Under the pieces are notes generated by a model. It had not been told where the DNA came from. It saw only the letters and a list, made by a program, of their open reading frames with translations, and searched no databases. Position numbers and translations under genes: made by a program. This document shows, piece by piece, positions 1 through 64,000 of a stretch of 64,000 nt of DNA. The DNA comes from an uncultured Lachnospiraceae bacterium (GTDB lineage: Bacteria; Bacillota; Clostridia; Lachnospirales; Lachnospiraceae). Location: contig CACWHK010000002.1 in the NCBI GenBank assembly GCA_902760755.1, positions 61,059-125,058 on the forward strand, written 5' to 3'. Each line of letters starts with the position of its first letter. Position 1 is the first letter of the stretch.

Positions 1-413
1 CCGAGAAGCTGAAGCTTCCGGTGATCATTTTTACAGCCAGCGGTGGTGCCAGAATGCAGGAGGGTATCCTTTCCCTGATGCAGATGGCAAAGACCTCTGC
101 GGCAGCGAAGCATTTCAGTGAGAACGGCGGACTTTATATCGCGGTTCTGACACATCCCACCACGGGCGGTGTAAGTGCCAGCTTCGCAACCCTGGCGGAT
201 ATTACCATCGCAGAGCCGGGAGCCCTGATCGGGTTTGCGGGTCCGCGGGTGATCGAGCAGACCATAGGACAGAAGCTGCCGGAGGGCTTCCAGAGAGCGG
301 AATACCTGGAGGATCACGGCTTCGTGGATGAGATCGTAAGACGGGATGAGATCCGCGGCAAGCTGTCCCAAATCCTGCGGCTGCATCAGAAGAAAAGGAG
401 GCCGACGTTATGA
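1..413 (+). CDS. accD: Acetyl-CoA carboxylase carboxyltransferase beta subunit, C-terminal part (5' end outside window)
   Basis: The reading frame is open from the left edge, so only about the last 136 residues are present. They carry the crotonase-fold core of the carboxyltransferase beta subunit: a glycine-rich SGGARMQEG segment, [13 protein letters not shown], and [11 protein letters not shown]. With AccA it transfers the carboxyl group from carboxybiotin to acetyl-CoA to form malonyl-CoA, the first committed step of fatty acid synthesis in the cytoplasm. The N-terminal zinc ribbon expected of AccD lies upstream and cannot be checked. The stop codon overlaps the accA start (ATGA), which implies translational coupling of the two subunits. 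Confidence 0.95.
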
Positions 414-1336
414 CCATCAGAGAGATAGACGAGCGAATGACGGCCCTGGAGGAAGAGAAGCGGCAGGACGGCCTCACGGAGGCACGGGCCCATGAGATGG
501 AGCAGGAGTATGCAGCGCTCTGCAGAGCCTGTGATTCGGTTACGGCTCATGACAATGTGTTCCTGGCACGGCACAGACGCCGTCCGAAGATCGATGACTA
601 TATCAATGCCCTGTTCACGGACTTCTTCGTACAAAGAGGAGACCTTCTTTCGAAGGAGGATCAGAGTATCTTCGGCGGAATCGCCCTGTTCCACGGCATC
701 CCGGTAACGGTTCTCGGACATCGCAAGGGAAAGAACATCAACGAGAATATGAAGTATAACTTCGGTATGCCGGAGCCGGAGGGCTACCGGAAGGCTCTTC
801 GTATGATGAAGCAGGCCGAGAAGTTCGGACGACCGATCATTACATTTATCGATACTCCGGGAGCATATCCGGGTCTGGAGGCGGAGGAGCACGGTCAGAG
901 CAACGCCATCGCAAGGAATCTTGCGGAAATGAGTGCGCTGAAGACTCCCATCTTCTCCATCGTAACCGGTGAAGGAAGCTCCGGAGGAGCGCTTGCCATC
1001 GGTGTTGCAAATAAGGTTTACATGCTGGAGCATGCGGTTTATTCCGTGCTTTCCCCGGAGGGCTTTGCTTCCATTCTCTGGAAGGATTCCACCCGTGCGG
1101 CTGAGGCCTGTGACCTGATGAAGCTGACGGCACAGGATCTGTACCGGTTCGGCGTGATCGACGGGATCATCCCGGAGCCGGCCTGCGGAGCACATCATAA
1201 TCCTGCTGCAGTCTATAAGGCTATCGACCGGATGCTGGTAAGGGAGTTCAATGCCATGAAGCGTATGTCCCCCACGGATATCGCAAAGGCGCGTTACGAG
1301 AAGTTCCGGAATATCGACAGGCTGGCACGAAAGTAA
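410..1336 (+). CDS. accA: Acetyl-CoA carboxylase carboxyltransferase alpha subunit
   Basis: This 308-residue protein has the usual length for AccA. It has the helical N-terminus, the [12 protein letters not shown] region, and the oxyanion-hole segments [13 protein letters not shown] and [14 protein letters not shown]. It partners AccD in the carboxyltransferase half of acetyl-CoA carboxylase. The start overlaps the accD stop by four bases. A 53-bp gap separates it from fabK, so accDA and the fab genes are probably one transcript. The biotin carboxylase and biotin carrier genes are not in the window and may lie upstream of the left edge. Confidence 0.96.
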
Positions 1337-1389
1337 GACGGTTTCCGTCATCCGACGAAAGATCCGTTAGGTGAAATAAGGAGTAGAAC

Positions 1390-2328
1390 ATGAAACTCAT
1401 CAATGAATTATTGGGTGTGAAGTATCCCATCATCCAGGGAGGAATGGCAAATATAGCAACCGGAAAGTTCGCGGCAGCAGTCTCCAACGCAGGGGCTCTC
1501 GGCCTGATCGCCTCCGGCGGAATGCCCGCAGAGGCACTGGAGAAGGAAATCCGCGATGCCAGAGAGGCTACGGATAAGCCCTTTGGCGTGAACCTGATGC
1601 TGATGAACCCGGATGCAGACAATATCGCAGACCTGCTGGCGCGGGAGAAGATTCAGATCATCACCACGGGAGCAGGAACACCGGGAAAGTATATCGAGAA
1701 GTGGAAGGAAACAGGCGCTATCGTGATCCCGGTGGTTGCCAGCTGCGCGCTTGCAAAGAAGGTAGAGAAGCAGGGCGTGGATGCAGTCATCGCTGAGGGC
1801 GGTGAGAGCGGCGGTCATGTAGGTGACATGACCACCATGGCACTGGTTCCCCAGGTGATCGACAGTGTGGAGATCCCGGTCATTGCAGCCGGCGGTATAG
1901 CGGACGGAAGACAGTTCGCGGCAGCTCTCTGCCTGGGTGCGGCAGGCATCCAGATCGGTACCAGCCTTCTGGTATCCGAGGAGTGCCCGATCCACGAGAA
2001 TTACAAGGCAGAGCTGATCAAGGCAAGAGATAACAGCACCACGGTAACCGGACGGAGTCTGGGAGCACCGGTGCGTATCATCAAGAACCCCATGGCACGT
2101 GAATATCTGAAGCTGGAGGCAGCAGCTGCTTCCCGTGACGAGTTGGAGCAGATCACCCTGGGCGGACTCCGGAGAGCCGTATTCGACGGTGATATGAAGA
2201 ACGGTTCCGTCATGGCAGGTCAGGTCTGCGGACAGCTGAAGGAGGTTCGTCCTCTGGCGGACATCCTGGAGGATATGTACCAGGGCGCAAAGAAGGTGCT
2301 TGAGGAGACGCGGGCCATCGAGCTTTAA
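1390..2328 (+). CDS. fabK: Enoyl-ACP reductase II (FMN-dependent)
   Basis: A 312-residue TIM-barrel flavoprotein of the FabK/nitronate monooxygenase family. It opens with VKYPIIQGGMANIA, and has the EGGESGGHVG segment holding the family's conserved histidine and the phosphate-binding AAGGIADGRQFAAALCLGA and GIQIGTSLL stretches. FabK reduces trans-2-enoyl-ACP in the last step of each elongation cycle and replaces FabI in many Firmicutes. Its place between accA and fabD makes the fatty acid role much more likely than a nitronate monooxygenase role. The ATG follows an AAGGAG ribosome binding site at about 1378. Confidence 0.95.
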   Translation: MKLINELLGVKYPIIQGGMANIATGKFAAAVSNAGALGLIASGGMPAEALEKEIRDAREATDKPFGVNLMLMNPDADNIADLLAREKIQIITTGAGTPGKYIEKWKETGAIVIPVVASCALAKKVEKQGVDAVIAEGGESGGHVGDMTTMALVPQVIDSVEIPVIAAGGIADGRQFAAALCLGAAGIQIGTSLLVSEECPIHENYKAELIKARDNSTTVTGRSLGAPVRIIKNPMAREYLKLEAAAASRDELEQITLGGLRRAVFDGDMKNGSVMAGQVCGQLKEVRPLADILEDMYQGAKKVLEETRAIEL

Positions 2329-2372
2329 GGTTCTTTTCAAATAAGAGTACTAAGATGCAGGAGTAAATGAAA

Positions 2373-3305
2373 ATGAAGCTTGGATTTTTATATGCCGGAC
2401 AGGGCAGTCAGACCGTAGGAATGGGAAAGGATCTCTACGAGGCATATCCCTCCTTCCGTGAGGTGCTGGACAGCGCGGATCCCGGATTTGATCTTCGCAC
2501 CGTATCCTTCGAGGGACCTGCGGAGGTATTGAATGAGACAAAGTATACCCAGCCGTGCATGGTTGCATTTGCGGTTGGAATGACAAGGGTCCTGGCAGAG
2601 GCTGGAATCACACCGGCCATCGCCGCAGGTCTTTCCCTGGGCGAGTACAGTGCCCTCTATGCGGCAGGCGTCTTCACGGAGCAGCAGGTGATCGACCTGG
2701 TTGCCTTCCGCGGAAATGCCATGCAGTCCGCGGTACAGGGTCGCGAGTGCAAGATGATCGCGGTTCTCGGCCTGGCGCGGGAGAAGATCTACGAGGGCTG
2801 CAGCAAGGTACAGGCTGAGTTCCCGGATCTTTGTTGTGAGCCGGCAAACTTCAACTGCCCGGGACAGATCACGGTATCCGGAGACGCTGAGGCGGTGGAT
2901 GCGGCAGCAGAGGTGATGAAGGAGCTCGGCGCGAAGCGTGTGCTTCCGGTAAAGGTCAGCGGACCCTTCCATACGTCCCTGATGAAGCCGGCAGGAGATG
3001 CGCTGGCAGAGCGTTTTCAATCTGAGAGCTTCGGTGAGATGAAGCTTCCCGTTGTGTTTAATGCAGTGGGTCGTCCGAAGACGGAGGAGGAGTCCATCCC
3101 CGCACTTCTGGAAAGCCAGGTACAGACCTCGGTTCTCTTTGAAGATACCATCCGTTACATGGCAGAGCAGGGCATCGATGCATTTGTTGAGATCGGCCCC
3201 GGCAAGACCCTTTCCAAGTTCGTGCAGAAGACGGTAGAGCTTCCCTGCTACAACGTGGAGAAGGCAGAGGATATTGCGGCACTGAAGGAAGCACTGGGCC
3301 TGTAG
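2373..3305 (+). CDS. fabD: Malonyl-CoA:ACP transacylase
   Basis: This 310-residue acyltransferase moves malonyl groups from CoA to acyl carrier protein. It has the N-terminal LYAGQGSQTVGMG, the nucleophile elbow GLSLGEYSALYAAG with the catalytic serine, and the FHTSLM motif with the catalytic histidine. An in-frame ATG at 2367 is also possible, but the GCAGGAG ribosome binding site is only three bases from it and better spaced for 2373, and the family usually starts at MK-LGFLYAGQ. It lies 44 bp after fabK and 46 bp before fabG in the same operon. Confidence 0.94.
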   Translation: MKLGFLYAGQGSQTVGMGKDLYEAYPSFREVLDSADPGFDLRTVSFEGPAEVLNETKYTQPCMVAFAVGMTRVLAEAGITPAIAAGLSLGEYSALYAAGVFTEQQVIDLVAFRGNAMQSAVQGRECKMIAVLGLAREKIYEGCSKVQAEFPDLCCEPANFNCPGQITVSGDAEAVDAAAEVMKELGAKRVLPVKVSGPFHTSLMKPAGDALAERFQSESFGEMKLPVVFNAVGRPKTEEESIPALLESQVQTSVLFEDTIRYMAEQGIDAFVEIGPGKTLSKFVQKTVELPCYNVEKAEDIAALKEALGL

Positions 3306-3351
3306 GCTTTGAATCACAGAGTGCGGCGTTGGCTTTGAAAAAGGAGATAAC

Positions 3352-4095
3352 ATGAAAGAATTTGAGGGAAAGACGGCCATCGTCACCGGCGGAAGCCGTG
3401 GGATCGGTCGTGGGATCGCAGAGCGTCTGGCAGAGGGCGGTGCCAATGTGGTCATCACCTACGCCGGAAATGCGGCAGCAGCAGAGGAGGTTGAGGCGGT
3501 TCTCACCGCAAAGGGTGTAAAGGCGAAAGCAGTACAGGCAGATGCTGCTGATCCGGCATCCGCGGCAGCGGTGGTTGCGGTAGCAGTGGAGCTGGGCGGA
3601 ACCGTGGATATCCTGGTAAACAACGCCGGGATCACAAGAGATAATCTCCTCATGCGAATGAAGGATGAAGAGTTTGATGCCGTGATCAACACGAATCTTC
3701 GCGGTGTCTATGCCATGATGAAGGCAGTGGCGAAGCCCATGATGAAGGCGCGCTACGGCCGGATCGTGAATATCAGCAGCGTAGTGGGTGTTTACGGAAA
3801 TGCCGGACAGGTGAACTACGCGGCAGCCAAGGCCGGTGTGATCGGCATGACTAAATCCGTGGCGAAGGAGCTGGGCTCCCGCGGGATCACATGCAATGCC
3901 GTGGCTCCGGGCTTTATCGAGACCGATATGACTGCAGCCCTTCCCGAGGACGTGAAGGAGAAACTGAAGGCCGAGATCACTCTCGGACGTCTCGGACAGG
4001 TGGAGGATGTGGCAGAGGCTGTTGCCTTCCTTGCATCCGATGCAGCGTCCTACGTTACAGGTCAGGTATTAGAGGTGGCAGGCGGACTCCAATGA
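3352..4095 (+). CDS. fabG: 3-oxoacyl-ACP reductase
   Basis: A 247-residue short-chain dehydrogenase that reduces 3-oxoacyl-ACP with NADPH. The cofactor loop GGSRGIGRGIAERL, the NNAGITRDNLLMRM motif typical of FabG, the catalytic serine in NISSVVGVYG, and the YAAAKAG catalytic Tyr/Lys pair are all present. Its length matches the family. A strong AAAGGAG site precedes the ATG. A small structured segment lies between it and fabF. Confidence 0.95.
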   Translation: MKEFEGKTAIVTGGSRGIGRGIAERLAEGGANVVITYAGNAAAAEEVEAVLTAKGVKAKAVQADAADPASAAAVVAVAVELGGTVDILVNNAGITRDNLLMRMKDEEFDAVINTNLRGVYAMMKAVAKPMMKARYGRIVNISSVVGVYGNAGQVNYAAAKAGVIGMTKSVAKELGSRGITCNAVAPGFIETDMTAALPEDVKEKLKAEITLGRLGQVEDVAEAVAFLASDAASYVTGQVLEVAGGLQ

Positions 4096-4170
4096 GCCAT
4101 GCAAAGCCGGACTATACGGCGAATGCCGCCGACTCGACGGATACGAAGTATCCGGAGAGGCGGGCATGGC
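4096..4170. repeat. Small structured intergenic element (partial copy of the branched family)
   Basis: Just after the fabG stop, GCCATGC (4096-4102) pairs with GCATGGC (4164-4170). Between them are two short hairpins, CGGC-GAAT-GCCG (4117-4128) and GGATAC-GAA-GTATCC (about 4139-4153). This resembles the three-way-junction half (stems P4-P6) of the larger elements at 5889-6064, 21203-21376 and 47786-47975, but lacks the long hairpin and outer stem. A 32-codon frame starting at 4092 crosses the segment. It has no convincing ribosome binding site and is probably not translated. Confidence 0.5.
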
Positions 4171-4209
4171 GAATCGGACGGTTAAAATGAACGGATAAAA
4201 GGAGATAAA

Positions 4210-5451
4210 ATGAAAAGAAGAGTAGTGATCACGGGGATGGGAACCATCAACCCCATCGGACATAATCTGGAGGAGACCTGGGAGAGCATCAAGGCAGGGG
4301 TCTGCGGAATTGACGAGATAAGGAGTGTGGATACCACCAACTTCAAGCTGAAGCTGGCGGCTGAGGTAAAGGACTATGCGCCGGAGAACTTCCTGGATAA
4401 GAAGGAAGCAAAGAAGATGGACCGCTATACACAGTTTGCGACCATCGCTGCAAGAGAGGCCTTAAAGGACAGCGGAATTAAGATCGAGGACGAGGATCCC
4501 TATCGCTGTGGGACCATCATTTCCAGCGGGATCGGCGGACTAATCACCATCAGCAGTGAGCATTCCCGGGGACTGGAGCGTGGCTTCGAGAAGATCTCCC
4601 CGTTCTATATCCCCATGACCATCGCAAATATGGCAGCCGGTCAGATCGCCATCGAGACAGGCTTCAAGGGCATCTGCACCTGCGTGGTTACGGCATGTGC
4701 CAGCGGAAACAACGCCATCGGCGAGGCATTCCGTAACGTGCGTGACGGCTATACGGACGTTATGATGTGCGGCGGTTCCGAGGGCTGCATCTGTGAGATG
4801 GGCATCGGTGGCTTCACGGTTATGCATGCACTGAACCTTTCCACCGATCCGAAGCGGGCATCCATTCCCTTTGATGCAGAACGTTCCGGTTTCGTTATGG
4901 GCGAGGGTGCCGGCGTCCTTGTGATCGAGGAGCTGGAGCACGCAAAGAAGCGCGGCGCAAAGATCTACGGTGAGATCGTGGGCTACGGCGCTACCTGTGA
5001 CGCACATCACATCACTGCACCGGATCCGGAGGGACTCGGCGCTGCAAACTGCATGAAGATGGCAGTAGAGGATGCGGGTCTTAAGCCGGAGGATGTGGAT
5101 TATATCAATGCACACGGAACCTCCACTCCGCTGAATGACGCGGGGGAGACCAAGGCCATCAAGGCAGCCTTCGGGGATCATGCATATAAGCTGATGGTAA
5201 GCTCCACCAAGTCCATGACAGGACATCTTTTAGGCGGAAGCGGTGCCGTAGAGGCAATCATCACAACGAAGGCTCTGCAGGAGGGCTTTGTTCCGGCAAC
5301 CATCAACTATCAGGTTCCGGATCCTGCATGTGATCTGGACATCGTACCGAACGAGGGACGGAAGGCAGACATCAAGGTTGCCCTCAGCAATTCCCTGGGC
5401 TTCGGCGGACATAATGCAACAACAGCATTTAAGAAATGGGAGGAAGCGTAA
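4210..5451 (+). CDS. fabF: 3-oxoacyl-ACP synthase II (beta-ketoacyl-ACP synthase)
   Basis: A 413-residue condensing enzyme that extends acyl-ACP with malonyl-ACP. The Cys-His-His active site is visible: VVTACASGNNAIGEA (nucleophilic Cys), NAHGTSTPLND (His), and NSLGFGGHNAT (His). The length is normal for FabF. A GGAGAT site precedes the ATG. The stop codon is followed at once by the fabZ start, so the two are likely coupled. Confidence 0.96.
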   Translation: MKRRVVITGMGTINPIGHNLEETWESIKAGVCGIDEIRSVDTTNFKLKLAAEVKDYAPENFLDKKEAKKMDRYTQFATIAAREALKDSGIKIEDEDPYRCGTIISSGIGGLITISSEHSRGLERGFEKISPFYIPMTIANMAAGQIAIETGFKGICTCVVTACASGNNAIGEAFRNVRDGYTDVMMCGGSEGCICEMGIGGFTVMHALNLSTDPKRASIPFDAERSGFVMGEGAGVLVIEELEHAKKRGAKIYGEIVGYGATCDAHHITAPDPEGLGAANCMKMAVEDAGLKPEDVDYINAHGTSTPLNDAGETKAIKAAFGDHAYKLMVSSTKSMTGHLLGGSGAVEAIITTKALQEGFVPATINYQVPDPACDLDIVPNEGRKADIKVALSNSLGFGGHNATTAFKKWEEA

Positions 5452-5880
5452 ATGGAACTGAATTCCAACCAGATTCAGGAGATCCTGCCGCATCGTTATC
5501 CGATGCAGCTGGTAGATAAGATCACGGACTTCGAGCCGGGTGTCTGGGCAGAGGGTATCAAATGTGTAACCGTCAATGAGCCCTTCTTCCAGGGACATTT
5601 CCCGGAGGCACATGTGATGCCGGGAGTTCTCATCATCGAGGCACTGGCACAGACCGGAGCGGTTGCGATCCTTTCCGAGGAAGCATATAAGGGGAAGATC
5701 GCCTTCTTCGGCGGAATCAGGAATGCCAGGTTCCGTCAGCAGGTTCGTCCCGGAGACGTACTGACTCTTCGCTGCGAGATCACGGAGCGTAAGGGACCGG
5801 TGGGCTTCGGCAAGGCCGTTGCAAAAGTTGGTGATAAGGTTGCCGCGCAGGCGGAAATCTCTTTCGTCATAGGTGAATAA
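5452..5880 (+). CDS. fabZ: 3-hydroxyacyl-ACP dehydratase
   Basis: A 142-residue hot-dog-fold dehydratase that removes water from 3-hydroxyacyl-ACP. The catalytic His is in LPHRYPMQLVDKI, and the catalytic Glu region is GHFPEAHVMPGVLIIEALAQ. It starts on the base after the fabF stop and is the last recognisable fatty acid gene of this run. Nine bases downstream begins a structured element (5889-6064) whose long hairpin could end or process the operon transcript. Confidence 0.96.
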   Translation: MELNSNQIQEILPHRYPMQLVDKITDFEPGVWAEGIKCVTVNEPFFQGHFPEAHVMPGVLIIEALAQTGAVAILSEEAYKGKIAFFGGIRNARFRQQVRPGDVLTLRCEITERKGPVGFGKAVAKVGDKVAAQAEISFVIGE

Positions 5881-5888
5881 CGGAGTAC

Positions 5889-6064
5889 GATTCACGTCCG
5901 CATACGAATGATTGCATTCATACGCTTGCGTGAATGGATGTGATCATTCGTATGCGGACTGCGAAGCAGGACCCGCAAACGCCGCATCGTCCATGAGCGC
6001 CGGAGGCGCGGCATACGTGCGAAGCACGGATGGGACGATGCCGGAGGATGCGGGGACGTGAATC
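5889..6064. repeat. Branched intergenic element, copy A (about 176 bp)
   Basis: Outer arms GATTCACGTCC (5889-5899) and GGACGTGAATC (6054-6064) are exact reverse complements. Inside are a long hairpin with 15-bp arms at 5898-5912 and 5943-5957; a mini hairpin CTGC-GAA-GCAG (5959-5969); a stem GCATCGTCC (5984-5992) with GGACGATGC (6033-6041); and, within that, two mini hairpins GCGCC-GGA-GGCGC (5997-6009) and CGTGC-GAA-GCACG (6016-6028). The same layout occurs at 21203-21376 and 47786-47975 with different stem sequences. The element occupies most of the 230-bp gap between fabZ and the marR gene. Whether it acts as RNA, terminator or mobile repeat cannot be told from sequence alone. Confidence 0.8.
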
Positions 6065-6110
6065 AAAAATAATATGATCATTATCTGGCAGGGAAGGAGG
6101 CTGGAAAAGT

Positions 6111-6653
6111 ATGTCCGGACCGGATCAGACAACTACAGAGAATATCGAGCAGAATCCCCTGCATGAGGTGTATTCGAAGTTTCGGGTATACTATTATCGG
6201 GATGTCTTCAAGCGTATCCAGAGTCGGGAGCTGTCGCTCTCGACGACGGAGGCGTACTGTATCGAGGTGATCGGAGCCCTGGGGACGCCGAGCATCAATG
6301 AATTTGCGGATTTCATCGGGATCTCCGCACCGAATGCAACCTACAAGGTGAACTCCCTGATCAAAAAGGGATACCTTACCAAGGTGCAGTCCGGCACCGA
6401 CAAGCGGGAGTTCTACCTGCAGGTGACGGAGAAGTATTATAAGTACTGGAACATCAACAAGAAATACATGGATATCGTGGAGGAACGTCTGAAGAAGAGA
6501 CTCACGGAAGAGGAATTCGAACTGTTCAACCGGATCATGCGCATGGTCTCCACGGAAATGATGCCTGAGGTTCCGATCCAGACACCGGGGAAATCGGAAC
6601 AGAAACAGACGGAAGAGGTGTTGCCGAAGGAGGCAGGGGAGGATGTGGAATGA
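6111..6653 (+). CDS. MarR-family transcriptional regulator
   Basis: A 180-residue winged-helix protein. The DNA-binding part lies at about residues 40-110 (LSTTEAYCIEVIGAL, INEFADFIGISAPNATYKVNSLIKKGYL, DKREFYLQVTEK), followed by a charged C-terminal helix and an acidic tail. It follows the fatty acid genes on the same strand, and FabT, the fatty acid repressor of streptococci, is also a MarR protein next to fab genes. A role in controlling the fab operon is therefore possible but unproven. It overlaps the next gene by ATGA, so it is co-translated with the alarmone synthetase. Confidence 0.88.
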   Translation: MSGPDQTTTENIEQNPLHEVYSKFRVYYYRDVFKRIQSRELSLSTTEAYCIEVIGALGTPSINEFADFIGISAPNATYKVNSLIKKGYLTKVQSGTDKREFYLQVTEKYYKYWNINKKYMDIVEERLKKRLTEEEFELFNRIMRMVSTEMMPEVPIQTPGKSEQKQTEEVLPKEAGEDVE

Positions 6654-7258
6654 GCATTTACGAAGCATTCGAGCCGAAACTGAATTATGTGATGGATCAG
6701 CTGCAGACGGAGCTGCGGTCCTATGACCGGATGCGGTTTGAGGAGACAGGTGATCATATCTATGAGCATATCTCTGCCCGGATCAAGACCGATGAGAGTA
6801 TGCGGGAGAAGTGCAGACGGAAGAATCTGCCGGAGAATGCCCACAGCGCGCTGCACGAGCTGCAGGATGCCATCGGCATCCGGATCATTTGCGCCTTCCG
6901 GGATGATATCTACGGAATCCTGGAGCATATCCGGAATCTTCCCGGGGTTACGATCGTGGAAGAGATCGACTATATCCGGCACGCAAAGCCCAACGGGTAT
7001 CGGAGCTATCATCTGATCCTTTCGGTGGAGACGGCCTTCGAGGATGTGGAGGGTAAGACTCCCGGTCATTATTTCGTTGAGGTCCAGCTTCGGACCATAG
7101 CCATGGATTCCTGGGCAAGTCTGGAGCATAAGATGAAGTATAAGAAGGATGTGAAGAATCAGGCCCTGATCGAGGCGGAGCTGAAGCGCTGTGCCGACGA
7201 GCTGGCGGCCTGTGATGTATCGCTGGAGACGATACGGAATCTGATCCGCTCCAGTTAA
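6650..7258 (+). CDS. Small alarmone synthetase (RelA/SpoT synthetase domain only), first copy
   Basis: A 202-residue single-domain (p)ppGpp synthetase. It transfers pyrophosphate from ATP to GDP or GTP. Visible motifs are the G-loop-like RIKTDESMREK (about residues 44-54), DAIGIRIICAF, HAKPNGYRSYHL, and EVQLRTIAMDSWASLEHKMKYK with the conserved Glu residues. There is no HD hydrolase, TGS or ACT domain, so it belongs with the RelP/RelQ class. It is coupled by ATGA overlap to a MarR regulator and followed 17 bp later by a two-component system. A second synthetase is encoded at 10291-10965. Confidence 0.92.
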   Translation: MSIYEAFEPKLNYVMDQLQTELRSYDRMRFEETGDHIYEHISARIKTDESMREKCRRKNLPENAHSALHELQDAIGIRIICAFRDDIYGILEHIRNLPGVTIVEEIDYIRHAKPNGYRSYHLILSVETAFEDVEGKTPGHYFVEVQLRTIAMDSWASLEHKMKYKKDVKNQALIEAELKRCADELAACDVSLETIRNLIRSS

Positions 7259-7275
7259 TGTAAGAGGGTGTTACT

Positions 7276-7953
7276 ATGCGAATACTATTGGCAGAAGACG
7301 AAAAGCCCCTGTCCAAGGCGGTTGCAACGGTTCTGGAAATGAAGGGCGGTTACACGGTGGATGCGGTCTATGACGGCGAAGCTGCGGTGGAAGCAGCCAG
7401 AGAGCATGTTTATGATGCCTGCGTCTTTGATATAATGATGCCGAAAATGGACGGGATCACGGCGCTGGAAACCCTCCGGAAGGAAGGAAATACCACACCG
7501 GTTCTGATGCTGACGGCGAAGGCAGAGCTGGATGACCGGGTCAAGGGGCTGGATGCCGGCGCGGATGATTATCTTCCGAAGCCCTTCCAGATGGCAGAGC
7601 TTTTGGCAAGACTCCGTTCCCTGACCAGACGGGCTTCGGAATACCGTCCGAAGAAGCTGCAGGCAGGACGGGTGACGCTGGACCTGGAGCAGCAGGAGCT
7701 GCACTGTGAGAATTCCATCCGGCTTTCCAAGAAGGAAGCACGGCTTATGGAATATCTGATGGCAAACCCGGACATGGAGTTTACCGTGGAAGAGCTGCTG
7801 GCTCATGTATGGCAGGAGGAAGAGGTTGACAGAGAAGTGGTCTGGGTCTACATTTCCTACCTGAAGAGTAAGCTCTACGCGGTGGCTGCGGACCGGACCA
7901 TAGACGGCCCGGAGAAAGGCCCCTTCCGTCTTGTGGAGGTAAAGGAGCCGTAA
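7276..7953 (+). CDS. OmpR/PhoB-family response regulator
   Basis: A 225-residue protein with an N-terminal receiver domain (acidic DE pair near residue 8, phospho-acceptor Asp in DACVFDIMMPKMDG, conserved Thr and Lys in MLTAKAELDD and DDYLPKPF) and a C-terminal winged helix (about residues 125-222) that should bind DNA. It lies 45 bp before a histidine kinase gene and the two form a standard pair. The inducing signal and targets cannot be read from the sequence. Confidence 0.94.
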   Translation: MRILLAEDEKPLSKAVATVLEMKGGYTVDAVYDGEAAVEAAREHVYDACVFDIMMPKMDGITALETLRKEGNTTPVLMLTAKAELDDRVKGLDAGADDYLPKPFQMAELLARLRSLTRRASEYRPKKLQAGRVTLDLEQQELHCENSIRLSKKEARLMEYLMANPDMEFTVEELLAHVWQEEEVDREVVWVYISYLKSKLYAVAADRTIDGPEKGPFRLVEVKEP

Positions 7954-7998
7954 CCAAAGGATTCATAACCGAAGAATCAAAGGAAGGGAGGATGCGCC

Positions 7999-9225
7999 AT
8001 GATCAGAAAACTGAAGATAAAATTCGTTGCGATCTCCTCGGCTGCCATGCTCCTGGTGCTTCTGATCGTTCTCGGTATCGTAAACGGATTCAGCTACTAC
8101 AACACGAAGATTGAGATCTTCTCCGTTATGTCCCGGATCTCGGAGAACGGAGGATTCCTTCCGGATGAGCTGGAGTATCGCTCCATCATCGGAGAGGCGA
8201 TCCTTACGGATGAGGCCATGTACAGTCTCCGGTTCTTCTCCGTGATCACGGATTCCAGCGGTCTGGTGGTAAGCGTGGACCGCGGGCATGTGGCCACCAT
8301 TTCCGAAACGGAGGCGAAGACCCTTCTGCAGAAGGCGATGCGCCGGGGAAGCCAGGAAGGCTTCTTTAATGACGAGGATTCCACCTATGCCTATCAGAAA
8401 ACGGAGATCTCCGGCGGCCTGTCTCTTTGCGTAATCATGGACTGCACGAGACAGCTGCATACTGTGCGGATGTTTGCTCTGGCTTCCATCTATATCGGAA
8501 TTGCATCCATGCTGCTTTTGCTGCTGATCCTTTCCTTCTTTGCGAAGAAGGCGGTGGCACCGCTGGCAAGGAACATCGAGAGCCAGAAGATGTTCATCAC
8601 AAATGCGAGTCATGAGCTGAAAACGCCCCTGGCCATCATTTCCGCCAACACGGAGGTACTGGAAATGACGGAAGGCAAGAATGAGTGGACGGAGAGTACG
8701 CTGGAGCAGGTGAAGCGAATGACGGAGCTGATTTCCCATCTTATTACCCTGTCCAAGCTGCAGGAAAAGGACGAGGTTGTGCTGACCGAGGTTTCAATCT
8801 CCGAGGTGACGGAGAAGGTGTCAGATGAGTTCCGGATCCTGGCGGAGAAGAATGGTCTATCCTATGAGACCGAGATCGCAAAGAACCGGATCGTGAAGGC
8901 GGACGAGGGAGGACTCCGGGAGCTGGTTTCCATCCTGATCGATAACGCCGTAAAGTATTGCAGCGAAGCAGGAACGGTCCGGGTGGTCCTGGAGCCGAAG
9001 GGGCACAGCACGGTCCTGCATGTATCGAATACCTATCCGGAGCAGGAGGGTATGGATTACAGCCGATTCTTTGAGCGGTTCTACCGGGCAGACGAGTCCC
9101 ATAACAGTGAGAAGAAGGGCTTCGGGATCGGGCTTTCCATGGCAAAGCATTTTACGGACATGTTCAGGGGAAAGATCAGTGTGAATTACAGAAACGGAAT
9201 GATCACCTTTACGGTTGTTCTGTGA
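7999..9225 (+). CDS. Membrane sensor histidine kinase
   Basis: A 408-residue kinase paired with the preceding regulator. It has an N-terminal membrane segment (about residues 12-34), an extracytoplasmic loop of about 115 residues, a second membrane segment (about 155-177), a phospho-acceptor helix NASHELKTPLAIISANTEVL, and a catalytic ATPase domain with N-box (ILIDNAVKY), FERFYRAD and GFGIGLSMAKHF. No clear HAMP domain is visible between the second membrane segment and the histidine helix. A GGAAGGGAGG ribosome binding site precedes the ATG. Confidence 0.93.
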   Translation: MIRKLKIKFVAISSAAMLLVLLIVLGIVNGFSYYNTKIEIFSVMSRISENGGFLPDELEYRSIIGEAILTDEAMYSLRFFSVITDSSGLVVSVDRGHVATISETEAKTLLQKAMRRGSQEGFFNDEDSTYAYQKTEISGGLSLCVIMDCTRQLHTVRMFALASIYIGIASMLLLLLILSFFAKKAVAPLARNIESQKMFITNASHELKTPLAIISANTEVLEMTEGKNEWTESTLEQVKRMTELISHLITLSKLQEKDEVVLTEVSISEVTEKVSDEFRILAEKNGLSYETEIAKNRIVKADEGGLRELVSILIDNAVKYCSEAGTVRVVLEPKGHSTVLHVSNTYPEQEGMDYSRFFERFYRADESHNSEKKGFGIGLSMAKHFTDMFRGKISVNYRNGMITFTVVL

Positions 9226-9227
9226 GG

Positions 9228-9274
9228 GGAGACAGGGGACGGTTCTCGGAGACAGAGAACCGTCCCCTGTCTCC
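9228..9274. repeat. Perfect 20-bp palindrome of the GGGGACGGTTCTC type (REP-like), probable terminator
   Basis: Positions 9228-9247 and 9255-9274 are exact reverse complements around a seven-base loop, two bases after the kinase stop codon. The core GGGGACGGTTCTC matches a repeat I recall as common between genes in Firmicutes and near REP-associated Y1 transposases; that link is memory, not shown here. No transposase is nearby. No T-run follows at once, so termination here would rely on this stem or on the next hairpin. Confidence 0.65.
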
Positions 9275-9300
9275 CTCCTGTCTCCCGCATAAAAAGGGAT

Positions 9301-9329
9301 AACCGGATGGGCTTTTGGTCCATCCGGTT
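9301..9329 (+). terminator. Hairpin after the two-component operon
   Basis: AACCGGATGG (9301-9310) pairs with CCATCCGGTT (9320-9329) around a nine-base loop. There is only a weak T content downstream. Together with the palindrome at 9228-9274 it probably closes the marR-kinase transcription unit. Confidence 0.45.
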
Positions 9330-9539
9330 ACGTTAGTGAAGGTTAAAATATAATGATTAAAGAAGATTTAGGGGATCTTCTTTAAACAGGGGGCATAACT
9401 CACAAAATCTTTGTAAAATAAATATAGCGGATTTCCTGCATTTGTTATACAATTATTATGTGGTTTTTAGAAACTTTTTGGCAGGATTTTATAGATTTTC
9501 ATCCGCATGTAGGGGCATGCGGGAAAGGCGGTGAACAAT
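9330..9539 (+). promoter_or_regulatory. AT-rich leader before the AraC gene with two hairpins sharing a TAGGGG loop
   Basis: This is the AT-rich part of a 314-bp gene-free stretch. Two hairpins have nearly the same loop. AAAGAAGAT (9359-9367) pairs with ATCTTCTTT (9375-9383) around TTAGGGG. CCGCATG (9503-9509) pairs with CATGCGG (9516-9522) around TAGGGG, ending just before the AAGGCGGTG ribosome binding site. The AT-rich run TTGTTATACAATTATTATG near 9440-9460 probably holds the promoter, but a good -35 was not clear. Loop-shared hairpins near a start codon suggest binding of a regulator to the mRNA, which is an inference. Confidence 0.4.
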
Positions 9540-10280
9540 ATGGCAAATATCCATGATGAATTCACCCAAAAACTATTTCAGGGGCGCGAGGAAGAGAAAA
9601 AGCATCCTGCTTTTGAAGGTGAAATGGGGTTGTACAATCTGATCGCTGAGGGGAAGCCCGAACGGATCGAGGAGTACCGGAAGGGGAAGCCGGAGTCGGA
9701 CGCCAAGGAGCGAGGTGTACTGTCGGAGAATCCGCTCCGGAATGTCATGTATCATTTTGTTGCGATGACGACCATGATCACGCGGGTCTGCATCAGCCAC
9801 GGGCTGGAGCAGGAGATCGCTTACAAGATGAGCGACAGCTATATCAGCCGGGCGGATAAGCTCAGCAAGCCGGAACAGGTGCGGGAGTTCCAGACGGAGA
9901 TGATAATGGGCTTTGCAAAGACCATGCAGCGTCGTCAGAAGGATGCTGTGCATTCCGTTCAGATCGTAAAATGCATGGATTATATCGGGAATCATCTGCA
10001 TGAGAAGATCACCATGGATGATCTTGCGAAGCATGTGAACCTGAACGAGACGTATCTCTCCAAGCTGTTTCGGAAGGAGACGGGTCTTTCCGTCAGTGAG
10101 TATATCCGGGATAAGAAGATCGAGGAGGCCAAGGGTCTGCTCCGGTTCTCGGAGAAGACCAGCATCGAGATCGCAACGGATCTCGGATTCACCTCCCACA
10201 GCTACTTTATCAGCGTATTTAAGAAGGTGACGGGGGAGACCCCGAAGGATTACAGAAACCGGACCTTCCGGAAGATGTAA
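9540..10280 (+). CDS. AraC-family transcriptional regulator
   Basis: A 246-residue protein with a C-terminal double helix-turn-helix AraC domain (about residues 145-243): MDDLAKHVNLNETYLSKLF, VSEYIRDKKIEEAKGLL, IEIATDLGFTSHSYFISVFKK, ETPKDYRNR. The N-terminal part is an all-alpha region of unknown ligand. I chose the ATG at 9540 over the in-frame GTG at 9531 because the AAGGCGGTG ribosome binding site is correctly spaced only from the ATG. It lies 10 bp before the second alarmone synthetase, so the two are probably co-transcribed. Confidence 0.9.
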   Translation: MANIHDEFTQKLFQGREEEKKHPAFEGEMGLYNLIAEGKPERIEEYRKGKPESDAKERGVLSENPLRNVMYHFVAMTTMITRVCISHGLEQEIAYKMSDSYISRADKLSKPEQVREFQTEMIMGFAKTMQRRQKDAVHSVQIVKCMDYIGNHLHEKITMDDLAKHVNLNETYLSKLFRKETGLSVSEYIRDKKIEEAKGLLRFSEKTSIEIATDLGFTSHSYFISVFKKVTGETPKDYRNRTFRKM

Positions 10281-10290
10281 GAGGTAAGGT

Positions 10291-10965
10291 ATGGACAATC
10301 TGACAGTAACATCCGAACAGGTCGAAGAACTCGCTAAGAACTTCTCCAGAACTGATGATTTCGTGCGGGTCATGACCTATTATCGTTGTGCGATCATGGA
10401 GATCCAGACGAAGCTGAACGTGCTGAATCAGGAATTCTCCCTGCAATATGATCGTAATCCTTTTGAATCCATAGAGAGCCGTCTGAAGAAGCCGGAGAGC
10501 ATCGTGGAGAAGATGCTCCGGAGAAATATTCCTCTTACGGTGGAGGATATGGAGCAGGAAATGACGGACATCGCGGGGATCCGCGTGATCTGTTCCTTCC
10601 AGGAGGACCTTTACAATCTGGCGGATCTTCTGGTGGAGCAGGATGACGTGCTGCTCATTTCCCGTAAGGATTATATCGCAAATCCGAAACCCAATGGATA
10701 CCGGTCTCTGCATCTGCTGATCGATATCCCTATTTTTCTGTCCCAGGGCAAGAAGCATATGAAGGTGGAGGTCCAGTTCCGGACCATTGCCATGGACTTC
10801 TGGGCCAGCGTGGATCATAAGCTGAAGTATAAGAAGAACATCCGGGACGCCGAGGCGGTGGTCGGAAAGCTGAAGATCTGTGCAGATACCCTTGCCCGGA
10901 TGGATGCTGAGATGGAAGAGATCCGCAGGACCATTGATGCGGATGGAGAAAAGCTACATGAGTAA
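10291..10965 (+). CDS. Small alarmone synthetase (RelQ/YjbM-like), second copy
   Basis: A 224-residue single-domain (p)ppGpp synthetase. It shows RLKKPESIVEKMLRR, DIAGIRVICSFQEDLY, NPKPNGYRSLHLL, and EVQFRTIAMDFWASVDHKLKYK, with a helical C-terminal tail (about residues 185-224) like the tetramer-forming tails of RelQ. The catalytic Glu in EVQ is present; the usual EH pair reads DH here. It differs clearly from the copy at 6650-7258, so this is not a recent tandem duplication. It overlaps the next gene by eight bases. Confidence 0.92.
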   Translation: MDNLTVTSEQVEELAKNFSRTDDFVRVMTYYRCAIMEIQTKLNVLNQEFSLQYDRNPFESIESRLKKPESIVEKMLRRNIPLTVEDMEQEMTDIAGIRVICSFQEDLYNLADLLVEQDDVLLISRKDYIANPKPNGYRSLHLLIDIPIFLSQGKKHMKVEVQFRTIAMDFWASVDHKLKYKKNIRDAEAVVGKLKICADTLARMDAEMEEIRRTIDADGEKLHE

Positions 10966-11677
10966 AAAAAGAGGCGCAAAGAAACGGATGCTGCTGGTTC
11001 TGAAGATCGTTGTTGCATTTATCCTGTTCCTGGTCATAGCGACGGTGGCTATGAATCTCTTTGTATTTCTGAATGGAAACCGGTACGTCCGGACCACGGC
11101 GGAGTGGAAGGAAGCAGTGACGGGAGACGGGGCGGAGGATCCGGAGTGCATCCTGGTGCTGGGCTGCAGCTACTATCCGGGCGGAGAACCAAGCCCCATG
11201 CTGAAGGACCGGCTGGACCGGGCTGCGGAGCTTTACTACATTTCCCCGAGGAAGATCATCGTCAGCGGAGATCATACCCCGGAGGAGTACTATAACGAAG
11301 TAAAGGCCATGAAGGAGTATCTGGTGGGGATTGGCATTCCCTCCGAGGATATCTACATGGACCATCACGGATATTCCACCTATGAGAGTATTTACCGCGC
11401 ATACTATGTCTTCGGTGTGCGGCGGATGACCATCGTGACACAGACCTATCACCTGTTCCGGGCAGTTTATCTGGCCCGTGCCTTCGGGATCGAAGCGGAC
11501 GGTGTGGCTGCGGAGCGGGAGGAGTACAGCGGATCCATCGGAAGAGAGACGCGGGAGGTCATTGCAAGAAATAAGGATTTCCTGTATGCCATCTTCCGGC
11601 CTGCGCCCGCGAAGTATGGGGATGATAAGGTATCCCTTCAGGACAGCGGGGATCTGACGGACGAGTGGACAGAGTAA
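10958..11677 (+). CDS. SanA/YdcF-like DUF218 membrane protein
   Basis: A 239-residue protein with a Lys/Arg-rich N-terminus and one membrane segment (about residues 12-34), then a DUF218 domain facing outward (LVLGCSYYPGGEPSPMLKDRL, KIIVSGDHT, STYESIYRAYYVFG, IVTQTYHLFRAVYLARAFG). Homologues such as SanA are linked to envelope barrier function; the reaction is not established. The start at 10958 is the ATG that overlaps the alarmone synthetase stop; longer in-frame starts would lie inside the upstream gene. A Nudix gene follows after 19 bp. Confidence 0.85.
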   Translation: MSKKRGAKKRMLLVLKIVVAFILFLVIATVAMNLFVFLNGNRYVRTTAEWKEAVTGDGAEDPECILVLGCSYYPGGEPSPMLKDRLDRAAELYYISPRKIIVSGDHTPEEYYNEVKAMKEYLVGIGIPSEDIYMDHHGYSTYESIYRAYYVFGVRRMTIVTQTYHLFRAVYLARAFGIEADGVAAEREEYSGSIGRETREVIARNKDFLYAIFRPAPAKYGDDKVSLQDSGDLTDEWTE

Positions 11678-11696
11678 GGATACTGGAGGATGAAAC

Positions 11697-12260
11697 ATGA
11701 GGTTTCAGAAGCTGGAGAAGCGGGAAGAGGGACGGTTTATCACGCGGTACAACCTGACCTACGAGACCGCGGCCGGGACAGAGAAGGTATATGAAATGAT
11801 CAGCCGTGATAAGAACATCACGGATTTTGCAGAGCTGCATGACAGGGGACCGGACGCGGTGGTCCTGATCATGCATAGTGAGGACGGGGAACAGGTGCTT
11901 CTTAATAAGGAGTTCCGGCTGGCTCCGGGAGAGTGGGTTTACAACTTTCCCGCAGGGCTGATCGATCCGGGAGAGAATGCGGAACAGGCTGCAGCCCGGG
12001 AGCTTCGTGAGGAGACGGGCCTTACCCTGGTGGAGATCACGGATCATATCGGCGAGAGCTACAGCGCCGTCGGCTTTTCGAATGAGAAAAATGTATGTGT
12101 TGTCGGAACGGCCCGGGGAGAGATCATCGGAAGCGATTCCGACGTGGAGGAGATCGAGGCCGGCTGGTATACGAAGGAGGAGGTCCGGAAGCTCCTGAAG
12201 ACTGCGCGGTTTGCCGCAAGAACACAGGCCTACTGTTACCTCTGGTCTAAGCAGAAGTAG
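11697..12260 (+). CDS. Nudix hydrolase (ADP-ribose pyrophosphatase type)
   Basis: A 187-residue Nudix protein. The box GLIDPGENAEQAAARELREE, continuing into TGLT, fits GX5EX7REUXEEXGU and lies at about residues 88-110. The N-terminal half resembles the ADP-ribose pyrophosphatase (NudF) group. It likely hydrolyses a nucleoside diphosphate linked to another group; the exact substrate is not certain. It sits in the same run as an alarmone synthetase, and some Nudix enzymes act on (p)ppGpp, but nothing in this sequence proves that. Confidence 0.88.
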   Translation: MRFQKLEKREEGRFITRYNLTYETAAGTEKVYEMISRDKNITDFAELHDRGPDAVVLIMHSEDGEQVLLNKEFRLAPGEWVYNFPAGLIDPGENAEQAAARELREETGLTLVEITDHIGESYSAVGFSNEKNVCVVGTARGEIIGSDSDVEEIEAGWYTKEEVRKLLKTARFAARTQAYCYLWSKQK

Positions 12261-12272
12261 GCTCGGGAGGAC

Positions 12273-13529
12273 ATGCGATTGAATAATATGCGACTGAATA
12301 AACGACTGAAAAAATGGATCTGGCTGCCGGTTCTTTCGGCGGCCATGTTTGTAACTGCCCCGTTGATGCTGCATGCGGAGGAGACTCCGGACGTGGATAC
12401 GGGGGTAACGGACGCACCCGGGGATCTCATGCCCCCGGAGGAGGTGTTCTTCGGCTGGCATCAGCTGGAGGACGGCTGGCACTACTATGATCCCGAGACG
12501 GGGATCATGCAGACCGGCTGGGTGGAAAGCAAGGGACGCTGGTACTATCTTAGCCCCGAAACGGGCGTCATGCAGACCGGCTGGCAGAAGGTGGGAAAGC
12601 GCTGGTATTACTTCTCGCCGAAGACCGGAGCCATGTGGACGGGCTGGCTGCAGGACAAAGAAGACTGGTACTATCTGGATAAGAGCAGCGGAGCCATGAA
12701 GACCGGCTGGCTGCAGCAGGGAAAGCGTTGGTACTTCTTCCGGCAGACCGGTGCCATGCTGACCGGGTGGCTGTCCCGGCAGAAAAACTGGTATTATCTT
12801 AGTCCTGCCACCGGTACACTCTGGAGCGGATGGCTGGAATACGAGGATCACTGGTATTTCTTCGAGAAGGAAACCGGGATCATGAAGACCGGATTCCTGC
12901 AGCAGCGGGGAAAAACCTATCTTCTTCGCACCGGCGGAGAGATGGCAATCGGCTGGGAGACCATTGACGGGAAGAAGTATTACTTTAAGGATTCCGGAGA
13001 GATGGCCGTGCAGGAGGTTCTTTCCATCAACGGGAAGCGGGAAGGCTTCTCCGGGGCCGGGGACTGGCTGGGAGAGAAGTCGGGTGCTTTCCTGGATGCC
13101 TACGGCAAGGCGGTCAGTTTTGTTCAGAAGAATACGGATTCGTCCATGACGAAGGAGCAGAAGCTCCGGAAGTGCTTTGACACGATCCGTGATACATTTT
13201 ACGAGAAGAATCCGTGGATCCCGCACTACACAGGAACGGACTGGGCCGAGAAGTACGCATCCGCGGGCTTTGATTCGGAGTCGGGCAACTGCTTTACCTT
13301 CGGGGCATGTATGGCCTTTGCGGCACGGGCTGTGGGTTATGACGAGGTTTATGCCTGCAGCAGCGGAGGACACGGCTGGGCAGAGATCGGCGGTGAGGTG
13401 TATGATCCGGAATGGACGAAGCATGCAGCCGGAAACTACTTCGGACGACCGCTGAAGAAGGGGGATTCCCCGAACTATCTGGGCGCTGTTACCCGGTCCG
13501 GTGACAGCTGGACCTACCGAAGGATCTGA
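12273..13529 (+). CDS. Secreted cell-wall-binding repeat protein with transglutaminase-like C-terminal domain
   Basis: A 418-residue exported protein: positively charged start, hydrophobic signal (LPVLSAAMFVTAPLMLHAEE), about ten choline-binding-type repeats of about 20 residues (W-YY...TG-M-TGW, about residues 55-255), and a C-terminal papain-like/transglutaminase-like domain. The likely catalytic triad is Cys in SGNCFTFGA, His in GGHGWAEI, and Asp in YDPEW. The repeats should hold it on the wall or on surface polymers, and the C-terminal domain may cross-link or cleave peptides. The first 15 bases of the gene are imperfectly duplicated in tandem, so the start may be 12273 or 12288. Confidence 0.85.
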   Translation: MRLNNMRLNKRLKKWIWLPVLSAAMFVTAPLMLHAEETPDVDTGVTDAPGDLMPPEEVFFGWHQLEDGWHYYDPETGIMQTGWVESKGRWYYLSPETGVMQTGWQKVGKRWYYFSPKTGAMWTGWLQDKEDWYYLDKSSGAMKTGWLQQGKRWYFFRQTGAMLTGWLSRQKNWYYLSPATGTLWSGWLEYEDHWYFFEKETGIMKTGFLQQRGKTYLLRTGGEMAIGWETIDGKKYYFKDSGEMAVQEVLSINGKREGFSGAGDWLGEKSGAFLDAYGKAVSFVQKNTDSSMTKEQKLRKCFDTIRDTFYEKNPWIPHYTGTDWAEKYASAGFDSESGNCFTFGACMAFAARAVGYDEVYACSSGGHGWAEIGGEVYDPEWTKHAAGNYFGRPLKKGDSPNYLGAVTRSGDSWTYRRI

Positions 13530-13533
13530 GAAA

Positions 13534-15000
13534 ATGACATTCAGTTCACTGGTATTTTTATGCATATTTCTTCCGGGGACTTTTCTGCTTCACAGTGCGA
13601 TTCCGAACCTTCGGGTTCGGAACGCACTGCTGATCGTGGCGAGTCTTCTTTTCTATGCCTACGGAGAGCCGGTGTATATCCTGCTTCTTCTTGCCAGTGT
13701 ACTGCTTAACTATCTGGCGGTGCTTCTGATGACGGGACGCCGGAAGAAGCTGATGCTGGTTCTGGCGATCCTCCTTAATCTATGTATTCTTATTACCTTC
13801 AAATATCTGGGGTTCCTGATCGGTTCGGTAAATGAGCTTCTCGGAACGAATCTTGCGGTTCCGGGAATCCGTCTGCCCATCGGAATCTCCTTCTTTACCT
13901 TCCAGGCACTTTCCTATGTGATCGATGTATATCGGGGAGAAGCAGAGCGGGAGAGGAATCCCTTCCGCGTACTGCTTTATATCTCCTTCTTTCCGCAGCT
14001 CATCGCGGGACCTATCGTAAGGTTCCGGGATATCGCTGCGCAGCTACGGAGTCGCGAGGTCCGGATCGACCGTGCGGCCCTCGGCTTCCGGAGGTTTCTC
14101 TTCGGTCTTTCCAAGAAGGTGCTGATCGCAAATACCATGGCCGTGGTCGTGGATTCGATCTTCGAAGCAGACCTTGTAAATGTGAATCTCCTTACGGCAT
14201 GGATTGGGGCGATTGCGTTCCTGTTACAGATCTACTTTGATTTCAGCGGTTACAGTGATATGGCCATTGGCATGGGGCAGATGTTCGGCTTCCGGTTCCG
14301 GGAGAATTTCGACTTCCCGTATGCGGCAACCAGTATCAGGGAGTTCTGGAGGCGCTGGCATATCTCTCTTTCCACCTGGTTCCGGGAGTATGTCTATATC
14401 CCGTTGGGCGGAAACCGGAAGGGGAAGCTTCGCACGGCACTGAACAAGCTGATGGTATTCTTCCTCTGCGGCCTCTGGCACGGTGCGCGGTGGACCTATG
14501 TGCTGTGGGGCCTCTTCCACGGAGCTTTCAGCTTCCTGGAGGAATTCGTGCCGAAGCTTCGGAAGCTGCCTCGCGTTCTGGGACACCTTTATGCCATGCT
14601 GGTGGTTACCATCGGCTTTGTGATCTTCCGTGCGGATACCGTCGGGGAAGCCTTCGGAATGATCGGAAGGATGTTCGGCGGATATGATTTCAGTACCGCG
14701 ACCATGTCCTTTGTACTGCAGCAGCTGACGCCATTTTTCCTTGTCATGCTGGTGGCGGGAATTCTGCTTGCAGGACCGGCAGAGGGGCTCGTGAAGCGAA
14801 TCCGCTTTGGAACCGGTGCTGCGGATTTCGGCATGAATCCGAATGGAAAGGCAGGGCTTTCGGAAGGAGGAGAAAAGACGGTCGGAGGAAGTGTGATCCT
14901 TCAGTCTGTCCTTTACCTTGCAGCATTTCTTTTACTGCTCTGGTGTCTGCTCCGTCTCTCCGGAGGGGCATACAATCCGTTTATCTATTTCCGATTCTGA
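13534..15000 (+). CDS. MBOAT-family membrane O-acyltransferase (AlgI/DltB-like)
   Basis: A 488-residue multi-span membrane protein. It carries MBOAT signatures PIGISFFTFQALSYVIDVYRG, FPQLIAGPIVRF, FDFSGYSDMAIGMGQMFGF, REFWRRWHISLSTWFREY, and the catalytic His in GLWHGARWTYVLWG. It would move acyl groups across the membrane to a wall or extracellular polysaccharide acceptor, working with the AlgJ/AlgX-like protein encoded next. I chose ATG 13534; upstream in-frame codons lie inside the previous gene. It starts five bases after that gene ends. Confidence 0.92.
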   Translation: MTFSSLVFLCIFLPGTFLLHSAIPNLRVRNALLIVASLLFYAYGEPVYILLLLASVLLNYLAVLLMTGRRKKLMLVLAILLNLCILITFKYLGFLIGSVNELLGTNLAVPGIRLPIGISFFTFQALSYVIDVYRGEAERERNPFRVLLYISFFPQLIAGPIVRFRDIAAQLRSREVRIDRAALGFRRFLFGLSKKVLIANTMAVVVDSIFEADLVNVNLLTAWIGAIAFLLQIYFDFSGYSDMAIGMGQMFGFRFRENFDFPYAATSIREFWRRWHISLSTWFREYVYIPLGGNRKGKLRTALNKLMVFFLCGLWHGARWTYVLWGLFHGAFSFLEEFVPKLRKLPRVLGHLYAMLVVTIGFVIFRADTVGEAFGMIGRMFGGYDFSTATMSFVLQQLTPFFLVMLVAGILLAGPAEGLVKRIRFGTGAADFGMNPNGKAGLSEGGEKTVGGSVILQSVLYLAAFLLLLWCLLRLSGGAYNPFIYFRF

Positions 15001-15058
15001 TCAGGACGGAGGAATCGGATATTTGCAATTATGAAATCTTACGGAAAGGAGGTGCGGT

Positions 15059-16612
15059 ATGTCAAAGCACGAAGATCTGAAAACGGAAAACCATAAGAAA
15101 CCCAACAGAGATGAAAACCGAAAAGAAGATCTGATCCCGGGCACAAAGAAGCTTACGGTGCTCCAGGTTATTTTCCTCGGCCTCGGCATGCTGGTCTGCC
15201 TCGTCCCATTTATCGGCATGGCCTTTCACCCGACGGAGGACAGCACGGAGAATAAGATACCTGCCGTGTACCCCTCCGTGACGCCGAAGGACGGAGGTCT
15301 TAATACAGAGTATTTTGAACAGTTCGACGCCTGATTCAATGAGCATTTTGCGTTCCGAAATGAACTGGTGGCAGCGGATGCTTACGTACAGGGGATCCTG
15401 TTCAAAACCTCTGCGGAAGAGCAGGTAATCTACGGAACGGACGGATGGCTCTACTACAGCTCCACGCTGGGAGATTATCTGGGAACGAACTGTATGACAG
15501 AGCGGGAGCTCTTCAATCTGAAGCATAATCTGCAGATCGTAAAGGAGTGGACGGACAGTCAGGGGGTTACGCTGGTGCTTGCGGTTCCGCCGAACAAGAA
15601 TACTTTGTACGGAGAACATATGCCGTATTATGATTCCATGATCGTAGATCAGGAGCATACCATCGATTCCCTGGCCGCAATCTGCAGGGAGATCGGGCTT
15701 CCTTATGCGGACCTCCTCACGCTTTTCCGTGGAGAATCCGAGGAGCTTTATCTGAAGCGGGACTCCCATTGGAACGGAAAAGGAGCGCTTCTGGCCTACA
15801 ACCGGATCATGGAAACTGCGGATCAGGCCATGCCGGATGGCTATACGGAAAAAGCATGGGAGGATGCTCTCCCGATGGATCGGTGGTCCTACGAGGACTA
15901 TTCCTCTGCACCGGCGACCCGTTCAAAGGATGCGGACGGAGACTTAAACCGTATGCTTTACACCTTCTATGGAGAAAAGGAGATGGATACGCACTATGAT
16001 GTAACACCGTCCTTTACTTATACAACGAAAACGGGCAGTGTGGAGGATGCGTGGATCTGTACGAAGAATCCGGAGAAGGAGAGAAGCCTTATCATGTTCC
16101 GGGATTCCTTCGGGAATACACTGCTTCCCTACGTGGCAGATCAGTTTGGAACTGCCTGCTTTACCAGAGAGGCACCCTACCGCCTGCAGAAGCTGGTGGA
16201 GGAACAAAGGTCGAAGATAACACTGGTGGTGATTGAAAAGGTGGAGAGAAATCTGAAGGATTTCATCACGCTGCCGCCGATCCTCTTTGCTCCGGAGACA
16301 GAGCTTCCGTCCGAGACTCCCTCGAAGGAACCTGTGGATGAAACGCTGTTGGAGCTGAAGGCTAAGATAAATGAGTATGATCCTTCCATGGTTCAGATCT
16401 CCGGCGTGGTTCCGGAGGATATGCTGGGTACGGAAACAGAGATCATTCTTACGGTAGACGGAATGGGTCGGAAGGTGTATCATACCGGAAGCAACGGATT
16501 TATGGTATATCTGGACGCGTCGGAGCTTTCCGGCGGAGCCTGCCGGGTGCAGGTACTCCTGAAGGATGGAGTGTCGTACCGGATGATCGCCGAGACGAAC
16601 CTGGTATACTGA
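15059..16612 (+). pseudogene. AlgJ/AlgX-like (DHHW family) O-acetyltransferase partner, interrupted by an in-frame TGA
   Basis: One frame runs 15059-16612 (517 sense codons) but contains TGA at 15332-15334. Before it: a charged N-terminus, a membrane anchor (VIFLGLGMLVCLVPFIGMAF) and a segment ending EYFEQFDA. After it: FNEHFAFRNELVAAD, GTDGWLYY, the SGNH-like KRDSHWNGKGA, and MFRDSFGNTLLPY with a probable catalytic Ser. Homologues usually have an aromatic residue at the stop site (Trp or Tyr before F-N-x-H-F), so TGG to TGA is the simplest explanation. The remainder is intact. It could be a recent pseudogene, a sequencing error, or low-level readthrough; a GTG at 15368 could restart translation without the membrane anchor. 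Confidence 0.82.
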
Positions 16613-16655
16613 ACCGAGGATGGGAAATCCTTCGTGTCTTAAAATGACCGGAGCA

Positions 16656-16690
16656 TGTCATTCTGAGTGACCGAAGGAAACGAAGAATCT
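16656..16690 (+). repeat. TGTCATTCTGAG...GAAGAATCT dispersed repeat
   Basis: A 35-bp segment opens with TGTCATTCTGAG and closes with CGAAGAATCT. Related sequences occur inverted at 50042-50076 and 63077-63107, and an expanded copy lies inside nnr at 42968-43049. I recall this repeat type as common between genes in many bacteria. It lies in the 104-bp gap before the DUF348/G5 lipoprotein. Confidence 0.6.
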
Positions 16691-16716
16691 GATAGATATT
16701 AGGAGCTGGTGAAGAT

Positions 16717-17649
16717 ATGAAGAAAAAACTGCCATTATCATGCCTGTTGTTTATGCTGATCCTTCTGCTTACCGCCTGCGGCAGGAAGGCGGAGATTACG
16801 ATCCACGACGGAACCGTGAATACGAAGGTGGAGGTTTCTCTTCCGAAAACCGTGGATGAGATCCTGAAGGAGGCGGAGATTTCTGTTGCGGAGAAGGATG
16901 AAGTGAATCCTTCCGGAGGAACCGAGCTGCAGGAAGCTGCAGAGATCACGATCCGCCGGAGATGGAAGCTTACCATTACAACCGACGGAAGTGATACGAA
17001 GGAGGTGGAGATCCTCAGCGGAAGCACGGTGAAGGATGTGCTGGAAAAGGAAGGGATCACACCGGCAGAGAACCAGTCCCTGAATGTAAAGGAAGAGGAC
17101 CCCGTGCAGGAGGGGATGACCATTGAGATCACAACCTCCAACGGTGTTACGGTGGTACATGACGGAAAGATAGAGAAAATCGAATTCGGTGTCGGGACCG
17201 TCGGGGATGTACTGGAGCGGATGAACATTTCCCTTGGGGCGGAGGATACGGTGACACCCGAGAAGACGGAGGCGGTAAAGAACGGGACGAAGATCGTCAT
17301 CGCCCGGGTGACATACGAAGAGGTCACAACGTCGGATACGATCCCGTACGAAACAATACGTAAGGATGACAACTCTCTCGAAAAAGGGAAAGAGAAGACG
17401 GAGGTTGAAGGAGTGGTCGGCGAGAAGACCACCACCTACCGAGTGAAGAAGGTGGACGGAAAGGAAGAAAGCCGCGAAGAGAAAAATAGCGAAGTGATAA
17501 AGCCACCTGTAAACGAAGTTATCCTGGTGGGCACGAAGCAGGGCCGCTATGAGGTCTCCCGCGTTGCCGTACCGAACTGCGCGGACGGAAGCCACGGCTA
17601 CTACGAAATCACCTACTCCGACGGAAGTGTCGAGTATGTGGAGTATTAA
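16717..17649 (+). CDS. Lipoprotein with DUF348 repeats and a G5 domain
   Basis: A 310-residue lipoprotein: signal peptide with lipobox LLTACG (Cys about residue 21), three DUF348 units (V-V-E-ILKEAEI, V-DVLEKEGI, V-GDVLERMNI patterns, about residues 25-195), then a G5 domain (IPYETIRKDD, EVEGVVGEKTTTYRVKKVDGKE, PPVNEVILVGTK). The same layout occurs in YabE/Rpf-like wall proteins, but those end in a catalytic 3D or lysozyme-like domain. Here only a 35-residue tail follows, so it is probably a binding protein at the wall rather than an enzyme. Confidence 0.85.
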   Translation: MKKKLPLSCLLFMLILLLTACGRKAEITIHDGTVNTKVEVSLPKTVDEILKEAEISVAEKDEVNPSGGTELQEAAEITIRRRWKLTITTDGSDTKEVEILSGSTVKDVLEKEGITPAENQSLNVKEEDPVQEGMTIEITTSNGVTVVHDGKIEKIEFGVGTVGDVLERMNISLGAEDTVTPEKTEAVKNGTKIVIARVTYEEVTTSDTIPYETIRKDDNSLEKGKEKTEVEGVVGEKTTTYRVKKVDGKEESREEKNSEVIKPPVNEVILVGTKQGRYEVSRVAVPNCADGSHGYYEITYSDGSVEYVEY

Positions 17650-17665
17650 ACGGTTCGTCAGAATG

Positions 17666-17698
17666 ATCCCCGTATCTGTCATATGACAGAACGGGGAT
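17666..17698 (+). terminator. Terminator after the DUF348/G5 lipoprotein
   Basis: ATCCCCGT (17666-17673) pairs with ACGGGGAT (17691-17698), and the interior TCTGTCAT/ATGACAGA extends the stem with one bulged A. A T-rich run (TTTGTAATTATTT) follows a few bases later. It separates the lipoprotein gene from the ABC transporter genes. Confidence 0.75.
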
Positions 17699-17774
17699 GC
17701 TTTGTAATTATTTAATTTCTGTTTAATAATTTCGCGATATTCTATGTTCAGAACAAAGCGAAAGGAGAAAATCC

Positions 17775-20123
17775 ATGCTGTTTCGAATGCTGAAAAAAGA
17801 TCTCTCGAAGAAGCGCGTGATGAACTGCATATTAACTCTTTTTATCCTGCTTGCGACACTCTTCGTGGCCAGCGGAATCTCCAATGTGATCACCGTGATG
17901 AACGGTTCGGATTTCTTCCTCGATAAGGCCGGTCTGGGGGACTATGTGGTCCTTACGATGCGGGAGGGAGGATACACCGCACTGGATGATTTCCTGAAGG
18001 ATAATCCGAATGTGAAGGGCTATCGTCTGGAGAAGGTTGTCTATTCGGAAAAAAGCGATTATCGGATCAACGGGGAAAAGATCAGCCTTAGCAGCACGGC
18101 GGTCCTCACCGATATCAGTGACAACGGGCTGACGTATTTTGATAAAGACAATCAGGTGATCGAAACGATCACACCGGGGCACTGCTATGTATCCGGCCAT
18201 TTCCTGACGGAAAATAACTGTGCGGTGGGTGACACCATTCAGTATAAAAAAGGCCGGGTTGAGCTTTCCCTTCTGATCGACGGGACCATGAAGGATGCGG
18301 TGTTCGGATCGGAAATGATGGGAAATGTCCGTTTGCTCCTATCTCACGAGGATATGGAGAAGGTTCGGGCCGACGAGGAAACGGTTCGGTACTATGGCGG
18401 AGAGATGTCCTATATCGATACGGATGACGTAAAAGCACTGGCAGCATCTCTCACGGATGTGGATAACATCGGGTTTGACGGCGCGAGAGTTATGATCAAA
18501 ACCACCTATGTGATGAGTCTCATCCTTGCATTTATCGTTCTGATCCTTTCGGTGGTCCTGATCGTTGTGTCCTTCCTGGTTCTTCGTTTTGCCATCAATC
18601 TTTCCATCCTGGAGGATTATCACGAGATCGGTGTAATGAAGGCCGTCGGGATCCGGGTGGCAAAGATCCGAAGCATGTATGCCTCCAAGTATTTTACGCT
18701 TGCCATCGTGGGCACACTGATCGGAGGAGCCTTAAGCTTCCCCTTCGGAAAGGTTCTGATCGATTCGGTAAGTAAGAATATGGTACTCGGAAATGATTCG
18801 GATGTACTTGCCCATATCATCGGCGCGCTTCTGGTAGTGTTGGTGATCTCGGCATTTGCATGGCGGGGAACAAAGAAGGTAAAGAAGATGTCTCCCGTGG
18901 ATGCCATCCGGAACGGACAGACCGGGGAACGCTTCCGAAAGAAGAAAGGAAAGCGGATCGCAAAAACCAGAGGAAGCTCCGAAATGTTCCTTGCACGGAA
19001 CGATCTTAGCAGCACGCCGAAGCGGTACCTCTCGGTAATCCTGTCCATCGCGATCTCCATGATGCTGGTTCTGGTGATCGTTAATACCTCGGAAACCATG
19101 CTGGGTGACCGGTTTATCGATTCCTTTGCGGCAAGAAGTGATCTCTATATCGGGACTCTGGAATCAGGTCTGATCAAGGACAGAGAACAGATGGACGCCT
19201 ATATGGAGGAGCTCGCAAAGAAGATCACGGACGCCGGAATGCCCTGTACCATAAGCACGGATATTCAATATGTGTATAACACCGTTGTTGACGGAAAAGC
19301 CTATAAGCTGAACTATCAGCAGGGGATCAATACGACGGCCGCGGATTATAAGTATCTGGACGGAATGATCCCCCAGAATGCAAATGAAGTTGCAATCACG
19401 GATTCTATCCATGAGAAGACCGGCCTTTCCATCGGAGATACCTTTACCGTGGATTTCGGGGAGCAGAAAATCGAATGCCTGGTAACGGCAACCTATCAGA
19501 CCATGAACAATATGGGCGACATCATCCGTTTCCATGAGGATGCGCCTACGGATCTGAAGCACTATAAGGCCATGCTGGCATGGCAGGTGAACTTCACGGA
19601 TCACCCGGATGCAAAGGAGATCGATGCAAGATGTGAACGCCTGAAAGAGCTTCTAAATACCGACGAGGTCAGAAATGCTGCTGATTTCTGTTCAAAGACC
19701 ATGGGTGTTGCTGACACCATGGTAACGGTACAGAATCTGCTTCTGATCATTACGCTGATCGTGGTTCTTCTGGTAATCGTCCTGATGGAGCGGTCCTTTG
19801 TGGCAGATGAGAAGAGCCAGATCGCTATCCTGAAGGCGGTGGGCTTCCGAAACAATATCATCGTGAGATGGCATGTGCTCCGGTTTGCAATCTGTGCGGC
19901 AATCGCCGTGGTTGCGGCTATCGTACTTTCCATCCCCATGACATATCTTTGCATCACGCCGATCTTCCGGATGATGGGACTGAAAACCGTGGATTATGCC
20001 ATCAATCCGCTGAAGCTAGTCATTTACACCGGTATCGTATTTGTCTTCACGATCCTGGTGGCATGGATCACCGCGCAGTGCGTAAGAAGAGTCAAGAGCA
20101 GCGATACGGCCAACAATGAATAG
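17775..20123 (+). CDS. FtsX-type ABC transporter permease
   Basis: A 782-residue membrane protein. After an N-terminal membrane helix (about residues 18-40) comes an outside domain, three central membrane segments (about 235-365), a conserved cytoplasmic link (AWRGTKKVKKMSPVDAIRNG), a second helix near 420, another outside domain, and three C-terminal membrane segments (about 655-770) with DEKSQIAILKAVGFRN. This two-FtsX architecture is found in MacB-like and peptide-resistance exporters, which move or extract substrates at the outer face rather than transporting through a channel. The ATPase is encoded downstream at 20434. Confidence 0.9.
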   Translation: MLFRMLKKDLSKKRVMNCILTLFILLATLFVASGISNVITVMNGSDFFLDKAGLGDYVVLTMREGGYTALDDFLKDNPNVKGYRLEKVVYSEKSDYRINGEKISLSSTAVLTDISDNGLTYFDKDNQVIETITPGHCYVSGHFLTENNCAVGDTIQYKKGRVELSLLIDGTMKDAVFGSEMMGNVRLLLSHEDMEKVRADEETVRYYGGEMSYIDTDDVKALAASLTDVDNIGFDGARVMIKTTYVMSLILAFIVLILSVVLIVVSFLVLRFAINLSILEDYHEIGVMKAVGIRVAKIRSMYASKYFTLAIVGTLIGGALSFPFGKVLIDSVSKNMVLGNDSDVLAHIIGALLVVLVISAFAWRGTKKVKKMSPVDAIRNGQTGERFRKKKGKRIAKTRGSSEMFLARNDLSSTPKRYLSVILSIAISMMLVLVIVNTSETMLGDRFIDSFAARSDLYIGTLESGLIKDREQMDAYMEELAKKITDAGMPCTISTDIQYVYNTVVDGKAYKLNYQQGINTTAADYKYLDGMIPQNANEVAITDSIHEKTGLSIGDTFTVDFGEQKIECLVTATYQTMNNMGDIIRFHEDAPTDLKHYKAMLAWQVNFTDHPDAKEIDARCERLKELLNTDEVRNAADFCSKTMGVADTMVTVQNLLLIITLIVVLLVIVLMERSFVADEKSQIAILKAVGFRNNIIVRWHVLRFAICAAIAVVAAIVLSIPMTYLCITPIFRMMGLKTVDYAINPLKLVIYTGIVFVFTILVAWITAQCVRRVKSSDTANNE

Positions 20124-20146
20124 CAGACTACGAGTAGCAGACTACG

Positions 20147-20367
20147 CTGCCCGGCCTGATTGCTCCATGCAGTTCCATTCCGCGACAGCCGTTTGCACTC
20201 CGGATTCACGACGTAGCGGCTTCGTACAGGATTATGCGTAATCAGCTCCTTCGGATGCTTCTTACTCATAATCCTGCACACTAGGGCGCTGCAGGCATCG
20301 CCCAAGTGCCGACGTCGTGAAACGGTCGCGGAATGAAACTCATGTCGCATCTGATCGGCCGGGGCAG
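20147..20367. repeat. Long imperfect inverted repeat between permease and ATPase genes
   Basis: This fills most of the 310-bp gap between the two transporter genes. CTGCCCGGCCTGAT (20147-20160) is close to the reverse complement of 20353-20367. Further in, CATTCCGCGAC pairs with GTCGCGGAATG, TTCACGACGT with ACGTCGTGAA, and CAGGATTATG with CATAATCCTG. The apex holds a small TCC-TTC-GGA hairpin, and GGGCG/CGCCC forms a side stem. It could act as an mRNA-processing or attenuation structure, setting the permease to ATPase ratio, or be a degraded MITE-like insert. No coding function is visible. Confidence 0.6.
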
Positions 20368-20433
20368 CTGAATACAGATAATCCCGTTTGCCGTATCCAT
20401 GGTAAAGGGGACCTAAAGAAAGGGGTATAAGAA

Positions 20434-21198
20434 ATGAGCACATTGTTAGATGTTAAGGATCTTTGTAAGACATATATTCTCGACAAGCGTCAGAACCACG
20501 TTCTTCGGAACGTAAACTTCACTGTAAATGAGGGCGAGATGGTGGCGATCATGGGCCCCTCCGGATCCGGAAAGTCAACCCTCCTGTATTCCGTGTCCGG
20601 CATGGATAAGCCCACCGGCGGAACGGTGATCTTCGACGGAAGGGAGATCACGAGCCTCGGGGAGAAGGAGATGGCAGATATCCGTCTGGATGAGATGGGC
20701 TTTATCTTCCAGCAGATGTACATGATGAAGAACCTGACCATTCTGGATAATATCCTGCTTCCGGCCATGCAGAGCAAGCGGGAGGATATCACCAAAGAAG
20801 AGAAGCAACAGCGTGCCGAGGAGCTGATGCGGAAGCTGGGGATCATCGAGGTGGCTGATAATGACATCAACGAGGTATCCGGCGGACAGCTGCAGCGGGC
20901 CTGCATTTGCAGAGCCATGATCAACAATCCGAAGCTGATCTTCGCAGATGAGCCAACAGGTGCCCTGAACCGCACCTCCTCCACGGAGGTAATCGATGAG
21001 CTGGTGCGTCTGAACAAGGAAGGCACCACGGTGCTCATGGTTACCCATGACGCAAAGGTGGCAGCGCGCTGCACCAGAGTTCTTTACATCGTGGACGGAA
21101 ATATCCGGAGTGAGTTTGAGAATCCCGACGACGGAAGCAAGAGCCAGAAGGAGCGGGAGAGAGCCCTGAATACCTGGCTTATGGATCAGGGTTGGTAA
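20434..21198 (+). CDS. ABC transporter ATP-binding protein (MacB/LolD type)
   Basis: A 254-residue ATPase partner of the FtsX-type permease at 17775. Walker A is GPSGSGKSTLL, the signature motif is VSGGQLQRACICRAM, Walker B is LIFADEPTGAL, and the switch His is in MVTHDAKVA. The sequence FIFQQMYMMKNLTILDNILLP is typical of the LolD/MacB group. A GGGG-rich ribosome binding site precedes the ATG. The 310-bp gap from the permease holds a long hairpin. Confidence 0.94.
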   Translation: MSTLLDVKDLCKTYILDKRQNHVLRNVNFTVNEGEMVAIMGPSGSGKSTLLYSVSGMDKPTGGTVIFDGREITSLGEKEMADIRLDEMGFIFQQMYMMKNLTILDNILLPAMQSKREDITKEEKQQRAEELMRKLGIIEVADNDINEVSGGQLQRACICRAMINNPKLIFADEPTGALNRTSSTEVIDELVRLNKEGTTVLMVTHDAKVAARCTRVLYIVDGNIRSEFENPDDGSKSQKERERALNTWLMDQGW

Positions 21199-21202
21199 GG
21201 AC

Positions 21203-21376
21203 GATTCACCATAGGACATAAAACGGTACAGCCACGTGCCTGCACGGGTGGCTGTACCGTTTTATGTCCGTCCGGCGAAGCCGGAATGCCACGTGTCGCC
21301 ATGGCCGTGAGCTGCGAAGCAGCGGAAGACGCGCTGAAAGGCGCGGATTGGCCGTGGTCGATCGTGGCGGTGAATC
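21203..21376. repeat. Branched intergenic element, copy B (about 174 bp)
   Basis: Outer arms GATTCACC (21203-21210) and GGTGAATC (21369-21376). Inside: a perfect 22-bp stem (21214-21235 with 21248-21269); mini hairpin CCGGC-GAA-GCCGG (21272-21284); stems GCCACG/CGTGGC (21288-21293, 21363-21368) and CCATGGCC/GGCCGTGG (21299-21306, 21350-21357); and two inner mini hairpins GCTGC-GAA-GCAGC (21311-21323) and GCGC-TGAAAG-GCGC (21331-21344). The order of stems equals that in copies A and C. It starts four bases after the ATPase stop and may also end that transcript. Confidence 0.8.
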
Positions 21377-21491
21377 GGCCGGAATCATTCAGGTTCGAAA
21401 CGGAAACATCTTCCCCTCTCTGTCTTGATATGATAAAATATTATGGCATGTTGATCCATAGTTCTGTCTGATCATATTGAGGAAGTACTTC

Positions 21492-24140
21492 ATGAATAAT
21501 GAAAACCGAAAAAATGAGGAGCTGTTTCAGTCAGCTCACCTGAGTATCCTGATCACTTACACGATTTTCACCGTGATCCTGTCCGTGGAAACCTTTCTGA
21601 TGAAATGGGAACGCTGGGCGGTGGTCCTTCTTGTGGCAGCCCTGATCCTCAGCTGGTTTCTGCATCTTTCCAATGTGGTACCCACCACGCTGCGAGTCTG
21701 GATCTGTTCCATCCTGATGATGTGCACCTACTTCTACTACGGCATCCATGATACCAGTGCCTATGATCTGGCGATCGTCATGGCAGCGGTGATCGTGCTT
21801 TATACCATGACCGGAATTAAGGCCCTGATCACGCTCTGTGAAGTGACCTATATCGTCACCATGTCCTATGAGCTGATCCAGCTTTTCAAGAACGGAACGG
21901 CCTTCGACGTGCTGGTCATCACCCGGACCATCCTGCATTTCGGAATGATCGTCATGATCGGACAGCTGGCGAAGGCAATCATCGAACGCTGGTCCGCAGT
22001 GCTTTCCCGCTCCAAGGATGAGGTGGAGCAGCTGACGGAAGCAACGGACCGTCTGAATGACTTCCTTGCAAATGTATCTCATGAGCTTCGTACTCCCATC
22101 AATGCGGTAATCGGTCTTTCCAGCGTCTGTGTTGAGCGGGAGACGGACCCGGAGATCCGGCAGGAGCTGGTGGAGATCCGGACCGCAGGACGCAGGGTAT
22201 CCGAGCAGATCGGAGACATCCTGGATTATTCCGAGATCGACCGGGATGACCTGGCCGTGAACTATGAAGATTACATGCTTTCCTCCGTGCTGCATGATCT
22301 TACCACGGAGATCCGTGCTTATAAGCCCAGGGATATCGAGCTGGTCATCGATGTGGATCCGGCCATCCCTGCCATGATGAACACGGATGTCAGCAAACTG
22401 AAGAAGATCCTGAAGGCACTGATCTCCAACGGACTGAAGTATACCACGGAGGGCGGTGTCTATGTCCGCATCACCTCGGAGCCCCAGAACTACGGGGTCA
22501 ACCTCCGGCTGGAGGTTTCGGATACCGGTATCGGTATGAGCGAAGAGGAGCTTGAGCGGATCCATGACAGATTCTATCAGGCAGATTCCGGAAGAACCAG
22601 AGCCGCAGGCGGTCTGGGCCTCGGAATCTCCATCGTCAACGGTTTCGTGTCCGCGCTCGGCGGATTCATGACCATTTCCAGTAAGAAGAACGAAGGAACC
22701 CGTGTCCACGTAAGTATACCCATGAAGGTGGTGGACCCGGCCAGCTGTATGTCCCTGGCAAATACGGACAAGCTGTGCATCGGTGCGTTCCTGCATTTTG
22801 ATAAATATCCGAACCCGAACGTGCGTGAGTATTACAACTCCATGGTGCGAAATATCGTAGTGGGCCTGGGGGTTCAGATGCACCGCGTGGACAACGTGGA
22901 GAATCTGAAACGTCTGGTAGACTCCACGAAGCTGACCCATCTCTTCGTTCAGGAAGAGGAGTACAGTGCAAATATCGAATATATGGAGCAGCTGTCCAGA
23001 AAGATGGTGATCGCCGTGGTAGCAGGCACGGATTTCGAACTTCCGGAGGATAGCTGGGCCAAGAAGCTGGAGCGTCCGTTCTACTGCTTCCCTGTGGTAA
23101 CCATCCTCAGCATGAGTCTTCGCGAGGCCGCAGAGCAGAAGGTTGGCCGGATGATGCTGCGAGACGTCCGTGCCCTGGTTGTGGATGATGAGCCCATGAA
23201 CCTGACGGTTGCGGTCAGCATCTTCAAGCGCTACGGCATGGTGGTAACCACGGCGGGCTCCGGACCGGAATCCATAGAGCTCTGCAGGGAACGGGACTTC
23301 GATATCGTTTTCATGGATCATATGATGCAGGGCATGGACGGTGTGGAGGCCATGAAGCTGATCCGCGCGGACAACAGAAACAGGGGCAGGGATTTCCCGA
23401 TCGTTGCCCTCACCGCAAATGCCATGAGTACCGCAAAGCAGATGTTCCTGTCCGAGGGCTTCGACGGCTTTGTAAGTAAGCCGGTGGAACTGGAGGAGCT
23501 GGAGCGCGTTATGGGCAAGGTACTTCCGAGAAACTGTATCACCTACGAGCTGGATGAGGCGGCGACGGCGGAGACAAAGCCGGAAGAAACACCGGTAGAA
23601 ACACAGACAGAAACACCGGCAGAAACACCGGCAGCTCCCGCAGAACCGGCTGTTTCCGTGACAGAGGCTGCAAAGGCAGCAACCATTTCGGAACCGGTGA
23701 AGGAAGCGGCTGTTGCAGAGGATATCCCGATCACAGAGGAACCGGCAGCCCCTGCAGAGGAGAGTAAGGATCCGGAGACGGTCCTTCGCGAGAAGCTGAA
23801 GGAGCTGGATGTGGATATGGAAGCCGGTCTTCACTACTGCAGCCAGGATGTGGAGTTCTATCAGACCCTGCTTCTGCAGTATGCCAGCGATATGCAAAAG
23901 AAGATCAGTCTCCTGGAGCAGTATAAGAAGGATGCGGATTACGGCAATTACGCGATCCATGCCCATTCCGTAAAGAGTACATCGAAGATGGTTGGTGCCA
24001 CGGCGCTTTCGGAGAAGGCCAAGGCACTGGAGAAGGCGGCGAAGGCATCCGAGGGAGATGTGATCGAGGCCGGACATGATGAGGTAATCGAGGACCTGCG
24101 CCGGATCACGGAGGGTCTCACGGTTCTTTTGAACAGCTAA
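21492..24140 (+). CDS. Membrane hybrid histidine kinase with receiver and HPt domains
   Basis: An 882-residue protein: about six membrane segments (residues 15-165), a phospho-acceptor helix with NVSHELRTPINAVIGLSSV (about 193), a catalytic ATPase domain (DTGIGMSEEEL, GLGLGISIVNGFV), a receiver-like region without clear acidic residues (about 420-540), a true receiver domain (LVVDDEPMNLT, phospho-Asp in IVFMDHMMQGMDG, about 560-680), a Pro/Ala/Thr/Glu-rich linker, and a C-terminal HPt domain with HAHSVKSTSKMVGA (about 824). A phosphorelay can therefore run within one protein up to HPt. GAGGAAG precedes ATG 21492; a TTG at 21477 is less likely. Confidence 0.92.
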   Translation: MNNENRKNEELFQSAHLSILITYTIFTVILSVETFLMKWERWAVVLLVAALILSWFLHLSNVVPTTLRVWICSILMMCTYFYYGIHDTSAYDLAIVMAAVIVLYTMTGIKALITLCEVTYIVTMSYELIQLFKNGTAFDVLVITRTILHFGMIVMIGQLAKAIIERWSAVLSRSKDEVEQLTEATDRLNDFLANVSHELRTPINAVIGLSSVCVERETDPEIRQELVEIRTAGRRVSEQIGDILDYSEIDRDDLAVNYEDYMLSSVLHDLTTEIRAYKPRDIELVIDVDPAIPAMMNTDVSKLKKILKALISNGLKYTTEGGVYVRITSEPQNYGVNLRLEVSDTGIGMSEEELERIHDRFYQADSGRTRAAGGLGLGISIVNGFVSALGGFMTISSKKNEGTRVHVSIPMKVVDPASCMSLANTDKLCIGAFLHFDKYPNPNVREYYNSMVRNIVVGLGVQMHRVDNVENLKRLVDSTKLTHLFVQEEEYSANIEYMEQLSRKMVIAVVAGTDFELPEDSWAKKLERPFYCFPVVTILSMSLREAAEQKVGRMMLRDVRALVVDDEPMNLTVAVSIFKRYGMVVTTAGSGPESIELCRERDFDIVFMDHMMQGMDGVEAMKLIRADNRNRGRDFPIVALTANAMSTAKQMFLSEGFDGFVSKPVELEELERVMGKVLPRNCITYELDEAATAETKPEETPVETQTETPAETPAAPAEPAVSVTEAAKAATISEPVKEAAVAEDIPITEEPAAPAEESKDPETVLREKLKELDVDMEAGLHYCSQDVEFYQTLLLQYASDMQKKISLLEQYKKDADYGNYAIHAHSVKSTSKMVGATALSEKAKALEKAAKASEGDVIEAGHDEVIEDLRRITEGLTVLLNS

Positions 24141-24200
24141 GCTACCCCGGGTTTATTGTGGGGGATAGAATGACCCCGGGTTTTTATGGGAGACAGAGAT

Positions 24201-26891
24201 ATGAAACTGAGTAATCTCAAGAATAAAATGTTCGACGGTGATATTCATATCCGGAAACGACTGTTCGTTCTGAGTATCCTTATCACCATCGTTGCGCTCT
24301 TTATCTCACTGATCGAGCTTGCCCTTACGGACAATTCCATCACAAATGTGGTGATGCTGGGCGGAGGACTCTTTATCGTGATCCTGCTGGCTTGGTATTC
24401 GATCAAGCATGATCACTACCGGGCTGCGTCCATGATGGCTGCGATCTTTATGGGATATGTACATTTTCCGCTCTGCTTCTTCTGGGGCGGAGGGATCAAC
24501 GGAGACGCACCGCTCTGGTGTCTCTTCTCCGTTCTGTTCATGAGCCTGATCCTGAGTGGGAAGATCAAGGTAATTCTTCTGGTGGGAGAAGCAATCCTGG
24601 CCATCGTATGCTATTATCTAAGCTACACCCATCCGGAGTATATCGTTCAGAACACGAATCTGCAGGCACATCAGTATTCCCTGATCGCGCTTCTTTCCAC
24701 GAGTATAGCCATCAGTCTGATGATCGAACTTGAGATCCGTCTTTATATCCGCGAAAGTATTCAGGCTGAGAAGCAGAGAAAGGAGATCGAGCTCCTGAAC
24801 GCTTCCCAGAATCAGTTCTTCTCCAGTATGAGCCATGAGATCCGGACGCCGATCAATACCATCATCGGCCTGAATGAGATGATCCTCCGGGAGGACATCT
24901 CGGACGAAGTCGCGGAGGATGCGGCCAACATCCGTTCCGCAAGTAAGCTTCTTCTCAGTCTGATCAATGACATCCTGGATATGTCCAAGTTTGAATCCGG
25001 GCGGATGCAGCTGGCAGAATCCCCCTATCGTCTCGGGGATATGCTGTCCGACCTGGTCGGTATGTTCTGGCTTCGCGCCAAGGAGAAGAATCTGGAGTTC
25101 CATGTAAATGTGGCACCGGACATCCCGGCGGAGCTGATCGGTGATGATGTGCGGATCCGTCAGGTCCTGATCAATGTGCTGAACAATGCCATCAAGTACA
25201 CGAAGGAAGGGTCCGTAACTCTGTCCGTTCAGTGTGCAAATGTGACCGAAGAGGATGCACGTCTGGTATTCTCGGTAACGGATACCGGTATGGGCATCAA
25301 GAAGGAGGATATCCCGTACCTCTTCACGGCCTTCAAACGTGTGGATGAGGAGACCAACCGTCATATCGAGGGAACGGGACTGGGTCTTTCCATCGTGAAG
25401 AACTTCGTGGAGCTGATGGGCGGAGCTGTCCGCGTGAACAGTATCTACACGGAAGGAACCACATTTATCATAGAGATCCCACAGAAGCTGGCGGGTGAGC
25501 GTGTGATCGGAGAGACGGATATCGAGAGCCGTCACAATACAAGAAGGATTTCAGGTTATCATCAGAAGTTCGAGGCTCCCGAGGCCCGGATCCTGGTGGT
25601 GGATGATAACGCCTCCAACCTGATGGTTGTGACCAAGCTGCTGCGTGATACGAAGATCAGGATCGATACGGCTTCCGGTGGAGCAGAGGCTCTGAAGAAG
25701 ACCATCGACAATGAATATCAGGTGATCTTCATGGATCATCTGATGCCGGAAATGGACGGAATCGAGGCGCACCAGAGGATCCGGAATCAGACCGGCGGAC
25801 GGAACAAGGATACGAAGGTGGTAATCCTTACCGCAAATGCGGATGAGGAAAGCCGTGCCCTGTATGAGAAGGAAGGCTTTGACGGCTATCTTACCAAGCC
25901 TGTCAGCGGAGACCAGCTGGAGAGTGAGCTGATGCATCTCCTTCCGGCCAGCATGGTCTATGTAACCGGAGACAACGGATCCATCCTGGAGGAAACGGTT
26001 TCCTGGATGCGGAACAGCCAGACCAAGAAGCAGGTGATCATTACCACCGAAAGCGTTGCGGATCTTCCGGAGGAGCTGACCCGGGAGTACGGGATTCAGG
26101 TTCTGCCGCATAAGGTCTGCACCAACGAAGGTATTTTCAAGGACGGACTGGATATCGATACCAAGGGTGTTCTTCAGTATATGGAGAAGCCTGAGAATAT
26201 GCTGAAGCCACAGGCTCCGGACGTAAAGGAGCACGAGGCCTTCTTTGCACGGACCCTGACGAAGGCCAATAATGTCATTCATATCTCCATCTCCAGTGAG
26301 GTGGAGCAGAGCGGCTGTCCTGTCGCCGTTGAGGCATCCAAGTCCTTTGATAACGTAAATGTATTTGACTCCGGACACCTGTCCAGCGGACAGGGACTTC
26401 TGGTGCTGCTGGCAGCGAAGGCCGTGGCAGAGGGCATGCGTCCGGATGAGATCCTTGCCATGCTGGAGAAGGAGAAGAAGAATATCCGAACCAGCTTTAT
26501 CGTAGACAGTCTGGACTTTCTCGCAAGAACCGAGCAGGTGGGCGCAGGCGTTGCAAATCTTACCAAGGCGCTGATGGTTCGCCCGGTGCTTGCCATGAAG
26601 CGCGGAAAGATGTCTGTCAGCAAGGTGGCTGTCGGTTCCAGAGAGGATGCATGGAAGAAGTATATCCGGCGCTCCTTACTGACTCCGTCAAAGATTGATA
26701 AGTCGATCCTTTTTATCACCTATGTCGGGATCACAAAGAAGGAAATGGACTGGATCCGCGCCGAGGTGGAGAAGCGGATCAGCTTCGATCGGATCTACTT
26801 CCAGCAGGCATCACCGGCCATCGCGACCAACTGCGGTCCCGGAACCTTTGGTCTGTTATACCGGAAACTGGATAAGCCGAGAGAATTCTAA
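24201..26891 (+). CDS. Hybrid histidine kinase fused to a C-terminal DegV lipid-binding domain
   Basis: An 896-residue protein in one uninterrupted frame: about six membrane segments (residues 10-185), phospho-acceptor helix SSMSHEIRTPINTIIGLNEM (about 207), catalytic ATPase (DTGMGIKKEDI, GTGLGLSIVKNFV), receiver (ILVVDDNASNL, phospho-Asp in VIFMDHLMPEMDG, about 461-585), then a DegV domain (about 610-894). DegV features are VIITTESVADLPEEL, a GIFKDGLDI segment, VIHISISSEVEQSG, VNVFDSGHLSSGQGLLV, VRPVLAMKRGKM, and the terminal NCGPGTFGLLY. DegV/FakB proteins bind a fatty acid; here the domain may sense or be gated by lipid. The preferred start is ATG 24201, eight bases after GGGAG; ATG 24186 is possible. 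Confidence 0.9.
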   Translation: MKLSNLKNKMFDGDIHIRKRLFVLSILITIVALFISLIELALTDNSITNVVMLGGGLFIVILLAWYSIKHDHYRAASMMAAIFMGYVHFPLCFFWGGGINGDAPLWCLFSVLFMSLILSGKIKVILLVGEAILAIVCYYLSYTHPEYIVQNTNLQAHQYSLIALLSTSIAISLMIELEIRLYIRESIQAEKQRKEIELLNASQNQFFSSMSHEIRTPINTIIGLNEMILREDISDEVAEDAANIRSASKLLLSLINDILDMSKFESGRMQLAESPYRLGDMLSDLVGMFWLRAKEKNLEFHVNVAPDIPAELIGDDVRIRQVLINVLNNAIKYTKEGSVTLSVQCANVTEEDARLVFSVTDTGMGIKKEDIPYLFTAFKRVDEETNRHIEGTGLGLSIVKNFVELMGGAVRVNSIYTEGTTFIIEIPQKLAGERVIGETDIESRHNTRRISGYHQKFEAPEARILVVDDNASNLMVVTKLLRDTKIRIDTASGGAEALKKTIDNEYQVIFMDHLMPEMDGIEAHQRIRNQTGGRNKDTKVVILTANADEESRALYEKEGFDGYLTKPVSGDQLESELMHLLPASMVYVTGDNGSILEETVSWMRNSQTKKQVIITTESVADLPEELTREYGIQVLPHKVCTNEGIFKDGLDIDTKGVLQYMEKPENMLKPQAPDVKEHEAFFARTLTKANNVIHISISSEVEQSGCPVAVEASKSFDNVNVFDSGHLSSGQGLLVLLAAKAVAEGMRPDEILAMLEKEKKNIRTSFIVDSLDFLARTEQVGAGVANLTKALMVRPVLAMKRGKMSVSKVAVGSREDAWKKYIRRSLLTPSKIDKSILFITYVGITKKEMDWIRAEVEKRISFDRIYFQQASPAIATNCGPGTFGLLYRKLDKPREF

Positions 26892-26913
26892 ACATCATGG
26901 GAGATGACGGGAT

Positions 26914-27582
26914 ATGCTGGATATTCTGATCGTGGAAGATAATCGGGAGATCGCAGGACTGCTGACGGATTTTCTCCGGGCGGAGGGCTACACCGTAAGC
27001 ACTGCGGAAACGGGTGAGAAGGCGCTGCATCTTTATGAAATGTACGGCGCAAGGCTTCTGATCCTGGATATCAATCTGCCGGGGGAGATGGATGGCTTTG
27101 CCGTGCTTTCCAAGGTACGGGAGGGCGCAAATACCCATGTGCTGATCACCAGTGCCAGAACCGGGAAGGAGGACCAGTTAAAGGGTCTTCGGATCGGTGC
27201 GGATGATTATATCGAAAAGCCTTACGATATCGATATCCTGATGGCAAAGATCAAGGGGATCTTCAAGCGGAAGTTTGAGCTGGATGAGATCGTGGAGGGG
27301 GATATCCGTCTTAATACGGTGACGGAAAGCCTCACCGTGGGAGACAGGACCGTGGATATCACGGCAAAGGAATATGAGCTCTTAAAGCTTCTGATGGAGC
27401 ATAAGAATACGACGCTGAAGAAGGAGTATCTCTTCAACACCGTATGGGGAAGTGACTCAGAGTCGGAGCTGCAGACACTGACGGTACACATCAAATGGCT
27501 CCGGGAGAAGATCGAGAAGGATCCGAAGAAGCCGACGCACATCCTGACGGTCTGGGGTGTGGGATATCGCTTCGAAGCGTGA
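26914..27582 (+). CDS. OmpR-family response regulator
   Basis: A 222-residue regulator with a receiver domain (acidic pair in IVEDNREI, phospho-Asp in LLILDINLPGEMDG, Lys in DDYIEKPYD) and a C-terminal winged helix (about residues 125-220, ending WGVGYRFE). It starts 22 bp after the DegV-fusion kinase gene and 15 bp before another kinase gene. Its cognate partner is most simply the kinase at 27598, but the two hybrid kinases upstream could also feed it. Confidence 0.93.
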   Translation: MLDILIVEDNREIAGLLTDFLRAEGYTVSTAETGEKALHLYEMYGARLLILDINLPGEMDGFAVLSKVREGANTHVLITSARTGKEDQLKGLRIGADDYIEKPYDIDILMAKIKGIFKRKFELDEIVEGDIRLNTVTESLTVGDRTVDITAKEYELLKLLMEHKNTTLKKEYLFNTVWGSDSESELQTLTVHIKWLREKIEKDPKKPTHILTVWGVGYRFEA

Positions 27583-27597
27583 GTCTGGTGACGGAAG

Positions 27598-28818
27598 ATG
27601 AAAAGAAACGGGATCGTGATCTTAATCATACTGCTAACGGAAGTGCTGCTGGCCATCGGCAGCATCTTCCTCTTTTTACATGTGCAGGACCGGGCCGATG
27701 CACGTCAGTACCGGGTGGAGATCGAGCGGCTGAGCCGGCAGATCCGGGAGGGAGAAACGCCCGATACTTCCGGCTGTCAGTATGTGAAGAGCGTGGAGGT
27801 CTTTGATCCTTCGGTAACCGGAAATGATGACTTCGCGGCAGCCATCGGCCCGGACGGGACCGTGTACCGCATCAGTTACCGTGTAGACCGAAGTGAGAAA
27901 AGCGGAGTGATCCTGATCGCATGCATCTGGGGCGTGGTGGTGCTTCTTACCATCGCGGGCTGGGTCTATATCTATCGGAAGATCCTTCGACCCTTCCGGG
28001 AGCTTTCCGAGCTTCCCATCCAGCTTTCCAAGGGGAATCTTTCCATCCCGTTGAAGGAGGAGAAGAACCGGTATTTCGGCCGGTATCTCTGGGGGATGGA
28101 TATGCTCCGGGAGAAGCTGGAGGAGGAGAAGTCCCGGCAGCTTGCCATGGAGAAGGAGAAGAAGACACTGGTGCTCACCGTGTCCCACGATATCAAGACA
28201 CCGCTTTCGGCAATCAAGCTTTATAATAAGGCTCTGGCCAGCGGGATCTACAAGGAAGAAGAAAAGCGTCTGGAGGCGCACCGGGGGATCGACCGGAATC
28301 TGGAGGAGCTGGAGAGTTACGTGGAAGAGATCCGGGATGCGACCCGGGAGGACTTCCTGCAGCTGAAGGTGGAGGACGGAGAGTGGTACCTCTCCGATGT
28401 AATGAACAAGGTACAGGCGCTCTATGCTGAGAAGGCAGAGCATGTCCATACGAAATTCGTGATGGATACGTATACGGACTGTCTCCTGAAGGGGGATCCG
28501 GAGCGGGCTCTGGAGGTGCTTCAGAATCTGATGGAAAATGCCTTAAAGTACGGCGACGGAAAGAGTATTTCCATCCGGTTCTCCGAGGAAGAGGACTGCC
28601 GTCTTGTTACGGTGGAGAATACCGGCTGCAATCTGCCGGAGCGGGAGCTTCCGAATATCTTCGATTCCTTTTACCGGGGAAGCAATTCGGAGAAGCAGAA
28701 GGGAAGCGGACTGGGACTCTATATCTGCCGACAGCTGATGCGGGCCATGGACGGAGACATTTATGCGGAAGTTAAGGGAGACCATTTTGCGGTTACGGCG
28801 GTCTTTCGGAAAAAATAA
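27598..28818 (+). CDS. Membrane sensor histidine kinase
   Basis: A 406-residue kinase with a membrane segment at the N-terminus, a short outside loop of about 75 residues, a second membrane segment (ILIACIWGVVVLLTIAGWVY), a HAMP-like link, phospho-acceptor helix TVSHDIKTPLSAIKLYNKAL, and a catalytic ATPase (NLMENALKYG, FDSFYRGSN, GSGLGLYICRQLM). Paired with the regulator at 26914. It ends 16 bp before the LRR protein gene, which may be co-transcribed. Confidence 0.93.
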   Translation: MKRNGIVILIILLTEVLLAIGSIFLFLHVQDRADARQYRVEIERLSRQIREGETPDTSGCQYVKSVEVFDPSVTGNDDFAAAIGPDGTVYRISYRVDRSEKSGVILIACIWGVVVLLTIAGWVYIYRKILRPFRELSELPIQLSKGNLSIPLKEEKNRYFGRYLWGMDMLREKLEEEKSRQLAMEKEKKTLVLTVSHDIKTPLSAIKLYNKALASGIYKEEEKRLEAHRGIDRNLEELESYVEEIRDATREDFLQLKVEDGEWYLSDVMNKVQALYAEKAEHVHTKFVMDTYTDCLLKGDPERALEVLQNLMENALKYGDGKSISIRFSEEEDCRLVTVENTGCNLPERELPNIFDSFYRGSNSEKQKGSGLGLYICRQLMRAMDGDIYAEVKGDHFAVTAVFRKK

Positions 28819-28834
28819 TAACGGAGGTTATGGT

Positions 28835-31258
28835 ATGCGTAAAGGATGGAAAGGAATCATAATACTCGGTATCGGAGCTATGCTTCTCGCGGGAGGGCTG
28901 TTCTTAGGAGGAAACGGGGGAACCGCTTATGCAGCGGATTCGATCCCGATCGATGCGGAACATTTTGAGGATGCGAACTTCAGATCGAAGCTTATGGAAT
29001 TGTATGGAGAGGATGATGCGCTGACGCAGGATGAGATCGCATCTGCCAAAAAGTTAGATGTGAGGGACTCCTCCATCAGCAGCCTTTCGGGGATCGGCTA
29101 TTTCACTGAGCTGGAAATCCTGTATTGTGAGGATAATGACATAAGAACACTGGACCTCAGTAAGAATACAAAGCTGAAGGACCTGGAATGCTCCGGGAAT
29201 ATGTTTCTGGAATCGCTGACCTTCGGAAAGGGATCGAAGCTGCAGGTTCTTTCCTGTGAAGGATGTTACCTGACGAGTCTGGATCTTTCCCGGCTTACGG
29301 CCCTCCGTCGGCTTGACTGTCATTTAAATTATGGTCTTTCTGATCTGAAGCTTGGAGCAGCTGAGTCTTTGGAAGAACTGGATGTCTCATCTACCAAATT
29401 GAAAAATCTGGACCTTAGTACATACAAGAATCTGATAATCTGTGACTGCTCCTCTGCTTCCCTTGAAAAACTGACCCTCGGAAATCTTCCGAATCTGGAG
29501 CAGCTAAACTGCTTCGCAAACAGCCTGACGAAGCTGGATGTCGGCGGCTGCCCTGAGCTGACGCAGCTTAACTGTGCATCAAATGAACTGGAAGCTCTGG
29601 ATGTCCGGAACAATAAAAACCTGAGGACGCTGAAATGCAGCGCGAATAAGATCGGGAGTCTGGAATTCGCCGGGCATACGTTCCTCCGACAGCTGACCTG
29701 TGATACAAATAAGATCGCCAGTCTGGATCTTGATCAGGCTCCCCTGCTTGCCGTGGCACTTCAGAAGGGCGAGTATTCGGAAGGTTCGGGGACTCAGAAA
29801 TATACCCTGAAAGGGAATTCGAGTGCGGAAGATATTATCTTAGCTACGGACACGTCTGTTTCCATCAGCTGCAAAACCGTAGAGGATGTGATCGCCATCG
29901 ATGCGGATACATTTCCGGACGAGGGCTTCCGGAATTATCTCTTAAAGCGTGTGGATCTGGACCATAGCGAGGGACTTTCGGAGGCGGAGATCAATGTGGT
30001 TGAAGTGATCCGGTATGTTTCGGATTATGGTGTGAAGGATCTGACCGGGATCTCGAATTTTCCGAATCTGAAGACTCTTTCCTGCAACTTTTGCGAACTG
30101 ACATCTCTGGATGTGAGCGGGAATACAGCGCTGGAGAATCTTTACTGTGACTACAACAACATTAAAACACTGGAGCTTGGAAAGAACAAAGCACTTGTCA
30201 GCCTCGAATGTGGCTTTAATCCGCTGACTGCTTTGGATCTTTCGAAAAATACAGGACTGGAGTATCTTGGCTGCAGCAGTACCTCAATTGAATCCCTGAT
30301 CCTTACGGCCAATACGAAGCTGAAGAAAGTGGATGCCGGCGGTGCGAAGCTAAAGCGGCTGGATGTCTCAAAATGCGTTCTCCTGGAAACCCTGGATTGC
30401 ATGAAAAATGACCTTGAGACACTGGACATTTCAAAGAATACGAAGCTGAAGGATCTGGATTGCAGAAGCAATAAGATTTCAAAACTGGATCTTGGCAATA
30501 ATACCGAACTGCTTCTCCTTGATGTTGACAATACTTCGCTGAAGAGTCTGGATGTTACTCCCTGTAAGGATCTGTATTATCTTTCCTGTTGCGGGACGAA
30601 GGTGACGAAGCTTGACATCGCGGACAATCCGGATCTGCTGGAGGTTTATGCGAGCGGAGAAAAAACCACTGAGGGAAGCACCGTACGGTATTATCGGTGG
30701 ATCGATGGTCACAGCAATATGCTGATGGCGGATTCCTCCATGACCATCATCGTGAAGAAGGAAGGCTGGAGACAGGAAAGCGGAAAATGGTATTTCTATG
30801 TAAATGAGAAGCCGAAGACGTGCTGGAAGAAGCTCTCCGGTAAGTGGTACTACTTTGATCCCAAGAGCGGTGCCATGCAGACGGGCTGGAAGAAGCTGTC
30901 CGGTCAGTGGTACTATTTCGATCCCAAGAGCGGTGCCATGCAGACGGGTTGGAAGAAGCTGTCCGGTGACTGGTACTACTTCAAGGATGACGGAACCATG
31001 GCCTATAATGAATACTGCAAGGGCTACTGGCTGAATAAGGACGGAACCTGCACCTATTCCGCAAAGGCTTCCTGGAAGAAGGATAAGAAGGGCTGGTACT
31101 ATATCGACACCAAGGGCTGGTATGCAAAGAAGCGCTGGCTGAAGATCGACGGAAGCTGGTATTACTTCGATGAGGAAGGCTATATGGTGACGGGACTACG
31201 AACCATCGGAGGGAAGACCTATAAGTTCTCGGATGAAGGAGTCTGCCTGAATCCGTAG
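28835..31258 (+). CDS. Secreted leucine-rich-repeat protein with cell-wall-binding repeats
   Basis: An 807-residue exported protein: signal peptide (IIILGIGAMLLAGGLFLGG...AYAA), a first leucine-rich block (about residues 70-310; L-xx-LDLS-NTKLKDLECSGN pattern), a second block after a spacer (about 390-605), and a C-terminal wall-binding region of about eight repeats (KWYYFDPKSGAMQTGWKKLS, two of them nearly identical). The LRR surface probably binds a host or bacterial protein or glycan, as in other gut surface LRR proteins; the ligand is unknown. The ACGGAGG site fits ATG 28835. It directly follows a two-component system. Confidence 0.88.
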   Translation: MRKGWKGIIILGIGAMLLAGGLFLGGNGGTAYAADSIPIDAEHFEDANFRSKLMELYGEDDALTQDEIASAKKLDVRDSSISSLSGIGYFTELEILYCEDNDIRTLDLSKNTKLKDLECSGNMFLESLTFGKGSKLQVLSCEGCYLTSLDLSRLTALRRLDCHLNYGLSDLKLGAAESLEELDVSSTKLKNLDLSTYKNLIICDCSSASLEKLTLGNLPNLEQLNCFANSLTKLDVGGCPELTQLNCASNELEALDVRNNKNLRTLKCSANKIGSLEFAGHTFLRQLTCDTNKIASLDLDQAPLLAVALQKGEYSEGSGTQKYTLKGNSSAEDIILATDTSVSISCKTVEDVIAIDADTFPDEGFRNYLLKRVDLDHSEGLSEAEINVVEVIRYVSDYGVKDLTGISNFPNLKTLSCNFCELTSLDVSGNTALENLYCDYNNIKTLELGKNKALVSLECGFNPLTALDLSKNTGLEYLGCSSTSIESLILTANTKLKKVDAGGAKLKRLDVSKCVLLETLDCMKNDLETLDISKNTKLKDLDCRSNKISKLDLGNNTELLLLDVDNTSLKSLDVTPCKDLYYLSCCGTKVTKLDIADNPDLLEVYASGEKTTEGSTVRYYRWIDGHSNMLMADSSMTIIVKKEGWRQESGKWYFYVNEKPKTCWKKLSGKWYYFDPKSGAMQTGWKKLSGQWYYFDPKSGAMQTGWKKLSGDWYYFKDDGTMAYNEYCKGYWLNKDGTCTYSAKASWKKDKKGWYYIDTKGWYAKKRWLKIDGSWYYFDEEGYMVTGLRTIGGKTYKFSDEGVCLNP

Positions 31259-31282
31259 GCGGCAGGTTCGGTGAAGAATCGA

Positions 31283-31311
31283 TTGTATCATGTATGGTTT
31301 CATGGTAGAAT
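31283..31311 (+). promoter_or_regulatory. Putative sigma-A promoter for the superoxide reductase gene
   Basis: TTGTAT (31283-31288) and TAGAAT (31306-31311) are separated by 17 bases. They lie 84 bp upstream of the ATG at 31395. Nothing else in the gap resembles a promoter more closely. Confidence 0.5.
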
Positions 31312-31394
31312 AGAGGATAGGTGAACGGTTGGTTATGAGGGTCTATGGGGGACCTGCAGCCGACATCAATATTATAAAAAAGGAGAAGGAAAGT

Positions 31395-31769
31395 ATGGAG
31401 ATGGAATTCTATCGCTGCGTCCATTGCGGACAGATCGTTGAGGTAGTTAAGAAGACAGGTGCACCGCTGGTTTGCTGCGGTGAGGCTATGCAGAAGATCG
31501 AGCCGGGAACCACGGATGCGGCTGTTGAGAAGCACGTTCCGGTTATCTCGGTGGACGGAAATACAGTTACCGTGACTGTAGGTTCCGTTGAGCATCCGAT
31601 GCTTCCGGAGCACTATATCGAGTGGATCGCACTTGCAACCAAGGAAGGCTTCCAGAGAAAGGCTCTGAAGGCCGGAGATCCCCCGACGGTAGTTTTTGCA
31701 CTGACGGATGGCGATGAGGTGGAGGCAGCTTACGCATACTGCAATCTCCACGGACTGTGGAAATCATAA
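31395..31769 (+). CDS. Desulfoferrodoxin / superoxide reductase
   Basis: A 124-residue iron protein. The N-terminal desulforedoxin-like domain has paired cysteines (YRCVHCGQIVEVV, LVCCGEAM) for the Fe(Cys)4 centre. The C-terminal neelaredoxin domain has EKHVPVI, GSVEHPMLPEHYIEWI and CNLHGLW, supplying the Fe(His)4Cys ligands. It reduces superoxide to peroxide without releasing oxygen, in the cytoplasm of anaerobes. A strong AAAGGAGAAGGAAAG stretch precedes ATG 31395; a longer in-frame ATG at 31329 is less likely. It is single-gene, bounded by a promoter and a terminator. Confidence 0.95.
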   Translation: MEMEFYRCVHCGQIVEVVKKTGAPLVCCGEAMQKIEPGTTDAAVEKHVPVISVDGNTVTVTVGSVEHPMLPEHYIEWIALATKEGFQRKALKAGDPPTVVFALTDGDEVEAAYAYCNLHGLWKS

Positions 31770-31785
31770 GAAAGAACAAGAACAG

Positions 31786-31837
31786 AAAGACAGGGAACAG
31801 TTCTCAAAAAAAAGAGTACAGTTTCCTGTCTTTTTTT
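31786..31837 (+). terminator. Terminator after the superoxide reductase gene
   Basis: AAAGACAGGGAAC (31786-31798) pairs with GTTTCCTGTCTTT (about 31821-31833) across an A-rich loop. The stem ends in a run of seven T residues. This is a clear intrinsic terminator. Confidence 0.85.
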
Positions 31838-31874
31838 GCGGATGACCAATGTAGACAGAAAACTGACCATGAGA

Positions 31875-31893
31875 GGCGCGAGCCGGTCCTCGA
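31875..31893 (+). repeat. GGCGCGAGCCGG repeat, upstream of clpB
   Basis: GGCGCGAGCCGGTCCTCGA followed by AAAAGCATCG. Closely similar sequence occurs at 34873-34887 and 34923-34939, downstream of clpB. The copies thus flank one gene; the function is unknown. Confidence 0.5.
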
Positions 31894-31965
31894 AAAAGCA
31901 TCGCTGGCGAAGGACACAGCGCCGAGGATTGTTTTGCTTGACAGTGACCTCAATGAAATAAAATG

Positions 31966-31994
31966 TTGACATCCGATTTCGATGGTGATATAAC
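31966..31994 (+). promoter_or_regulatory. Sigma-A promoter of clpB
   Basis: A consensus TTGACA (31966-31971), a 17-base spacer, and TATAAC (31989-31994). The CIRCE operator begins 14 bases downstream, where HrcA would block the start of transcription. Confidence 0.9.
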
Positions 31995-32007
31995 AGAATC
32001 AAATAGA

Positions 32008-32034
32008 TTAGCACTCACTGCATGAGAGTGCTAA
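32008..32034 (+). promoter_or_regulatory. CIRCE element (HrcA operator)
   Basis: A perfect TTAGCACTC-N9-GAGTGCTAA inverted repeat: arms 32008-32016 and 32026-32034. This is the binding site of the heat-shock repressor HrcA. Its position between a consensus promoter and clpB means clpB is very likely induced by heat and protein misfolding stress. Confidence 0.97.
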
Positions 32035-32063
32035 CAAGTTGAAAGCGGAAGGGAGTGATCTGT

Positions 32064-34646
32064 ATGACACTGGATAAGTACACAAAGAAGTCCATCGAGG
32101 CAATCGAAGTAATGCAGAAGCTGGCGGATAAGTACGGTCAGCTGGAATTACAGACAGAGCATCTATTGTATTCTCTGCTCACCATAGAAGACAGTCTGAT
32201 CGTGAAGATCCTGACCAAGCAGGGGGTGGATGTAAACGGGCTTACCCGTGAGGCAGAAGGCCTGCTTTCGGGCCTGCCGCGGGTTTCCGGTGCATCCCAG
32301 GACCCGTATGTAGGCAACGACCTTCGAAAGACTCTGGGCAATGCCGAGGACGAAGCAAAGAAGATGGGAGATCAGTACATCTCCGTAGAGCATCTCTTCC
32401 TCGGAATCCTTCGGAACGGAAGTTCGGGAGTGAAGTCCCTGCTGAAGAAGTACGGGATTAAGGAGTCCGAATTCCTTGCCGTTGTAAAGGCTCTCAGGGA
32501 CGGACGGACCGTGCAGTCCGAAAACCCGGAGGATAGCTATGATGCACTGGAGAAGTATGGTACCAGTCTGGTACAGCGGGCCCGTGATCAGAAGCTGGAC
32601 CCCGTGATCGGGCGTGATACGGAAATAAGGAACATCATCCGGATCCTGTCCCGGAAAACCAAGAATAACCCGGTGCTGATCGGTGACCCCGGTGTCGGTA
32701 AGACCGCAGCCATCGAAGGTCTGGCACAGCGGATCGTTAAGGGTGATGTGCCGGATTCCCTGAAGGATAAGGAAATCTTCTCCCTGGATATGGGGTCCCT
32801 TATCGCAGGAGCCAAGTACCGTGGTGAATTCGAGGAGCGTCTGAAGGCAGTTCTGGATTCCGTAAAAAAGTCCGATGGCAGGATCATCCTCTTTATTGAT
32901 GAGCTGCATACAATCGTTGGTGCAGGAAAGACCGAGGGCTCTCTGGATGCAGGAAATATGCTGAAGCCCATGCTGGCCCGTGGCGAGCTGCACTGCATCG
33001 GTGCAACAACCGTGGACGAGTATCGGAAATATATCGAGAAGGATAAGGCTCTGGAGCGTCGGTTCCAGCCGGTCATGGTAAATGAGCCCACCGTGGAGGA
33101 CACCATTTCCATCCTGCGAGGCATAAAAAATCGCTACGAGGTGTATCACGGCGTCAAGATCTCCGACGGTGCACTGGTTTCGGCTGCAACCCTGTCGAAC
33201 CGGTATATCTCTGACCGGTTTCTGCCGGATAAGGCCATCGACCTGGTGGATGAGGCCTGTGCCATGATCAAGACGGAGCTGAACTCCATGCCGGCAGAGC
33301 TGGATGAGATCTTCCGGAAGATCATGCAGCTGGAGATCGAAGAGGCTGCACTGAAGAATGAAGATGACAATCTGTCGAAGGAACGACTGGCCGTGCTTTC
33401 CGAGGAGCTGGCAGAGCTGCGTGAGAAGGCAGCCTCCATGAAGGCTACCTGGGAGCAGGAGAAGTCAGAGGTGGACCGGGTATCTCAGATCCGTGAGGAG
33501 ATCGAGCAGACCAAGGACGAGATTCAGATCGCACAGCGGAAATATGATCTGGCCAAGGCAGCAGAGCTGCAGTACGGCAAGCTGCCCGGCCTGGAGAAGG
33601 AGCTGGATCAGCTGGAGGATAAGCTGGCAAAGGAAGGCCGGCAGATGCTGCATGAGACCGTAACTGAGGATGAGATCGAGAAGATCATCTCCAAATGGAC
33701 CGGTATCCCTGTTGCAAAGCTTTCCGAGTCAGAACGTGCGAAGACCCTGCATTTGCCAGAAGAACTGCATAAGAGAGTGGTGGGACAGGATACGGCTGTC
33801 AACCTTGTAAGCGATGCGATCCTTCGGTCCCGTGCCGGGATCAAGGACCCGTCGAAGCCCATCGGATCCTTCCTGTTCCTCGGACCTACCGGTGTGGGCA
33901 AGACCGAGCTGGCGAAGGCTCTGGCAGAAGCCCTGTTCGATGATGAGAACAGCGTGGTCCGGATCGACATGAGTGAATATATGGAGAAGCACAGCGTAGC
34001 CAGACTGATCGGAGCGCCTCCGGGATATGTGGGCTATGATGAAGGCGGTCAGCTGACTGAGGCCGTTCGCCGGAAGCCCTACGCCGTTGTCCTCTTCGAT
34101 GAGGTGGAGAAGGCACATCCGGATGTGTTCAACGTAATGCTGCAGATCCTGGATGATGGACGGATCACCGATTCCAAGGGCAATACCGTGGACTTCAAGA
34201 ACACGATCCTCATCATGACATCCAATATCGGATCCCAGTATCTGCTGGAAGGTATCGGAGAAGATGGCGAGTTCCTGCCGGATACCGAGCAGAAGGTAAT
34301 GGGAGACCTCCGGAACTATTTCCGACCGGAATTCCTGAACCGTCTGGACGAGACCATCCTCTTCAAGCCTCTCTCCGAGAAGGAAATCGGATCCATCGTT
34401 GAACTCCTGCTGGCAGACCTCAACAAACGTCTGGCTGACAAGGAACTGAAGGTAGAGCTCACCGACGCCGCCCGGGAAGAGATCATCCGCAAGGGCTACG
34501 ATCCCGTCTACGGTGCCCGCCCGCTGAAGCGTTACCTCCAGAAGAACGTGGAGACCCTTGTGGCCCGCGCAATCCTGCAGGGCACCCTCCGGCTGGGAGA
34601 CACCATAACTATTGACGAACAAGATGGTTCGCTGGTAGTAAAATAA
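32064..34646 (+). CDS. clpB: ATP-dependent disaggregase ClpB
   Basis: An 860-residue Hsp100 chaperone of the normal length. N-domain (about 1-140), first AAA+ module with Walker [10 protein letters not shown] and [12 protein letters not shown], a long coiled-coil middle domain (about 395-520) that marks ClpB rather than ClpC, second AAA+ module with [13 protein letters not shown] and [12 protein letters not shown], and a C-terminal D2-small domain. It resolves aggregates together with DnaK. ATG 32064 follows GGAAGGGAG; a GTG at 32055 is in frame but lies inside that site. Controlled by the CIRCE site upstream. Confidence 0.96.
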
Positions 34647-34658
34647 ACAATGTATTTT

Positions 34659-34690
34659 GACAGTCTCTGCAAGTCGGAGACTGTCTTTTT
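34659..34690 (+). terminator. Terminator after clpB
   Basis: GACAGTCTC (34659-34667) pairs with GAGACTGTC (34677-34685), followed by TTTTT. A classic intrinsic terminator 12 bp after the clpB stop. Confidence 0.9.
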
Positions 34691-35045
34691 GCTGCTATTC
34701 AGGCGTGTTTGGTCCTGACGCGTTGCTATTTTCGGGAATACTGCTCAATTGATGGAGCGCCGATAGTGGCCGGCGGATGCATTCCGAGGACGTTGCGGGT
34801 CTCGGCACTTGGCAATCCGCGAGCCGAAGGTGAAGCGGGAAGCCTATGTGCCGCTAGGGGCTCCCGCAATTAGGCGCGAGCCGGTCCGAGGAATGTATTC
34901 GGCGGCTACAAGGCGCTTTGCGGGCGCGAGCCGGGCCCCGAAAACAGCATCCGGATCGAAGAACCAACTACCGTATCCTAATATCGAAAAAATATGGTTG
35001 CAATTTGTCCCGAAAAGAAGTAAAGTAATAAATAGTGGATTTTTA
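34691..35045. other. Gene-free stretch with repeats and hairpins between clpB and the ligase gene
   Basis: No plausible gene is seen here. It holds two GGCGCGAGCCGG repeats (34873-34887, 34923-34939). GCGGGAAGCC (about 34834-34843) can pair with GGGCTCCCGC (about 34857-34866). A degenerate inverted pair involves GCCGGCGGATGCATTCC (from about 34769) and the complementary segment near 34886-34905. A possible promoter is TTGCAA (34998-35003), 17 bases, TAAAGT (35021-35026). It looks like the remains of an inserted structured repeat. Confidence 0.4.
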
Positions 35046-35065
35046 CACTTTAATGCGTTAAAGTG
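35046..35065 (+). promoter_or_regulatory. Palindromic operator-like site before the CoA-ligase gene
   Basis: CACTTTAA (35046-35053) and TTAAAGTG (35058-35065) are exact reverse complements around TGCG, 30 bp before the ATG. It lacks a T-run and lies about 20 bp after a possible -10 box, so a repressor operator is more likely than a terminator. No neighbouring regulator is an obvious binder. Confidence 0.5.
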
Positions 35066-35095
35066 AAATAGGTTTGAAGAATAGGAGAAGACTAC

Positions 35096-36412
35096 ATGAA
35101 GAAGTATTTCCAGCCCGAGATCGAAACCATGCCCGTGGAAGAGATCAAGAAACTGCAGTCCGAGCGCCTCGTAAAGCAGGTCGCTTATGTATATGCCAAC
35201 AACAAGTACTACAAAAAACTGATGGACGAAAAGGGCGTTAAGCCGGAAGATATCCAGGGAATCGAAGATCTGCACAAGCTTCCGTTCCTGACCAAGAACG
35301 ACCTCCGCGAAGCATATCCCTACGGACTACTGTCCCGTCCTCTGAAGGACTGTGTACGTATCCAGTCCACCAGCGGTACCACAGGACGCCGCGTGGTTGC
35401 ATTCTACACACAGCATGATATCGACCTTTGGGAAGAGTGCTGCGCAAGAGCACTGGTAGCAGCCGGCGGAACCGATGAAGACGTGGTTCAGGTTTGCTAC
35501 GGTTACGGTCTTTTCACCGGTGGCCCGGGTCTGAACGGCGGTTCCCATAAGCTGGGAAGCCTGACCCTTCCCATGTCCTCCGGAAATACCGAGCGTCAGA
35601 TCCAGTTCATGCGCGATCTGAACGCAACCATCCTTTGCTGCACACCTTCCTACGCAGCCTATATCGGCGAGAAGCTGCATGAGATGGGCTTCACACCGGA
35701 TGACATTAACCTGAAGGCAGGTATCTTCGGTGCAGAGCCCTGGACCGAGGAAATGCGCCGCGATATCGAGCAGAAGCTGGGCATCAAGGCTTATGATATC
35801 TACGGACTGACGGAGATCTCCGGACCGGGTGTCTCCTTCGAGTGCGAAGAGCAGACCGGTATGCACATCAATGAGGATCACTTCATTGCAGAAATCATTG
35901 ATCCCGAGACCGGAGAGGTTCTTCCGGAAGGATCCGAGGGTGAGCTTGTCTTCACCAGCATCACAAAGGAGGCGTTCCCGCTTCTCAGATATCGTACCAG
36001 AGATCTCTGTGTACTGTCCCGGAAGCAGTGCTCCTGCGGACGTACCCATATCAAGATGTGCAAGCCGAAGGGACGCAGCGATGACATGCTGATCATCCGT
36101 GGTGTCAACGTATTCCCGTCTCAGATTGAGACCGTTCTTCTGAAGGAAGGCTACACTCCGAATTATCAGATCCTTGTTGATCGTATCAATAATGAGGATA
36201 CCTTCGAGATCAATGTCGAGCTGTCTCAGGAGCAGTACGCTAAGCTGCAGGATGATGATCTGGCATTTGACAAGGCAGAGAAGAAGCTGGTTGGTGCCAT
36301 GGTCGGCATGCTTGGTATCCGTCCGAGAATCCACCTGCTTGCACCTCATTCCGTAGTACGAAGCGAGGGCAAGGCAGTCCGCGTGGTAGATAAGAGAAAG
36401 CTGCACGATTGA
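35096..36412 (+). CDS. Phenylacetate-CoA ligase-type AMP-forming enzyme
   Basis: A 438-residue adenylate-forming enzyme of the PaaK group. ATP-binding P-loop region STSGTTGRRVV, the YDIYGLTEISGPGVSFEC segment, and PLLRYRTRDLCVLSRKQCSCGRTHIKM with a Cys pair as in PaaK proteins; the C-terminal Lys region is near VVRSEGKAVRVVDKRKL. It joins an aryl or indole acetic acid to CoA through an acyl-AMP. In anaerobic gut bacteria such enzymes often handle aromatic acids from amino acids. It stands alone between a possible operator and a terminator, so the substrate stays open. Confidence 0.92.
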   Translation: MKKYFQPEIETMPVEEIKKLQSERLVKQVAYVYANNKYYKKLMDEKGVKPEDIQGIEDLHKLPFLTKNDLREAYPYGLLSRPLKDCVRIQSTSGTTGRRVVAFYTQHDIDLWEECCARALVAAGGTDEDVVQVCYGYGLFTGGPGLNGGSHKLGSLTLPMSSGNTERQIQFMRDLNATILCCTPSYAAYIGEKLHEMGFTPDDINLKAGIFGAEPWTEEMRRDIEQKLGIKAYDIYGLTEISGPGVSFECEEQTGMHINEDHFIAEIIDPETGEVLPEGSEGELVFTSITKEAFPLLRYRTRDLCVLSRKQCSCGRTHIKMCKPKGRSDDMLIIRGVNVFPSQIETVLLKEGYTPNYQILVDRINNEDTFEINVELSQEQYAKLQDDDLAFDKAEKKLVGAMVGMLGIRPRIHLLAPHSVVRSEGKAVRVVDKRKLHD

Positions 36413-36450
36413 TTGATACAAACGAAACGTTCATAAGTGATAAAAAAGGG

Positions 36451-36488
36451 AAATGCGACCGCCACATATGTGGTGATCGCATTTCGTT
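36451..36488. terminator. Bidirectional terminator between convergent genes
   Basis: A 34-bp near-perfect palindrome (36451-36484) centred on CACATATGTG. On the + strand it ends CATTTCGTTTT; on the minus strand it is followed by CCCTTTTTT. It can stop both the ligase gene and the opposing VWA gene. Confidence 0.85.
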
Positions 36489-36518
36489 TTATGAGAGAGA
36501 GGTTTATTCAGAAAAGGT

Positions 36519-38285
36519 TTATTCAGAAACCTTGTTTACCATGTACAGGAACTCTGCCTTGAATTCGTCATCCATAACACCCGGGAGAACCTTCAGACGG
36601 TCGTAGATCTCCTGATAGCTTGCGGTTCCCTTGTACTCGGAGTCGCGAAGCAGCATTCCGAACTCAGCTACGCCTGCTGCGAAGGAGGTATCAGCGTCCA
36701 TGGTATCCATGAGCATGTCCTTGGTTACAGGGTAGGTGAGAAGCTTGCTCTCGGATGCGTCCGGCTCCTTGTAGCGGATGTTGACTGCCAGAAGCTCATC
36801 CTCATTTACGATTCCGGCTGCTTCTACGGTGTTGGAATCGTTGCCGTAGCGGCTTGTGATCTCGCCTACGGAGAAGCTGGAATCTGCAGGAACGATCTCA
36901 TAGAGTACGGTTACGGTCTGACCGGAGCCTACCTCGCCGCCGTCCTTCTTATCATTTGCAAAATCCTCTGCAGCCATTTCACGGTTCTCATAACCCACCA
37001 ACCGATAGCCCTTTACCTGCTCGGGATTGAATTCTACCTGGAACTTCACGTCTTTTGCTACGGTGTAGAGGGTGGACCACATTTCGTCCTTCAGGACGCG
37101 GGTTGCCTCTGCGGTGCAGTCGATATAGGCGTAGTTGCCGTTGCCGTAGTCTGCAAGAGCTTCCATCTTGCTGTCCTTATAGTTGCCTGTGCCGAAGCCG
37201 AGGCAGGAGAGGAAGACACCGGTTTCTCTCTTATTTTCCACGAGACTGATCAGATCTGCTTCCGAGGATACGCCTACGTTCAGGTCACCGTCGGTTGCAA
37301 GGATGATGCGGTTGTTGCCGCCCTTTACGAAGTGCTTTTCAGCGATCTCGTATGCCTTCTTGATTCCGCCTTCACCGTTGGTGCAGCCGTAAGCTTCCAG
37401 CTGGTTGATGGCTGCCTTGATCTCTTCCTTCTTGTCACCCCTTGCACCGTCCAGTACAACTTCTTCTGTTCCGGCATAGGTTACGATGGAAATGGTGTCC
37501 TCATCAGACAGGTTGTCAGTGAGAAGGGAAAATGCCTTCTGTGCCAGAGGGAGCTTGTCGCCGTTAAACATGGATCCTGAAGTGTCGATCAGGAATACGA
37601 TGTTGGAGCCGCCCTTCGGCTGAATCTCCTCGGCCTTCACGCCGACACGGAGAAGGAGTGTATCCTTGTTCCACGGGCACGGGGTAAGCGCTGTTGTTAC
37701 GCCGAACTTCTCGCCTTCCTTTGCTGCTGCATAATCATAATGGAAATAGTTGATCATTTCCTCGATCCGGATGGCCGAATCGCTGATGCCGAACTCATCG
37801 CCTGCGAAGATCCTGCGGCGAAGATTGGTGTAGGTTGCGGTATCCACATCTGCACCGAAGGTGGAGAAGGGAGCGGTTGCAACGGAAAGGAATCCGGATT
37901 CCTTGATGTTGTTATAGTCCTCGGTATTCCAGTTGATCTCGTTCCAGTCCGTGATGTACTGACCGCCGTTGTAGGAGCTGACGGCTCCGGAAAGATCATC
38001 GGATGCTTCGGATTCCGCCATGATCATGGATCCGCCGTTCATGTAGTTCTTGGAGTAGTTTCGTTCCGAATAATCATTGTTCAGTCCGTCATACTTCTCA
38101 CCGGCCTTCTTGATCTTCAGTTCGATCTCCTGATTCGAGTAAGCCGTGACGATGGTTCCGGGCTCCGTAGCAACGGTTCCCGTGGTTCCCTGGGATGCGG
38201 CACCGCATCCGGTAAGAAGGAAACAGGTGGTAAGCAGGAGCGCAGCGCCCTTGGTCTTCAGGTTTTTAAATCTTCTCTTCATCAT
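36519..38285 (-). CDS. YfbK-like lipoprotein with von Willebrand A domain
   Basis: A 588-residue protein. It has a lipoprotein signal with lipobox LLTGCG (Cys about residue 27), a low-complexity linker, the N-terminal YfbK segment (FGADVDTATYTNLRRRI, IRIEEMINYF), a VWA domain with metal-site motif FLIDTSGSMFNGDKL (about residues 228-242), and the C-terminal YfbK family region. It likely binds proteins at the outer face of the membrane through the metal site. The role in the cell is unknown. It is the only gene on this strand between 1 and 48 kb. Confidence 0.88.
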   Translation of the reverse strand: MMKRRFKNLKTKGAALLLTTCFLLTGCGAASQGTTGTVATEPGTIVTAYSNQEIELKIKKAGEKYDGLNNDYSERNYSKNYMNGGSMIMAESEASDDLSGAVSSYNGGQYITDWNEINWNTEDYNNIKESGFLSVATAPFSTFGADVDTATYTNLRRRIFAGDEFGISDSAIRIEEMINYFHYDYAAAKEGEKFGVTTALTPCPWNKDTLLLRVGVKAEEIQPKGGSNIVFLIDTSGSMFNGDKLPLAQKAFSLLTDNLSDEDTISIVTYAGTEEVVLDGARGDKKEEIKAAINQLEAYGCTNGEGGIKKAYEIAEKHFVKGGNNRIILATDGDLNVGVSSEADLISLVENKRETGVFLSCLGFGTGNYKDSKMEALADYGNGNYAYIDCTAEATRVLKDEMWSTLYTVAKDVKFQVEFNPEQVKGYRLVGYENREMAAEDFANDKKDGGEVGSGQTVTVLYEIVPADSSFSVGEITSRYGNDSNTVEAAGIVNEDELLAVNIRYKEPDASESKLLTYPVTKDMLMDTMDADTSFAAGVAEFGMLLRDSEYKGTASYQEIYDRLKVLPGVMDDEFKAEFLYMVNKVSE

Positions 38286-38414
38286 ATTTTATCGAGCCTC
38301 CGTTCGTTTTTTTTCGTGTGTCTCACACTATTTTTTCAAGCTGTTGAGAAGGATACGTACGAAGGTTTTGTTTTTTATGGAGAATTTTCAAATATTTTTT
38401 TCGTGGTTTTTTTA

Positions 38415-38423
38415 TGGTATAAT
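38415..38423 (+). promoter_or_regulatory. Extended -10 promoter for the EAL gene
   Basis: TGGTATAAT gives an extended -10 (TG at 38415-38416, TATAAT at 38418-38423), about 50 bp before the ATG at 38472. The -35 region is a T-rich run without a clear hexamer. Confidence 0.55.
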
Positions 38424-38471
38424 GACCGGGGGAAACAGAACCGCGTTTTAATACGGAAGAGAGGTCGGCCC

Positions 38472-40265
38472 ATGTTTATAAATAAGCTGAATCAGTTGTA
38501 TAAGCCGGAGCGTGTACTTTACTATCTGGAAGCCGGTCCGGAGGAGATAGAAGCGTTTTATAAGGGAGAGATTCCGGAGACTTTTCGGAAGCTGGCCGGG
38601 ACCTTCGGGACCTATGATTATCCCGGGGTGTTCTACGTGGACTCGCTGGAGAAGGAAGTGATCGGGATCGAGTACCGGCCGGAGGATGACCGGATCGACT
38701 ATCCGACGGAATTGAAGTCGATTCTTCTGGACGGCGCATTTTACTATTCCATCGAGATCGAAAATGATAACAGGATAGATCTGCCCTTCATCCGGGAGCT
38801 TTTCGCGAAGCTGGCAAGGGATGATGATGCACACCGGCAGTACAGTGACCTTGCCATCAGCGACGCACCGCGGGTGATCGGTGTCTTTACCCATATCAGT
38901 AAGTTCCGGATCCTCTATGAGTGCCGGCTGGAGGCGGACCGTGCATCGGATGTGATCCGGGATGACGCAGAGAAGTTGGATCGTGAACTGCTATACAGGA
39001 TGGCCTTCCATGATCCGATCACCGGTCATTATAATTGGAATCATCTGGTTCCCTTCCTGGAGATGCCCATGGATTACGGCATCAGGGATTATGCCTTTGC
39101 ACATTTTGATATCAAGGAATTCCGGATCATCAATGAGGTGTACGGGCATATTGCAGCCAATAAGGTGCTGTCAAATGTAGTGCGTGCCATGAACGAAGCG
39201 GATTTCGTCTATTCCAGCGCCAGATGCCACAATGATAACTTTGCCATGATGCTGCGTGATATGCCGGAGCAGGAGATGATCGCAAAGCTGGAGGAATTCT
39301 TCGAGGGGCTTTCTCATCTGGAGGAGGACCCGAATTATAAGATCTACTTCAGGTGCGGTGTTGTGCCCATGCAGCGGGCCGTGTTTTCGGCCAACCGCGT
39401 TGCCGATGCGGGGAAGCTGGCGCAGAAGCTGGGAACGACCCCGAACCGGACGGATATCGTCATGTACACGGATAAAATGAATGATGATATTCTCTGGAGT
39501 AATTACATCAAGGCCTATCTGGATACGGCGGTTCAAAATGATGAGTTCCTGGTATATCTGCAGCCGAAGTTTGATATTAAAGAAGAGAAGATCAAGGGGG
39601 CCGAGGCGCTGATCCGCTGGAACTATAAGAAGCGGGTCATGCTTCCGCCGTATCGGTTCATTCCCTTCTTTGAGAAGGACGGGTCCATCGGGAAGATCGA
39701 TGATATCGTGCTGGACAAGGTCTGCCATGCGCTGGCGGACTGGAAGCGGGAAGGACGTCCGCTGTATCCGGTTTCCGTGAACCTGTCGCGGAGCCGTCTC
39801 TATGATCCCGGACTGATCGACCATCTGGTGGGGATCATCGATTCCTACGGCGTGGATCATGGGCTGATCGATTTCGAGCTGACGGAGAGTGCTTCCTATG
39901 ATAATAAGGAGCAGATGCTTCTGGTGCTGAACCGTCTTCGGGAGAAGGGCTTCCGGATCTCGATGGATGATTTCGGGACCGGCTATTCCTCCCTGTCCCT
40001 CCTTACGGAAATGCCGCTGGATACCCTGAAGATCGACAAGAGCTTTGTGGACAAGGTGGGAACCGGGCAGGATCTGGAGAAGGATCTGGTGGTGATGCGG
40101 TATATCATCTCTCTGGCAAAGGAACTGGGCTTTGTGTGCCTTGCAGAGGGAGCTGAGCAAAGCTCCCAGGTGGAGCAGCTGCGAAGCCTCGGGTGTGATG
40201 TGATCCAGGGGTATTATTACAGCCGTCCGATCCCCATGGAAGAGTATGTGGAGAAGTATCTGTAG
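38472..40265 (+). CDS. EAL-domain c-di-GMP phosphodiesterase with degenerate GGDEF domain
   Basis: A 597-residue soluble protein: a unique N-terminal region (about 1-175), a GGDEF-like fold (about 180-330) whose signature is replaced by CHNDNFAMML, and a C-terminal EAL domain (about 345-597). The EAL domain has GAEALIRW, SVNLSRSRL, ELTESA, DDFGTGYSSLSLL and EGAEQSSQ, so catalytic residues for c-di-GMP cleavage look present. The dead GGDEF domain may bind GTP and regulate the EAL part. The start at 38472 follows GAGAGG; the open frame continues far upstream only because it opposes the VWA gene. Confidence 0.93.
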   Translation: MFINKLNQLYKPERVLYYLEAGPEEIEAFYKGEIPETFRKLAGTFGTYDYPGVFYVDSLEKEVIGIEYRPEDDRIDYPTELKSILLDGAFYYSIEIENDNRIDLPFIRELFAKLARDDDAHRQYSDLAISDAPRVIGVFTHISKFRILYECRLEADRASDVIRDDAEKLDRELLYRMAFHDPITGHYNWNHLVPFLEMPMDYGIRDYAFAHFDIKEFRIINEVYGHIAANKVLSNVVRAMNEADFVYSSARCHNDNFAMMLRDMPEQEMIAKLEEFFEGLSHLEEDPNYKIYFRCGVVPMQRAVFSANRVADAGKLAQKLGTTPNRTDIVMYTDKMNDDILWSNYIKAYLDTAVQNDEFLVYLQPKFDIKEEKIKGAEALIRWNYKKRVMLPPYRFIPFFEKDGSIGKIDDIVLDKVCHALADWKREGRPLYPVSVNLSRSRLYDPGLIDHLVGIIDSYGVDHGLIDFELTESASYDNKEQMLLVLNRLREKGFRISMDDFGTGYSSLSLLTEMPLDTLKIDKSFVDKVGTGQDLEKDLVVMRYIISLAKELGFVCLAEGAEQSSQVEQLRSLGCDVIQGYYYSRPIPMEEYVEKYL

Positions 40266-40294
40266 AAGAATCCTGACAGAACAAGGGAGTTATT

Positions 40295-41983
40295 ATGAGC
40301 GAGAACAAAGCAACCGTCACTGCTGCGGATCGTCCGATCCTCAGAAACAAAATGTACCTGTATCTTACCGAGTTTTTCGCGGGGATGTCCGTGATGGCAG
40401 TGGAGCTGGGGGCCAGCCGACTTCTGGCACCGTACTTTTCCTCCTCGCAGATCGTGTGGACCATCATCATCGGAACCATCATGATCGCCATGGCGCTGGG
40501 GAATATCTACGGCGGGCGGAAGGTAGATAAGAACCCGAATCCGGACCGGTTGTACGGAAGGATCATCTTCGCGGCGATCTGGATTGCCCTGATCCCCGTG
40601 GTGGGACGCTATATCATCCTCGGGATCTCAGCCCTGCTGGTATTTACCATCAATACCAACTTCCTTGTGATCGCAGCCTTCGCGGCCTGCATGATCATTT
40701 TCGTATTCCCGCTTTTTCTGCTGGGAACCGTGACCCCGTCTCTGGTGAAGTACACGGTGGACAGCCTGGATGACAGCGGAAAGATCGTGGGAAATCTCAA
40801 CGCATCCAATACCATCGGAAGCATCATCGGAACCTTTGTTCCTACATTTATCAGTATCCCGGCAGTGGGGACCTCCATCACGTTTCTCATCTTTGCGGGA
40901 ATCCTGCTGATCCTTGCGGTGGTGTACTTTATCAGCAGCAAAACCTTCGTAAAGAAGGTGCCGATAGCCATGGTGCTCTTTATTCTCTGCTGTATCTTCG
41001 GACGCGGAAACAGCTTTGCCTTCTGGCAGAAGCACCTGACGGCTGAGGATGAATCCATCTATAACTATCTGCAGGTTTCGGAAAATGATAAGGAGATGAT
41101 CCTTTCCACAAATGTGCTCTTCGGCGTACAGTCCGTGTACCGGAAGGAGCGGGAGCTGACGGGCATGTATTATGACTATGCCATGGCTGCGCCTTATATG
41201 GCGGGGATCTATGAGAAGGAACGGCCTCTGGATGTGCTGATCCTGGGTATGGGCACGGGAACCTACGCCACCCAGTGCAGCCGGTATTTCGGAGAAATGT
41301 ATATCGAGGGCGTGGAGATCGATCAGAAGATCACGGATCTCGCTCATGAATATTTCGAACTGCCGGAGAGTGTTCCGGTGGCAACCTATGACGGACGGGC
41401 GTACCTGAATGCTCTTTCCTCCGATCACTGGAAGAAGGAGGGAGCCTTTGGCACGGAGGACGGAAAGTATGATGTGATCATGGTGGACGCCTACCAGGAC
41501 ATTACGATCCCCTTCCAGATGTCCACGAAGGAATTCTTCACCCTGGTGAAGGACCATCTTCGCGCGGACGGCGTGATGGTGGTGAATATGAACATGCGGG
41601 GGATCGATACCTCCGGAGAGGAAAAGGAAGCGAAGATCACGGATTATCTGGCGGATACCATCGCCGCGGTCTTCCCGGAGGTGGCTACGGTGGATGTGGC
41701 AAATGCAACGAACCGGGAGCTCTTTGCAGGAGAGACCGGGATGCTGGAGCGTTTCCGTAAGAACAGGAATGAGGAAAGGGACGAGGATCTCGCTCTTATG
41801 ATGTCGAAGGTGGATGCGGGACTTACCGTGTATTCGGCCGGAGATCATGTGATGACGGATGACAAGGCACCGGTGGAGCTTCTCGGGATGCAGGTGATCG
41901 ATGAGATCATCCGGGATGAGGTTGCCTATTATAAGAGGATCTATGAGGAAAAGGGCTGGGAAGGCCTGATGGATGCACTGTAA
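40295..41983 (+). CDS. Membrane-anchored spermidine-synthase-like protein
   Basis: A 562-residue fusion: about six to seven membrane segments (residues 20-235), then a soluble spermidine-synthase-like methyltransferase-fold domain (about 270-545) with DVLILGMGTGTYATQCSRYF, IEGVEIDQKI, YDGRAYLNAL and YDVIMVDAYQDI. Such fusions are common in bacteria and many lack proven aminopropyl transfer activity. The acceptor is unknown. It follows the EAL gene after 29 bp and precedes nnr after 48 bp, without functional links that I can name. Confidence 0.86.
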   Translation: MSENKATVTAADRPILRNKMYLYLTEFFAGMSVMAVELGASRLLAPYFSSSQIVWTIIIGTIMIAMALGNIYGGRKVDKNPNPDRLYGRIIFAAIWIALIPVVGRYIILGISALLVFTINTNFLVIAAFAACMIIFVFPLFLLGTVTPSLVKYTVDSLDDSGKIVGNLNASNTIGSIIGTFVPTFISIPAVGTSITFLIFAGILLILAVVYFISSKTFVKKVPIAMVLFILCCIFGRGNSFAFWQKHLTAEDESIYNYLQVSENDKEMILSTNVLFGVQSVYRKERELTGMYYDYAMAAPYMAGIYEKERPLDVLILGMGTGTYATQCSRYFGEMYIEGVEIDQKITDLAHEYFELPESVPVATYDGRAYLNALSSDHWKKEGAFGTEDGKYDVIMVDAYQDITIPFQMSTKEFFTLVKDHLRADGVMVVNMNMRGIDTSGEEKEAKITDYLADTIAAVFPEVATVDVANATNRELFAGETGMLERFRKNRNEERDEDLALMMSKVDAGLTVYSAGDHVMTDDKAPVELLGMQVIDEIIRDEVAYYKRIYEEKGWEGLMDAL

Positions 41984-42031
41984 AATGCACTGCAGAAAAA
42001 CGACAGGCGTTTATTCGAAGGGAAGGATGAC

Positions 42032-43702
42032 ATGCGTTACTTTGTAACCGGAAAACAGGCAGCGGAGATTGACCGCTATACGATCGAAGAGGTGGGAGTG
42101 CCGCAGCTGGTGCTGATGGAACGGGCATCTCTTGCGGTTGCGGAAGCAGTGGAAGAACTCATTTCGGATAGAAACCATGACCGGATCCTGGTGGTTGCCG
42201 AAAGCGGCAACAACGGAGGGGACGGTGTGGCAGCGGCAAGGATCCTGCACCAGCGCGGTTTCCGGGTGGATGTATGGCTCCCGGGCGGACTCCCGAAACA
42301 ATCGGAGGCCTATAAGAAGCAGGTGGAGCTGGCCGGGAAGGCCGGGGTCCGTATGGTGAATCCTGCGGAAGCTGGCGAGTGTGGGTTTGACGAGGATCTC
42401 ACAGCATACCGGGTGATCGTGGATTCCATCTTCGGCGTGGGGCTTACCCGCGAGGTTCAGGGAATCCAGAAGGATGCGGTGGAAAAGATCAATGCTGCAA
42501 GAGAAACGGCTCCGGATATGACGGTTCTGGCGGTGGATATTCCTTCGGGAATCTCCTCGGAAACAGGCGAGGTGCTGGGGGTTGCGGTGAAGGCAGATAT
42601 TACCGTTACCTTCGGGTATGAGAAGGTGGGGATGCGCTTTGCAAAGAACCTTTGCGGAGCGGTTTCGGTAAAGGAGATCGGCTTCTACCTGCCGGATCCA
42701 TATGCAGTTTCCGGACTTCCCTATGGTTATGATGAATCGGATGTAAGACGACTGCTTCCTGCAAGGAGCAGCGATGGGAATAAGGGGAGCTTCGGTCATG
42801 TGCTGGTGGTGGCGGGCTCAAAGGATATGAGCGGAGCTGCGTTCCTGGCTGCGGAAGCGGCCTACCGGACAGGGTGCGGCCTGGTGAAGGTGGTAACTCA
42901 TGAGAGTAACCGTCCGGCACTGCAGCAGCTGCTGCCGGAGGCAATCCTGAAGTGTTATGATGATACCTGTCATTCAGAGGGGGCGCTTTGTGCCGGTGGC
43001 ACGCGACCGGTGCCGAACGACCAAGCGGCAGCGCGAAGTGAAGAATCCCGTGAACCGGATCCGATCCTCACGGAGGCGGAGCTTCGGTGGGCCAGTGCCG
43101 TGATCCTGGGACCTGGCCTGGGACAGAGTCCCGCAGCGCTTTCGCTGACGGAGACGGTTCTTCGGTATGCAACCTGTCCCGTGATCGCGGATGCGGATGC
43201 CATCAATCTTCTGTCGGAGCATCCGGAGCTGCTTGCGGAGACCGTAGGGAAGCGGCCTCTGGTTCTGACTCCCCATATGCTGGAAATGACACGTCTTGTA
43301 AATGAAACGGTTCATCCGGACCGGAAGGCAGTGGATCAGCTGAGGCAGAATCGGATTACAGTAACAATGGAACTCGCAAAAAAGTATCAGGCAGTCATCG
43401 CCCTGAAGGACGCCTGTACCCTGGTTCTGGACGGATCGAAGGAGGAAGCGGATACATTTCTTAATACCTCCGGAAATGATGCCATGGCCAAGGGCGGAAG
43501 CGGGGATGTGCTGACCGGTGTGATCGCGGGTCTTATCGCAGAGGGGCTTCCCGCACCGGAGGCTGCGCGTCTTGGGGTCTATCTCCACGGGCTGGCCGGA
43601 GATGCAGCAAGGAAGCAGCTGGGAGCCTACAGTGTGATCGCACGGGATCTGATCGATCAGATTCCCATGGTCATGGAAGGCGGGAGCAAAGCGGAAGGCT
43701 GA
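42032..43702 (+). CDS. nnr: Bifunctional NAD(P)H-hydrate epimerase/dehydratase
   Basis: A 556-residue repair enzyme for hydrated NAD(P)H. The N-terminal epimerase (about 1-215) has VVAESGNNGGDGVAAARIL and VDSIFGVGLTREV. The C-terminal ADP/ATP-dependent dehydratase (about 245-550) has KGSFGHVLVVAGSKDMSGA, LGPGLGQ, VIADADAINLL, TPHMLEM and AKGGSGDVLTGVIAGLI. Between LKCYDD and ILTEAEL about 30 residues are unlike the family and coincide with an in-frame DNA repeat (42968-43049). The insertion lies in a surface loop before the GPGLG motif, so activity may persist. Confidence 0.94.
   Translation: MRYFVTGKQAAEIDRYTIEEVGVPQLVLMERASLAVAEAVEELISDRNHDRILVVAESGNNGGDGVAAARILHQRGFRVDVWLPGGLPKQSEAYKKQVELAGKAGVRMVNPAEAGECGFDEDLTAYRVIVDSIFGVGLTREVQGIQKDAVEKINAARETAPDMTVLAVDIPSGISSETGEVLGVAVKADITVTFGYEKVGMRFAKNLCGAVSVKEIGFYLPDPYAVSGLPYGYDESDVRRLLPARSSDGNKGSFGHVLVVAGSKDMSGAAFLAAEAAYRTGCGLVKVVTHESNRPALQQLLPEAILKCYDDTCHSEGALCAGGTRPVPNDQAAARSEESREPDPILTEAELRWASAVILGPGLGQSPAALSLTETVLRYATCPVIADADAINLLSEHPELLAETVGKRPLVLTPHMLEMTRLVNETVHPDRKAVDQLRQNRITVTMELAKKYQAVIALKDACTLVLDGSKEEADTFLNTSGNDAMAKGGSGDVLTGVIAGLIAEGLPAPEAARLGVYLHGLAGDAARKQLGAYSVIARDLIDQIPMVMEGGSKAEG
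42968..43049 (+). repeat. In-frame repeat insertion inside nnr
   Basis: TGTCATTCAGAG at 42968 and GAAGAATCCC at 43040-43049 match the ends of the dispersed repeat at 16656-16690, with about 60 bp of hairpin-forming sequence between, including GTGCC-GGT-GGCAC (about 42990-43002). The frame stays open and adds roughly 30 residues (HSEGALCAGGTRPVPNDQ and following) to the enzyme. Confidence 0.65.
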
Positions 43703-43726
43703 AAGACGAATGGCGCTTATCTTTGG

Positions 43727-43755
43727 TTGAAATCTGACGCTGGTTCGTCTATACT
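43727..43755 (+). promoter_or_regulatory. Putative sigma-A promoter for the DUF6273 protein gene
   Basis: TTGAAA (43727-43732), 17 bases, TATACT (43750-43755), located 43 bp before the chosen ATG at 43799. Confidence 0.65.
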
Positions 43756-43798
43756 ATATGGGGTTTGAATGGACCTGTTCAAAGAAGAGAGGTTATGC

Positions 43799-44977
43799 AT
43801 GAAAAGATCATGGAAGAAGATGCTCTGCACCGGCCTAGTTGCTGCATTTCTCATGACGGAAGCGGCTCTTGGCGGAGGCTACAGAGCAGAGGCGGCGGAG
43901 GGTGAGTGGAAGCATACGAAAAGCGGCTTCTGGTTCCGTTACGCGGATGGCACCTATCCGGCGAATGAATGGCTGAAATATAATAATAAATGGTATCACT
44001 TTGACGAAGACGGTTACATGCAGACCGGCTGGCAGAAGATCGGGGGGAAATGGTACTTCCTCCGGAACAACGGTCAGATGCATACCGGCTGGAAGCAGTA
44101 CGAAGGAAAATGGTATTATCTTTCGGGAAACGGAGCCATGGTCACCGGCTGGAAGCAGATCCGCGGAGAGTGGTACTTCTTTACCGGCGGCGGGATCATG
44201 GTGACCGGCTGGAAGCAGACGAAGGACGGATGGTACTATTTCAATGAGGACGGGATCATGGTAACCGGAGAGCAAAGCATCGACGGTAAGGATTACATCT
44301 TTGACGACGAGGGCCTTCTGGTGGAACGGGTTGCAAAGCTTCGAAGCCTGGAGGAGGCGGAGGTCGGTGACTATGTGAGGTTCGGAAGCTATGAGCAGGA
44401 TAAGGATACCTCCAACGGAACCGAGCCTATCGAATGGATCGTAAAGGATGAAAAGGACGGAGCAAAGCTGCTCGTCAGCAGATTCATCCTGGATGCACAG
44501 CAGTATTATTCGGCGAAGGAAGCAACCACCTATGCAGACAGTACGGTTCGGACGTGGCTGAATGATACATTTTACAAGGCAGCCTTCGACGGGACGGAGA
44601 AGAATAAGATCCAGTCCACCACCGTGGTGGCGGAGGATAATCCGAAGTACGGAACGGATGCGGGACTGAATACGAAGGACAAGGTGTTCCTTCTCAGCGT
44701 CTCGGAGGCAACGCAGTATTTTGATGCGGATTCCAACGGGATCAATAAGTCAAGAGCCGCAACTCCCACACTTTACGCAGAGAAGCGGGGCGTATGGGTC
44801 AATCAATCAAGTACGTCTGACTGGTATTACGGCAACGGCTGGTGGTGGCTTCGGACACCCGGCTACGAGGCGAATAATGCGGTCTTTGTAAACTATAACG
44901 GAGGCATTCTGGATGGCGGAAGCCGTGTGAACCGTACGGATGTGGGAATCCGTCCGGCGATCTGGGTGAAGCCGTAA
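43799..44977 (+). CDS. Secreted cell-wall-binding repeat protein with DUF6273 domain
   Basis: A 392-residue exported protein: signal peptide (MLCTGLVAAFLMTEAALGG), about six wall-binding repeats (KWYHFDEDGYMQTGW type, about residues 30-165), and a C-terminal DUF6273 region (about 185-392) with VGDYVRFGSYEQD, PIEWIVKDE, ADSTVRTWLNDTFY, WWLRTPGYE and DVGIRPAIWVKP. The function of DUF6273 is unknown; it is common in surface proteins of gut Firmicutes. The GAGAGG site favours ATG 43799 over the in-frame ATG at 43769. Confidence 0.87.
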   Translation: MKRSWKKMLCTGLVAAFLMTEAALGGGYRAEAAEGEWKHTKSGFWFRYADGTYPANEWLKYNNKWYHFDEDGYMQTGWQKIGGKWYFLRNNGQMHTGWKQYEGKWYYLSGNGAMVTGWKQIRGEWYFFTGGGIMVTGWKQTKDGWYYFNEDGIMVTGEQSIDGKDYIFDDEGLLVERVAKLRSLEEAEVGDYVRFGSYEQDKDTSNGTEPIEWIVKDEKDGAKLLVSRFILDAQQYYSAKEATTYADSTVRTWLNDTFYKAAFDGTEKNKIQSTTVVAEDNPKYGTDAGLNTKDKVFLLSVSEATQYFDADSNGINKSRAATPTLYAEKRGVWVNQSSTSDWYYGNGWWWLRTPGYEANNAVFVNYNGGILDGGSRVNRTDVGIRPAIWVKP

Positions 44978-45001
44978 CAAAGCTTAGAAAGAAGGCGAAT
45001 T

Positions 45002-46168
45002 ATGAATCCGGTGAAACCATATCACAGGATTGAGGCAAGGATCGACCTTTCGGCGATCCGGAGAAACATAGAGACGGTGCAGGCACTGAATCCCGCGGAC
45101 CGAAAGACTCTGCTGGTCATTAAGGCAGACGGCTACGGTCACGGTGCTGCGGTGCTGGCGGAGAAACTGGATGATCTGGCAGACTACTACGGTGTGGCTG
45201 AGATCGACGAGGCCGTGGAGCTTCGGAACAGCGGAGTAACGAAACCCATCCTGATCCTCGGCTACACGGATGAGACGGAGTATGAGGACCTGATCAACTA
45301 TGATATCACCCAGGCAGTCTATGATGTAGAACGCTGCCGTTCCCTGTCCCGCCTGGCGGAGGCCATGGGAAAGAAGGCAAGGGTTCATATCAAGGTGGAT
45401 TCCGGAATGCACCGGATCGGTTTTCAGGCGGATGCCGAGGGTGTGGCAGCGGCAGAGGAGCTGTTCTCCATGCCCGGGCTTTCCATCGAAGGAATCTTTA
45501 CACATTTTGCAAAGGCGGATGAGAAGGATAAGACATCCGCAAATGCACAGTACGAAGCATTTTCATGGTTTGTAAAAACCCTGGAGGATAAGGGATACAA
45601 CCTGGGAATCCGGCATATCGACAACAGTGCCGGGGCCATGGAGCTGCACTCAAAAGGATTTGACATGATGCGGCTCGGCATAGTAATATATGGTCTGTAT
45701 CCGTCGGAGGAGGTGGATAAGTCGGTGGTGATCACCCCTGCCATGCAGCTTGTGAGCCATATCACGCACGTGAAGACGCTCCCGGCCGGCAGCGGCATCA
45801 GCTACGGACATACTTTCGTGACGGAGCGGGAAACCCGGGTAGCTACGGTATCCGCAGGCTATGCGGACGGGTACCCGAGAGCGCAGTCCAACTGCGGACG
45901 TGTGCTGATCCACGGAGAGTACGCACCGATCCTCGGTCGTGTCTGCATGGACCAGTTCATGGTGGATGTAACCCATATCCCGGAGGCCGGCGTGGGCGAC
46001 GAGGTTGTCCTGATCGGAACGGATGAGGGGAAGAGCATCTCCGTGGAAGAGGTTGCGGAGCCTGCAGTCAGCTTCAACTATGAGCTTGTCTGCAATGTGG
46101 CAAGACGTGTGCCCCGGGTCTATATCGAGGACGGGACCACGATCGGAGAAGTGAACTATCTAAGATAA
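45002..46168 (+). CDS. alr: Alanine racemase
   Basis: A 388-residue PLP enzyme converting L- to D-alanine for peptidoglycan. The PLP lysine is in LVIKADGYGHGAAVLAEKL, the second catalytic Tyr in ISYGHTF, and GYADGYPRAQSN and GRVCMDQFMVDVT are conserved. The length is normal. It lies nine bases before the CBS/CorC-like gene. Together with the racemase at 51451 it gives this window two D-amino-acid-forming enzymes. Confidence 0.95.
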   Translation: MNPVKPYHRIEARIDLSAIRRNIETVQALNPADRKTLLVIKADGYGHGAAVLAEKLDDLADYYGVAEIDEAVELRNSGVTKPILILGYTDETEYEDLINYDITQAVYDVERCRSLSRLAEAMGKKARVHIKVDSGMHRIGFQADAEGVAAAEELFSMPGLSIEGIFTHFAKADEKDKTSANAQYEAFSWFVKTLEDKGYNLGIRHIDNSAGAMELHSKGFDMMRLGIVIYGLYPSEEVDKSVVITPAMQLVSHITHVKTLPAGSGISYGHTFVTERETRVATVSAGYADGYPRAQSNCGRVLIHGEYAPILGRVCMDQFMVDVTHIPEAGVGDEVVLIGTDEGKSISVEEVAEPAVSFNYELVCNVARRVPRVYIEDGTTIGEVNYLR

Positions 46169-46176
46169 GGAGTTCT

Positions 46177-46980
46177 ATGTTCAGAAAAAAAGACGAAGAG
46201 CAGGTCGAGGAAGAGATACTGTCCATGGTCGAAGAGGGCCAGGATCAGGGCTTCATCCATGAAGAGGAAGCGGAAATGATCTCGAACATCCTGGACTTTG
46301 ATGACAAGGATGCCCATGACATCATGACGGCGCGGAACCGGGTCTTTGCCATCGAGAAGGGAACCACCATCGAGGCAGCCCTCCGGAAAGGACTGGAGAG
46401 CAGCTACTCCCGGTTTCCGGTGTATGAGGATGAGATCGATAACATCCAGGGCGTTCTTCTTCTGAAGGATCTGATGGCAGCTTATCTGGACGGACATGGG
46501 GCAGAACCCTGTGAGTCCATGATGGAGGAACCCATCTTCATCCATCCGACCTATGATATCTCAAAGCTGCTTCGTAAGATGCAGCAGGAGAAGATGCATC
46601 TCGCCGTGGTTGTGGACGAGTACGGCCAGACCGACGGGATCGTAACCCTTGAGGATATCATCGAGGAGATCGTCGGAAGCATTCAGGACGAGCATGATGA
46701 GGATGAGAATGAGGCTACCCGGACCGCGGATGCGGGCTATGTGGTGGATGGTCTGATCTCCCTGAATGATCTGGAGGAGGTGCTCCCCGAGATCGAGCTT
46801 CCGGAGACGGATATCGAGACGCTGAATGGTTTTCTGCTGTACAAGCTCGGACGGCTTCCGAAGGAGAATGAGGAGATCGAGATCGAGTTCGGAGGGTATC
46901 TGTTTCGACCGCTGGAGATCCGGGATCAGGTGATCCAGAGTGTGAAGATCCTTCCGGTGGAGAAGCAGGAAGAGAAGTAG
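46177..46980 (+). CDS. CBS-domain protein with CorC/HlyC C-terminal domain
   Basis: A 267-residue soluble protein with a CBS pair (about residues 40-165; MTARNRVFAI, SRFPVYEDEIDNIQGVLLLKDLM, MHLAVVVDEYGQTDGIVTLED) and a CorC_HlyC domain (about 180-262). The membrane DUF21 domain of the longer family is absent, as in CorC. It may regulate metal-ion transport; the role is inferred from family only. An AAGGAG site five bases upstream sets the start. Confidence 0.88.
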   Translation: MFRKKDEEQVEEEILSMVEEGQDQGFIHEEEAEMISNILDFDDKDAHDIMTARNRVFAIEKGTTIEAALRKGLESSYSRFPVYEDEIDNIQGVLLLKDLMAAYLDGHGAEPCESMMEEPIFIHPTYDISKLLRKMQQEKMHLAVVVDEYGQTDGIVTLEDIIEEIVGSIQDEHDEDENEATRTADAGYVVDGLISLNDLEEVLPEIELPETDIETLNGFLLYKLGRLPKENEEIEIEFGGYLFRPLEIRDQVIQSVKILPVEKQEEK

Positions 46981-47053
46981 GCGGTACATTTAATATGATC
47001 ATCATGGTTGCTGCAGAGCAGGGACCATAAAAAAATATGGAAAGAGGTTTTTT

Positions 47054-47788
47054 ATGTCAGGACATTCAAAATTTGCGAACATCAAGCACAAGAAAGAGAA
47101 GAACGATGCAGCCAAGGGCAAGATCTTTACCATCATCGGTCGTGAGATCGCCGTTGCCGTAAAGGAAGGCGGACCGGATCCGGCCAACAACTCCAAGCTG
47201 CGTGATGTGATCGCCAAGGCAAAGGCCAACAATATGCCGAATGATACCATCGACCGCGGTATCAAGAAGGCTGCAGGCGATGCGGGCAACGTAAACTATG
47301 TTGTGAATACTTATGAGGGCTATGGCCCCTCCGGAACCGCCATCATCGTCAGCTGCCTGACCGACAACAAGAACCGTACCGCATCCAATGTCCGGAATGC
47401 GTTCACGAAGGGTGGCGGAAATGTAGGTACCACAGGCTGTGTATCCTACATGTTCGACGAAAAGGGGCAGATCATTGTTGCGAAGGAAGAGTATGAGACC
47501 ACCGCGGATGATCTGATGATGCTGGCTCTGGAAGCCGGCGCTGAGGACTTCTCCGAGGAAGAGGACAGCTACGAGATCCTTACCGTACCGGCAGACTTCT
47601 CGGCAGTCCGCGAAGCCCTGGAAGCCGCAGGCGTCCCCATGGCCTCCGCCGAAGTCACCATGATCCCCCAGAACTACGTAACCCTGACCGACGAGAAGGA
47701 CATCAAGAATATTCAGCGTATTCTCGATCTTCTCGACGAAGATGATGACGTCCAGGCGGTTTATCATAACTGGGACGATGAAGAGTAA
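47054..47788 (+). CDS. yebC: YebC/PmpR-family regulatory protein
   Basis: A 244-residue protein with the invariant start [22 protein letters not shown], and [22 protein letters not shown] and FDEKGQI segments. Members act as DNA-binding regulators or help ribosomes translate proline-rich stretches; which applies here cannot be told. The stop codon lies inside the outer arm of branched element copy C, so the element begins within the gene. Confidence 0.94.
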
Positions 47789-47975
47789 CTATTTGCAGTC
47801 GCATATACAAGAGAACACCCGCGCGTGCTTGCACGCAAGCGGGTGTTCTCTTTGTATATGCGAACCTGCGAAGCAGGGACCGAACGAACCGTCGCAGACG
47901 GGAGCGCCGAAGGCGCGGCGGACGCACGGAGTGCGGACGGTCTGCGATCGGGACGTTTGGTACTGCAAATAGTTA
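47786..47975. repeat. Branched intergenic element, copy C (about 190 bp)
   Basis: Outer arms TAACTATTTGCAGT (47786-47799, including the yebC stop) and its reverse complement (47962-47975). Inside: a long hairpin (47801-47822 with 47839-47861, one bulge); CCTGC-GAA-GCAGG (47865-47877); stem ACCGAACG/CGTTTGGT; stem GTCGCAGAC/GTCTGCGAT (47891-47899, 47940-47948); and inner mini hairpins GCGCC-GAA-GGCGC (47904-47916) and CGCAC-GGA-GTGCG (47923-47935). The stem order equals copies A and B. The long hairpin, followed by TTTGT within its arm, may end yebC transcription. Confidence 0.82.
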
Positions 47976-48121
47976 TCACCCCGGAATCGAAGCAGGGACC
48001 GAACGAACCGTCGCAGACGGGAGCGCCGAAGGCGCGGTGGACGCACGGAGTGCGGACGGTCTGCGACCGGGACGTTTGGTACTGCAAATAGTTATCACCC
48101 CGGAATCGAAGCAGGGACCGA
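47869..48121. repeat. 119-bp tandem duplication of part of element C
   Basis: Segment 47869-47987 is repeated at 47988-48106 with two differences seen, followed by a 15-base start of a third copy (48107-48121). The unit holds the 3' half: the P3 arm, the P4-P6 stems and the 3' outer arm. One difference turns the G-T pair at the end of the GTCGCAGAC stem into G-C, which keeps pairing. Confidence 0.9.
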
Positions 48122-48479
48122 CCAGGAGATTGGTATTTCGGCTAATCATAGGTTTATTCTTAAGGAGAATATTAGCCTAATTGGCGTAGATTTATGATCC
48201 CAGGAGCATGAAGAGCTAATGAATAGCTTGAAATGGATAATCAGTTAGCTGCGCTGAGAGAAAACATGGAAAAATAGAGAAAAATGACTAATTCCTTGAA
48301 TTTAAACTGATTCATGATTAGCTTTTTATGAAATTGTGCTTTTCAGTCAGGGGTATTATAAGTACATATCCCATGCAAGCTCACCACGCACCCGTTGGGA
48401 GCCGCTACGTCGCGAACGGTAGCGCGAGCGGTGTCGCGGGAGGGAATGCGGCAGCATGTTACAGTGCATACGTCACTCA
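48122..48479. other. AT-rich gene-free region between yebC and the murE-like gene
   Basis: No gene or RNA gene was recognised. Base composition is more AT-rich than the flanks up to about 48350. GGCTAAT (48140-48146) pairs with ATTAGCC (48171-48177) around a smaller ATTCT/AGAAT stem. From about 48385 a GC-rich part holds CGCTAC...GTAGCG pairing and short palindromes like those in the other repeats. It looks like decayed repeat sequence. Confidence 0.4.
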
Positions 48480-48511
48480 TAAAAAAAACCCCGACCATAA
48501 CAATCGGGGTT
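48480..48511 (-). terminator. Terminator of the murE-like/ATP-grasp operon
   Basis: On the minus strand AACCCCGA pairs with TCGGGGTT (48504-48511 with 48487-48494), followed by a run of T residues (A-run 48480-48488 on the + strand). It lies 10 bp past the ligase stop. Confidence 0.9.
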
Positions 48512-48520
48512 AAAACCATA

Positions 48521-50020
48521 TTAGTGTGTCGCATCATATTCCGCGAGCGCGGCCTTGGTGAGTTCGACGTCGGACAGGCAGGGAATATACTCCCGGCCGT
48601 ACTTCTGCCTCGTCTCATCTCCTTTGCCGGTAATCAGTATCACCGTCGGTCCCTCGCACTCCCGGATCGCAGCCCGTATCGCCTCACCGCGGTCCTCGAT
48701 CATCTCCACCGCACAGTCCACATACTGCGCGATATCTCTGGAGATTTCCTCCACGGGTTCCTCTCCCGGATCCTCCGCACAGAGGAACACCTTCCTGCTG
48801 TACTGTCCTGCGATGGTTCCCAGATCTCTTCTTCTTACCAGCGCCTTCTTCCCCGGGCATCCGAACACGGCCAGAATGTCATGCTTCGGGTATTCCTCCC
48901 GCATGGAAGAGAAGAGCTTCTCGAAGGAAAGCTTGTTGTGTGCGTAATCCACGATGGCCATGATCTTCCCGTCAGCGGAGTTGTAGCACTCCATACGTCC
49001 CTTGGAACGGGCACGGAGCAGTCCGGATTTGATGAAGGGAAGGGGGATTCCATATACATTTGCAACGGTGATGGCAGCCAGAGCGTTCTCCACATTGAAG
49101 AGCCCGGGGATCGTCAGCACGAATTCCTCGTCGAAGCGCTCACATTTTACACGGAAATGTGTTTCATTTCCCACCTTTTTGATATCGTAACCGTAGACGT
49201 CACTGCCTTCCTTCCGACCGAAGGTGATCACCCGGTCGGATTCCCTTGCAGCCTCCATCACGTCCTCGAAACGGTCGGTATCCGTGTTGACGATGGCCGT
49301 GCGAGCCTGGCTGAAGATTCGCAGCTTGGAGGCAAAGTAGTCCTCCATGGAAGGGTGCTCGATAGGACTGATATGGTCCTCGGAGATATTCATGAAGACT
49401 GCAACATCGAAGGTGATCTCATCCACACGGTTGTATTTCAGGGCCTGGGAGGAAACCTCCATGGTCAGGAAATCGATATGGCTGTCCACTGCATTCCGGA
49501 AATGTCGCATCAGCTCCACGGATTCCGGTGTGGTGATATGAGACTCCTGCAGGGACACGCCGTCATAGGTGTCGATGGAGGAGATCACAGCACTTTCGGG
49601 TTCACCGCGGTCTGCCAGGAAGTCGTCCAGGATTGCCTTCAGATAGTAGGTGGTGGTGGACTTGCCCTTGGTTCCGGTGATACCGGTCAGATGCAGCTGG
49701 GTTGCGGGTGAGCCGAAGAAGAGGTCTGCCAGATAAGGCATGGCTCTTCGGATATCGGATACCAGCATGGCCGGAAGCTCCGTGTTGTGATACAGGGTCT
49801 CGCTGACATAGCAGACAGCACCGCGGGCTGCGGCGTCTGCCACATATTCCTCACGGAAGGCTGCACCCTTGCAGATAAAGAGAGTTCCGGGGGTAACATC
49901 CTTTGAATTGTAGGTAAGCCCGGTGATCAGGGTATCCTTTACCTCGGGAAACTGGCCCTTCACAAGAAGGTGTGCCTCCCGAAGCCGACGGGCGTAGGTT
50001 TCCAGTGTGTATTGTTTCAT
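48521..50020 (-). CDS. MurE-like UDP-N-acetylmuramyl-tripeptide synthetase
   Basis: A 499-residue Mur ligase: N-terminal UDP-binding part (about 1-100), central ATPase with GITGTKGKSTTTYYL, VSSQALKYNR, the ligand histidine in NISEDH, and the carbamylated-Lys region YFASKLRIF, and a C-terminal domain with YAHNKLSFEKL and GKGDETRQ. The DNPR-type motif that selects meso-diaminopimelate reads EDPGEEP, so the added residue may differ. ATG 50020 follows AAAGGA; the longer in-frame start at 50056 lies inside a dispersed repeat. It follows an ATP-grasp gene in the same operon. Confidence 0.88.
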   Translation of the reverse strand: MKQYTLETYARRLREAHLLVKGQFPEVKDTLITGLTYNSKDVTPGTLFICKGAAFREEYVADAAARGAVCYVSETLYHNTELPAMLVSDIRRAMPYLADLFFGSPATQLHLTGITGTKGKSTTTYYLKAILDDFLADRGEPESAVISSIDTYDGVSLQESHITTPESVELMRHFRNAVDSHIDFLTMEVSSQALKYNRVDEITFDVAVFMNISEDHISPIEHPSMEDYFASKLRIFSQARTAIVNTDTDRFEDVMEAARESDRVITFGRKEGSDVYGYDIKKVGNETHFRVKCERFDEEFVLTIPGLFNVENALAAITVANVYGIPLPFIKSGLLRARSKGRMECYNSADGKIMAIVDYAHNKLSFEKLFSSMREEYPKHDILAVFGCPGKKALVRRRDLGTIAGQYSRKVFLCAEDPGEEPVEEISRDIAQYVDCAVEMIEDRGEAIRAAIRECEGPTVILITGKGDETRQKYGREYIPCLSDVELTKAALAEYDATH

Positions 50021-50041
50021 GTCGGTGTCCTTTCGAAAACG

Positions 50042-50076
50042 AGATTCTTCACTCATTTCATTTGTTCAGAATGACA
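50042..50076 (-). repeat. TGTCATTCTGAA...GAAGAATCT dispersed repeat
   Basis: On the minus strand the segment reads TGTCATTCTGAAC to GAAGAATCT. It fills most of the 62-bp gap between the ATP-grasp and murE-like genes and supplies a spurious upstream start codon for the latter. Confidence 0.6.
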
Positions 50077-50082
50077 AAATTC

Positions 50083-51294
50083 CTAATTGTAGTACTCCTT
50101 GAAATTCTTGTACTGCCGGAAATGATTCTTCCACATGCGGAGCATCCGGTTCAGTCCGTTGTCCCCCTTCAGGAAGACGGGGTTCACGTATTTCTTCTCC
50201 TTCAGAAGCTTCCTCAGCTTCTCCAGATTCTCTTCCTCGTAAACGTACTTCTTTGCCACACCCTTCGGGACCATGAGCCAGAGATGCTCATACTTCGGGG
50301 TGGTGAACTCCAGCGGGTGCTCGTAGACATATTCCTCCACAAGCAGCTTTGCGATATTGATGCCGGAGCCGGTAACATAGAAGTTGGAACGGCCCTGACG
50401 GGTATTGATCTCGAAGAACTTATACTTTCCGTCTCTTCGGTCATACTTGATGTCGAAGTTGGAGAAGCCCACGTAGTTTAACTCCTCCAGCAGTGCCTTT
50501 ACGCGGTCGTAGAGCTCGCTCTTTAACTCAGTGATGATCACGGCGTGATTACCTTTGCCGTGAGGCGTATGCTCCTCTAAGAGTACATGGCCGAGGCACA
50601 TCATTTTCACACGGCCCTCGTGGTTGGAGTAGCAGGTAAGAACCCGCATATACTCATCATTTCCGGGGATCATATCCTGAAGGATCAGAGAGTCCTCATA
50701 GCCTGCCTCGAAAATGTCATTGGTAACCTTCGCCAGCTCCTCCCGGTTCTTGATGGTATAGACCTTCTCCTGGGTATCGAAGGGATGCTCCCAGTACTGG
50801 ATGCCGTTGGAGGGCTTAAGAATGATGGGAAACTTGAAGGGAAGCTCCATGGCAGGATCCATGCCCTTCCGGAAGATCACGGTTGCCGGATGATCGATGC
50901 CATGCTTATCGCAGAGCTGATAGAAGAGCTCCTTTTGCTGCAGGCTGTCCATCAGAGAGAAGTCGATATAGGGCGCGATCACATTTTCGGGAAGCTGATC
51001 CTTCACCTCTGCGAGAGTTGCAACATAGGAGTCACCGCAGCCGATGGCGATGATCTTTTTCTTCTTATGTTTGTTGGCAAACTCGGTCAGTGCGGGAAGG
51101 AGAACCTCCTTCTTATCCATCTCCGGATTCGCGGTGAAGTAGGTGATCTTGCTGTTATAGCTGGGACCCGTGGGGAATTTGCCGAACACGCGGGTCTTAA
51201 CGCCGTAGGCTTCGTAGAAGGCGCGGGCCACGCTGTAGGTGTTGATGTCGCTGGCAAAAACCACCGGGATAAAAGGCTGTGATCTGAATTCCAT
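50083..51294 (-). CDS. ATP-grasp ligase, possibly a D-amino-acid (D-aspartate-like) ligase
   Basis: A 403-residue ATP-grasp protein. An N-terminal pre-ATP-grasp domain (PVVFASDINTYSVARAF, IIAIGCGDSYVATLAEV) precedes the ATP-binding core (FPIILKPSNG, LILQDMIPGNDEYMRVLT, VGFSNFDIKYD, FFEINTRQGRSNFYVTGSG). Ligases of this shape add a D-aspartate or other amino acid to peptidoglycan precursors in some Firmicutes. It is upstream of a MurE-like gene and divergent from a racemase gene, which supports a wall role, but the substrate is inferred only from context. AGAGGA precedes the ATG. Confidence 0.8.
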   Translation of the reverse strand: MEFRSQPFIPVVFASDINTYSVARAFYEAYGVKTRVFGKFPTGPSYNSKITYFTANPEMDKKEVLLPALTEFANKHKKKKIIAIGCGDSYVATLAEVKDQLPENVIAPYIDFSLMDSLQQKELFYQLCDKHGIDHPATVIFRKGMDPAMELPFKFPIILKPSNGIQYWEHPFDTQEKVYTIKNREELAKVTNDIFEAGYEDSLILQDMIPGNDEYMRVLTCYSNHEGRVKMMCLGHVLLEEHTPHGKGNHAVIITELKSELYDRVKALLEELNYVGFSNFDIKYDRRDGKYKFFEINTRQGRSNFYVTGSGINIAKLLVEEYVYEHPLEFTTPKYEHLWLMVPKGVAKKYVYEEENLEKLRKLLKEKKYVNPVFLKGDNGLNRMLRMWKNHFRQYKNFKEYYN

Positions 51295-51340
51295 AATGAT
51301 CTGTTCCTCTCATAAAATAGTCTCATGCAATGCAGAAATC

Positions 51341-51373
51341 ATTATACCACTTTGCGTCATTATGTGGTACAAT
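51341..51373. promoter_or_regulatory. Divergent promoter region with inverted repeat
   Basis: A minus-strand -10 TATAAT (51341-51346) and a plus-strand -10 TACAAT (51368-51373) face away from each other. TACCAC (51345-51350) and GTGGTA (51364-51369) form an inverted repeat that overlaps both. One regulator bound here could control the ligase operon and the racemase together. The -35 boxes are not clear. Confidence 0.5.
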
Positions 51374-51450
51374 ATTTTTAGCATGCGGGTCTTTGCGCAG
51401 CGCATGGAAAGCAGCATGCGAATTACCTGAAGAGTTAGGATTTTTGTACC

Positions 51451-52161
51451 ATGGAAAAGACAAAGCATACGCTTGGAATCCTCGGAGGCATGGGCCCGGA
51501 GGCAACCAGCGTACTCTATAAGAGAATCACGGACCGGACCGTTGTTTCCTGCGATCAGGAGCATATCGATATACTGATCTACTCCCACGCAGGGCTGCCG
51601 GACCGGACCGGGTGTATCCTCTGCGGAGAAGGGGAGCAGCTCTGGGAGAAGCTGGCGAAGGATGTGCAGATGCTGAAGACAGCCGGGTGTGAATATCTGG
51701 CAGTTCCCTGCAACACCTGCCACTATTTCGGAGAGCGGTTCCAGAAGGAAATGGACGGCCATTTCATCAACATGATCGAGGAAACCGCAAAATACGTGGC
51801 GGAGCGTAGATACCGGAAGGTGGGGATCCTGGCCACGGACGGAACGGTGAAGGCGGATCTTTACCGGAAGGCCTTAAATACGCTGGACATCGAAGCGGTC
51901 TATCCGGATGAGGAGCACCAGAAGGCAGTCATGTCGCTGATCTACGACCAGATCAAGCGCGGAGAGAAGGGTGACAAGCATCTCTTCCAGGGAATCGCGC
52001 AGCATATGCACGGTCAGGGCTGCGAGGCAGTGATCCTGGCATGTACGGAGCTTTCGGTCTTTGCGGTGAACTATGAGCTGACCGGCGGATTCTATATCGA
52101 TGCCATGGAGGCTCTGGCCAGACGGTGTATCGAAAGCTGCGGAGGAGAGTACTCCTATTAG
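51451..52161 (+). CDS. Aspartate/glutamate racemase-family protein
   Basis: A 236-residue PLP-independent racemase. It has the N-terminal GILGGMGPEATSVLYKRI, the first catalytic Cys in AVPCNTCHYF, and the second in ILACTELSVF; both cysteines needed for two-base racemisation are present. The sequence fits the aspartate racemase group better than the MurI group. D-aspartate made here could be the substrate of the ATP-grasp ligase encoded divergently. It could also act on glutamate or other amino acids. Confidence 0.88.
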   Translation: MEKTKHTLGILGGMGPEATSVLYKRITDRTVVSCDQEHIDILIYSHAGLPDRTGCILCGEGEQLWEKLAKDVQMLKTAGCEYLAVPCNTCHYFGERFQKEMDGHFINMIEETAKYVAERRYRKVGILATDGTVKADLYRKALNTLDIEAVYPDEEHQKAVMSLIYDQIKRGEKGDKHLFQGIAQHMHGQGCEAVILACTELSVFAVNYELTGGFYIDAMEALARRCIESCGGEYSY

Positions 52162-52191
52162 TTTTGAAAATGTATGGCAAGGGGGGAAGGT

Positions 52192-52821
52192 ATGAGGAAA
52201 GTTGTGATCACACTGGCAAGACAGCACTGCTCCGGCGGATTGAAGGTCGGAAAACGTCTTGCGGAAGAACTGGGCATCTGCTGCTATGACAGTGAGATGT
52301 TCCGTCTGGTCTCGGATGATCAGGCGATGCATGACAACCGCGTTGCACATGATGCGAGGATCAAGGATACCCACCTCTTTGATGTGGCGAAGGAAACCTT
52401 CGATGAGCATCCGGATGACGAGCTGCTGGAGAAGGATGAGCTGCTGCTGATGAAGAACATGTTCGAGTATCAGTCGGATATCATCCGAAAGCTGGCGGAT
52501 CAGGAGTCCTGCGTCATCGTGGGACGCTGTGCAAACCATATTCTGAAGGACCGGGAGGACACCCTCAGCGTCTTCATCCATGCACCCATGGATTTCCGGC
52601 TCAGGAGGGCATCCTCCATCCACAACCTTCCGGAGAAGGAGCTGGAGCTCTATGTCCGGAATACGGATGAGCGAAGAGCCAGCTACTATCATATCTACAC
52701 CGGCGGAAACTGGCTGGACACCACCAATTATGAGCTGTCGCTGGATGCAAGCCGTTTCGGGATTCGGGGCTGCGCGGAAATGATCCAGAAGTATCTGAAG
52801 ATCCGTTTCCCGGAGGAATAG
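52192..52821 (+). CDS. Cytidylate-kinase-like protein
   Basis: A 209-residue P-loop-like nucleotide-binding protein of the cytidylate-kinase-like family: VVITLARQHCSGGLKVGKRLAEEL at the start, VIVGRCANHIL, and FIHAPMDFRLRRA. The P-loop is atypical (RQHCSGGLKVG in place of GxxGxGK), which is normal for this subfamily. Substrate unknown. GGGGGAAGG favours ATG 52192 over ATG 52174. Confidence 0.82.
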   Translation: MRKVVITLARQHCSGGLKVGKRLAEELGICCYDSEMFRLVSDDQAMHDNRVAHDARIKDTHLFDVAKETFDEHPDDELLEKDELLLMKNMFEYQSDIIRKLADQESCVIVGRCANHILKDREDTLSVFIHAPMDFRLRRASSIHNLPEKELELYVRNTDERRASYYHIYTGGNWLDTTNYELSLDASRFGIRGCAEMIQKYLKIRFPEE

Positions 52822-52879
52822 AAGAGAATAAGAACGTATATCCCATAGAATAAAATGACGTGAGAAGGAGAAGAACAGC

Positions 52880-54316
52880 ATGAAGAAAGTTGCTTATATC
52901 GCATCCGAGTGTGTACCCTTTATCAAGACCGGTGGTCTGGCAGACGTAGTGGGAACACTTCCGCAGAAGTTTGACCGGAAGGAATATGATGTGCGTATCA
53001 TCATTCCGAAGTATATGTGTCTTCCGGAGAAGTATCGGAACAACATGAAGTATCTGACCCATTTCCATATGGACATCGGCTGGAAGCAGCAGTATGTCGG
53101 GGTTATGTATCTGGAGTATGAAGGCGTTCCGGTATACTTTATCGATAACGAGTATTACTTCAACGGTTACAACATTTACGGAGATCTGAAATGGGATATT
53201 GAGAAGTTCTGCTACTTCTCGAAGGCAGCACTTTCCATCCTGCCAAGCATCGGCTTCCAGCCGGACATCATTCACTGCCATGACTGGCAGGCAGGTCTGG
53301 TGCCGGTTTACCTTCGGACCATGTTCTCCAACAATCCGTTCTACAGCAACATGAAGTCCATCATGACCATCCATAATCTGCAGTTCCAGGGGAACTGGGA
53401 TATTGATACCATCAAGGATTATTCCGGACTTCCGGACTACGTGTTCACGCCGGATAAGCTGGAGCTGAACAAGGATGCGTCCATGCTGAAGGGCGGTCTT
53501 GTCTATGCGGATAAGATCACCACGGTTTCGAATACCTATGCACAGGAGATTCAGACGCCGTACTTCGGCGAGGGCCTGGACGGTCTGCTGCGTGCCCGCT
53601 GGCAGTCCCTCTGGGGTATCATCAACGGTATCGATTACGAGGTATATGATCCCTCCAAGGATAAGAAGATCCCGCATAAGTACAACCTGAAGAACTTCAA
53701 GAAAGAGAAGATCAAGAACAAGGTGGCTCTGCAGAAGGAGCTGCACCTGCCGGAGGATCCGAATGCATACATGATCGGTATCGTATCCCGTCTTACGGAT
53801 CAGAAGGGTCTGGACCTGATCGACCGTGCCATGAATGATATCATGACCGACGGAACCCAGCTGGTGGTTCTGGGTACCGGTGACCGGAGATACGAGGATA
53901 TGTTCCGGTACTATCAGGGCATTCACCCGGCAAAGCTTTCGGCAAATATCTACTTCAGCGATGAGCTGTCTCATAAGATCTACGCGGCCTGCGACGCCAT
54001 TCTGGTACCCTCCAGATTTGAGCCCTGCGGCCTGACACAGCTGATGGCACTGCGCTACGGTGCGCTGCCTATCGTTCGTGAGACCGGTGGTCTGAAGGAT
54101 ACGGTACAGCCGTACAACGAGTTCGAAGGAACCGGAACCGGATTCTCCTTCGCAAACTACGATCCGAGAGAGCTTCTGAATACCATCAATTATTCCAAGC
54201 GGATCTTCTTCGACGACAAGGATGCATGGGCAGCCATGCAGAAGCGTGCGATGGAGCAGAACTTCAGCTGGGATAATTCCGCGAAGATCTACGAGGATCT
54301 GTATAACCAGATTTAA
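52880..54316 (+). CDS. glgA: Glycogen synthase (ADP-glucose)
   Basis: A 478-residue GT5 glucosyltransferase extending alpha-1,4-glucan from ADP-glucose. It has KTGGLADVVGTLPQ near the N-terminus (ADP-glucose binding), HDWQAGLVP, SRLTDQKGLDL, and SRFEPCGLTQLMALRYGALP at the catalytic E-x7-E region, plus ETGGLKDTV. The length is normal. No other glycogen genes are nearby. It is followed 12 bp later by rqcH. Confidence 0.95.
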   Translation: MKKVAYIASECVPFIKTGGLADVVGTLPQKFDRKEYDVRIIIPKYMCLPEKYRNNMKYLTHFHMDIGWKQQYVGVMYLEYEGVPVYFIDNEYYFNGYNIYGDLKWDIEKFCYFSKAALSILPSIGFQPDIIHCHDWQAGLVPVYLRTMFSNNPFYSNMKSIMTIHNLQFQGNWDIDTIKDYSGLPDYVFTPDKLELNKDASMLKGGLVYADKITTVSNTYAQEIQTPYFGEGLDGLLRARWQSLWGIINGIDYEVYDPSKDKKIPHKYNLKNFKKEKIKNKVALQKELHLPEDPNAYMIGIVSRLTDQKGLDLIDRAMNDIMTDGTQLVVLGTGDRRYEDMFRYYQGIHPAKLSANIYFSDELSHKIYAACDAILVPSRFEPCGLTQLMALRYGALPIVRETGGLKDTVQPYNEFEGTGTGFSFANYDPRELLNTINYSKRIFFDDKDAWAAMQKRAMEQNFSWDNSAKIYEDLYNQI

Positions 54317-54328
54317 CGGAGTTTACAA

Positions 54329-56080
54329 ATGGCATACAATGGCATTACAGTCAGCGCGGTGGCGGAGGAGATCCGTCGCCGCGCTGTTGGCGGAAGAGTC
54401 GTGAAGCTGCAGCAGCCGGAGAAGGATGAACTGCAGATCACGATCAAAAAAGAAAAGGATACCGTAAGACTGCTGCTTACGGCAGATGCAGGACTGGCCA
54501 GGGCATGTATCACGGAGAAGCAAAAGCCCTCTCCGATGACGGCACCGGCCTTTCTTATGCTGCTTCGAAAGCATATCGGAAGCGGACGTCTGGTGTCCGT
54601 GGAGCAGCCCGACTTCGAACGGATCCTCGTGTTCACCTTTGAACACCTGGATGAAATGGGAGACCCCTCGGAGAAGCACCTCATTGTGGAAATGATGGGC
54701 CGCTACAGCAATCTGATCTTCGTGGATAAGGATGGCAGGGTTCTGGACTGCGTGCACCGGGTAACCCCGGATATCAGCTCCGTACGGACCGTGCTCCCGG
54801 GCGTTCCCTATGAATCAGCGCCCTCCCAGGGAAGACGGAATCCCATGGAGGAAACAAGGGAAGGCTTCCTATCGGCTTTGAAGGACGCAAGCGGCATGGT
54901 TGCCAAGGTGATCCCGAACCTTTATACCGGCTTCAGCCGGGTGACCGGAGAAGAGCTGGCCAATCGGGCAGGGGTATCCGGAGATACCCATACCGAGGCC
55001 CTGACAGAAGAAATACAGGAACGTCTGGCAGACGAGTTCCTCGGGCTGATGAATAAGATCCGGGCAGGAGAGTTCGCGCCCTGTGTGGCATTTGAGGACG
55101 GAACTCCAAAGGAATTCAGCGCATTTCCGCTGACCATCTACCCGGAAGCGTACCGCAGGTCCGTAGAATCCATCTCCGAGGCACTGGAGAGCTTCTATGA
55201 CCTTCGGAGCCGTACGGCACTGATCCGGCAAAGGTCCCAGGACCTGCGGCAGGTGGTAAAGACTGCGCTGGAGCGGACTGCGAAGAAGCTGGACCTGCAG
55301 CAGGAGCAGTTTCGGGATACGGAGGACCGGGAGCAGTACAAGGTTTACGGCGAGCTGCTGAACACCTACGGCTACGGCCTTCAGCCCGGAGCAAAGGAGC
55401 TTACCTGTACGAACTATTATGACGGGCAGGAGATCACCATCCCGCTGGATCCGACCCTTACGCCAGGAGAGAACAGCAAGCGATACTTTGAAAAGTATAA
55501 CAAGAAGAAACGGACCTACACCGCACTTCTGGAACAACTGGAGACTACACGGCAGGATCTGGAATACCTTCGCAGCGTGTCTTTGGCCCTGACCATGGCT
55601 GAGAACGAATCTGACCTGGCAGAGCTTCGTAGAGAGCTGCAGGAAAGCGGATACATCCGTTCCGGCGGGTCAAAAAAAGGCAAGCGGAAGGAAGCACCTG
55701 CCCGGCCCCTGCATTTTGAGACCGAGGACGGCTACCATATCTACGTGGGTAAGAACAACCTGCAGAATGAAGCCCTGACCTTCGAGTTTGCCTCCGGAAA
55801 TGATATGTGGTTCCACGCAAAACAGCGCCCCGGCTCCCACGTGATCGTAAAGCGGGAGGGACGGGAAGAACTGCCGGACCACATCTACGAGATCGCAGCA
55901 GGCCTTGCAGCCTACTACTCCTCCGGACAGGATGCTCCGAAGGTGGAGGTAGACTACACCGAGCGCCGCAACCTCCACAAATCCCCGGGCCAGCCCAAGG
56001 GGTTCGTGATCTATCACACGAATTACTCGATGCTGGTGACACCAGATAGATCGAAAGTACAGGAAGTTGAAACAATGTAG
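54329..56080 (+). CDS. rqcH: Ribosome quality control protein RqcH (NFACT family)
   Basis: A 583-residue NFACT protein. The N-terminal NFACT-N domain (about 1-210) has GITVSAVAEEIRRRAVGGRV and EMMGRYSNLIFVD; helical HhH and coiled-coil parts follow (about 290-450); the C-terminal NFACT-R domain has YHIYVGKNNLQNEAL, NDMWFHAKQRPGSHVIV and KPSPGQPKGFV-like KSPGQPKGFVIY. It binds stalled 50S subunits and adds C-terminal alanine tails to the nascent chain for degradation. It was long annotated as a fibronectin-binding protein. Confidence 0.93.
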   Translation: MAYNGITVSAVAEEIRRRAVGGRVVKLQQPEKDELQITIKKEKDTVRLLLTADAGLARACITEKQKPSPMTAPAFLMLLRKHIGSGRLVSVEQPDFERILVFTFEHLDEMGDPSEKHLIVEMMGRYSNLIFVDKDGRVLDCVHRVTPDISSVRTVLPGVPYESAPSQGRRNPMEETREGFLSALKDASGMVAKVIPNLYTGFSRVTGEELANRAGVSGDTHTEALTEEIQERLADEFLGLMNKIRAGEFAPCVAFEDGTPKEFSAFPLTIYPEAYRRSVESISEALESFYDLRSRTALIRQRSQDLRQVVKTALERTAKKLDLQQEQFRDTEDREQYKVYGELLNTYGYGLQPGAKELTCTNYYDGQEITIPLDPTLTPGENSKRYFEKYNKKKRTYTALLEQLETTRQDLEYLRSVSLALTMAENESDLAELRRELQESGYIRSGGSKKGKRKEAPARPLHFETEDGYHIYVGKNNLQNEALTFEFASGNDMWFHAKQRPGSHVIVKREGREELPDHIYEIAAGLAAYYSSGQDAPKVEVDYTERRNLHKSPGQPKGFVIYHTNYSMLVTPDRSKVQEVETM

Positions 56081-56168
56081 TTACATTCACTGTCAGACAG
56101 TGCCAATCCAGGCGCGCAATCACCAACAACAGCATCCGTGGCAAAGGATCAAGCGGCGTGGCTAATGG

Positions 56169-56197
56169 TTGAAAAGAAACCTGATTTGCGTTATAAT
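56169..56197 (+). promoter_or_regulatory. Sigma-A promoter of the yicC-gmk operon
   Basis: TTGAAA (56169-56174), a 17-base spacer, and a perfect TATAAT (56192-56197), 84 bp upstream of yicC. The gap from rqcH (200 bp) is otherwise without visible genes. Confidence 0.8.
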
Positions 56198-56280
56198 AAG
56201 ATGCTATGGCTTTTTGAGATAATAGTATTTGTTTTCAGCGTTTATGGTTATAGCGAACGACATTTGTATGGAGAAGATGC

Positions 56281-57162
56281 ATGATTCAGAGTATGACCGG
56301 CTTCGGCCGTGCAGAGTTGATCGATGAAAAAAGAAAGCTGATCGTGGAAATGAAATCCGTGAACCACAGGTACGCGGACATCACGATCAAAATGCCCCGC
56401 AGGCTGAACCGGTTCGAGGCAGCCATCCGAAATGTTCTGAAGGACTATATCGCCAGAGGCAAGGTAGATGTGTTCATCACCTACGAGAACCTGGCGAATT
56501 CAGAAGTGGCAGTACGCTACAACCGGGATATCGCCGCAGAGTATGTGAAATATCTTCGGGAGATGAATCAGGAATTCTCCCTGCAGGAAGAGCTGAAGGC
56601 AACAGCCGTCGGACGATTCCCCGAGGTGTTCACCCTGGAGGAAGCTGCAGAAGAGGATGACGACGAGCTGTACGCATCCCTGGAGCAGGTGGTACGGGAA
56701 GCCGGCGAGCGCTTCGTACAGGCAAGAACCGTGGAAGGCGAGAATCTGAAGAAGGACCTTCTCATGAAGGTTACCGAGCTTCGCGGCCTGGTGGAGAAGA
56801 TCGAGGCACTTTCCCCTGCGATCATTGAGGATTATAAGGTCCGTCTCCGTGAGAAGATGGACGAGTTCCTGCAGAGAAACGATATCGACGAGAACCGGAT
56901 CGCTGCCGAGGTAACCATCTTTGCAGATAAGATTTCCGTGGATGAGGAAATGGTGCGCCTCCGGAGTCATGTGGACGGTGTCCGAGGAATCCTGGAGGAG
57001 GGCGGTGCCGTAGGACGGAAGCTGGACTTCATCGTTCAGGAAATGAACCGCGAAGCGAATACCACACTGTCCAAGGCAGGGTCGCTGGACGTGACGGATC
57101 TCGGCATCGAGCTGAAGACCCTGATCGAGAAGATCCGGGAGCAGATCCAGAATCTGGAGTGA
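56281..57162 (+). CDS. yicC: YicC/YloC-family endoribonuclease
   Basis: A 293-residue protein with the conserved start IQSMTGFGRAE, VEMKSVNHRYADI, LNRFEAAIRNVLKDYIARGKVDVFI, and the C-terminal GRKLDFIVQEMNREANTTLSKAG. Members cut RNA and influence RNA turnover and late-growth survival. It heads the yicC-gmk-rpoZ-priA run that is common in Firmicutes. Confidence 0.93.
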   Translation: MIQSMTGFGRAELIDEKRKLIVEMKSVNHRYADITIKMPRRLNRFEAAIRNVLKDYIARGKVDVFITYENLANSEVAVRYNRDIAAEYVKYLREMNQEFSLQEELKATAVGRFPEVFTLEEAAEEDDDELYASLEQVVREAGERFVQARTVEGENLKKDLLMKVTELRGLVEKIEALSPAIIEDYKVRLREKMDEFLQRNDIDENRIAAEVTIFADKISVDEEMVRLRSHVDGVRGILEEGGAVGRKLDFIVQEMNREANTTLSKAGSLDVTDLGIELKTLIEKIREQIQNLE

Positions 57163-57237
57163 TCCGGGATTAAACAGAACTATGACAGGAATCGAATCCA
57201 TTGCTTTGCAGTATGACAGGAAGAGAGGATGATCTAC

Positions 57238-57870
57238 ATGGAAAAAAAGGGACAACTGATCGTAATCTCCGGCTTCTCCGGAGCGGGCAAGGGAACCGTG
57301 GTTAAGGAGCTGGTCAGCAAGTACGGATACAGCCTTTCAATCTCAGCCACCACACGTGCTCCGAGACCGGGAGAGGTGGACGGAAAGGATTATTACTTCA
57401 AGACGGAAGCGGAGTTCCGCAACCTGATCGATTACAACGGCCTGATCGAGTGGGCACAGTACGTGGATAACTTCTACGGAACTCCCCGGAAGTTCGTTGA
57501 GGATGAGCTGGCAGCAGGCAGGGACGTGATCCTGGAGATCGAGGTTCAGGGAGCTACCATCATCCGGAAGCAGTATCCGGATGCCATGCTTCTTTTCATC
57601 ACCACAAAGGATGTGGCAACCCTTCGGGAGCGCCTGTCCGGACGCGGCTCCGAGACCGAGGAGCAGGTGCGAAAGAGGCTCCAGCGGGCAGCGGAAGAGT
57701 CCGCAATGATCGATACTTACGATTATATCATCATAAATGATGATTTAAATACTTGCATAGATACCGTACATTCGGTTATACTAGGCGGTAAATGTAAACG
57801 CGAACGGAATGTAGAGTTCATCAAAGCCCTGCAGGCCGATTTTAGTGACGAGGAGGAAAGTAACTCATGA
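57238..57870 (+). CDS. gmk: Guanylate kinase
   Basis: A 210-residue enzyme that makes GDP from GMP. P-loop GFSGAGKGTV, GMP-binding SISATTRAPRPGEVDGKDYY, EWAQYVDNFYGT, and lid ERLSGRGSETEEQVRKRL. GAGAGG is nine bases from ATG 57238 and directly abuts ATG 57229, so 57238 is chosen. Its stop overlaps the rpoZ start. GDP from this enzyme is also the acceptor for the alarmone synthetases. Confidence 0.96.
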   Translation: MEKKGQLIVISGFSGAGKGTVVKELVSKYGYSLSISATTRAPRPGEVDGKDYYFKTEAEFRNLIDYNGLIEWAQYVDNFYGTPRKFVEDELAAGRDVILEIEVQGATIIRKQYPDAMLLFITTKDVATLRERLSGRGSETEEQVRKRLQRAAEESAMIDTYDYIIINDDLNTCIDTVHSVILGGKCKRERNVEFIKALQADFSDEEESNS

Positions 57871-58106
57871 TTCATCCGTCTTACACAGACCTGATGGAGG
57901 TCGTAAACAAGGAAGTAGAGCCGGGCGAGCAGCCGGTGGTTCAGAGCCGGTATTCCATCGTGCTGGCAACAGCAAAGAGAGCAAGACAGCTGGTAGCCGG
58001 TCTTGATACACCGTTGGTTGAGAACTGGGAGGGCAGAAAGCCCCTTTCCATCGCAGTGGATGAGCTGTACCAGGGTAAGGTTAAGATCGTTGGTGACGAG
58101 GATTAA
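57867..58106 (+). CDS. rpoZ: RNA polymerase omega subunit
   Basis: A 79-residue small subunit with the omega core (HPSYTDLMEVV, SRYSIVLATAKRARQLV, KPLSIAVDELYQGKVKI). It aids assembly of RNA polymerase. The ATGA overlap with gmk couples their translation, a widely conserved pair. Confidence 0.95.
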   Translation: MIHPSYTDLMEVVNKEVEPGEQPVVQSRYSIVLATAKRARQLVAGLDTPLVENWEGRKPLSIAVDELYQGKVKIVGDED

Positions 58107-58120
58107 TGAATGAGATCGTT

Positions 58121-58145
58121 AAGCAGGTGGCGGCGTCACCTGCTT
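58121..58145 (+). terminator. Hairpin between rpoZ and priA
   Basis: AAGCAGGTG (58121-58129) pairs with CACCTGCTT (58137-58145). Only scattered T residues follow, so it may weaken rather than stop transcription into priA. Confidence 0.5.
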
Positions 58146-58194
58146 TACGCTTCTTTTCGGAGGATACGCCCGAAGGACTGAGGGGGAGGTACGG

Positions 58195-60198
58195 ATGTAC
58201 GCAGACGTGATCGTAGACATCTCTCATAAGGCTGTGGACCGAACCTTCTCCTATCGGATTCCCGAGGAATTGGAGGAGGTTGTTTCGGTTGGAACGCCGG
58301 TGATGATCCCCTTTGGCCAAGGGAACAGGGCGAGGAAGGGCTATGTGATCTCCCTCAGTGAGACGACACCCTGGGAGGATTCAAAGATCAAGTCCATCCT
58401 CCGGGTTCCGGAGGGACGACTTCCGGTGGAGAGCCGGATGATCCGGCTGGCAGGCTGGATGCGGGAGCGGTACGGCTGCACCATGATCAGTGCGCTGGAA
58501 ACCGTGATGCCGGTGAAGCAGAAGGTCCGAAACGTCCGTCAGAAGGTGGATGCACGGCAGTTCGAGCCGGAATTCCTTCCCATCGAAAGCCTGAATGCGG
58601 AACAAAAAACTGCCTTTGAAACCTTTGCAACGGACTACGACGCTGGGGTCCGGAAGACCTATCTTCTGCACGGAGTTACCGGAAGCGGAAAGACGGAGGT
58701 CTATCTGCAAATGGCCAAGCGGGTGATCGAGCGGGGACAGAAGGTGATCGTCCTGGTGCCTGAGATTGCGCTGACCTATCAGACGGTGGCAAGATTCCGG
58801 ACGGCATTTGCGGACCGGATCGCTATCCTTCACTCGGGACTCAGCCGCGGAGAGAAGTATCGGGAGTTTACCCAGGTGCTGGAAGGCTCCGCAGATATCC
58901 TGATCGGACCGAGATCCGCCCTGTTTGCTCCATTTACGGAGCTGGGACTGATCATTATCGATGAGGAGCATGATACGGCCTATAAGAGCGATACCATGCC
59001 GAAATACCACGCCAGAGACGTGGCCCTGGAGCGGGGACGTCTGGAGGGCGCTTCCGTGGTTCTCGGGTCCGCAACCCCTGCGGTGGAAAGCTACCGGGCA
59101 GCCGAGGAGGGGCGCTACACGCTGCTTTCTCTTCCCAGCCGGGTGGAGGATCGGGAACTGGCGGAGACTGAGGTTGTTGACCTTCGGCAGGAGCTTCGGG
59201 AGGGCAACCGGAATATCCTTTCCCGGGCGCTTTACGGAAGGATGCAGGAGGCATTCCAGAGGGGAGAACAGGTAATGCTCTTCCTCAACCGGCGGGGCAT
59301 GAACAGCTTCGTATCCTGCAGATCCTGCGGCGAAGCCATCCGATGCCCGAAATGTGATGTGTCCCTGGCGCTGCACGGGAAGGAAACCCTGCTCTGTCAC
59401 TACTGCGGGCACACGGCGAAGCTGCCGAAGCGGTGTCCCACCTGCGGGTCCGGCCTGATCGGGGGCTACGGGATCGGAACGGAGCGGGTGGAGCAGGAGG
59501 TGCAGAAGCTGTTTCCTGAGATAAAAACCATCCGGATGGACCGGGATACCACCCAGAGAAAGGGCGCTCACGGTGCCCTGCTGCAGGAGTTTCACGACGG
59601 AAAGGCTCAGTGCCTTGTGGGAACCCAGATGATCGTGAAGGGTCATGATTTCCCGAATGTAACGGTGGTGGGAGTGCTGCTGGCGGACTTAGGGCTTTTC
59701 GACAGTGATTTTAGGTCCGGAGAACGGTGCTTTGATCTGCTGACACAGGCAGCGGGACGGGCAGGCCGGGGAGACCGGCAGGGCCATGTGGTGATCCAGA
59801 CCTACCGGCCGGAGCATTATGTGATCCAGACGGCGAAGACTCAGGATTATCTGCAGTTCTACACCTACGAGATGGCCTACCGAAGGCTGCTCGGGTATCC
59901 GCCGGTGACGCATATGCTGGGGATACTGATCACTGCCGCGGATGAAAAAGCGGTGACGGAGTTCTCGGAGGAGCTGGCAGCCGGGCTGAAGGGAAATGAG
60001 GATTACATCCTGACAGGACCCGGAAATGCCTATATCTACAAGCTGAATGAAATCTACCGGAAGGTGATCTACCTTCGGGCCAAAGAAGAAGCGGTACTGA
60101 CGGAGGTACCGGAGCGGTTGAAGGAGATCGCGGACGCTGCTTATCTGGAGCGGGGGATCGAGGTGCATTATGATTTCGATCCGCTGCATATCCTGTAG
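58195..60198 (+). CDS. priA: Primosomal protein N' (replication restart helicase)
   Basis: A 667-residue helicase, slightly short for the family. N-terminal DNA-binding domain (VDISHKAVDRTFSYRIPEEL), Walker A HGVTGSGKTEVYL, Walker B IIIDEEHD, then a zinc-binding region with CRSCGEAIRCPKCD and CHYCGH and CPTCGS (eight Cys), and helicase motifs VGTQMIVKGHDFPNVTVVG and QAAGRAGRGDRQGHVVIQ. It restarts stalled replication forks. An upstream GGGGGAGG site sets the start. Confidence 0.96.
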   Translation: MYADVIVDISHKAVDRTFSYRIPEELEEVVSVGTPVMIPFGQGNRARKGYVISLSETTPWEDSKIKSILRVPEGRLPVESRMIRLAGWMRERYGCTMISALETVMPVKQKVRNVRQKVDARQFEPEFLPIESLNAEQKTAFETFATDYDAGVRKTYLLHGVTGSGKTEVYLQMAKRVIERGQKVIVLVPEIALTYQTVARFRTAFADRIAILHSGLSRGEKYREFTQVLEGSADILIGPRSALFAPFTELGLIIIDEEHDTAYKSDTMPKYHARDVALERGRLEGASVVLGSATPAVESYRAAEEGRYTLLSLPSRVEDRELAETEVVDLRQELREGNRNILSRALYGRMQEAFQRGEQVMLFLNRRGMNSFVSCRSCGEAIRCPKCDVSLALHGKETLLCHYCGHTAKLPKRCPTCGSGLIGGYGIGTERVEQEVQKLFPEIKTIRMDRDTTQRKGAHGALLQEFHDGKAQCLVGTQMIVKGHDFPNVTVVGVLLADLGLFDSDFRSGERCFDLLTQAAGRAGRGDRQGHVVIQTYRPEHYVIQTAKTQDYLQFYTYEMAYRRLLGYPPVTHMLGILITAADEKAVTEFSEELAAGLKGNEDYILTGPGNAYIYKLNEIYRKVIYLRAKEEAVLTEVPERLKEIADAAYLERGIEVHYDFDPLHIL

Positions 60199-60298
60199 GT
60201 GAGCATGGCGGTTAGAAGGATACAAATCGATACGGAAAACGCAAAGAACAATATGAAATGTAAGCCCGTGAGGCAGAGCATTTACCAGGAGGAACGAA

Positions 60299-60799
60299 AT
60301 GGCAATCAGAAATATCAGAGTGGACGGGGACGACATTTTAAGACAGAACTGTAAGCCGGTCAAGGCCATGACCCCGCGGATCAGTGAGCTGATCGACGAC
60401 ATGTTTGAGACGATGTATGAGGCAGGCGGCGTAGGCCTTGCGGCTCCGCAGGTAGGCGTGCTTCGTCGCATCGTGGTGATCGATGTGATGGATGATAACC
60501 CGCTGGTTCTGATCAATCCGGAGATCGTGGAGTCGGACGGAGAGCAGATCGGAGAGGAAGGGTGCCTGTCGCTGCCGGGACTTTCCGGAGAGGTTGCCCG
60601 CCCGAACCATGTGGTCTGCAAGGCCCTGGACCGGGATATGCAGCCCATCACCGTGGAAGGAACCGAGCTTCTGGCACGGTGCATCTGCCACGAGCTGGAT
60701 CATTTGAACGGTGTCCTCTATAAGGATCTGGTGATCGACGGTCTGCACCGGGCAGAGCCTCCGGAGGAGGATGAGGAAGAGGACGAGTCCGAAGAGTAG
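60299..60799 (+). CDS. def: Peptide deformylase
   Basis: A 166-residue metalloenzyme removing the formyl group from new proteins. The three motifs are GVGLAAPQVGV, EGCLSLPG and CHELDHLNGVL (metal ligands Cys, His, His and the catalytic Glu). The last motif starts with C instead of the usual Q. An acidic C-terminal tail (EEDEEEDESEE) is added. It is 10 bp upstream of fmt, the usual partner. Confidence 0.96.
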   Translation: MAIRNIRVDGDDILRQNCKPVKAMTPRISELIDDMFETMYEAGGVGLAAPQVGVLRRIVVIDVMDDNPLVLINPEIVESDGEQIGEEGCLSLPGLSGEVARPNHVVCKALDRDMQPITVEGTELLARCICHELDHLNGVLYKDLVIDGLHRAEPPEEDEEEDESEE

Positions 60800-60809
60800 G
60801 AGGTGCGGC

Positions 60810-61736
60810 ATGCGGGTAATCTTTATGGGAACGCCGGAGTTCGCCGTGGAGGCGCTTGGGCGTATCGCGAAGGCCGGTCATGAGATCGTGGCAGTCTATA
60901 CCCAGCCGGATAAGCCGAAGGGCCGATCCGGGAAGCTGCAGCCGTCACCGGTGAAGGAGAAGGCGTTGGAGCTGGGAATCCCGGTGGAACAGCCGGAAAG
61001 GCTCCGTGCAGAGGGAAATGCAGAGCATATTCAGAGCCTGCAGCCGGAGATCATCGTGGTGGCTGCCTACGGGCAGATCCTGCCGGAGAGTATCCTGCAG
61101 ATTCCGCCTCTGGGGTGCATCAATATCCACGCATCCCTGCTTCCGAAGTACCGCGGGGCAGCGCCCATCGAGCGGAGCATCCTGGACGGGGAAGAAACGA
61201 CCGGAGTTACCACCATGTATATGGCAAAGGGACTGGATACCGGAGATATGATCGAGCAGGCAGTGACAGAGATCCTGCCCACGGATACGGGAGAGAGTCT
61301 TACGGCCCGCCTTGCGGAAATGGGTGGCGAGCTGATCCTTTCCACCATGGAGAAGCTGCAGGCCGGAACCGCAGTCCGGACACCGCAGAAGGAGGAGGAA
61401 TCCACCTATGCGAAGATGCTGGATAAGGCCATGGGACGGATGGACTTTACGAAGTCCGCAGCAGAGCTGGAACGGGCGGTACGCGCCCTGTATCCCTGGC
61501 CCTGCGCCTATACCGTGATCGACGGACACAGTGCCAAGATCCTCGGAGCAGAGGTTACGGAGGAAACGGGAGAGCCGGGAACCATTCTGGAGGTGACCAA
61601 GAAGTATTTCACCATCGCCTGCGGAACCGGAGCCCTGCGGATCAGAAAGCTCCAGCCGGAAGGAAAGAAGCCCATGGATACACCGGCCTATCTGAATGGG
61701 AATAAGCCGGAGGTTGGCTCGCGGGTAGGCGAGTAA
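60810..61736 (+). CDS. fmt: Methionyl-tRNA formyltransferase
   Basis: A 308-residue enzyme that formylates initiator Met-tRNA. GTPEFAV near the start, catalytic INIHASLLPKYRGAAPIERS, and GVTTMYMAKGLDTGDM are present, then the C-terminal tRNA-binding OB-fold domain. The AGGAGGTGC site fits ATG 60810. It acts before def in the formylation cycle. Confidence 0.96.
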   Translation: MRVIFMGTPEFAVEALGRIAKAGHEIVAVYTQPDKPKGRSGKLQPSPVKEKALELGIPVEQPERLRAEGNAEHIQSLQPEIIVVAAYGQILPESILQIPPLGCINIHASLLPKYRGAAPIERSILDGEETTGVTTMYMAKGLDTGDMIEQAVTEILPTDTGESLTARLAEMGGELILSTMEKLQAGTAVRTPQKEEESTYAKMLDKAMGRMDFTKSAAELERAVRALYPWPCAYTVIDGHSAKILGAEVTEETGEPGTILEVTKKYFTIACGTGALRIRKLQPEGKKPMDTPAYLNGNKPEVGSRVGE

Positions 61737-61777
61737 GAAGCAAGTGAGAAGCAAGTAGGAAGGATATGAACGGATCG

Positions 61778-61800
61778 CCACGGCCATTGACCGTGGTTTT
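61778..61800 (+). terminator. Weak terminator between fmt and rsmB
   Basis: CCACGG (61778-61783) pairs with CCGTGG (61791-61796), followed by TTTT. The stem is short, so partial termination is the most that can be claimed. Confidence 0.45.
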
Positions 61801-61823
61801 CCATAGATGAAGGAGCTTACGGC

Positions 61824-63059
61824 ATGGCGGGAGGAAAGCAGAAGAACAAGATTTCGGAGCGGGACACTGCCCTGGATATTCTTCTTGATATGGAACGAAA
61901 CGGAACGCTTTCTTCCAAGGCACTGGAGGATGGCCTCCGGAAGATCCAGTTTGAGGATAAGGAGTGCCGCGCATTTGTGAGCCGGCTGGTGGAAGGAACC
62001 ACGGAGTACCGCTTGCAGCTGGATGCGGTTTTGGATCGCTATGCCAGAGTTCCGGTGAAAAAGCAGAAGCCGAAGGTACGCTGTATCCTCCGGATGAGCG
62101 TCTATCAGCTGCTTTATATGGACCGGGTACCGGACCGCGCCGTGCTGTCGGAGGCGGGGCGGATGATGCGGGCCCATCATTTTGAAGGACTGGCAGGCGT
62201 GGTAAACGGAATCCTCCGAAGCGTGCAGCGGGGGATCGAAGCGGGTGAGGTACAGGCGCTGATCGAAGGCTCGAGAGAGCTTCGGTACTCTACGCCGGCC
62301 TGGCTGGTGGAGCGGCTTACAAAGGAGTACGGAGAGGAACGGGCAGACCGGATCCTTGCAGCCTCCTTTCAGGACCGGCCTCTTACCATTCGCTGCAATC
62401 AGAAAAAGCAGACTCCGGAGGAACTCCGTCAGTTTTTAATGGAAAAGGGCGTGGAGGCAGGCCCCGGGGACTTAAGCCCCATGGCACTGACCATCCCCTC
62501 CGTGGATTTTGTAAGAAAACTTCCCGGCTACCGGGAGGGACGGTTCTCCGTGCAGGATGAAAGCTCCATGCGGCTGGTGGAAGCCCTGGGGATTCAGGAA
62601 GGGGCTGTGGTTATCTCCAGAGATATCAGCGAGGAGAAGACGGAGCGGATCCTGGAGAATGCGGAGCGTCTCGGGCTGGAAATGAAGGTCGAGGTTCAGG
62701 ACGCGACGGAAGAAAGAGAAGAAGATTTTGACGGATACGATATCGTCCTTGCAGATGTTCCCTGCTCCGGACTTGGAGTTATGGGAAGGAAGAATGATAT
62801 CAAGTATCATGCATCTCCGGAGAGTGTGACGGAGCTGGCAGCGCTGGGACAGGAGATCCTTGGCTCTGCTGCAAGGTATGTCCGTCCCGGAGGGAAGCTG
62901 ATGTTTTCCACCTGTACCATCCTGGCAGAGGAGAATCAGGAGGCAGCGGAGCATTTCCTTATGGGACATCCGGAGTACCGGAAGGTGGAAGAAAGGCAGT
63001 TCCTGCAGGGGATCGATCCCTGCGACGGGTTCTACTACTGTCTGATGCGAAGGGATTAA
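61824..63059 (+). CDS. rsmB: 16S rRNA m5C methyltransferase RsmB, apparently lacking SAM motif I
   Basis: A 411-residue protein: NusB-like N-terminal RNA-binding domain (about 1-145; RDTALDILLDMERNG, KPKVRCILRMSVYQLLYMD), then a Rossmann methyltransferase part. VQDESSMRLVEALGIQEG runs directly into AVVISRDISEEKTERI. The family normally has a segment VxDxCAAPGGKxxH between these, which binds S-adenosylmethionine; about 25 residues are absent. The catalytic Cys in ADVPCSGLGVMG and the Cys in FSTCTILAEEN remain. Thus the enzyme may be inactive, or the sequence may hold an in-frame deletion error. The frame itself is intact. Confidence 0.88.
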   Translation: MAGGKQKNKISERDTALDILLDMERNGTLSSKALEDGLRKIQFEDKECRAFVSRLVEGTTEYRLQLDAVLDRYARVPVKKQKPKVRCILRMSVYQLLYMDRVPDRAVLSEAGRMMRAHHFEGLAGVVNGILRSVQRGIEAGEVQALIEGSRELRYSTPAWLVERLTKEYGEERADRILAASFQDRPLTIRCNQKKQTPEELRQFLMEKGVEAGPGDLSPMALTIPSVDFVRKLPGYREGRFSVQDESSMRLVEALGIQEGAVVISRDISEEKTERILENAERLGLEMKVEVQDATEEREEDFDGYDIVLADVPCSGLGVMGRKNDIKYHASPESVTELAALGQEILGSAARYVRPGGKLMFSTCTILAEENQEAAEHFLMGHPEYRKVEERQFLQGIDPCDGFYYCLMRRD

Positions 63060-63076
63060 CCGGAAGCTTTGTGATG

Positions 63077-63107
63077 GGATTCTTCGCCCTGCGGGCTCAG
63101 AACGACA
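63077..63107 (-). repeat. Dispersed repeat related to TGTCATTCTGAG...GAAGAATC
   Basis: On the minus strand the segment reads TGTCGTTCTGAGCCCGCAGG then GCGAAGAATCC. It lies in the 72-bp gap between rsmB and rlmN. Confidence 0.55.
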
Positions 63108-63131
63108 CGGAATGACGAAAGGAAACACGGA

Positions 63132-64000
63132 ATGGACCGAGAGCGTCTGGATCCGGCTTCCATGACGGAGGCGGAGTTAACTGCATATGTGACGGACCGG
63201 GGCTGGCCGAAATTCCGTGCGTCGCAGGTTTACGGATGGCTCCATAAGAACCGGGTGCAGGACACGTCGGAAATGAAGAATCTTCCGGCGGACATCCGGG
63301 AGGTGCTATCGAAGGAGCTTCGGACGGTACGGGAGTGGAAACGCCTCTCCTCGAAGGAGGACGGGACGGTGAAGTTCCTCTTTCAGCTCTTCGACGGGCA
63401 GATCATCGAGACGGTGTTCATGCCCTATCACCATGGGAATTCCCTCTGTATCACGTCTCAGGCAGGCTGCCGGATGGGCTGTCGGTTCTGTGCCTCCACC
63501 ATAGGCGGACTGGTGCGGAATCTTTCCCCCTCGGAGATGCTGGGACAGATCTATCAGGCCGTGAACCTGACGGGGGAGCGGGTGGATAATCTGGTGGTGA
63601 TGGGTACCGGAGAGCCCCTGGATAATTATGAGAATCTGATCCGGTTCCTTACGCTTCTTTCCGATCCGAAGGGATATAACCTAAGCCTCCGGAGCATTAC
63701 GGTTTCCAGCTGCGGGCTGGTGCCGAGGATCCGTCAGCTGGCGGAGGAAGGATTGCCCATCACATTTGCGCTTTCCCTTCATGCCACAACGGATGAGGAG
63801 CGAAGGGCACTGATGCCCATCGCCAACCGGTACACCATCAAAGAGACGCTGGATGCCTGTCAGTATTATTTCGAGAAGACCCACCGGAGAGTTACCTTCG
63901 AGTACAGTCTGGTGAGCGGAGTCAATGATACGGAGGCCCACGCGGAGCGGCTGTCACGGCTTCTTTCCCCCCTGCACGGGCATGTGAACCTTATTCCCGT
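63132..64000 (+). CDS. rlmN: 23S rRNA/tRNA adenine-C2 methyltransferase RlmN (3' end outside window)
   Basis: The frame is open from ATG 63132 to the right edge (289 codons). It is a radical SAM enzyme that methylates A2503 of 23S rRNA and A37 of some tRNAs. It shows KFRASQVYGWLHK, the cluster-binding CRMGCRFCAST (CxxxCxxC), NLVVMGTGEPLDNYEN, and SLHATTDEERRALMP. The catalytic C-terminal Cys is beyond the window. AAAGGA precedes the ATG. It completes the translation-related run after rsmB. Confidence 0.95.
   Translation, partial: MDRERLDPASMTEAELTAYVTDRGWPKFRASQVYGWLHKNRVQDTSEMKNLPADIREVLSKELRTVREWKRLSSKEDGTVKFLFQLFDGQIIETVFMPYHHGNSLCITSQAGCRMGCRFCASTIGGLVRNLSPSEMLGQIYQAVNLTGERVDNLVVMGTGEPLDNYENLIRFLTLLSDPKGYNLSLRSITVSSCGLVPRIRQLAEEGLPITFALSLHATTDEERRALMPIANRYTIKETLDACQYYFEKTHRRVTFEYSLVSGVNDTEAHAERLSRLLSPLHGHVNLIP

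Follow-up and report, generated by a model that had tools for sequence, protein, structure and literature searches.

A small mobile element of Lachnospiraceae that keeps a branched fold and is related to Clostridiales-1

Three intergenic stretches in a 64-kb piece of DNA from an uncultured Lachnospiraceae bacterium (the whole piece is referred to here as the window) share one branched layout of stems, and the question raised by this locus is what kind of entity such a family represents. The copies belong to a small mobile DNA element found in bacteria of the gut and rumen; its sequence changes rapidly, yet its branched fold is kept. This element is newly linked to an Rfam family already known, Clostridiales-1 (RF01699), and both are small transposable elements with interiors that are under pressure to keep their fold. 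The three copies in the window are probably old insertions of a MITE-like, non-autonomous element of Lachnospiraceae, about 190 bp in length and with a fold-keeping interior, which is termed R1-type below.

The copies in the window and their relatives

All copies follow a common plan, in which stem P1 links the two ends, P2 is a hairpin capped by CTTG or CCTG, P3 is short and a two-part stem, P4, holds the hairpins P5 and P6. In the window copies, P1 measures 11-14 nt and the arms of P2 22-26 nt. The parts are located as follows.

5887-6067, plus strand: copy 1, a match of 179 bits to covariance model R1 (G000:C2:66945-67125)
5452-5880 and 6111-6653: neighbours of copy 1 (Pfam), a FabA-domain gene with its stop codon at 5878-5880 and a MarR-like gene
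5889-5899, plus strand: 5' arm of P1 in copy 1, a terminal inverted repeat, 11/11 complementary to 6054-6064
6054-6064, plus strand: 3' arm of P1 in copy 1, complementary to 5889-5899
5896-5959, plus strand: long hairpin P2 of copy 1, arms 5896-5921 and 5934-5959, apex CTTG
5959-5969, plus strand: mini hairpin P3 of copy 1, CTGCGAAGCAG, read from the letters and seen in the fold
5984-6041, plus strand: P4b of copy 1, arms 5984-5992 and 6033-6041, enclosing P5 (5997-6009) and P6 (6016-6028)
21201-21379, plus strand: copy 2, R1 match of 165.3 bits, immediately 3' of the stop of an ABC transporter gene (20434-21198; Pfam)
Stems of copy 2: P1 21199-21210/21369-21380, P2 21214-21269, P3 21271-21285, P5 21311-21323, P6 21330-21345 (P6 read from the letters)
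47788-47974, plus strand: copy 3, R1 match of 171.7 bits, RF01699 match of 42.9 bits at 47794-47935; the 5' arm of P1 includes the TAA stop of a YebC/TACO1-like gene (47054-47788; Pfam)
Stems of copy 3: P1 47786-47799/47962-47975, P2 47799-47863, P3 47865-47877, P5 47904-47916, P6 47923-47935
47989-48122, plus strand: partial tandem repeat of copy 3 with period 119, comprising half of P3, P4 with P5 and P6, and the 3' arm of P1, then a short third start

The original prediction, that one layout from P1 to P6 is common to the three copies, was confirmed. The arms are present in each, and the minimum-energy folds have z scores of -10.5, -10.6 and -13.5 for copies 1, 2 and 3, with none of 200 shuffles as good in any case; a fourth copy of the same genome (L006) has the same layout and a z score of -12.3, again with 0/200 shuffles as good. 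The mini hairpins had also been said to carry mostly GAA or GGA loops. The window has 111 triloop hairpins with a stem of at least 5, in which these are indeed the commonest loops (9 and 7, respectively); nine of the 16 belong to the three elements or to the tandem repeat that follows copy 3, which includes mini hairpins at 48023-48035 and 48042-48054. The period-119 repeat (window 47870-48122) begins inside P3, and partial second R1 matches lie 3' of the element in 6 of 70 searched loci, as if the P4 module were the repeating unit. No match was returned by an Rfam scan of the whole 64-kb window at curated cut-offs. A fourth foldable gap occurs at 20165-20350 (z -7.9; reverse strand of 20195-20330, z -8.0), with a minus-strand Clostridiales-1 match of 30.8 bits at 20209-20317, and is perhaps a divergent antisense relative.

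Model R1 was built from seven copies of the window's own genome (alignment A1), in which it gave 35 matches at E up to 10, including 14 full copies with E <1e-31. The search of related genomes with a covariance model, which had been proposed as a check, found relatives in 22 of 25 genomes of the genus (own included; E 0.01) and in 60 of 299 evenly sampled Lachnospiraceae genomes (E 1e-4); in the 299-genome scans, with R1 and with RF01699, nine candidates were scored per genome, so that copy numbers are lower bounds. Outside the family, one of 16 genomes matched (E 0.007; threshold E 0.01). Within the genus, genome G002 has 36 R1 matches. Of 72 loci from a wider contig scan, 13 are supported by R1, each of them carrying the label Lachnospiraceae bacterium or Eubacterium sp., and the remaining 59 are without an R1 match at E 0.01.

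Covariation and the strand that folds

A larger alignment (A2) comprises 76 R1 matches from 70 loci, 14 from the own genome and 56 from relatives, the latter taken from the best-ranked matches. All 65 pairs show at least one two-sided change and 95.4% of 4610 cells are paired, against 63.7% in shuffles and 26-43% (maximum 43.4%) when the partner is slid by 1-3 positions; A2 was fitted to the model structure, on account of which the absolute covariation counts lean, and the size of this gap is not due to the fitting. Copies that occupy the same site in different species were also compared. Such groups were defined by BLAST of the flanks among the 70 copies, giving 14 groups and 40 comparisons, some groups being joined on one flank only; the site of copy 3, for example, is the same place as those of L047, L050, L084 and L100. 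Among 2509 pair cells at shared sites, 1721 are the same, 550 are compensated, 78 carry a one-sided change that still pairs and 160 are broken (107 by one-sided and 53 by two-sided change). The covariation is real, and a pressure to keep the fold is strongly supported: the stems covary as had been claimed, and the feared disappearance of the signal in a larger alignment was not seen. The accompanying claim, that the shape is conserved and the sequences differ, stands for the shape, but there is kinship in sequence too, with a median pairwise identity of 49% among the 70 full copies.

The types of pair bear on the strand. Across the 76 rows there are 4271 Watson-Crick pairs, 128 G-T pairs and 40 A-C mismatches, and this excess of G-T over A-C indicates that one strand folds, namely the plus strand of the element. 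It also argues against a double-stranded cruciform, which would not yield such a bias; of the original alternatives, a structured RNA or a DNA cruciform under selection, the selected fold is therefore upheld and the double-stranded cruciform is not. G-U makes up 3% of standard pairs in A2, a share that is low for RNA. Among the 70 copies the loops are also kept: P2 ends in CUUG in 55 and P3 in GAA in 65, P5 and P6 have mostly GNA loops, and the 2x2 loop under P6 reads UA/GA in 23, GA/GA in 22 and GA/GC in 11. Selection at the level of RNA is likely.

The strongest rival to RNA selection is that pairing is kept by a DNA process, either quasi-palindrome template switching, in which the near-palindromic element would fold on a single DNA strand at replication and have one arm corrected from its partner, or a transposase that needs hairpin DNA. 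Intermediates are few, the 550 compensated cells contrasting with 78 in which a one-sided change is tolerated, and transversions are frequent among the compensations, including AT to TA, AT to CG and GC to CG. In addition, two-sided changes in P2 are somewhat clustered (173 adjacent, against a permutation mean of 149, sd 7, and a maximum of 172 in 1000). This clustering, together with the transversions, makes hairpin-templated correction of DNA a live rival, and GNA triloops are very stable in DNA as well. However, the loops of P3, P5 and P6 are kept and the 2x2 loop alternates between UA/GA and GA/GA, for which correction of the arms alone is insufficient; the arms of P1 lie about 150 nt apart with other hairpins between them; and the sense orientation behind stop codons in the genus, described below, points to RNA. 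A DNA process is thus regarded as unlikely, though it deserves more weight than the remaining rivals. Same-site copies that have swapped stem letters and yet remain paired offer a ready test of RNA selection against DNA hairpin repair.

Mobility and the relationship to Clostridiales-1

R1-type copies in other genera are mostly cleaner than those of the window's genus, with GTTACTATTCAC at one end and GTGAATAGTAAC at the other. Of 20 such copies, 8 lie between perfect direct repeats of 7-12 nt (in the null, 1.6% for 7 nt and zero from 8 nt upwards); when the element is taken to run from GTTAC to GTAAC, five of these eight duplications are 8 bp long (AACGCACG, CGCAACAC, GAAAAAAG, TTAAAATG and ATTCCCCT). 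Two hallmarks of a MITE-like element were found, namely terminal inverted repeats, in the form of the 11-14 nt P1 arms of the window copies, and target-site duplications, in the 8 of 20 copies from other genera. It is well supported that the element is mobile DNA, a reading that rests on the target duplications; given these together with the inverted repeats, P1 is also the transposon end, closing stem and inverted repeat coinciding. The exact 12-letter end GTTACTATTCAC occurs in 11 of 13 genomes examined, with 0-42 occurrences per genome and none in the own genome or in G162, against a control pattern that is absent from 12 of the 13 and present 1+1 times in G162. Around such ends in G337, G182, G265 and G295, deletion forms and short inserts were read: two-ended shorter forms of 54, 62, 97, 98, 101, 103 and 176 bp have duplications of 8 nt, in some cases with a single mismatch. 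Duplications also flank inserts that are very short or keep one end (14-19, 78 and 102 bp), again with one mismatch in some. An 8-nt repeat with at most one mismatch was present within 300 nt of 20 of the 35 ends tested (null 11.7%).

In the own genus, target duplications are nearly absent (1 of 70 copies at 7 nt or more) and mobility there therefore rests on presence and absence. Strains had been proposed for comparison in search of empty sites, and the gaps of copies 1 and 3 were compared among genomes of the genus. The gap of copy 1 holds an R1 match in one of the 28 genus genomes that gave the upstream gene and in none of the other 27; yet the flanks are too divergent for the exact joint to be read, and one site without an R1 match (G010, L283) retains a 15-letter piece identical to the P6 region of copy 1, so that loss as well as gain must be considered. 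In 6 of 30 genomes the gap of copy 3 holds the same subtype, truncated in one of them by the end of the contig; three further genomes have R1 matches there that are more divergent. Shreds that by eye resemble R1-type parts lie behind the YebC-like gene at L264 and L269 and behind the FabA-like gene at L283, where R1 finds nothing, as if elements decay in place.

Although the family had not been recognised as a known RNA class, which holds in so far as Rfam cut-offs are concerned, comparison of the models points to a clear relative. In copy 3, the alignment with RF01699 spans the full model and scores 42.9 bits (E 3e-8), against a curated cut-off of 48, and the two models match each other's members over the full model. 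With RF01699, 4 of 14 own copies are found at E 0.001 or better (best 42.9 bits) and 4 of 20 R1-type copies from other genera at E 0.1 or better (best 40.9), the cut-off of 48 bits being reached by 0/14 and 0/20, respectively; in the reverse direction, R1 recovers at E 0.0023 or better four of the five RF01699 members that lie above the cut-off in the own genome. Judged on these alignments, R1-type is a sister element of Clostridiales-1, below the Rfam cut-off and with the same kind of interior. Both have a P1 that joins the ends, a long CUUG-capped P2 and a GAG...CGGA hairpin with a GNA-type loop, and both are multi-copy in Lachnospiraceae. They differ in that Clostridiales-1 has a separate last hairpin, whereas P5 and P6 of R1-type are nested in P4; in Clostridiales-1 this hairpin, with a GGGAG/CGGAG internal loop, comes after the third stem, and in copy 3 it aligns with P5 in P4, its outer pairs being unformed. 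Clostridiales-1 was found in 156 of the 299 Lachnospiraceae genomes, in 130 of them above the cut-off; among 14 control genomes, four gave RF01699 matches at E up to 10, below the cut-off, and none at E 1e-4.

Clostridiales-1 is also a mobile element, with ends other than those of R1-type (TGATRYCAGGGTC in place of GTTACTATTCAC, and duplications of about 6 rather than 8 bp). One genome (G078) carries nine copies that are at least 94% identical to one another (mean 97.9%) and lie in unlike flanks. Twenty copies were fetched, of which seven (L209 and six of G310) lack such an end within 80 nt and were set aside, and all 13 with a readable 3' end, from G078, G087 and G067, are flanked by direct repeats of 5-7 nt (null 8.5%). 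The tail that follows the Rfam part in the G310 copies (L216-L221) is unlike that of G078 and contains, by eye, a further hairpin-like stretch of the tttcatg...catgaaaa kind. In the literature on Clostridiales-1/RF01699 and on MITE-like elements, no paper was found that, by title or abstract, calls Clostridiales-1 mobile. Rfam types it as gene, sRNA, and in the available part of Weinberg et al. 2010 (PMC2864571) it is classed as likely RNA and not cis-regulatory, and is presented there without a role. An orphan Rfam family and its new sister thus become mobile elements with defined ends, in hosts from a family of bacteria that is central to life in the gut and the rumen.

These findings also bear on a second rival, that the family is a free-standing small RNA or a cis-regulatory RNA that is multi-copy by chance. 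The strong fold and the covariation would suit such an RNA, as would the classing of Clostridiales-1 as likely RNA by Rfam and in that part of Weinberg et al. (PMC2864571). The terminal repeats and target duplications, the occurrence of nearly identical copies at sites that are unrelated, and the internal-deletion forms are instead those of a transposable element, and presence and absence between species fits one too. A free small RNA alone leaves the ends and duplications unexplained and was rejected as such; it is improbable, and could persist as a passenger function only.

Position behind genes, possible role and candidate mover

The copies in the window had been noted to begin 0-9 bases from a stop codon, and this extends across the genus: of the 65 copies with sufficient upstream sequence, 51 lie in sense after an open frame (150 codons or more) whose stop falls between -12 and +20 nt relative to where the element begins; on the antisense side the count is 8 of 69. 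The preference is weak in other genera (6/18 against 3/20 antisense), on which basis it is read as reflecting either retention in this genus or the targets of that lineage; among the fetched Clostridiales-1 copies the counts are 3/20 and 1/20. One genus copy lies antisense between tRNA genes in a tRNA cluster (L026:682-863, minus), which speaks against a sense-behind-stop rule. A further copy lies in sense between the 3' end of 23S rRNA and tRNA genes (L195:1001-1182, minus).

The most likely role is that of a compact domain, predicted to be transcribed within the 3' or intercistronic region, that would make an insertion tolerable, the same domain perhaps steadying the upstream message. The proposed course of events begins with inverted-repeat ends, mostly GTTACTATTCAC, which form P1 and, in genomes with recent activity, leave target duplications of 8 bp, the element DNA presumably being moved by a transposase acting in trans. 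The interior, with its CTTG-capped P2 and GNA-capped P3, P5 and P6, stays paired as its letters change, as seen at shared sites in different species, and the bias among its pairs indicates that one strand folds. Insertions that survive in the genus would be those in sense behind stops, where the fold would be transcribed as part of 3' untranslated or intercistronic RNA. It may then be selected as a compact RNA domain that leaves transcription and the next ribosome site undisturbed, and may also shield the 3' end of the upstream message, the insertion being tolerated and kept; this account is given about even chances against other RNA roles.

A broader and more tentative reading, held with somewhat less than even confidence, is that the RNA fold is a passenger that has become joined, in Lachnospiraceae, to at least two types of transposon end, which double as its closing stem, with the RNA making insertions behind stops harmless or useful and Clostridiales-1 forming one branch. 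The end types concerned would be GTTACTATTCAC with duplications of 8 bp and TGATRYC...GGGTCAAAAG with duplications of about 6 bp. If true, the passenger would be a splice-free counterpart of the IStron, in which a group I intron is combined with an IS; work on IStrons (PMC4227781) describes a structured RNA that likewise travels with transposon ends of more than one family and is said there to render insertions harmless. The group I intron core of IStrons has no match in R1-type copies, Rfam having returned none in the window or in the five stretches and 34 loci scanned because they contain copies.

The preferred reading, a MITE-like element with a fold-keeping interior, can be set against two better-known classes of repeat. 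Bacterial MITEs, of which a Porphyromonas example exists, are small non-autonomous transposons and share with R1-type elements the terminal inverted repeats, target duplications, deletion forms and presence or absence between species, no gene of their own being expected at such a size. R1-type elements differ in keeping a branched covarying fold across the divergence of species, and ordinary MITEs are not known to keep one for as long. BOX, REP/BIME and REPIN repeats are intergenic, foldable and multi-copy with modules in tandem, as are R1-type elements; the latter are set apart by a large branched fold in which every pair shows two-sided changes.

Position behind stops could also be accounted for by plain intrinsic terminators, in which P2, as a hairpin of A-tract, GC stem and U-tract, would end the upstream transcript. 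In the lower part of P2, most pairs have A in the 5' arm and U in the 3' arm, and a U run of at least 4 is present in the P2 3' arm of 33 of 70 copies. The other 37 have no U run >3, copy 1 included (its arm has no run >2), the U-rich stretch is itself paired, and P3 to P6 are left unexplained; a terminator consensus scan of 5800-21500, covering copies 1 and 2, gave a single terminator-like site within copy 2, on its minus strand, and nothing in copy 1. With a U run >3 missing from 37/70 P2 3' arms, a simple terminator was rejected as a general account and is decidedly improbable; the concern that the family might reduce to a trivial terminator match was accordingly not borne out.

A candidate for the mover of R1-type elements is the IS4 transposase of L345. 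This unit of 1748 bp has 31-nt terminal repeats that begin GTTACTATTCACAG, with starting letters GTTACTATTCAC, flanking 8-mers that agree in 7 of 8 letters, and a 471-codon frame that matches the IS4 family transposase at 167.8 bits (cut-off 115; Pfam DDE_Tnp_1). The protein has a match in 5 of 19 genomes searched. None of the seven homologs examined has GTTACTATTCAC ends; five have ends of the CAATGTCATT type, sharing the inner CAATGTCATT part, and two have no clear ends. Alternatively, the IS could have settled inside a short derivative of the element. Spread by reverse transcription, in the manner of a SINE, is very improbable: it would explain inserts that keep the 3' end alone with 8-nt duplications, like 5'-truncated copies, and by reading all four distinguishable one-ended duplicated inserts are 3'-end pieces (L232, 19 bp, and L322, 16 bp, exact; L240, 78 bp, and L244, 102 bp, 7/8), yet the L240 repeat overlaps element letters and may reflect microhomology, L227, L235, L238 and L241 are assignable to neither end, and one-ended pieces without duplications retain either end. 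The idea was mostly dropped in view of two-ended deletion forms with duplications, which are at least as common, the 18-bp insert L346, which retains both outermost five bases, and the existence in L345 of an IS with the same ends. L244 also holds an inverted piece of P3.

Two palindromes occur elsewhere in the window, at 9227-9275 (core GGGGACGGTTCTC) and, similar to it, at 31786-31833. In G002, three IS4-like ISs (L368, L372 and L373) lie within stretches of the same letters as these palindromes and, by reading, are flanked by 7-letter direct repeats, GACGGTT or AACCGTC.
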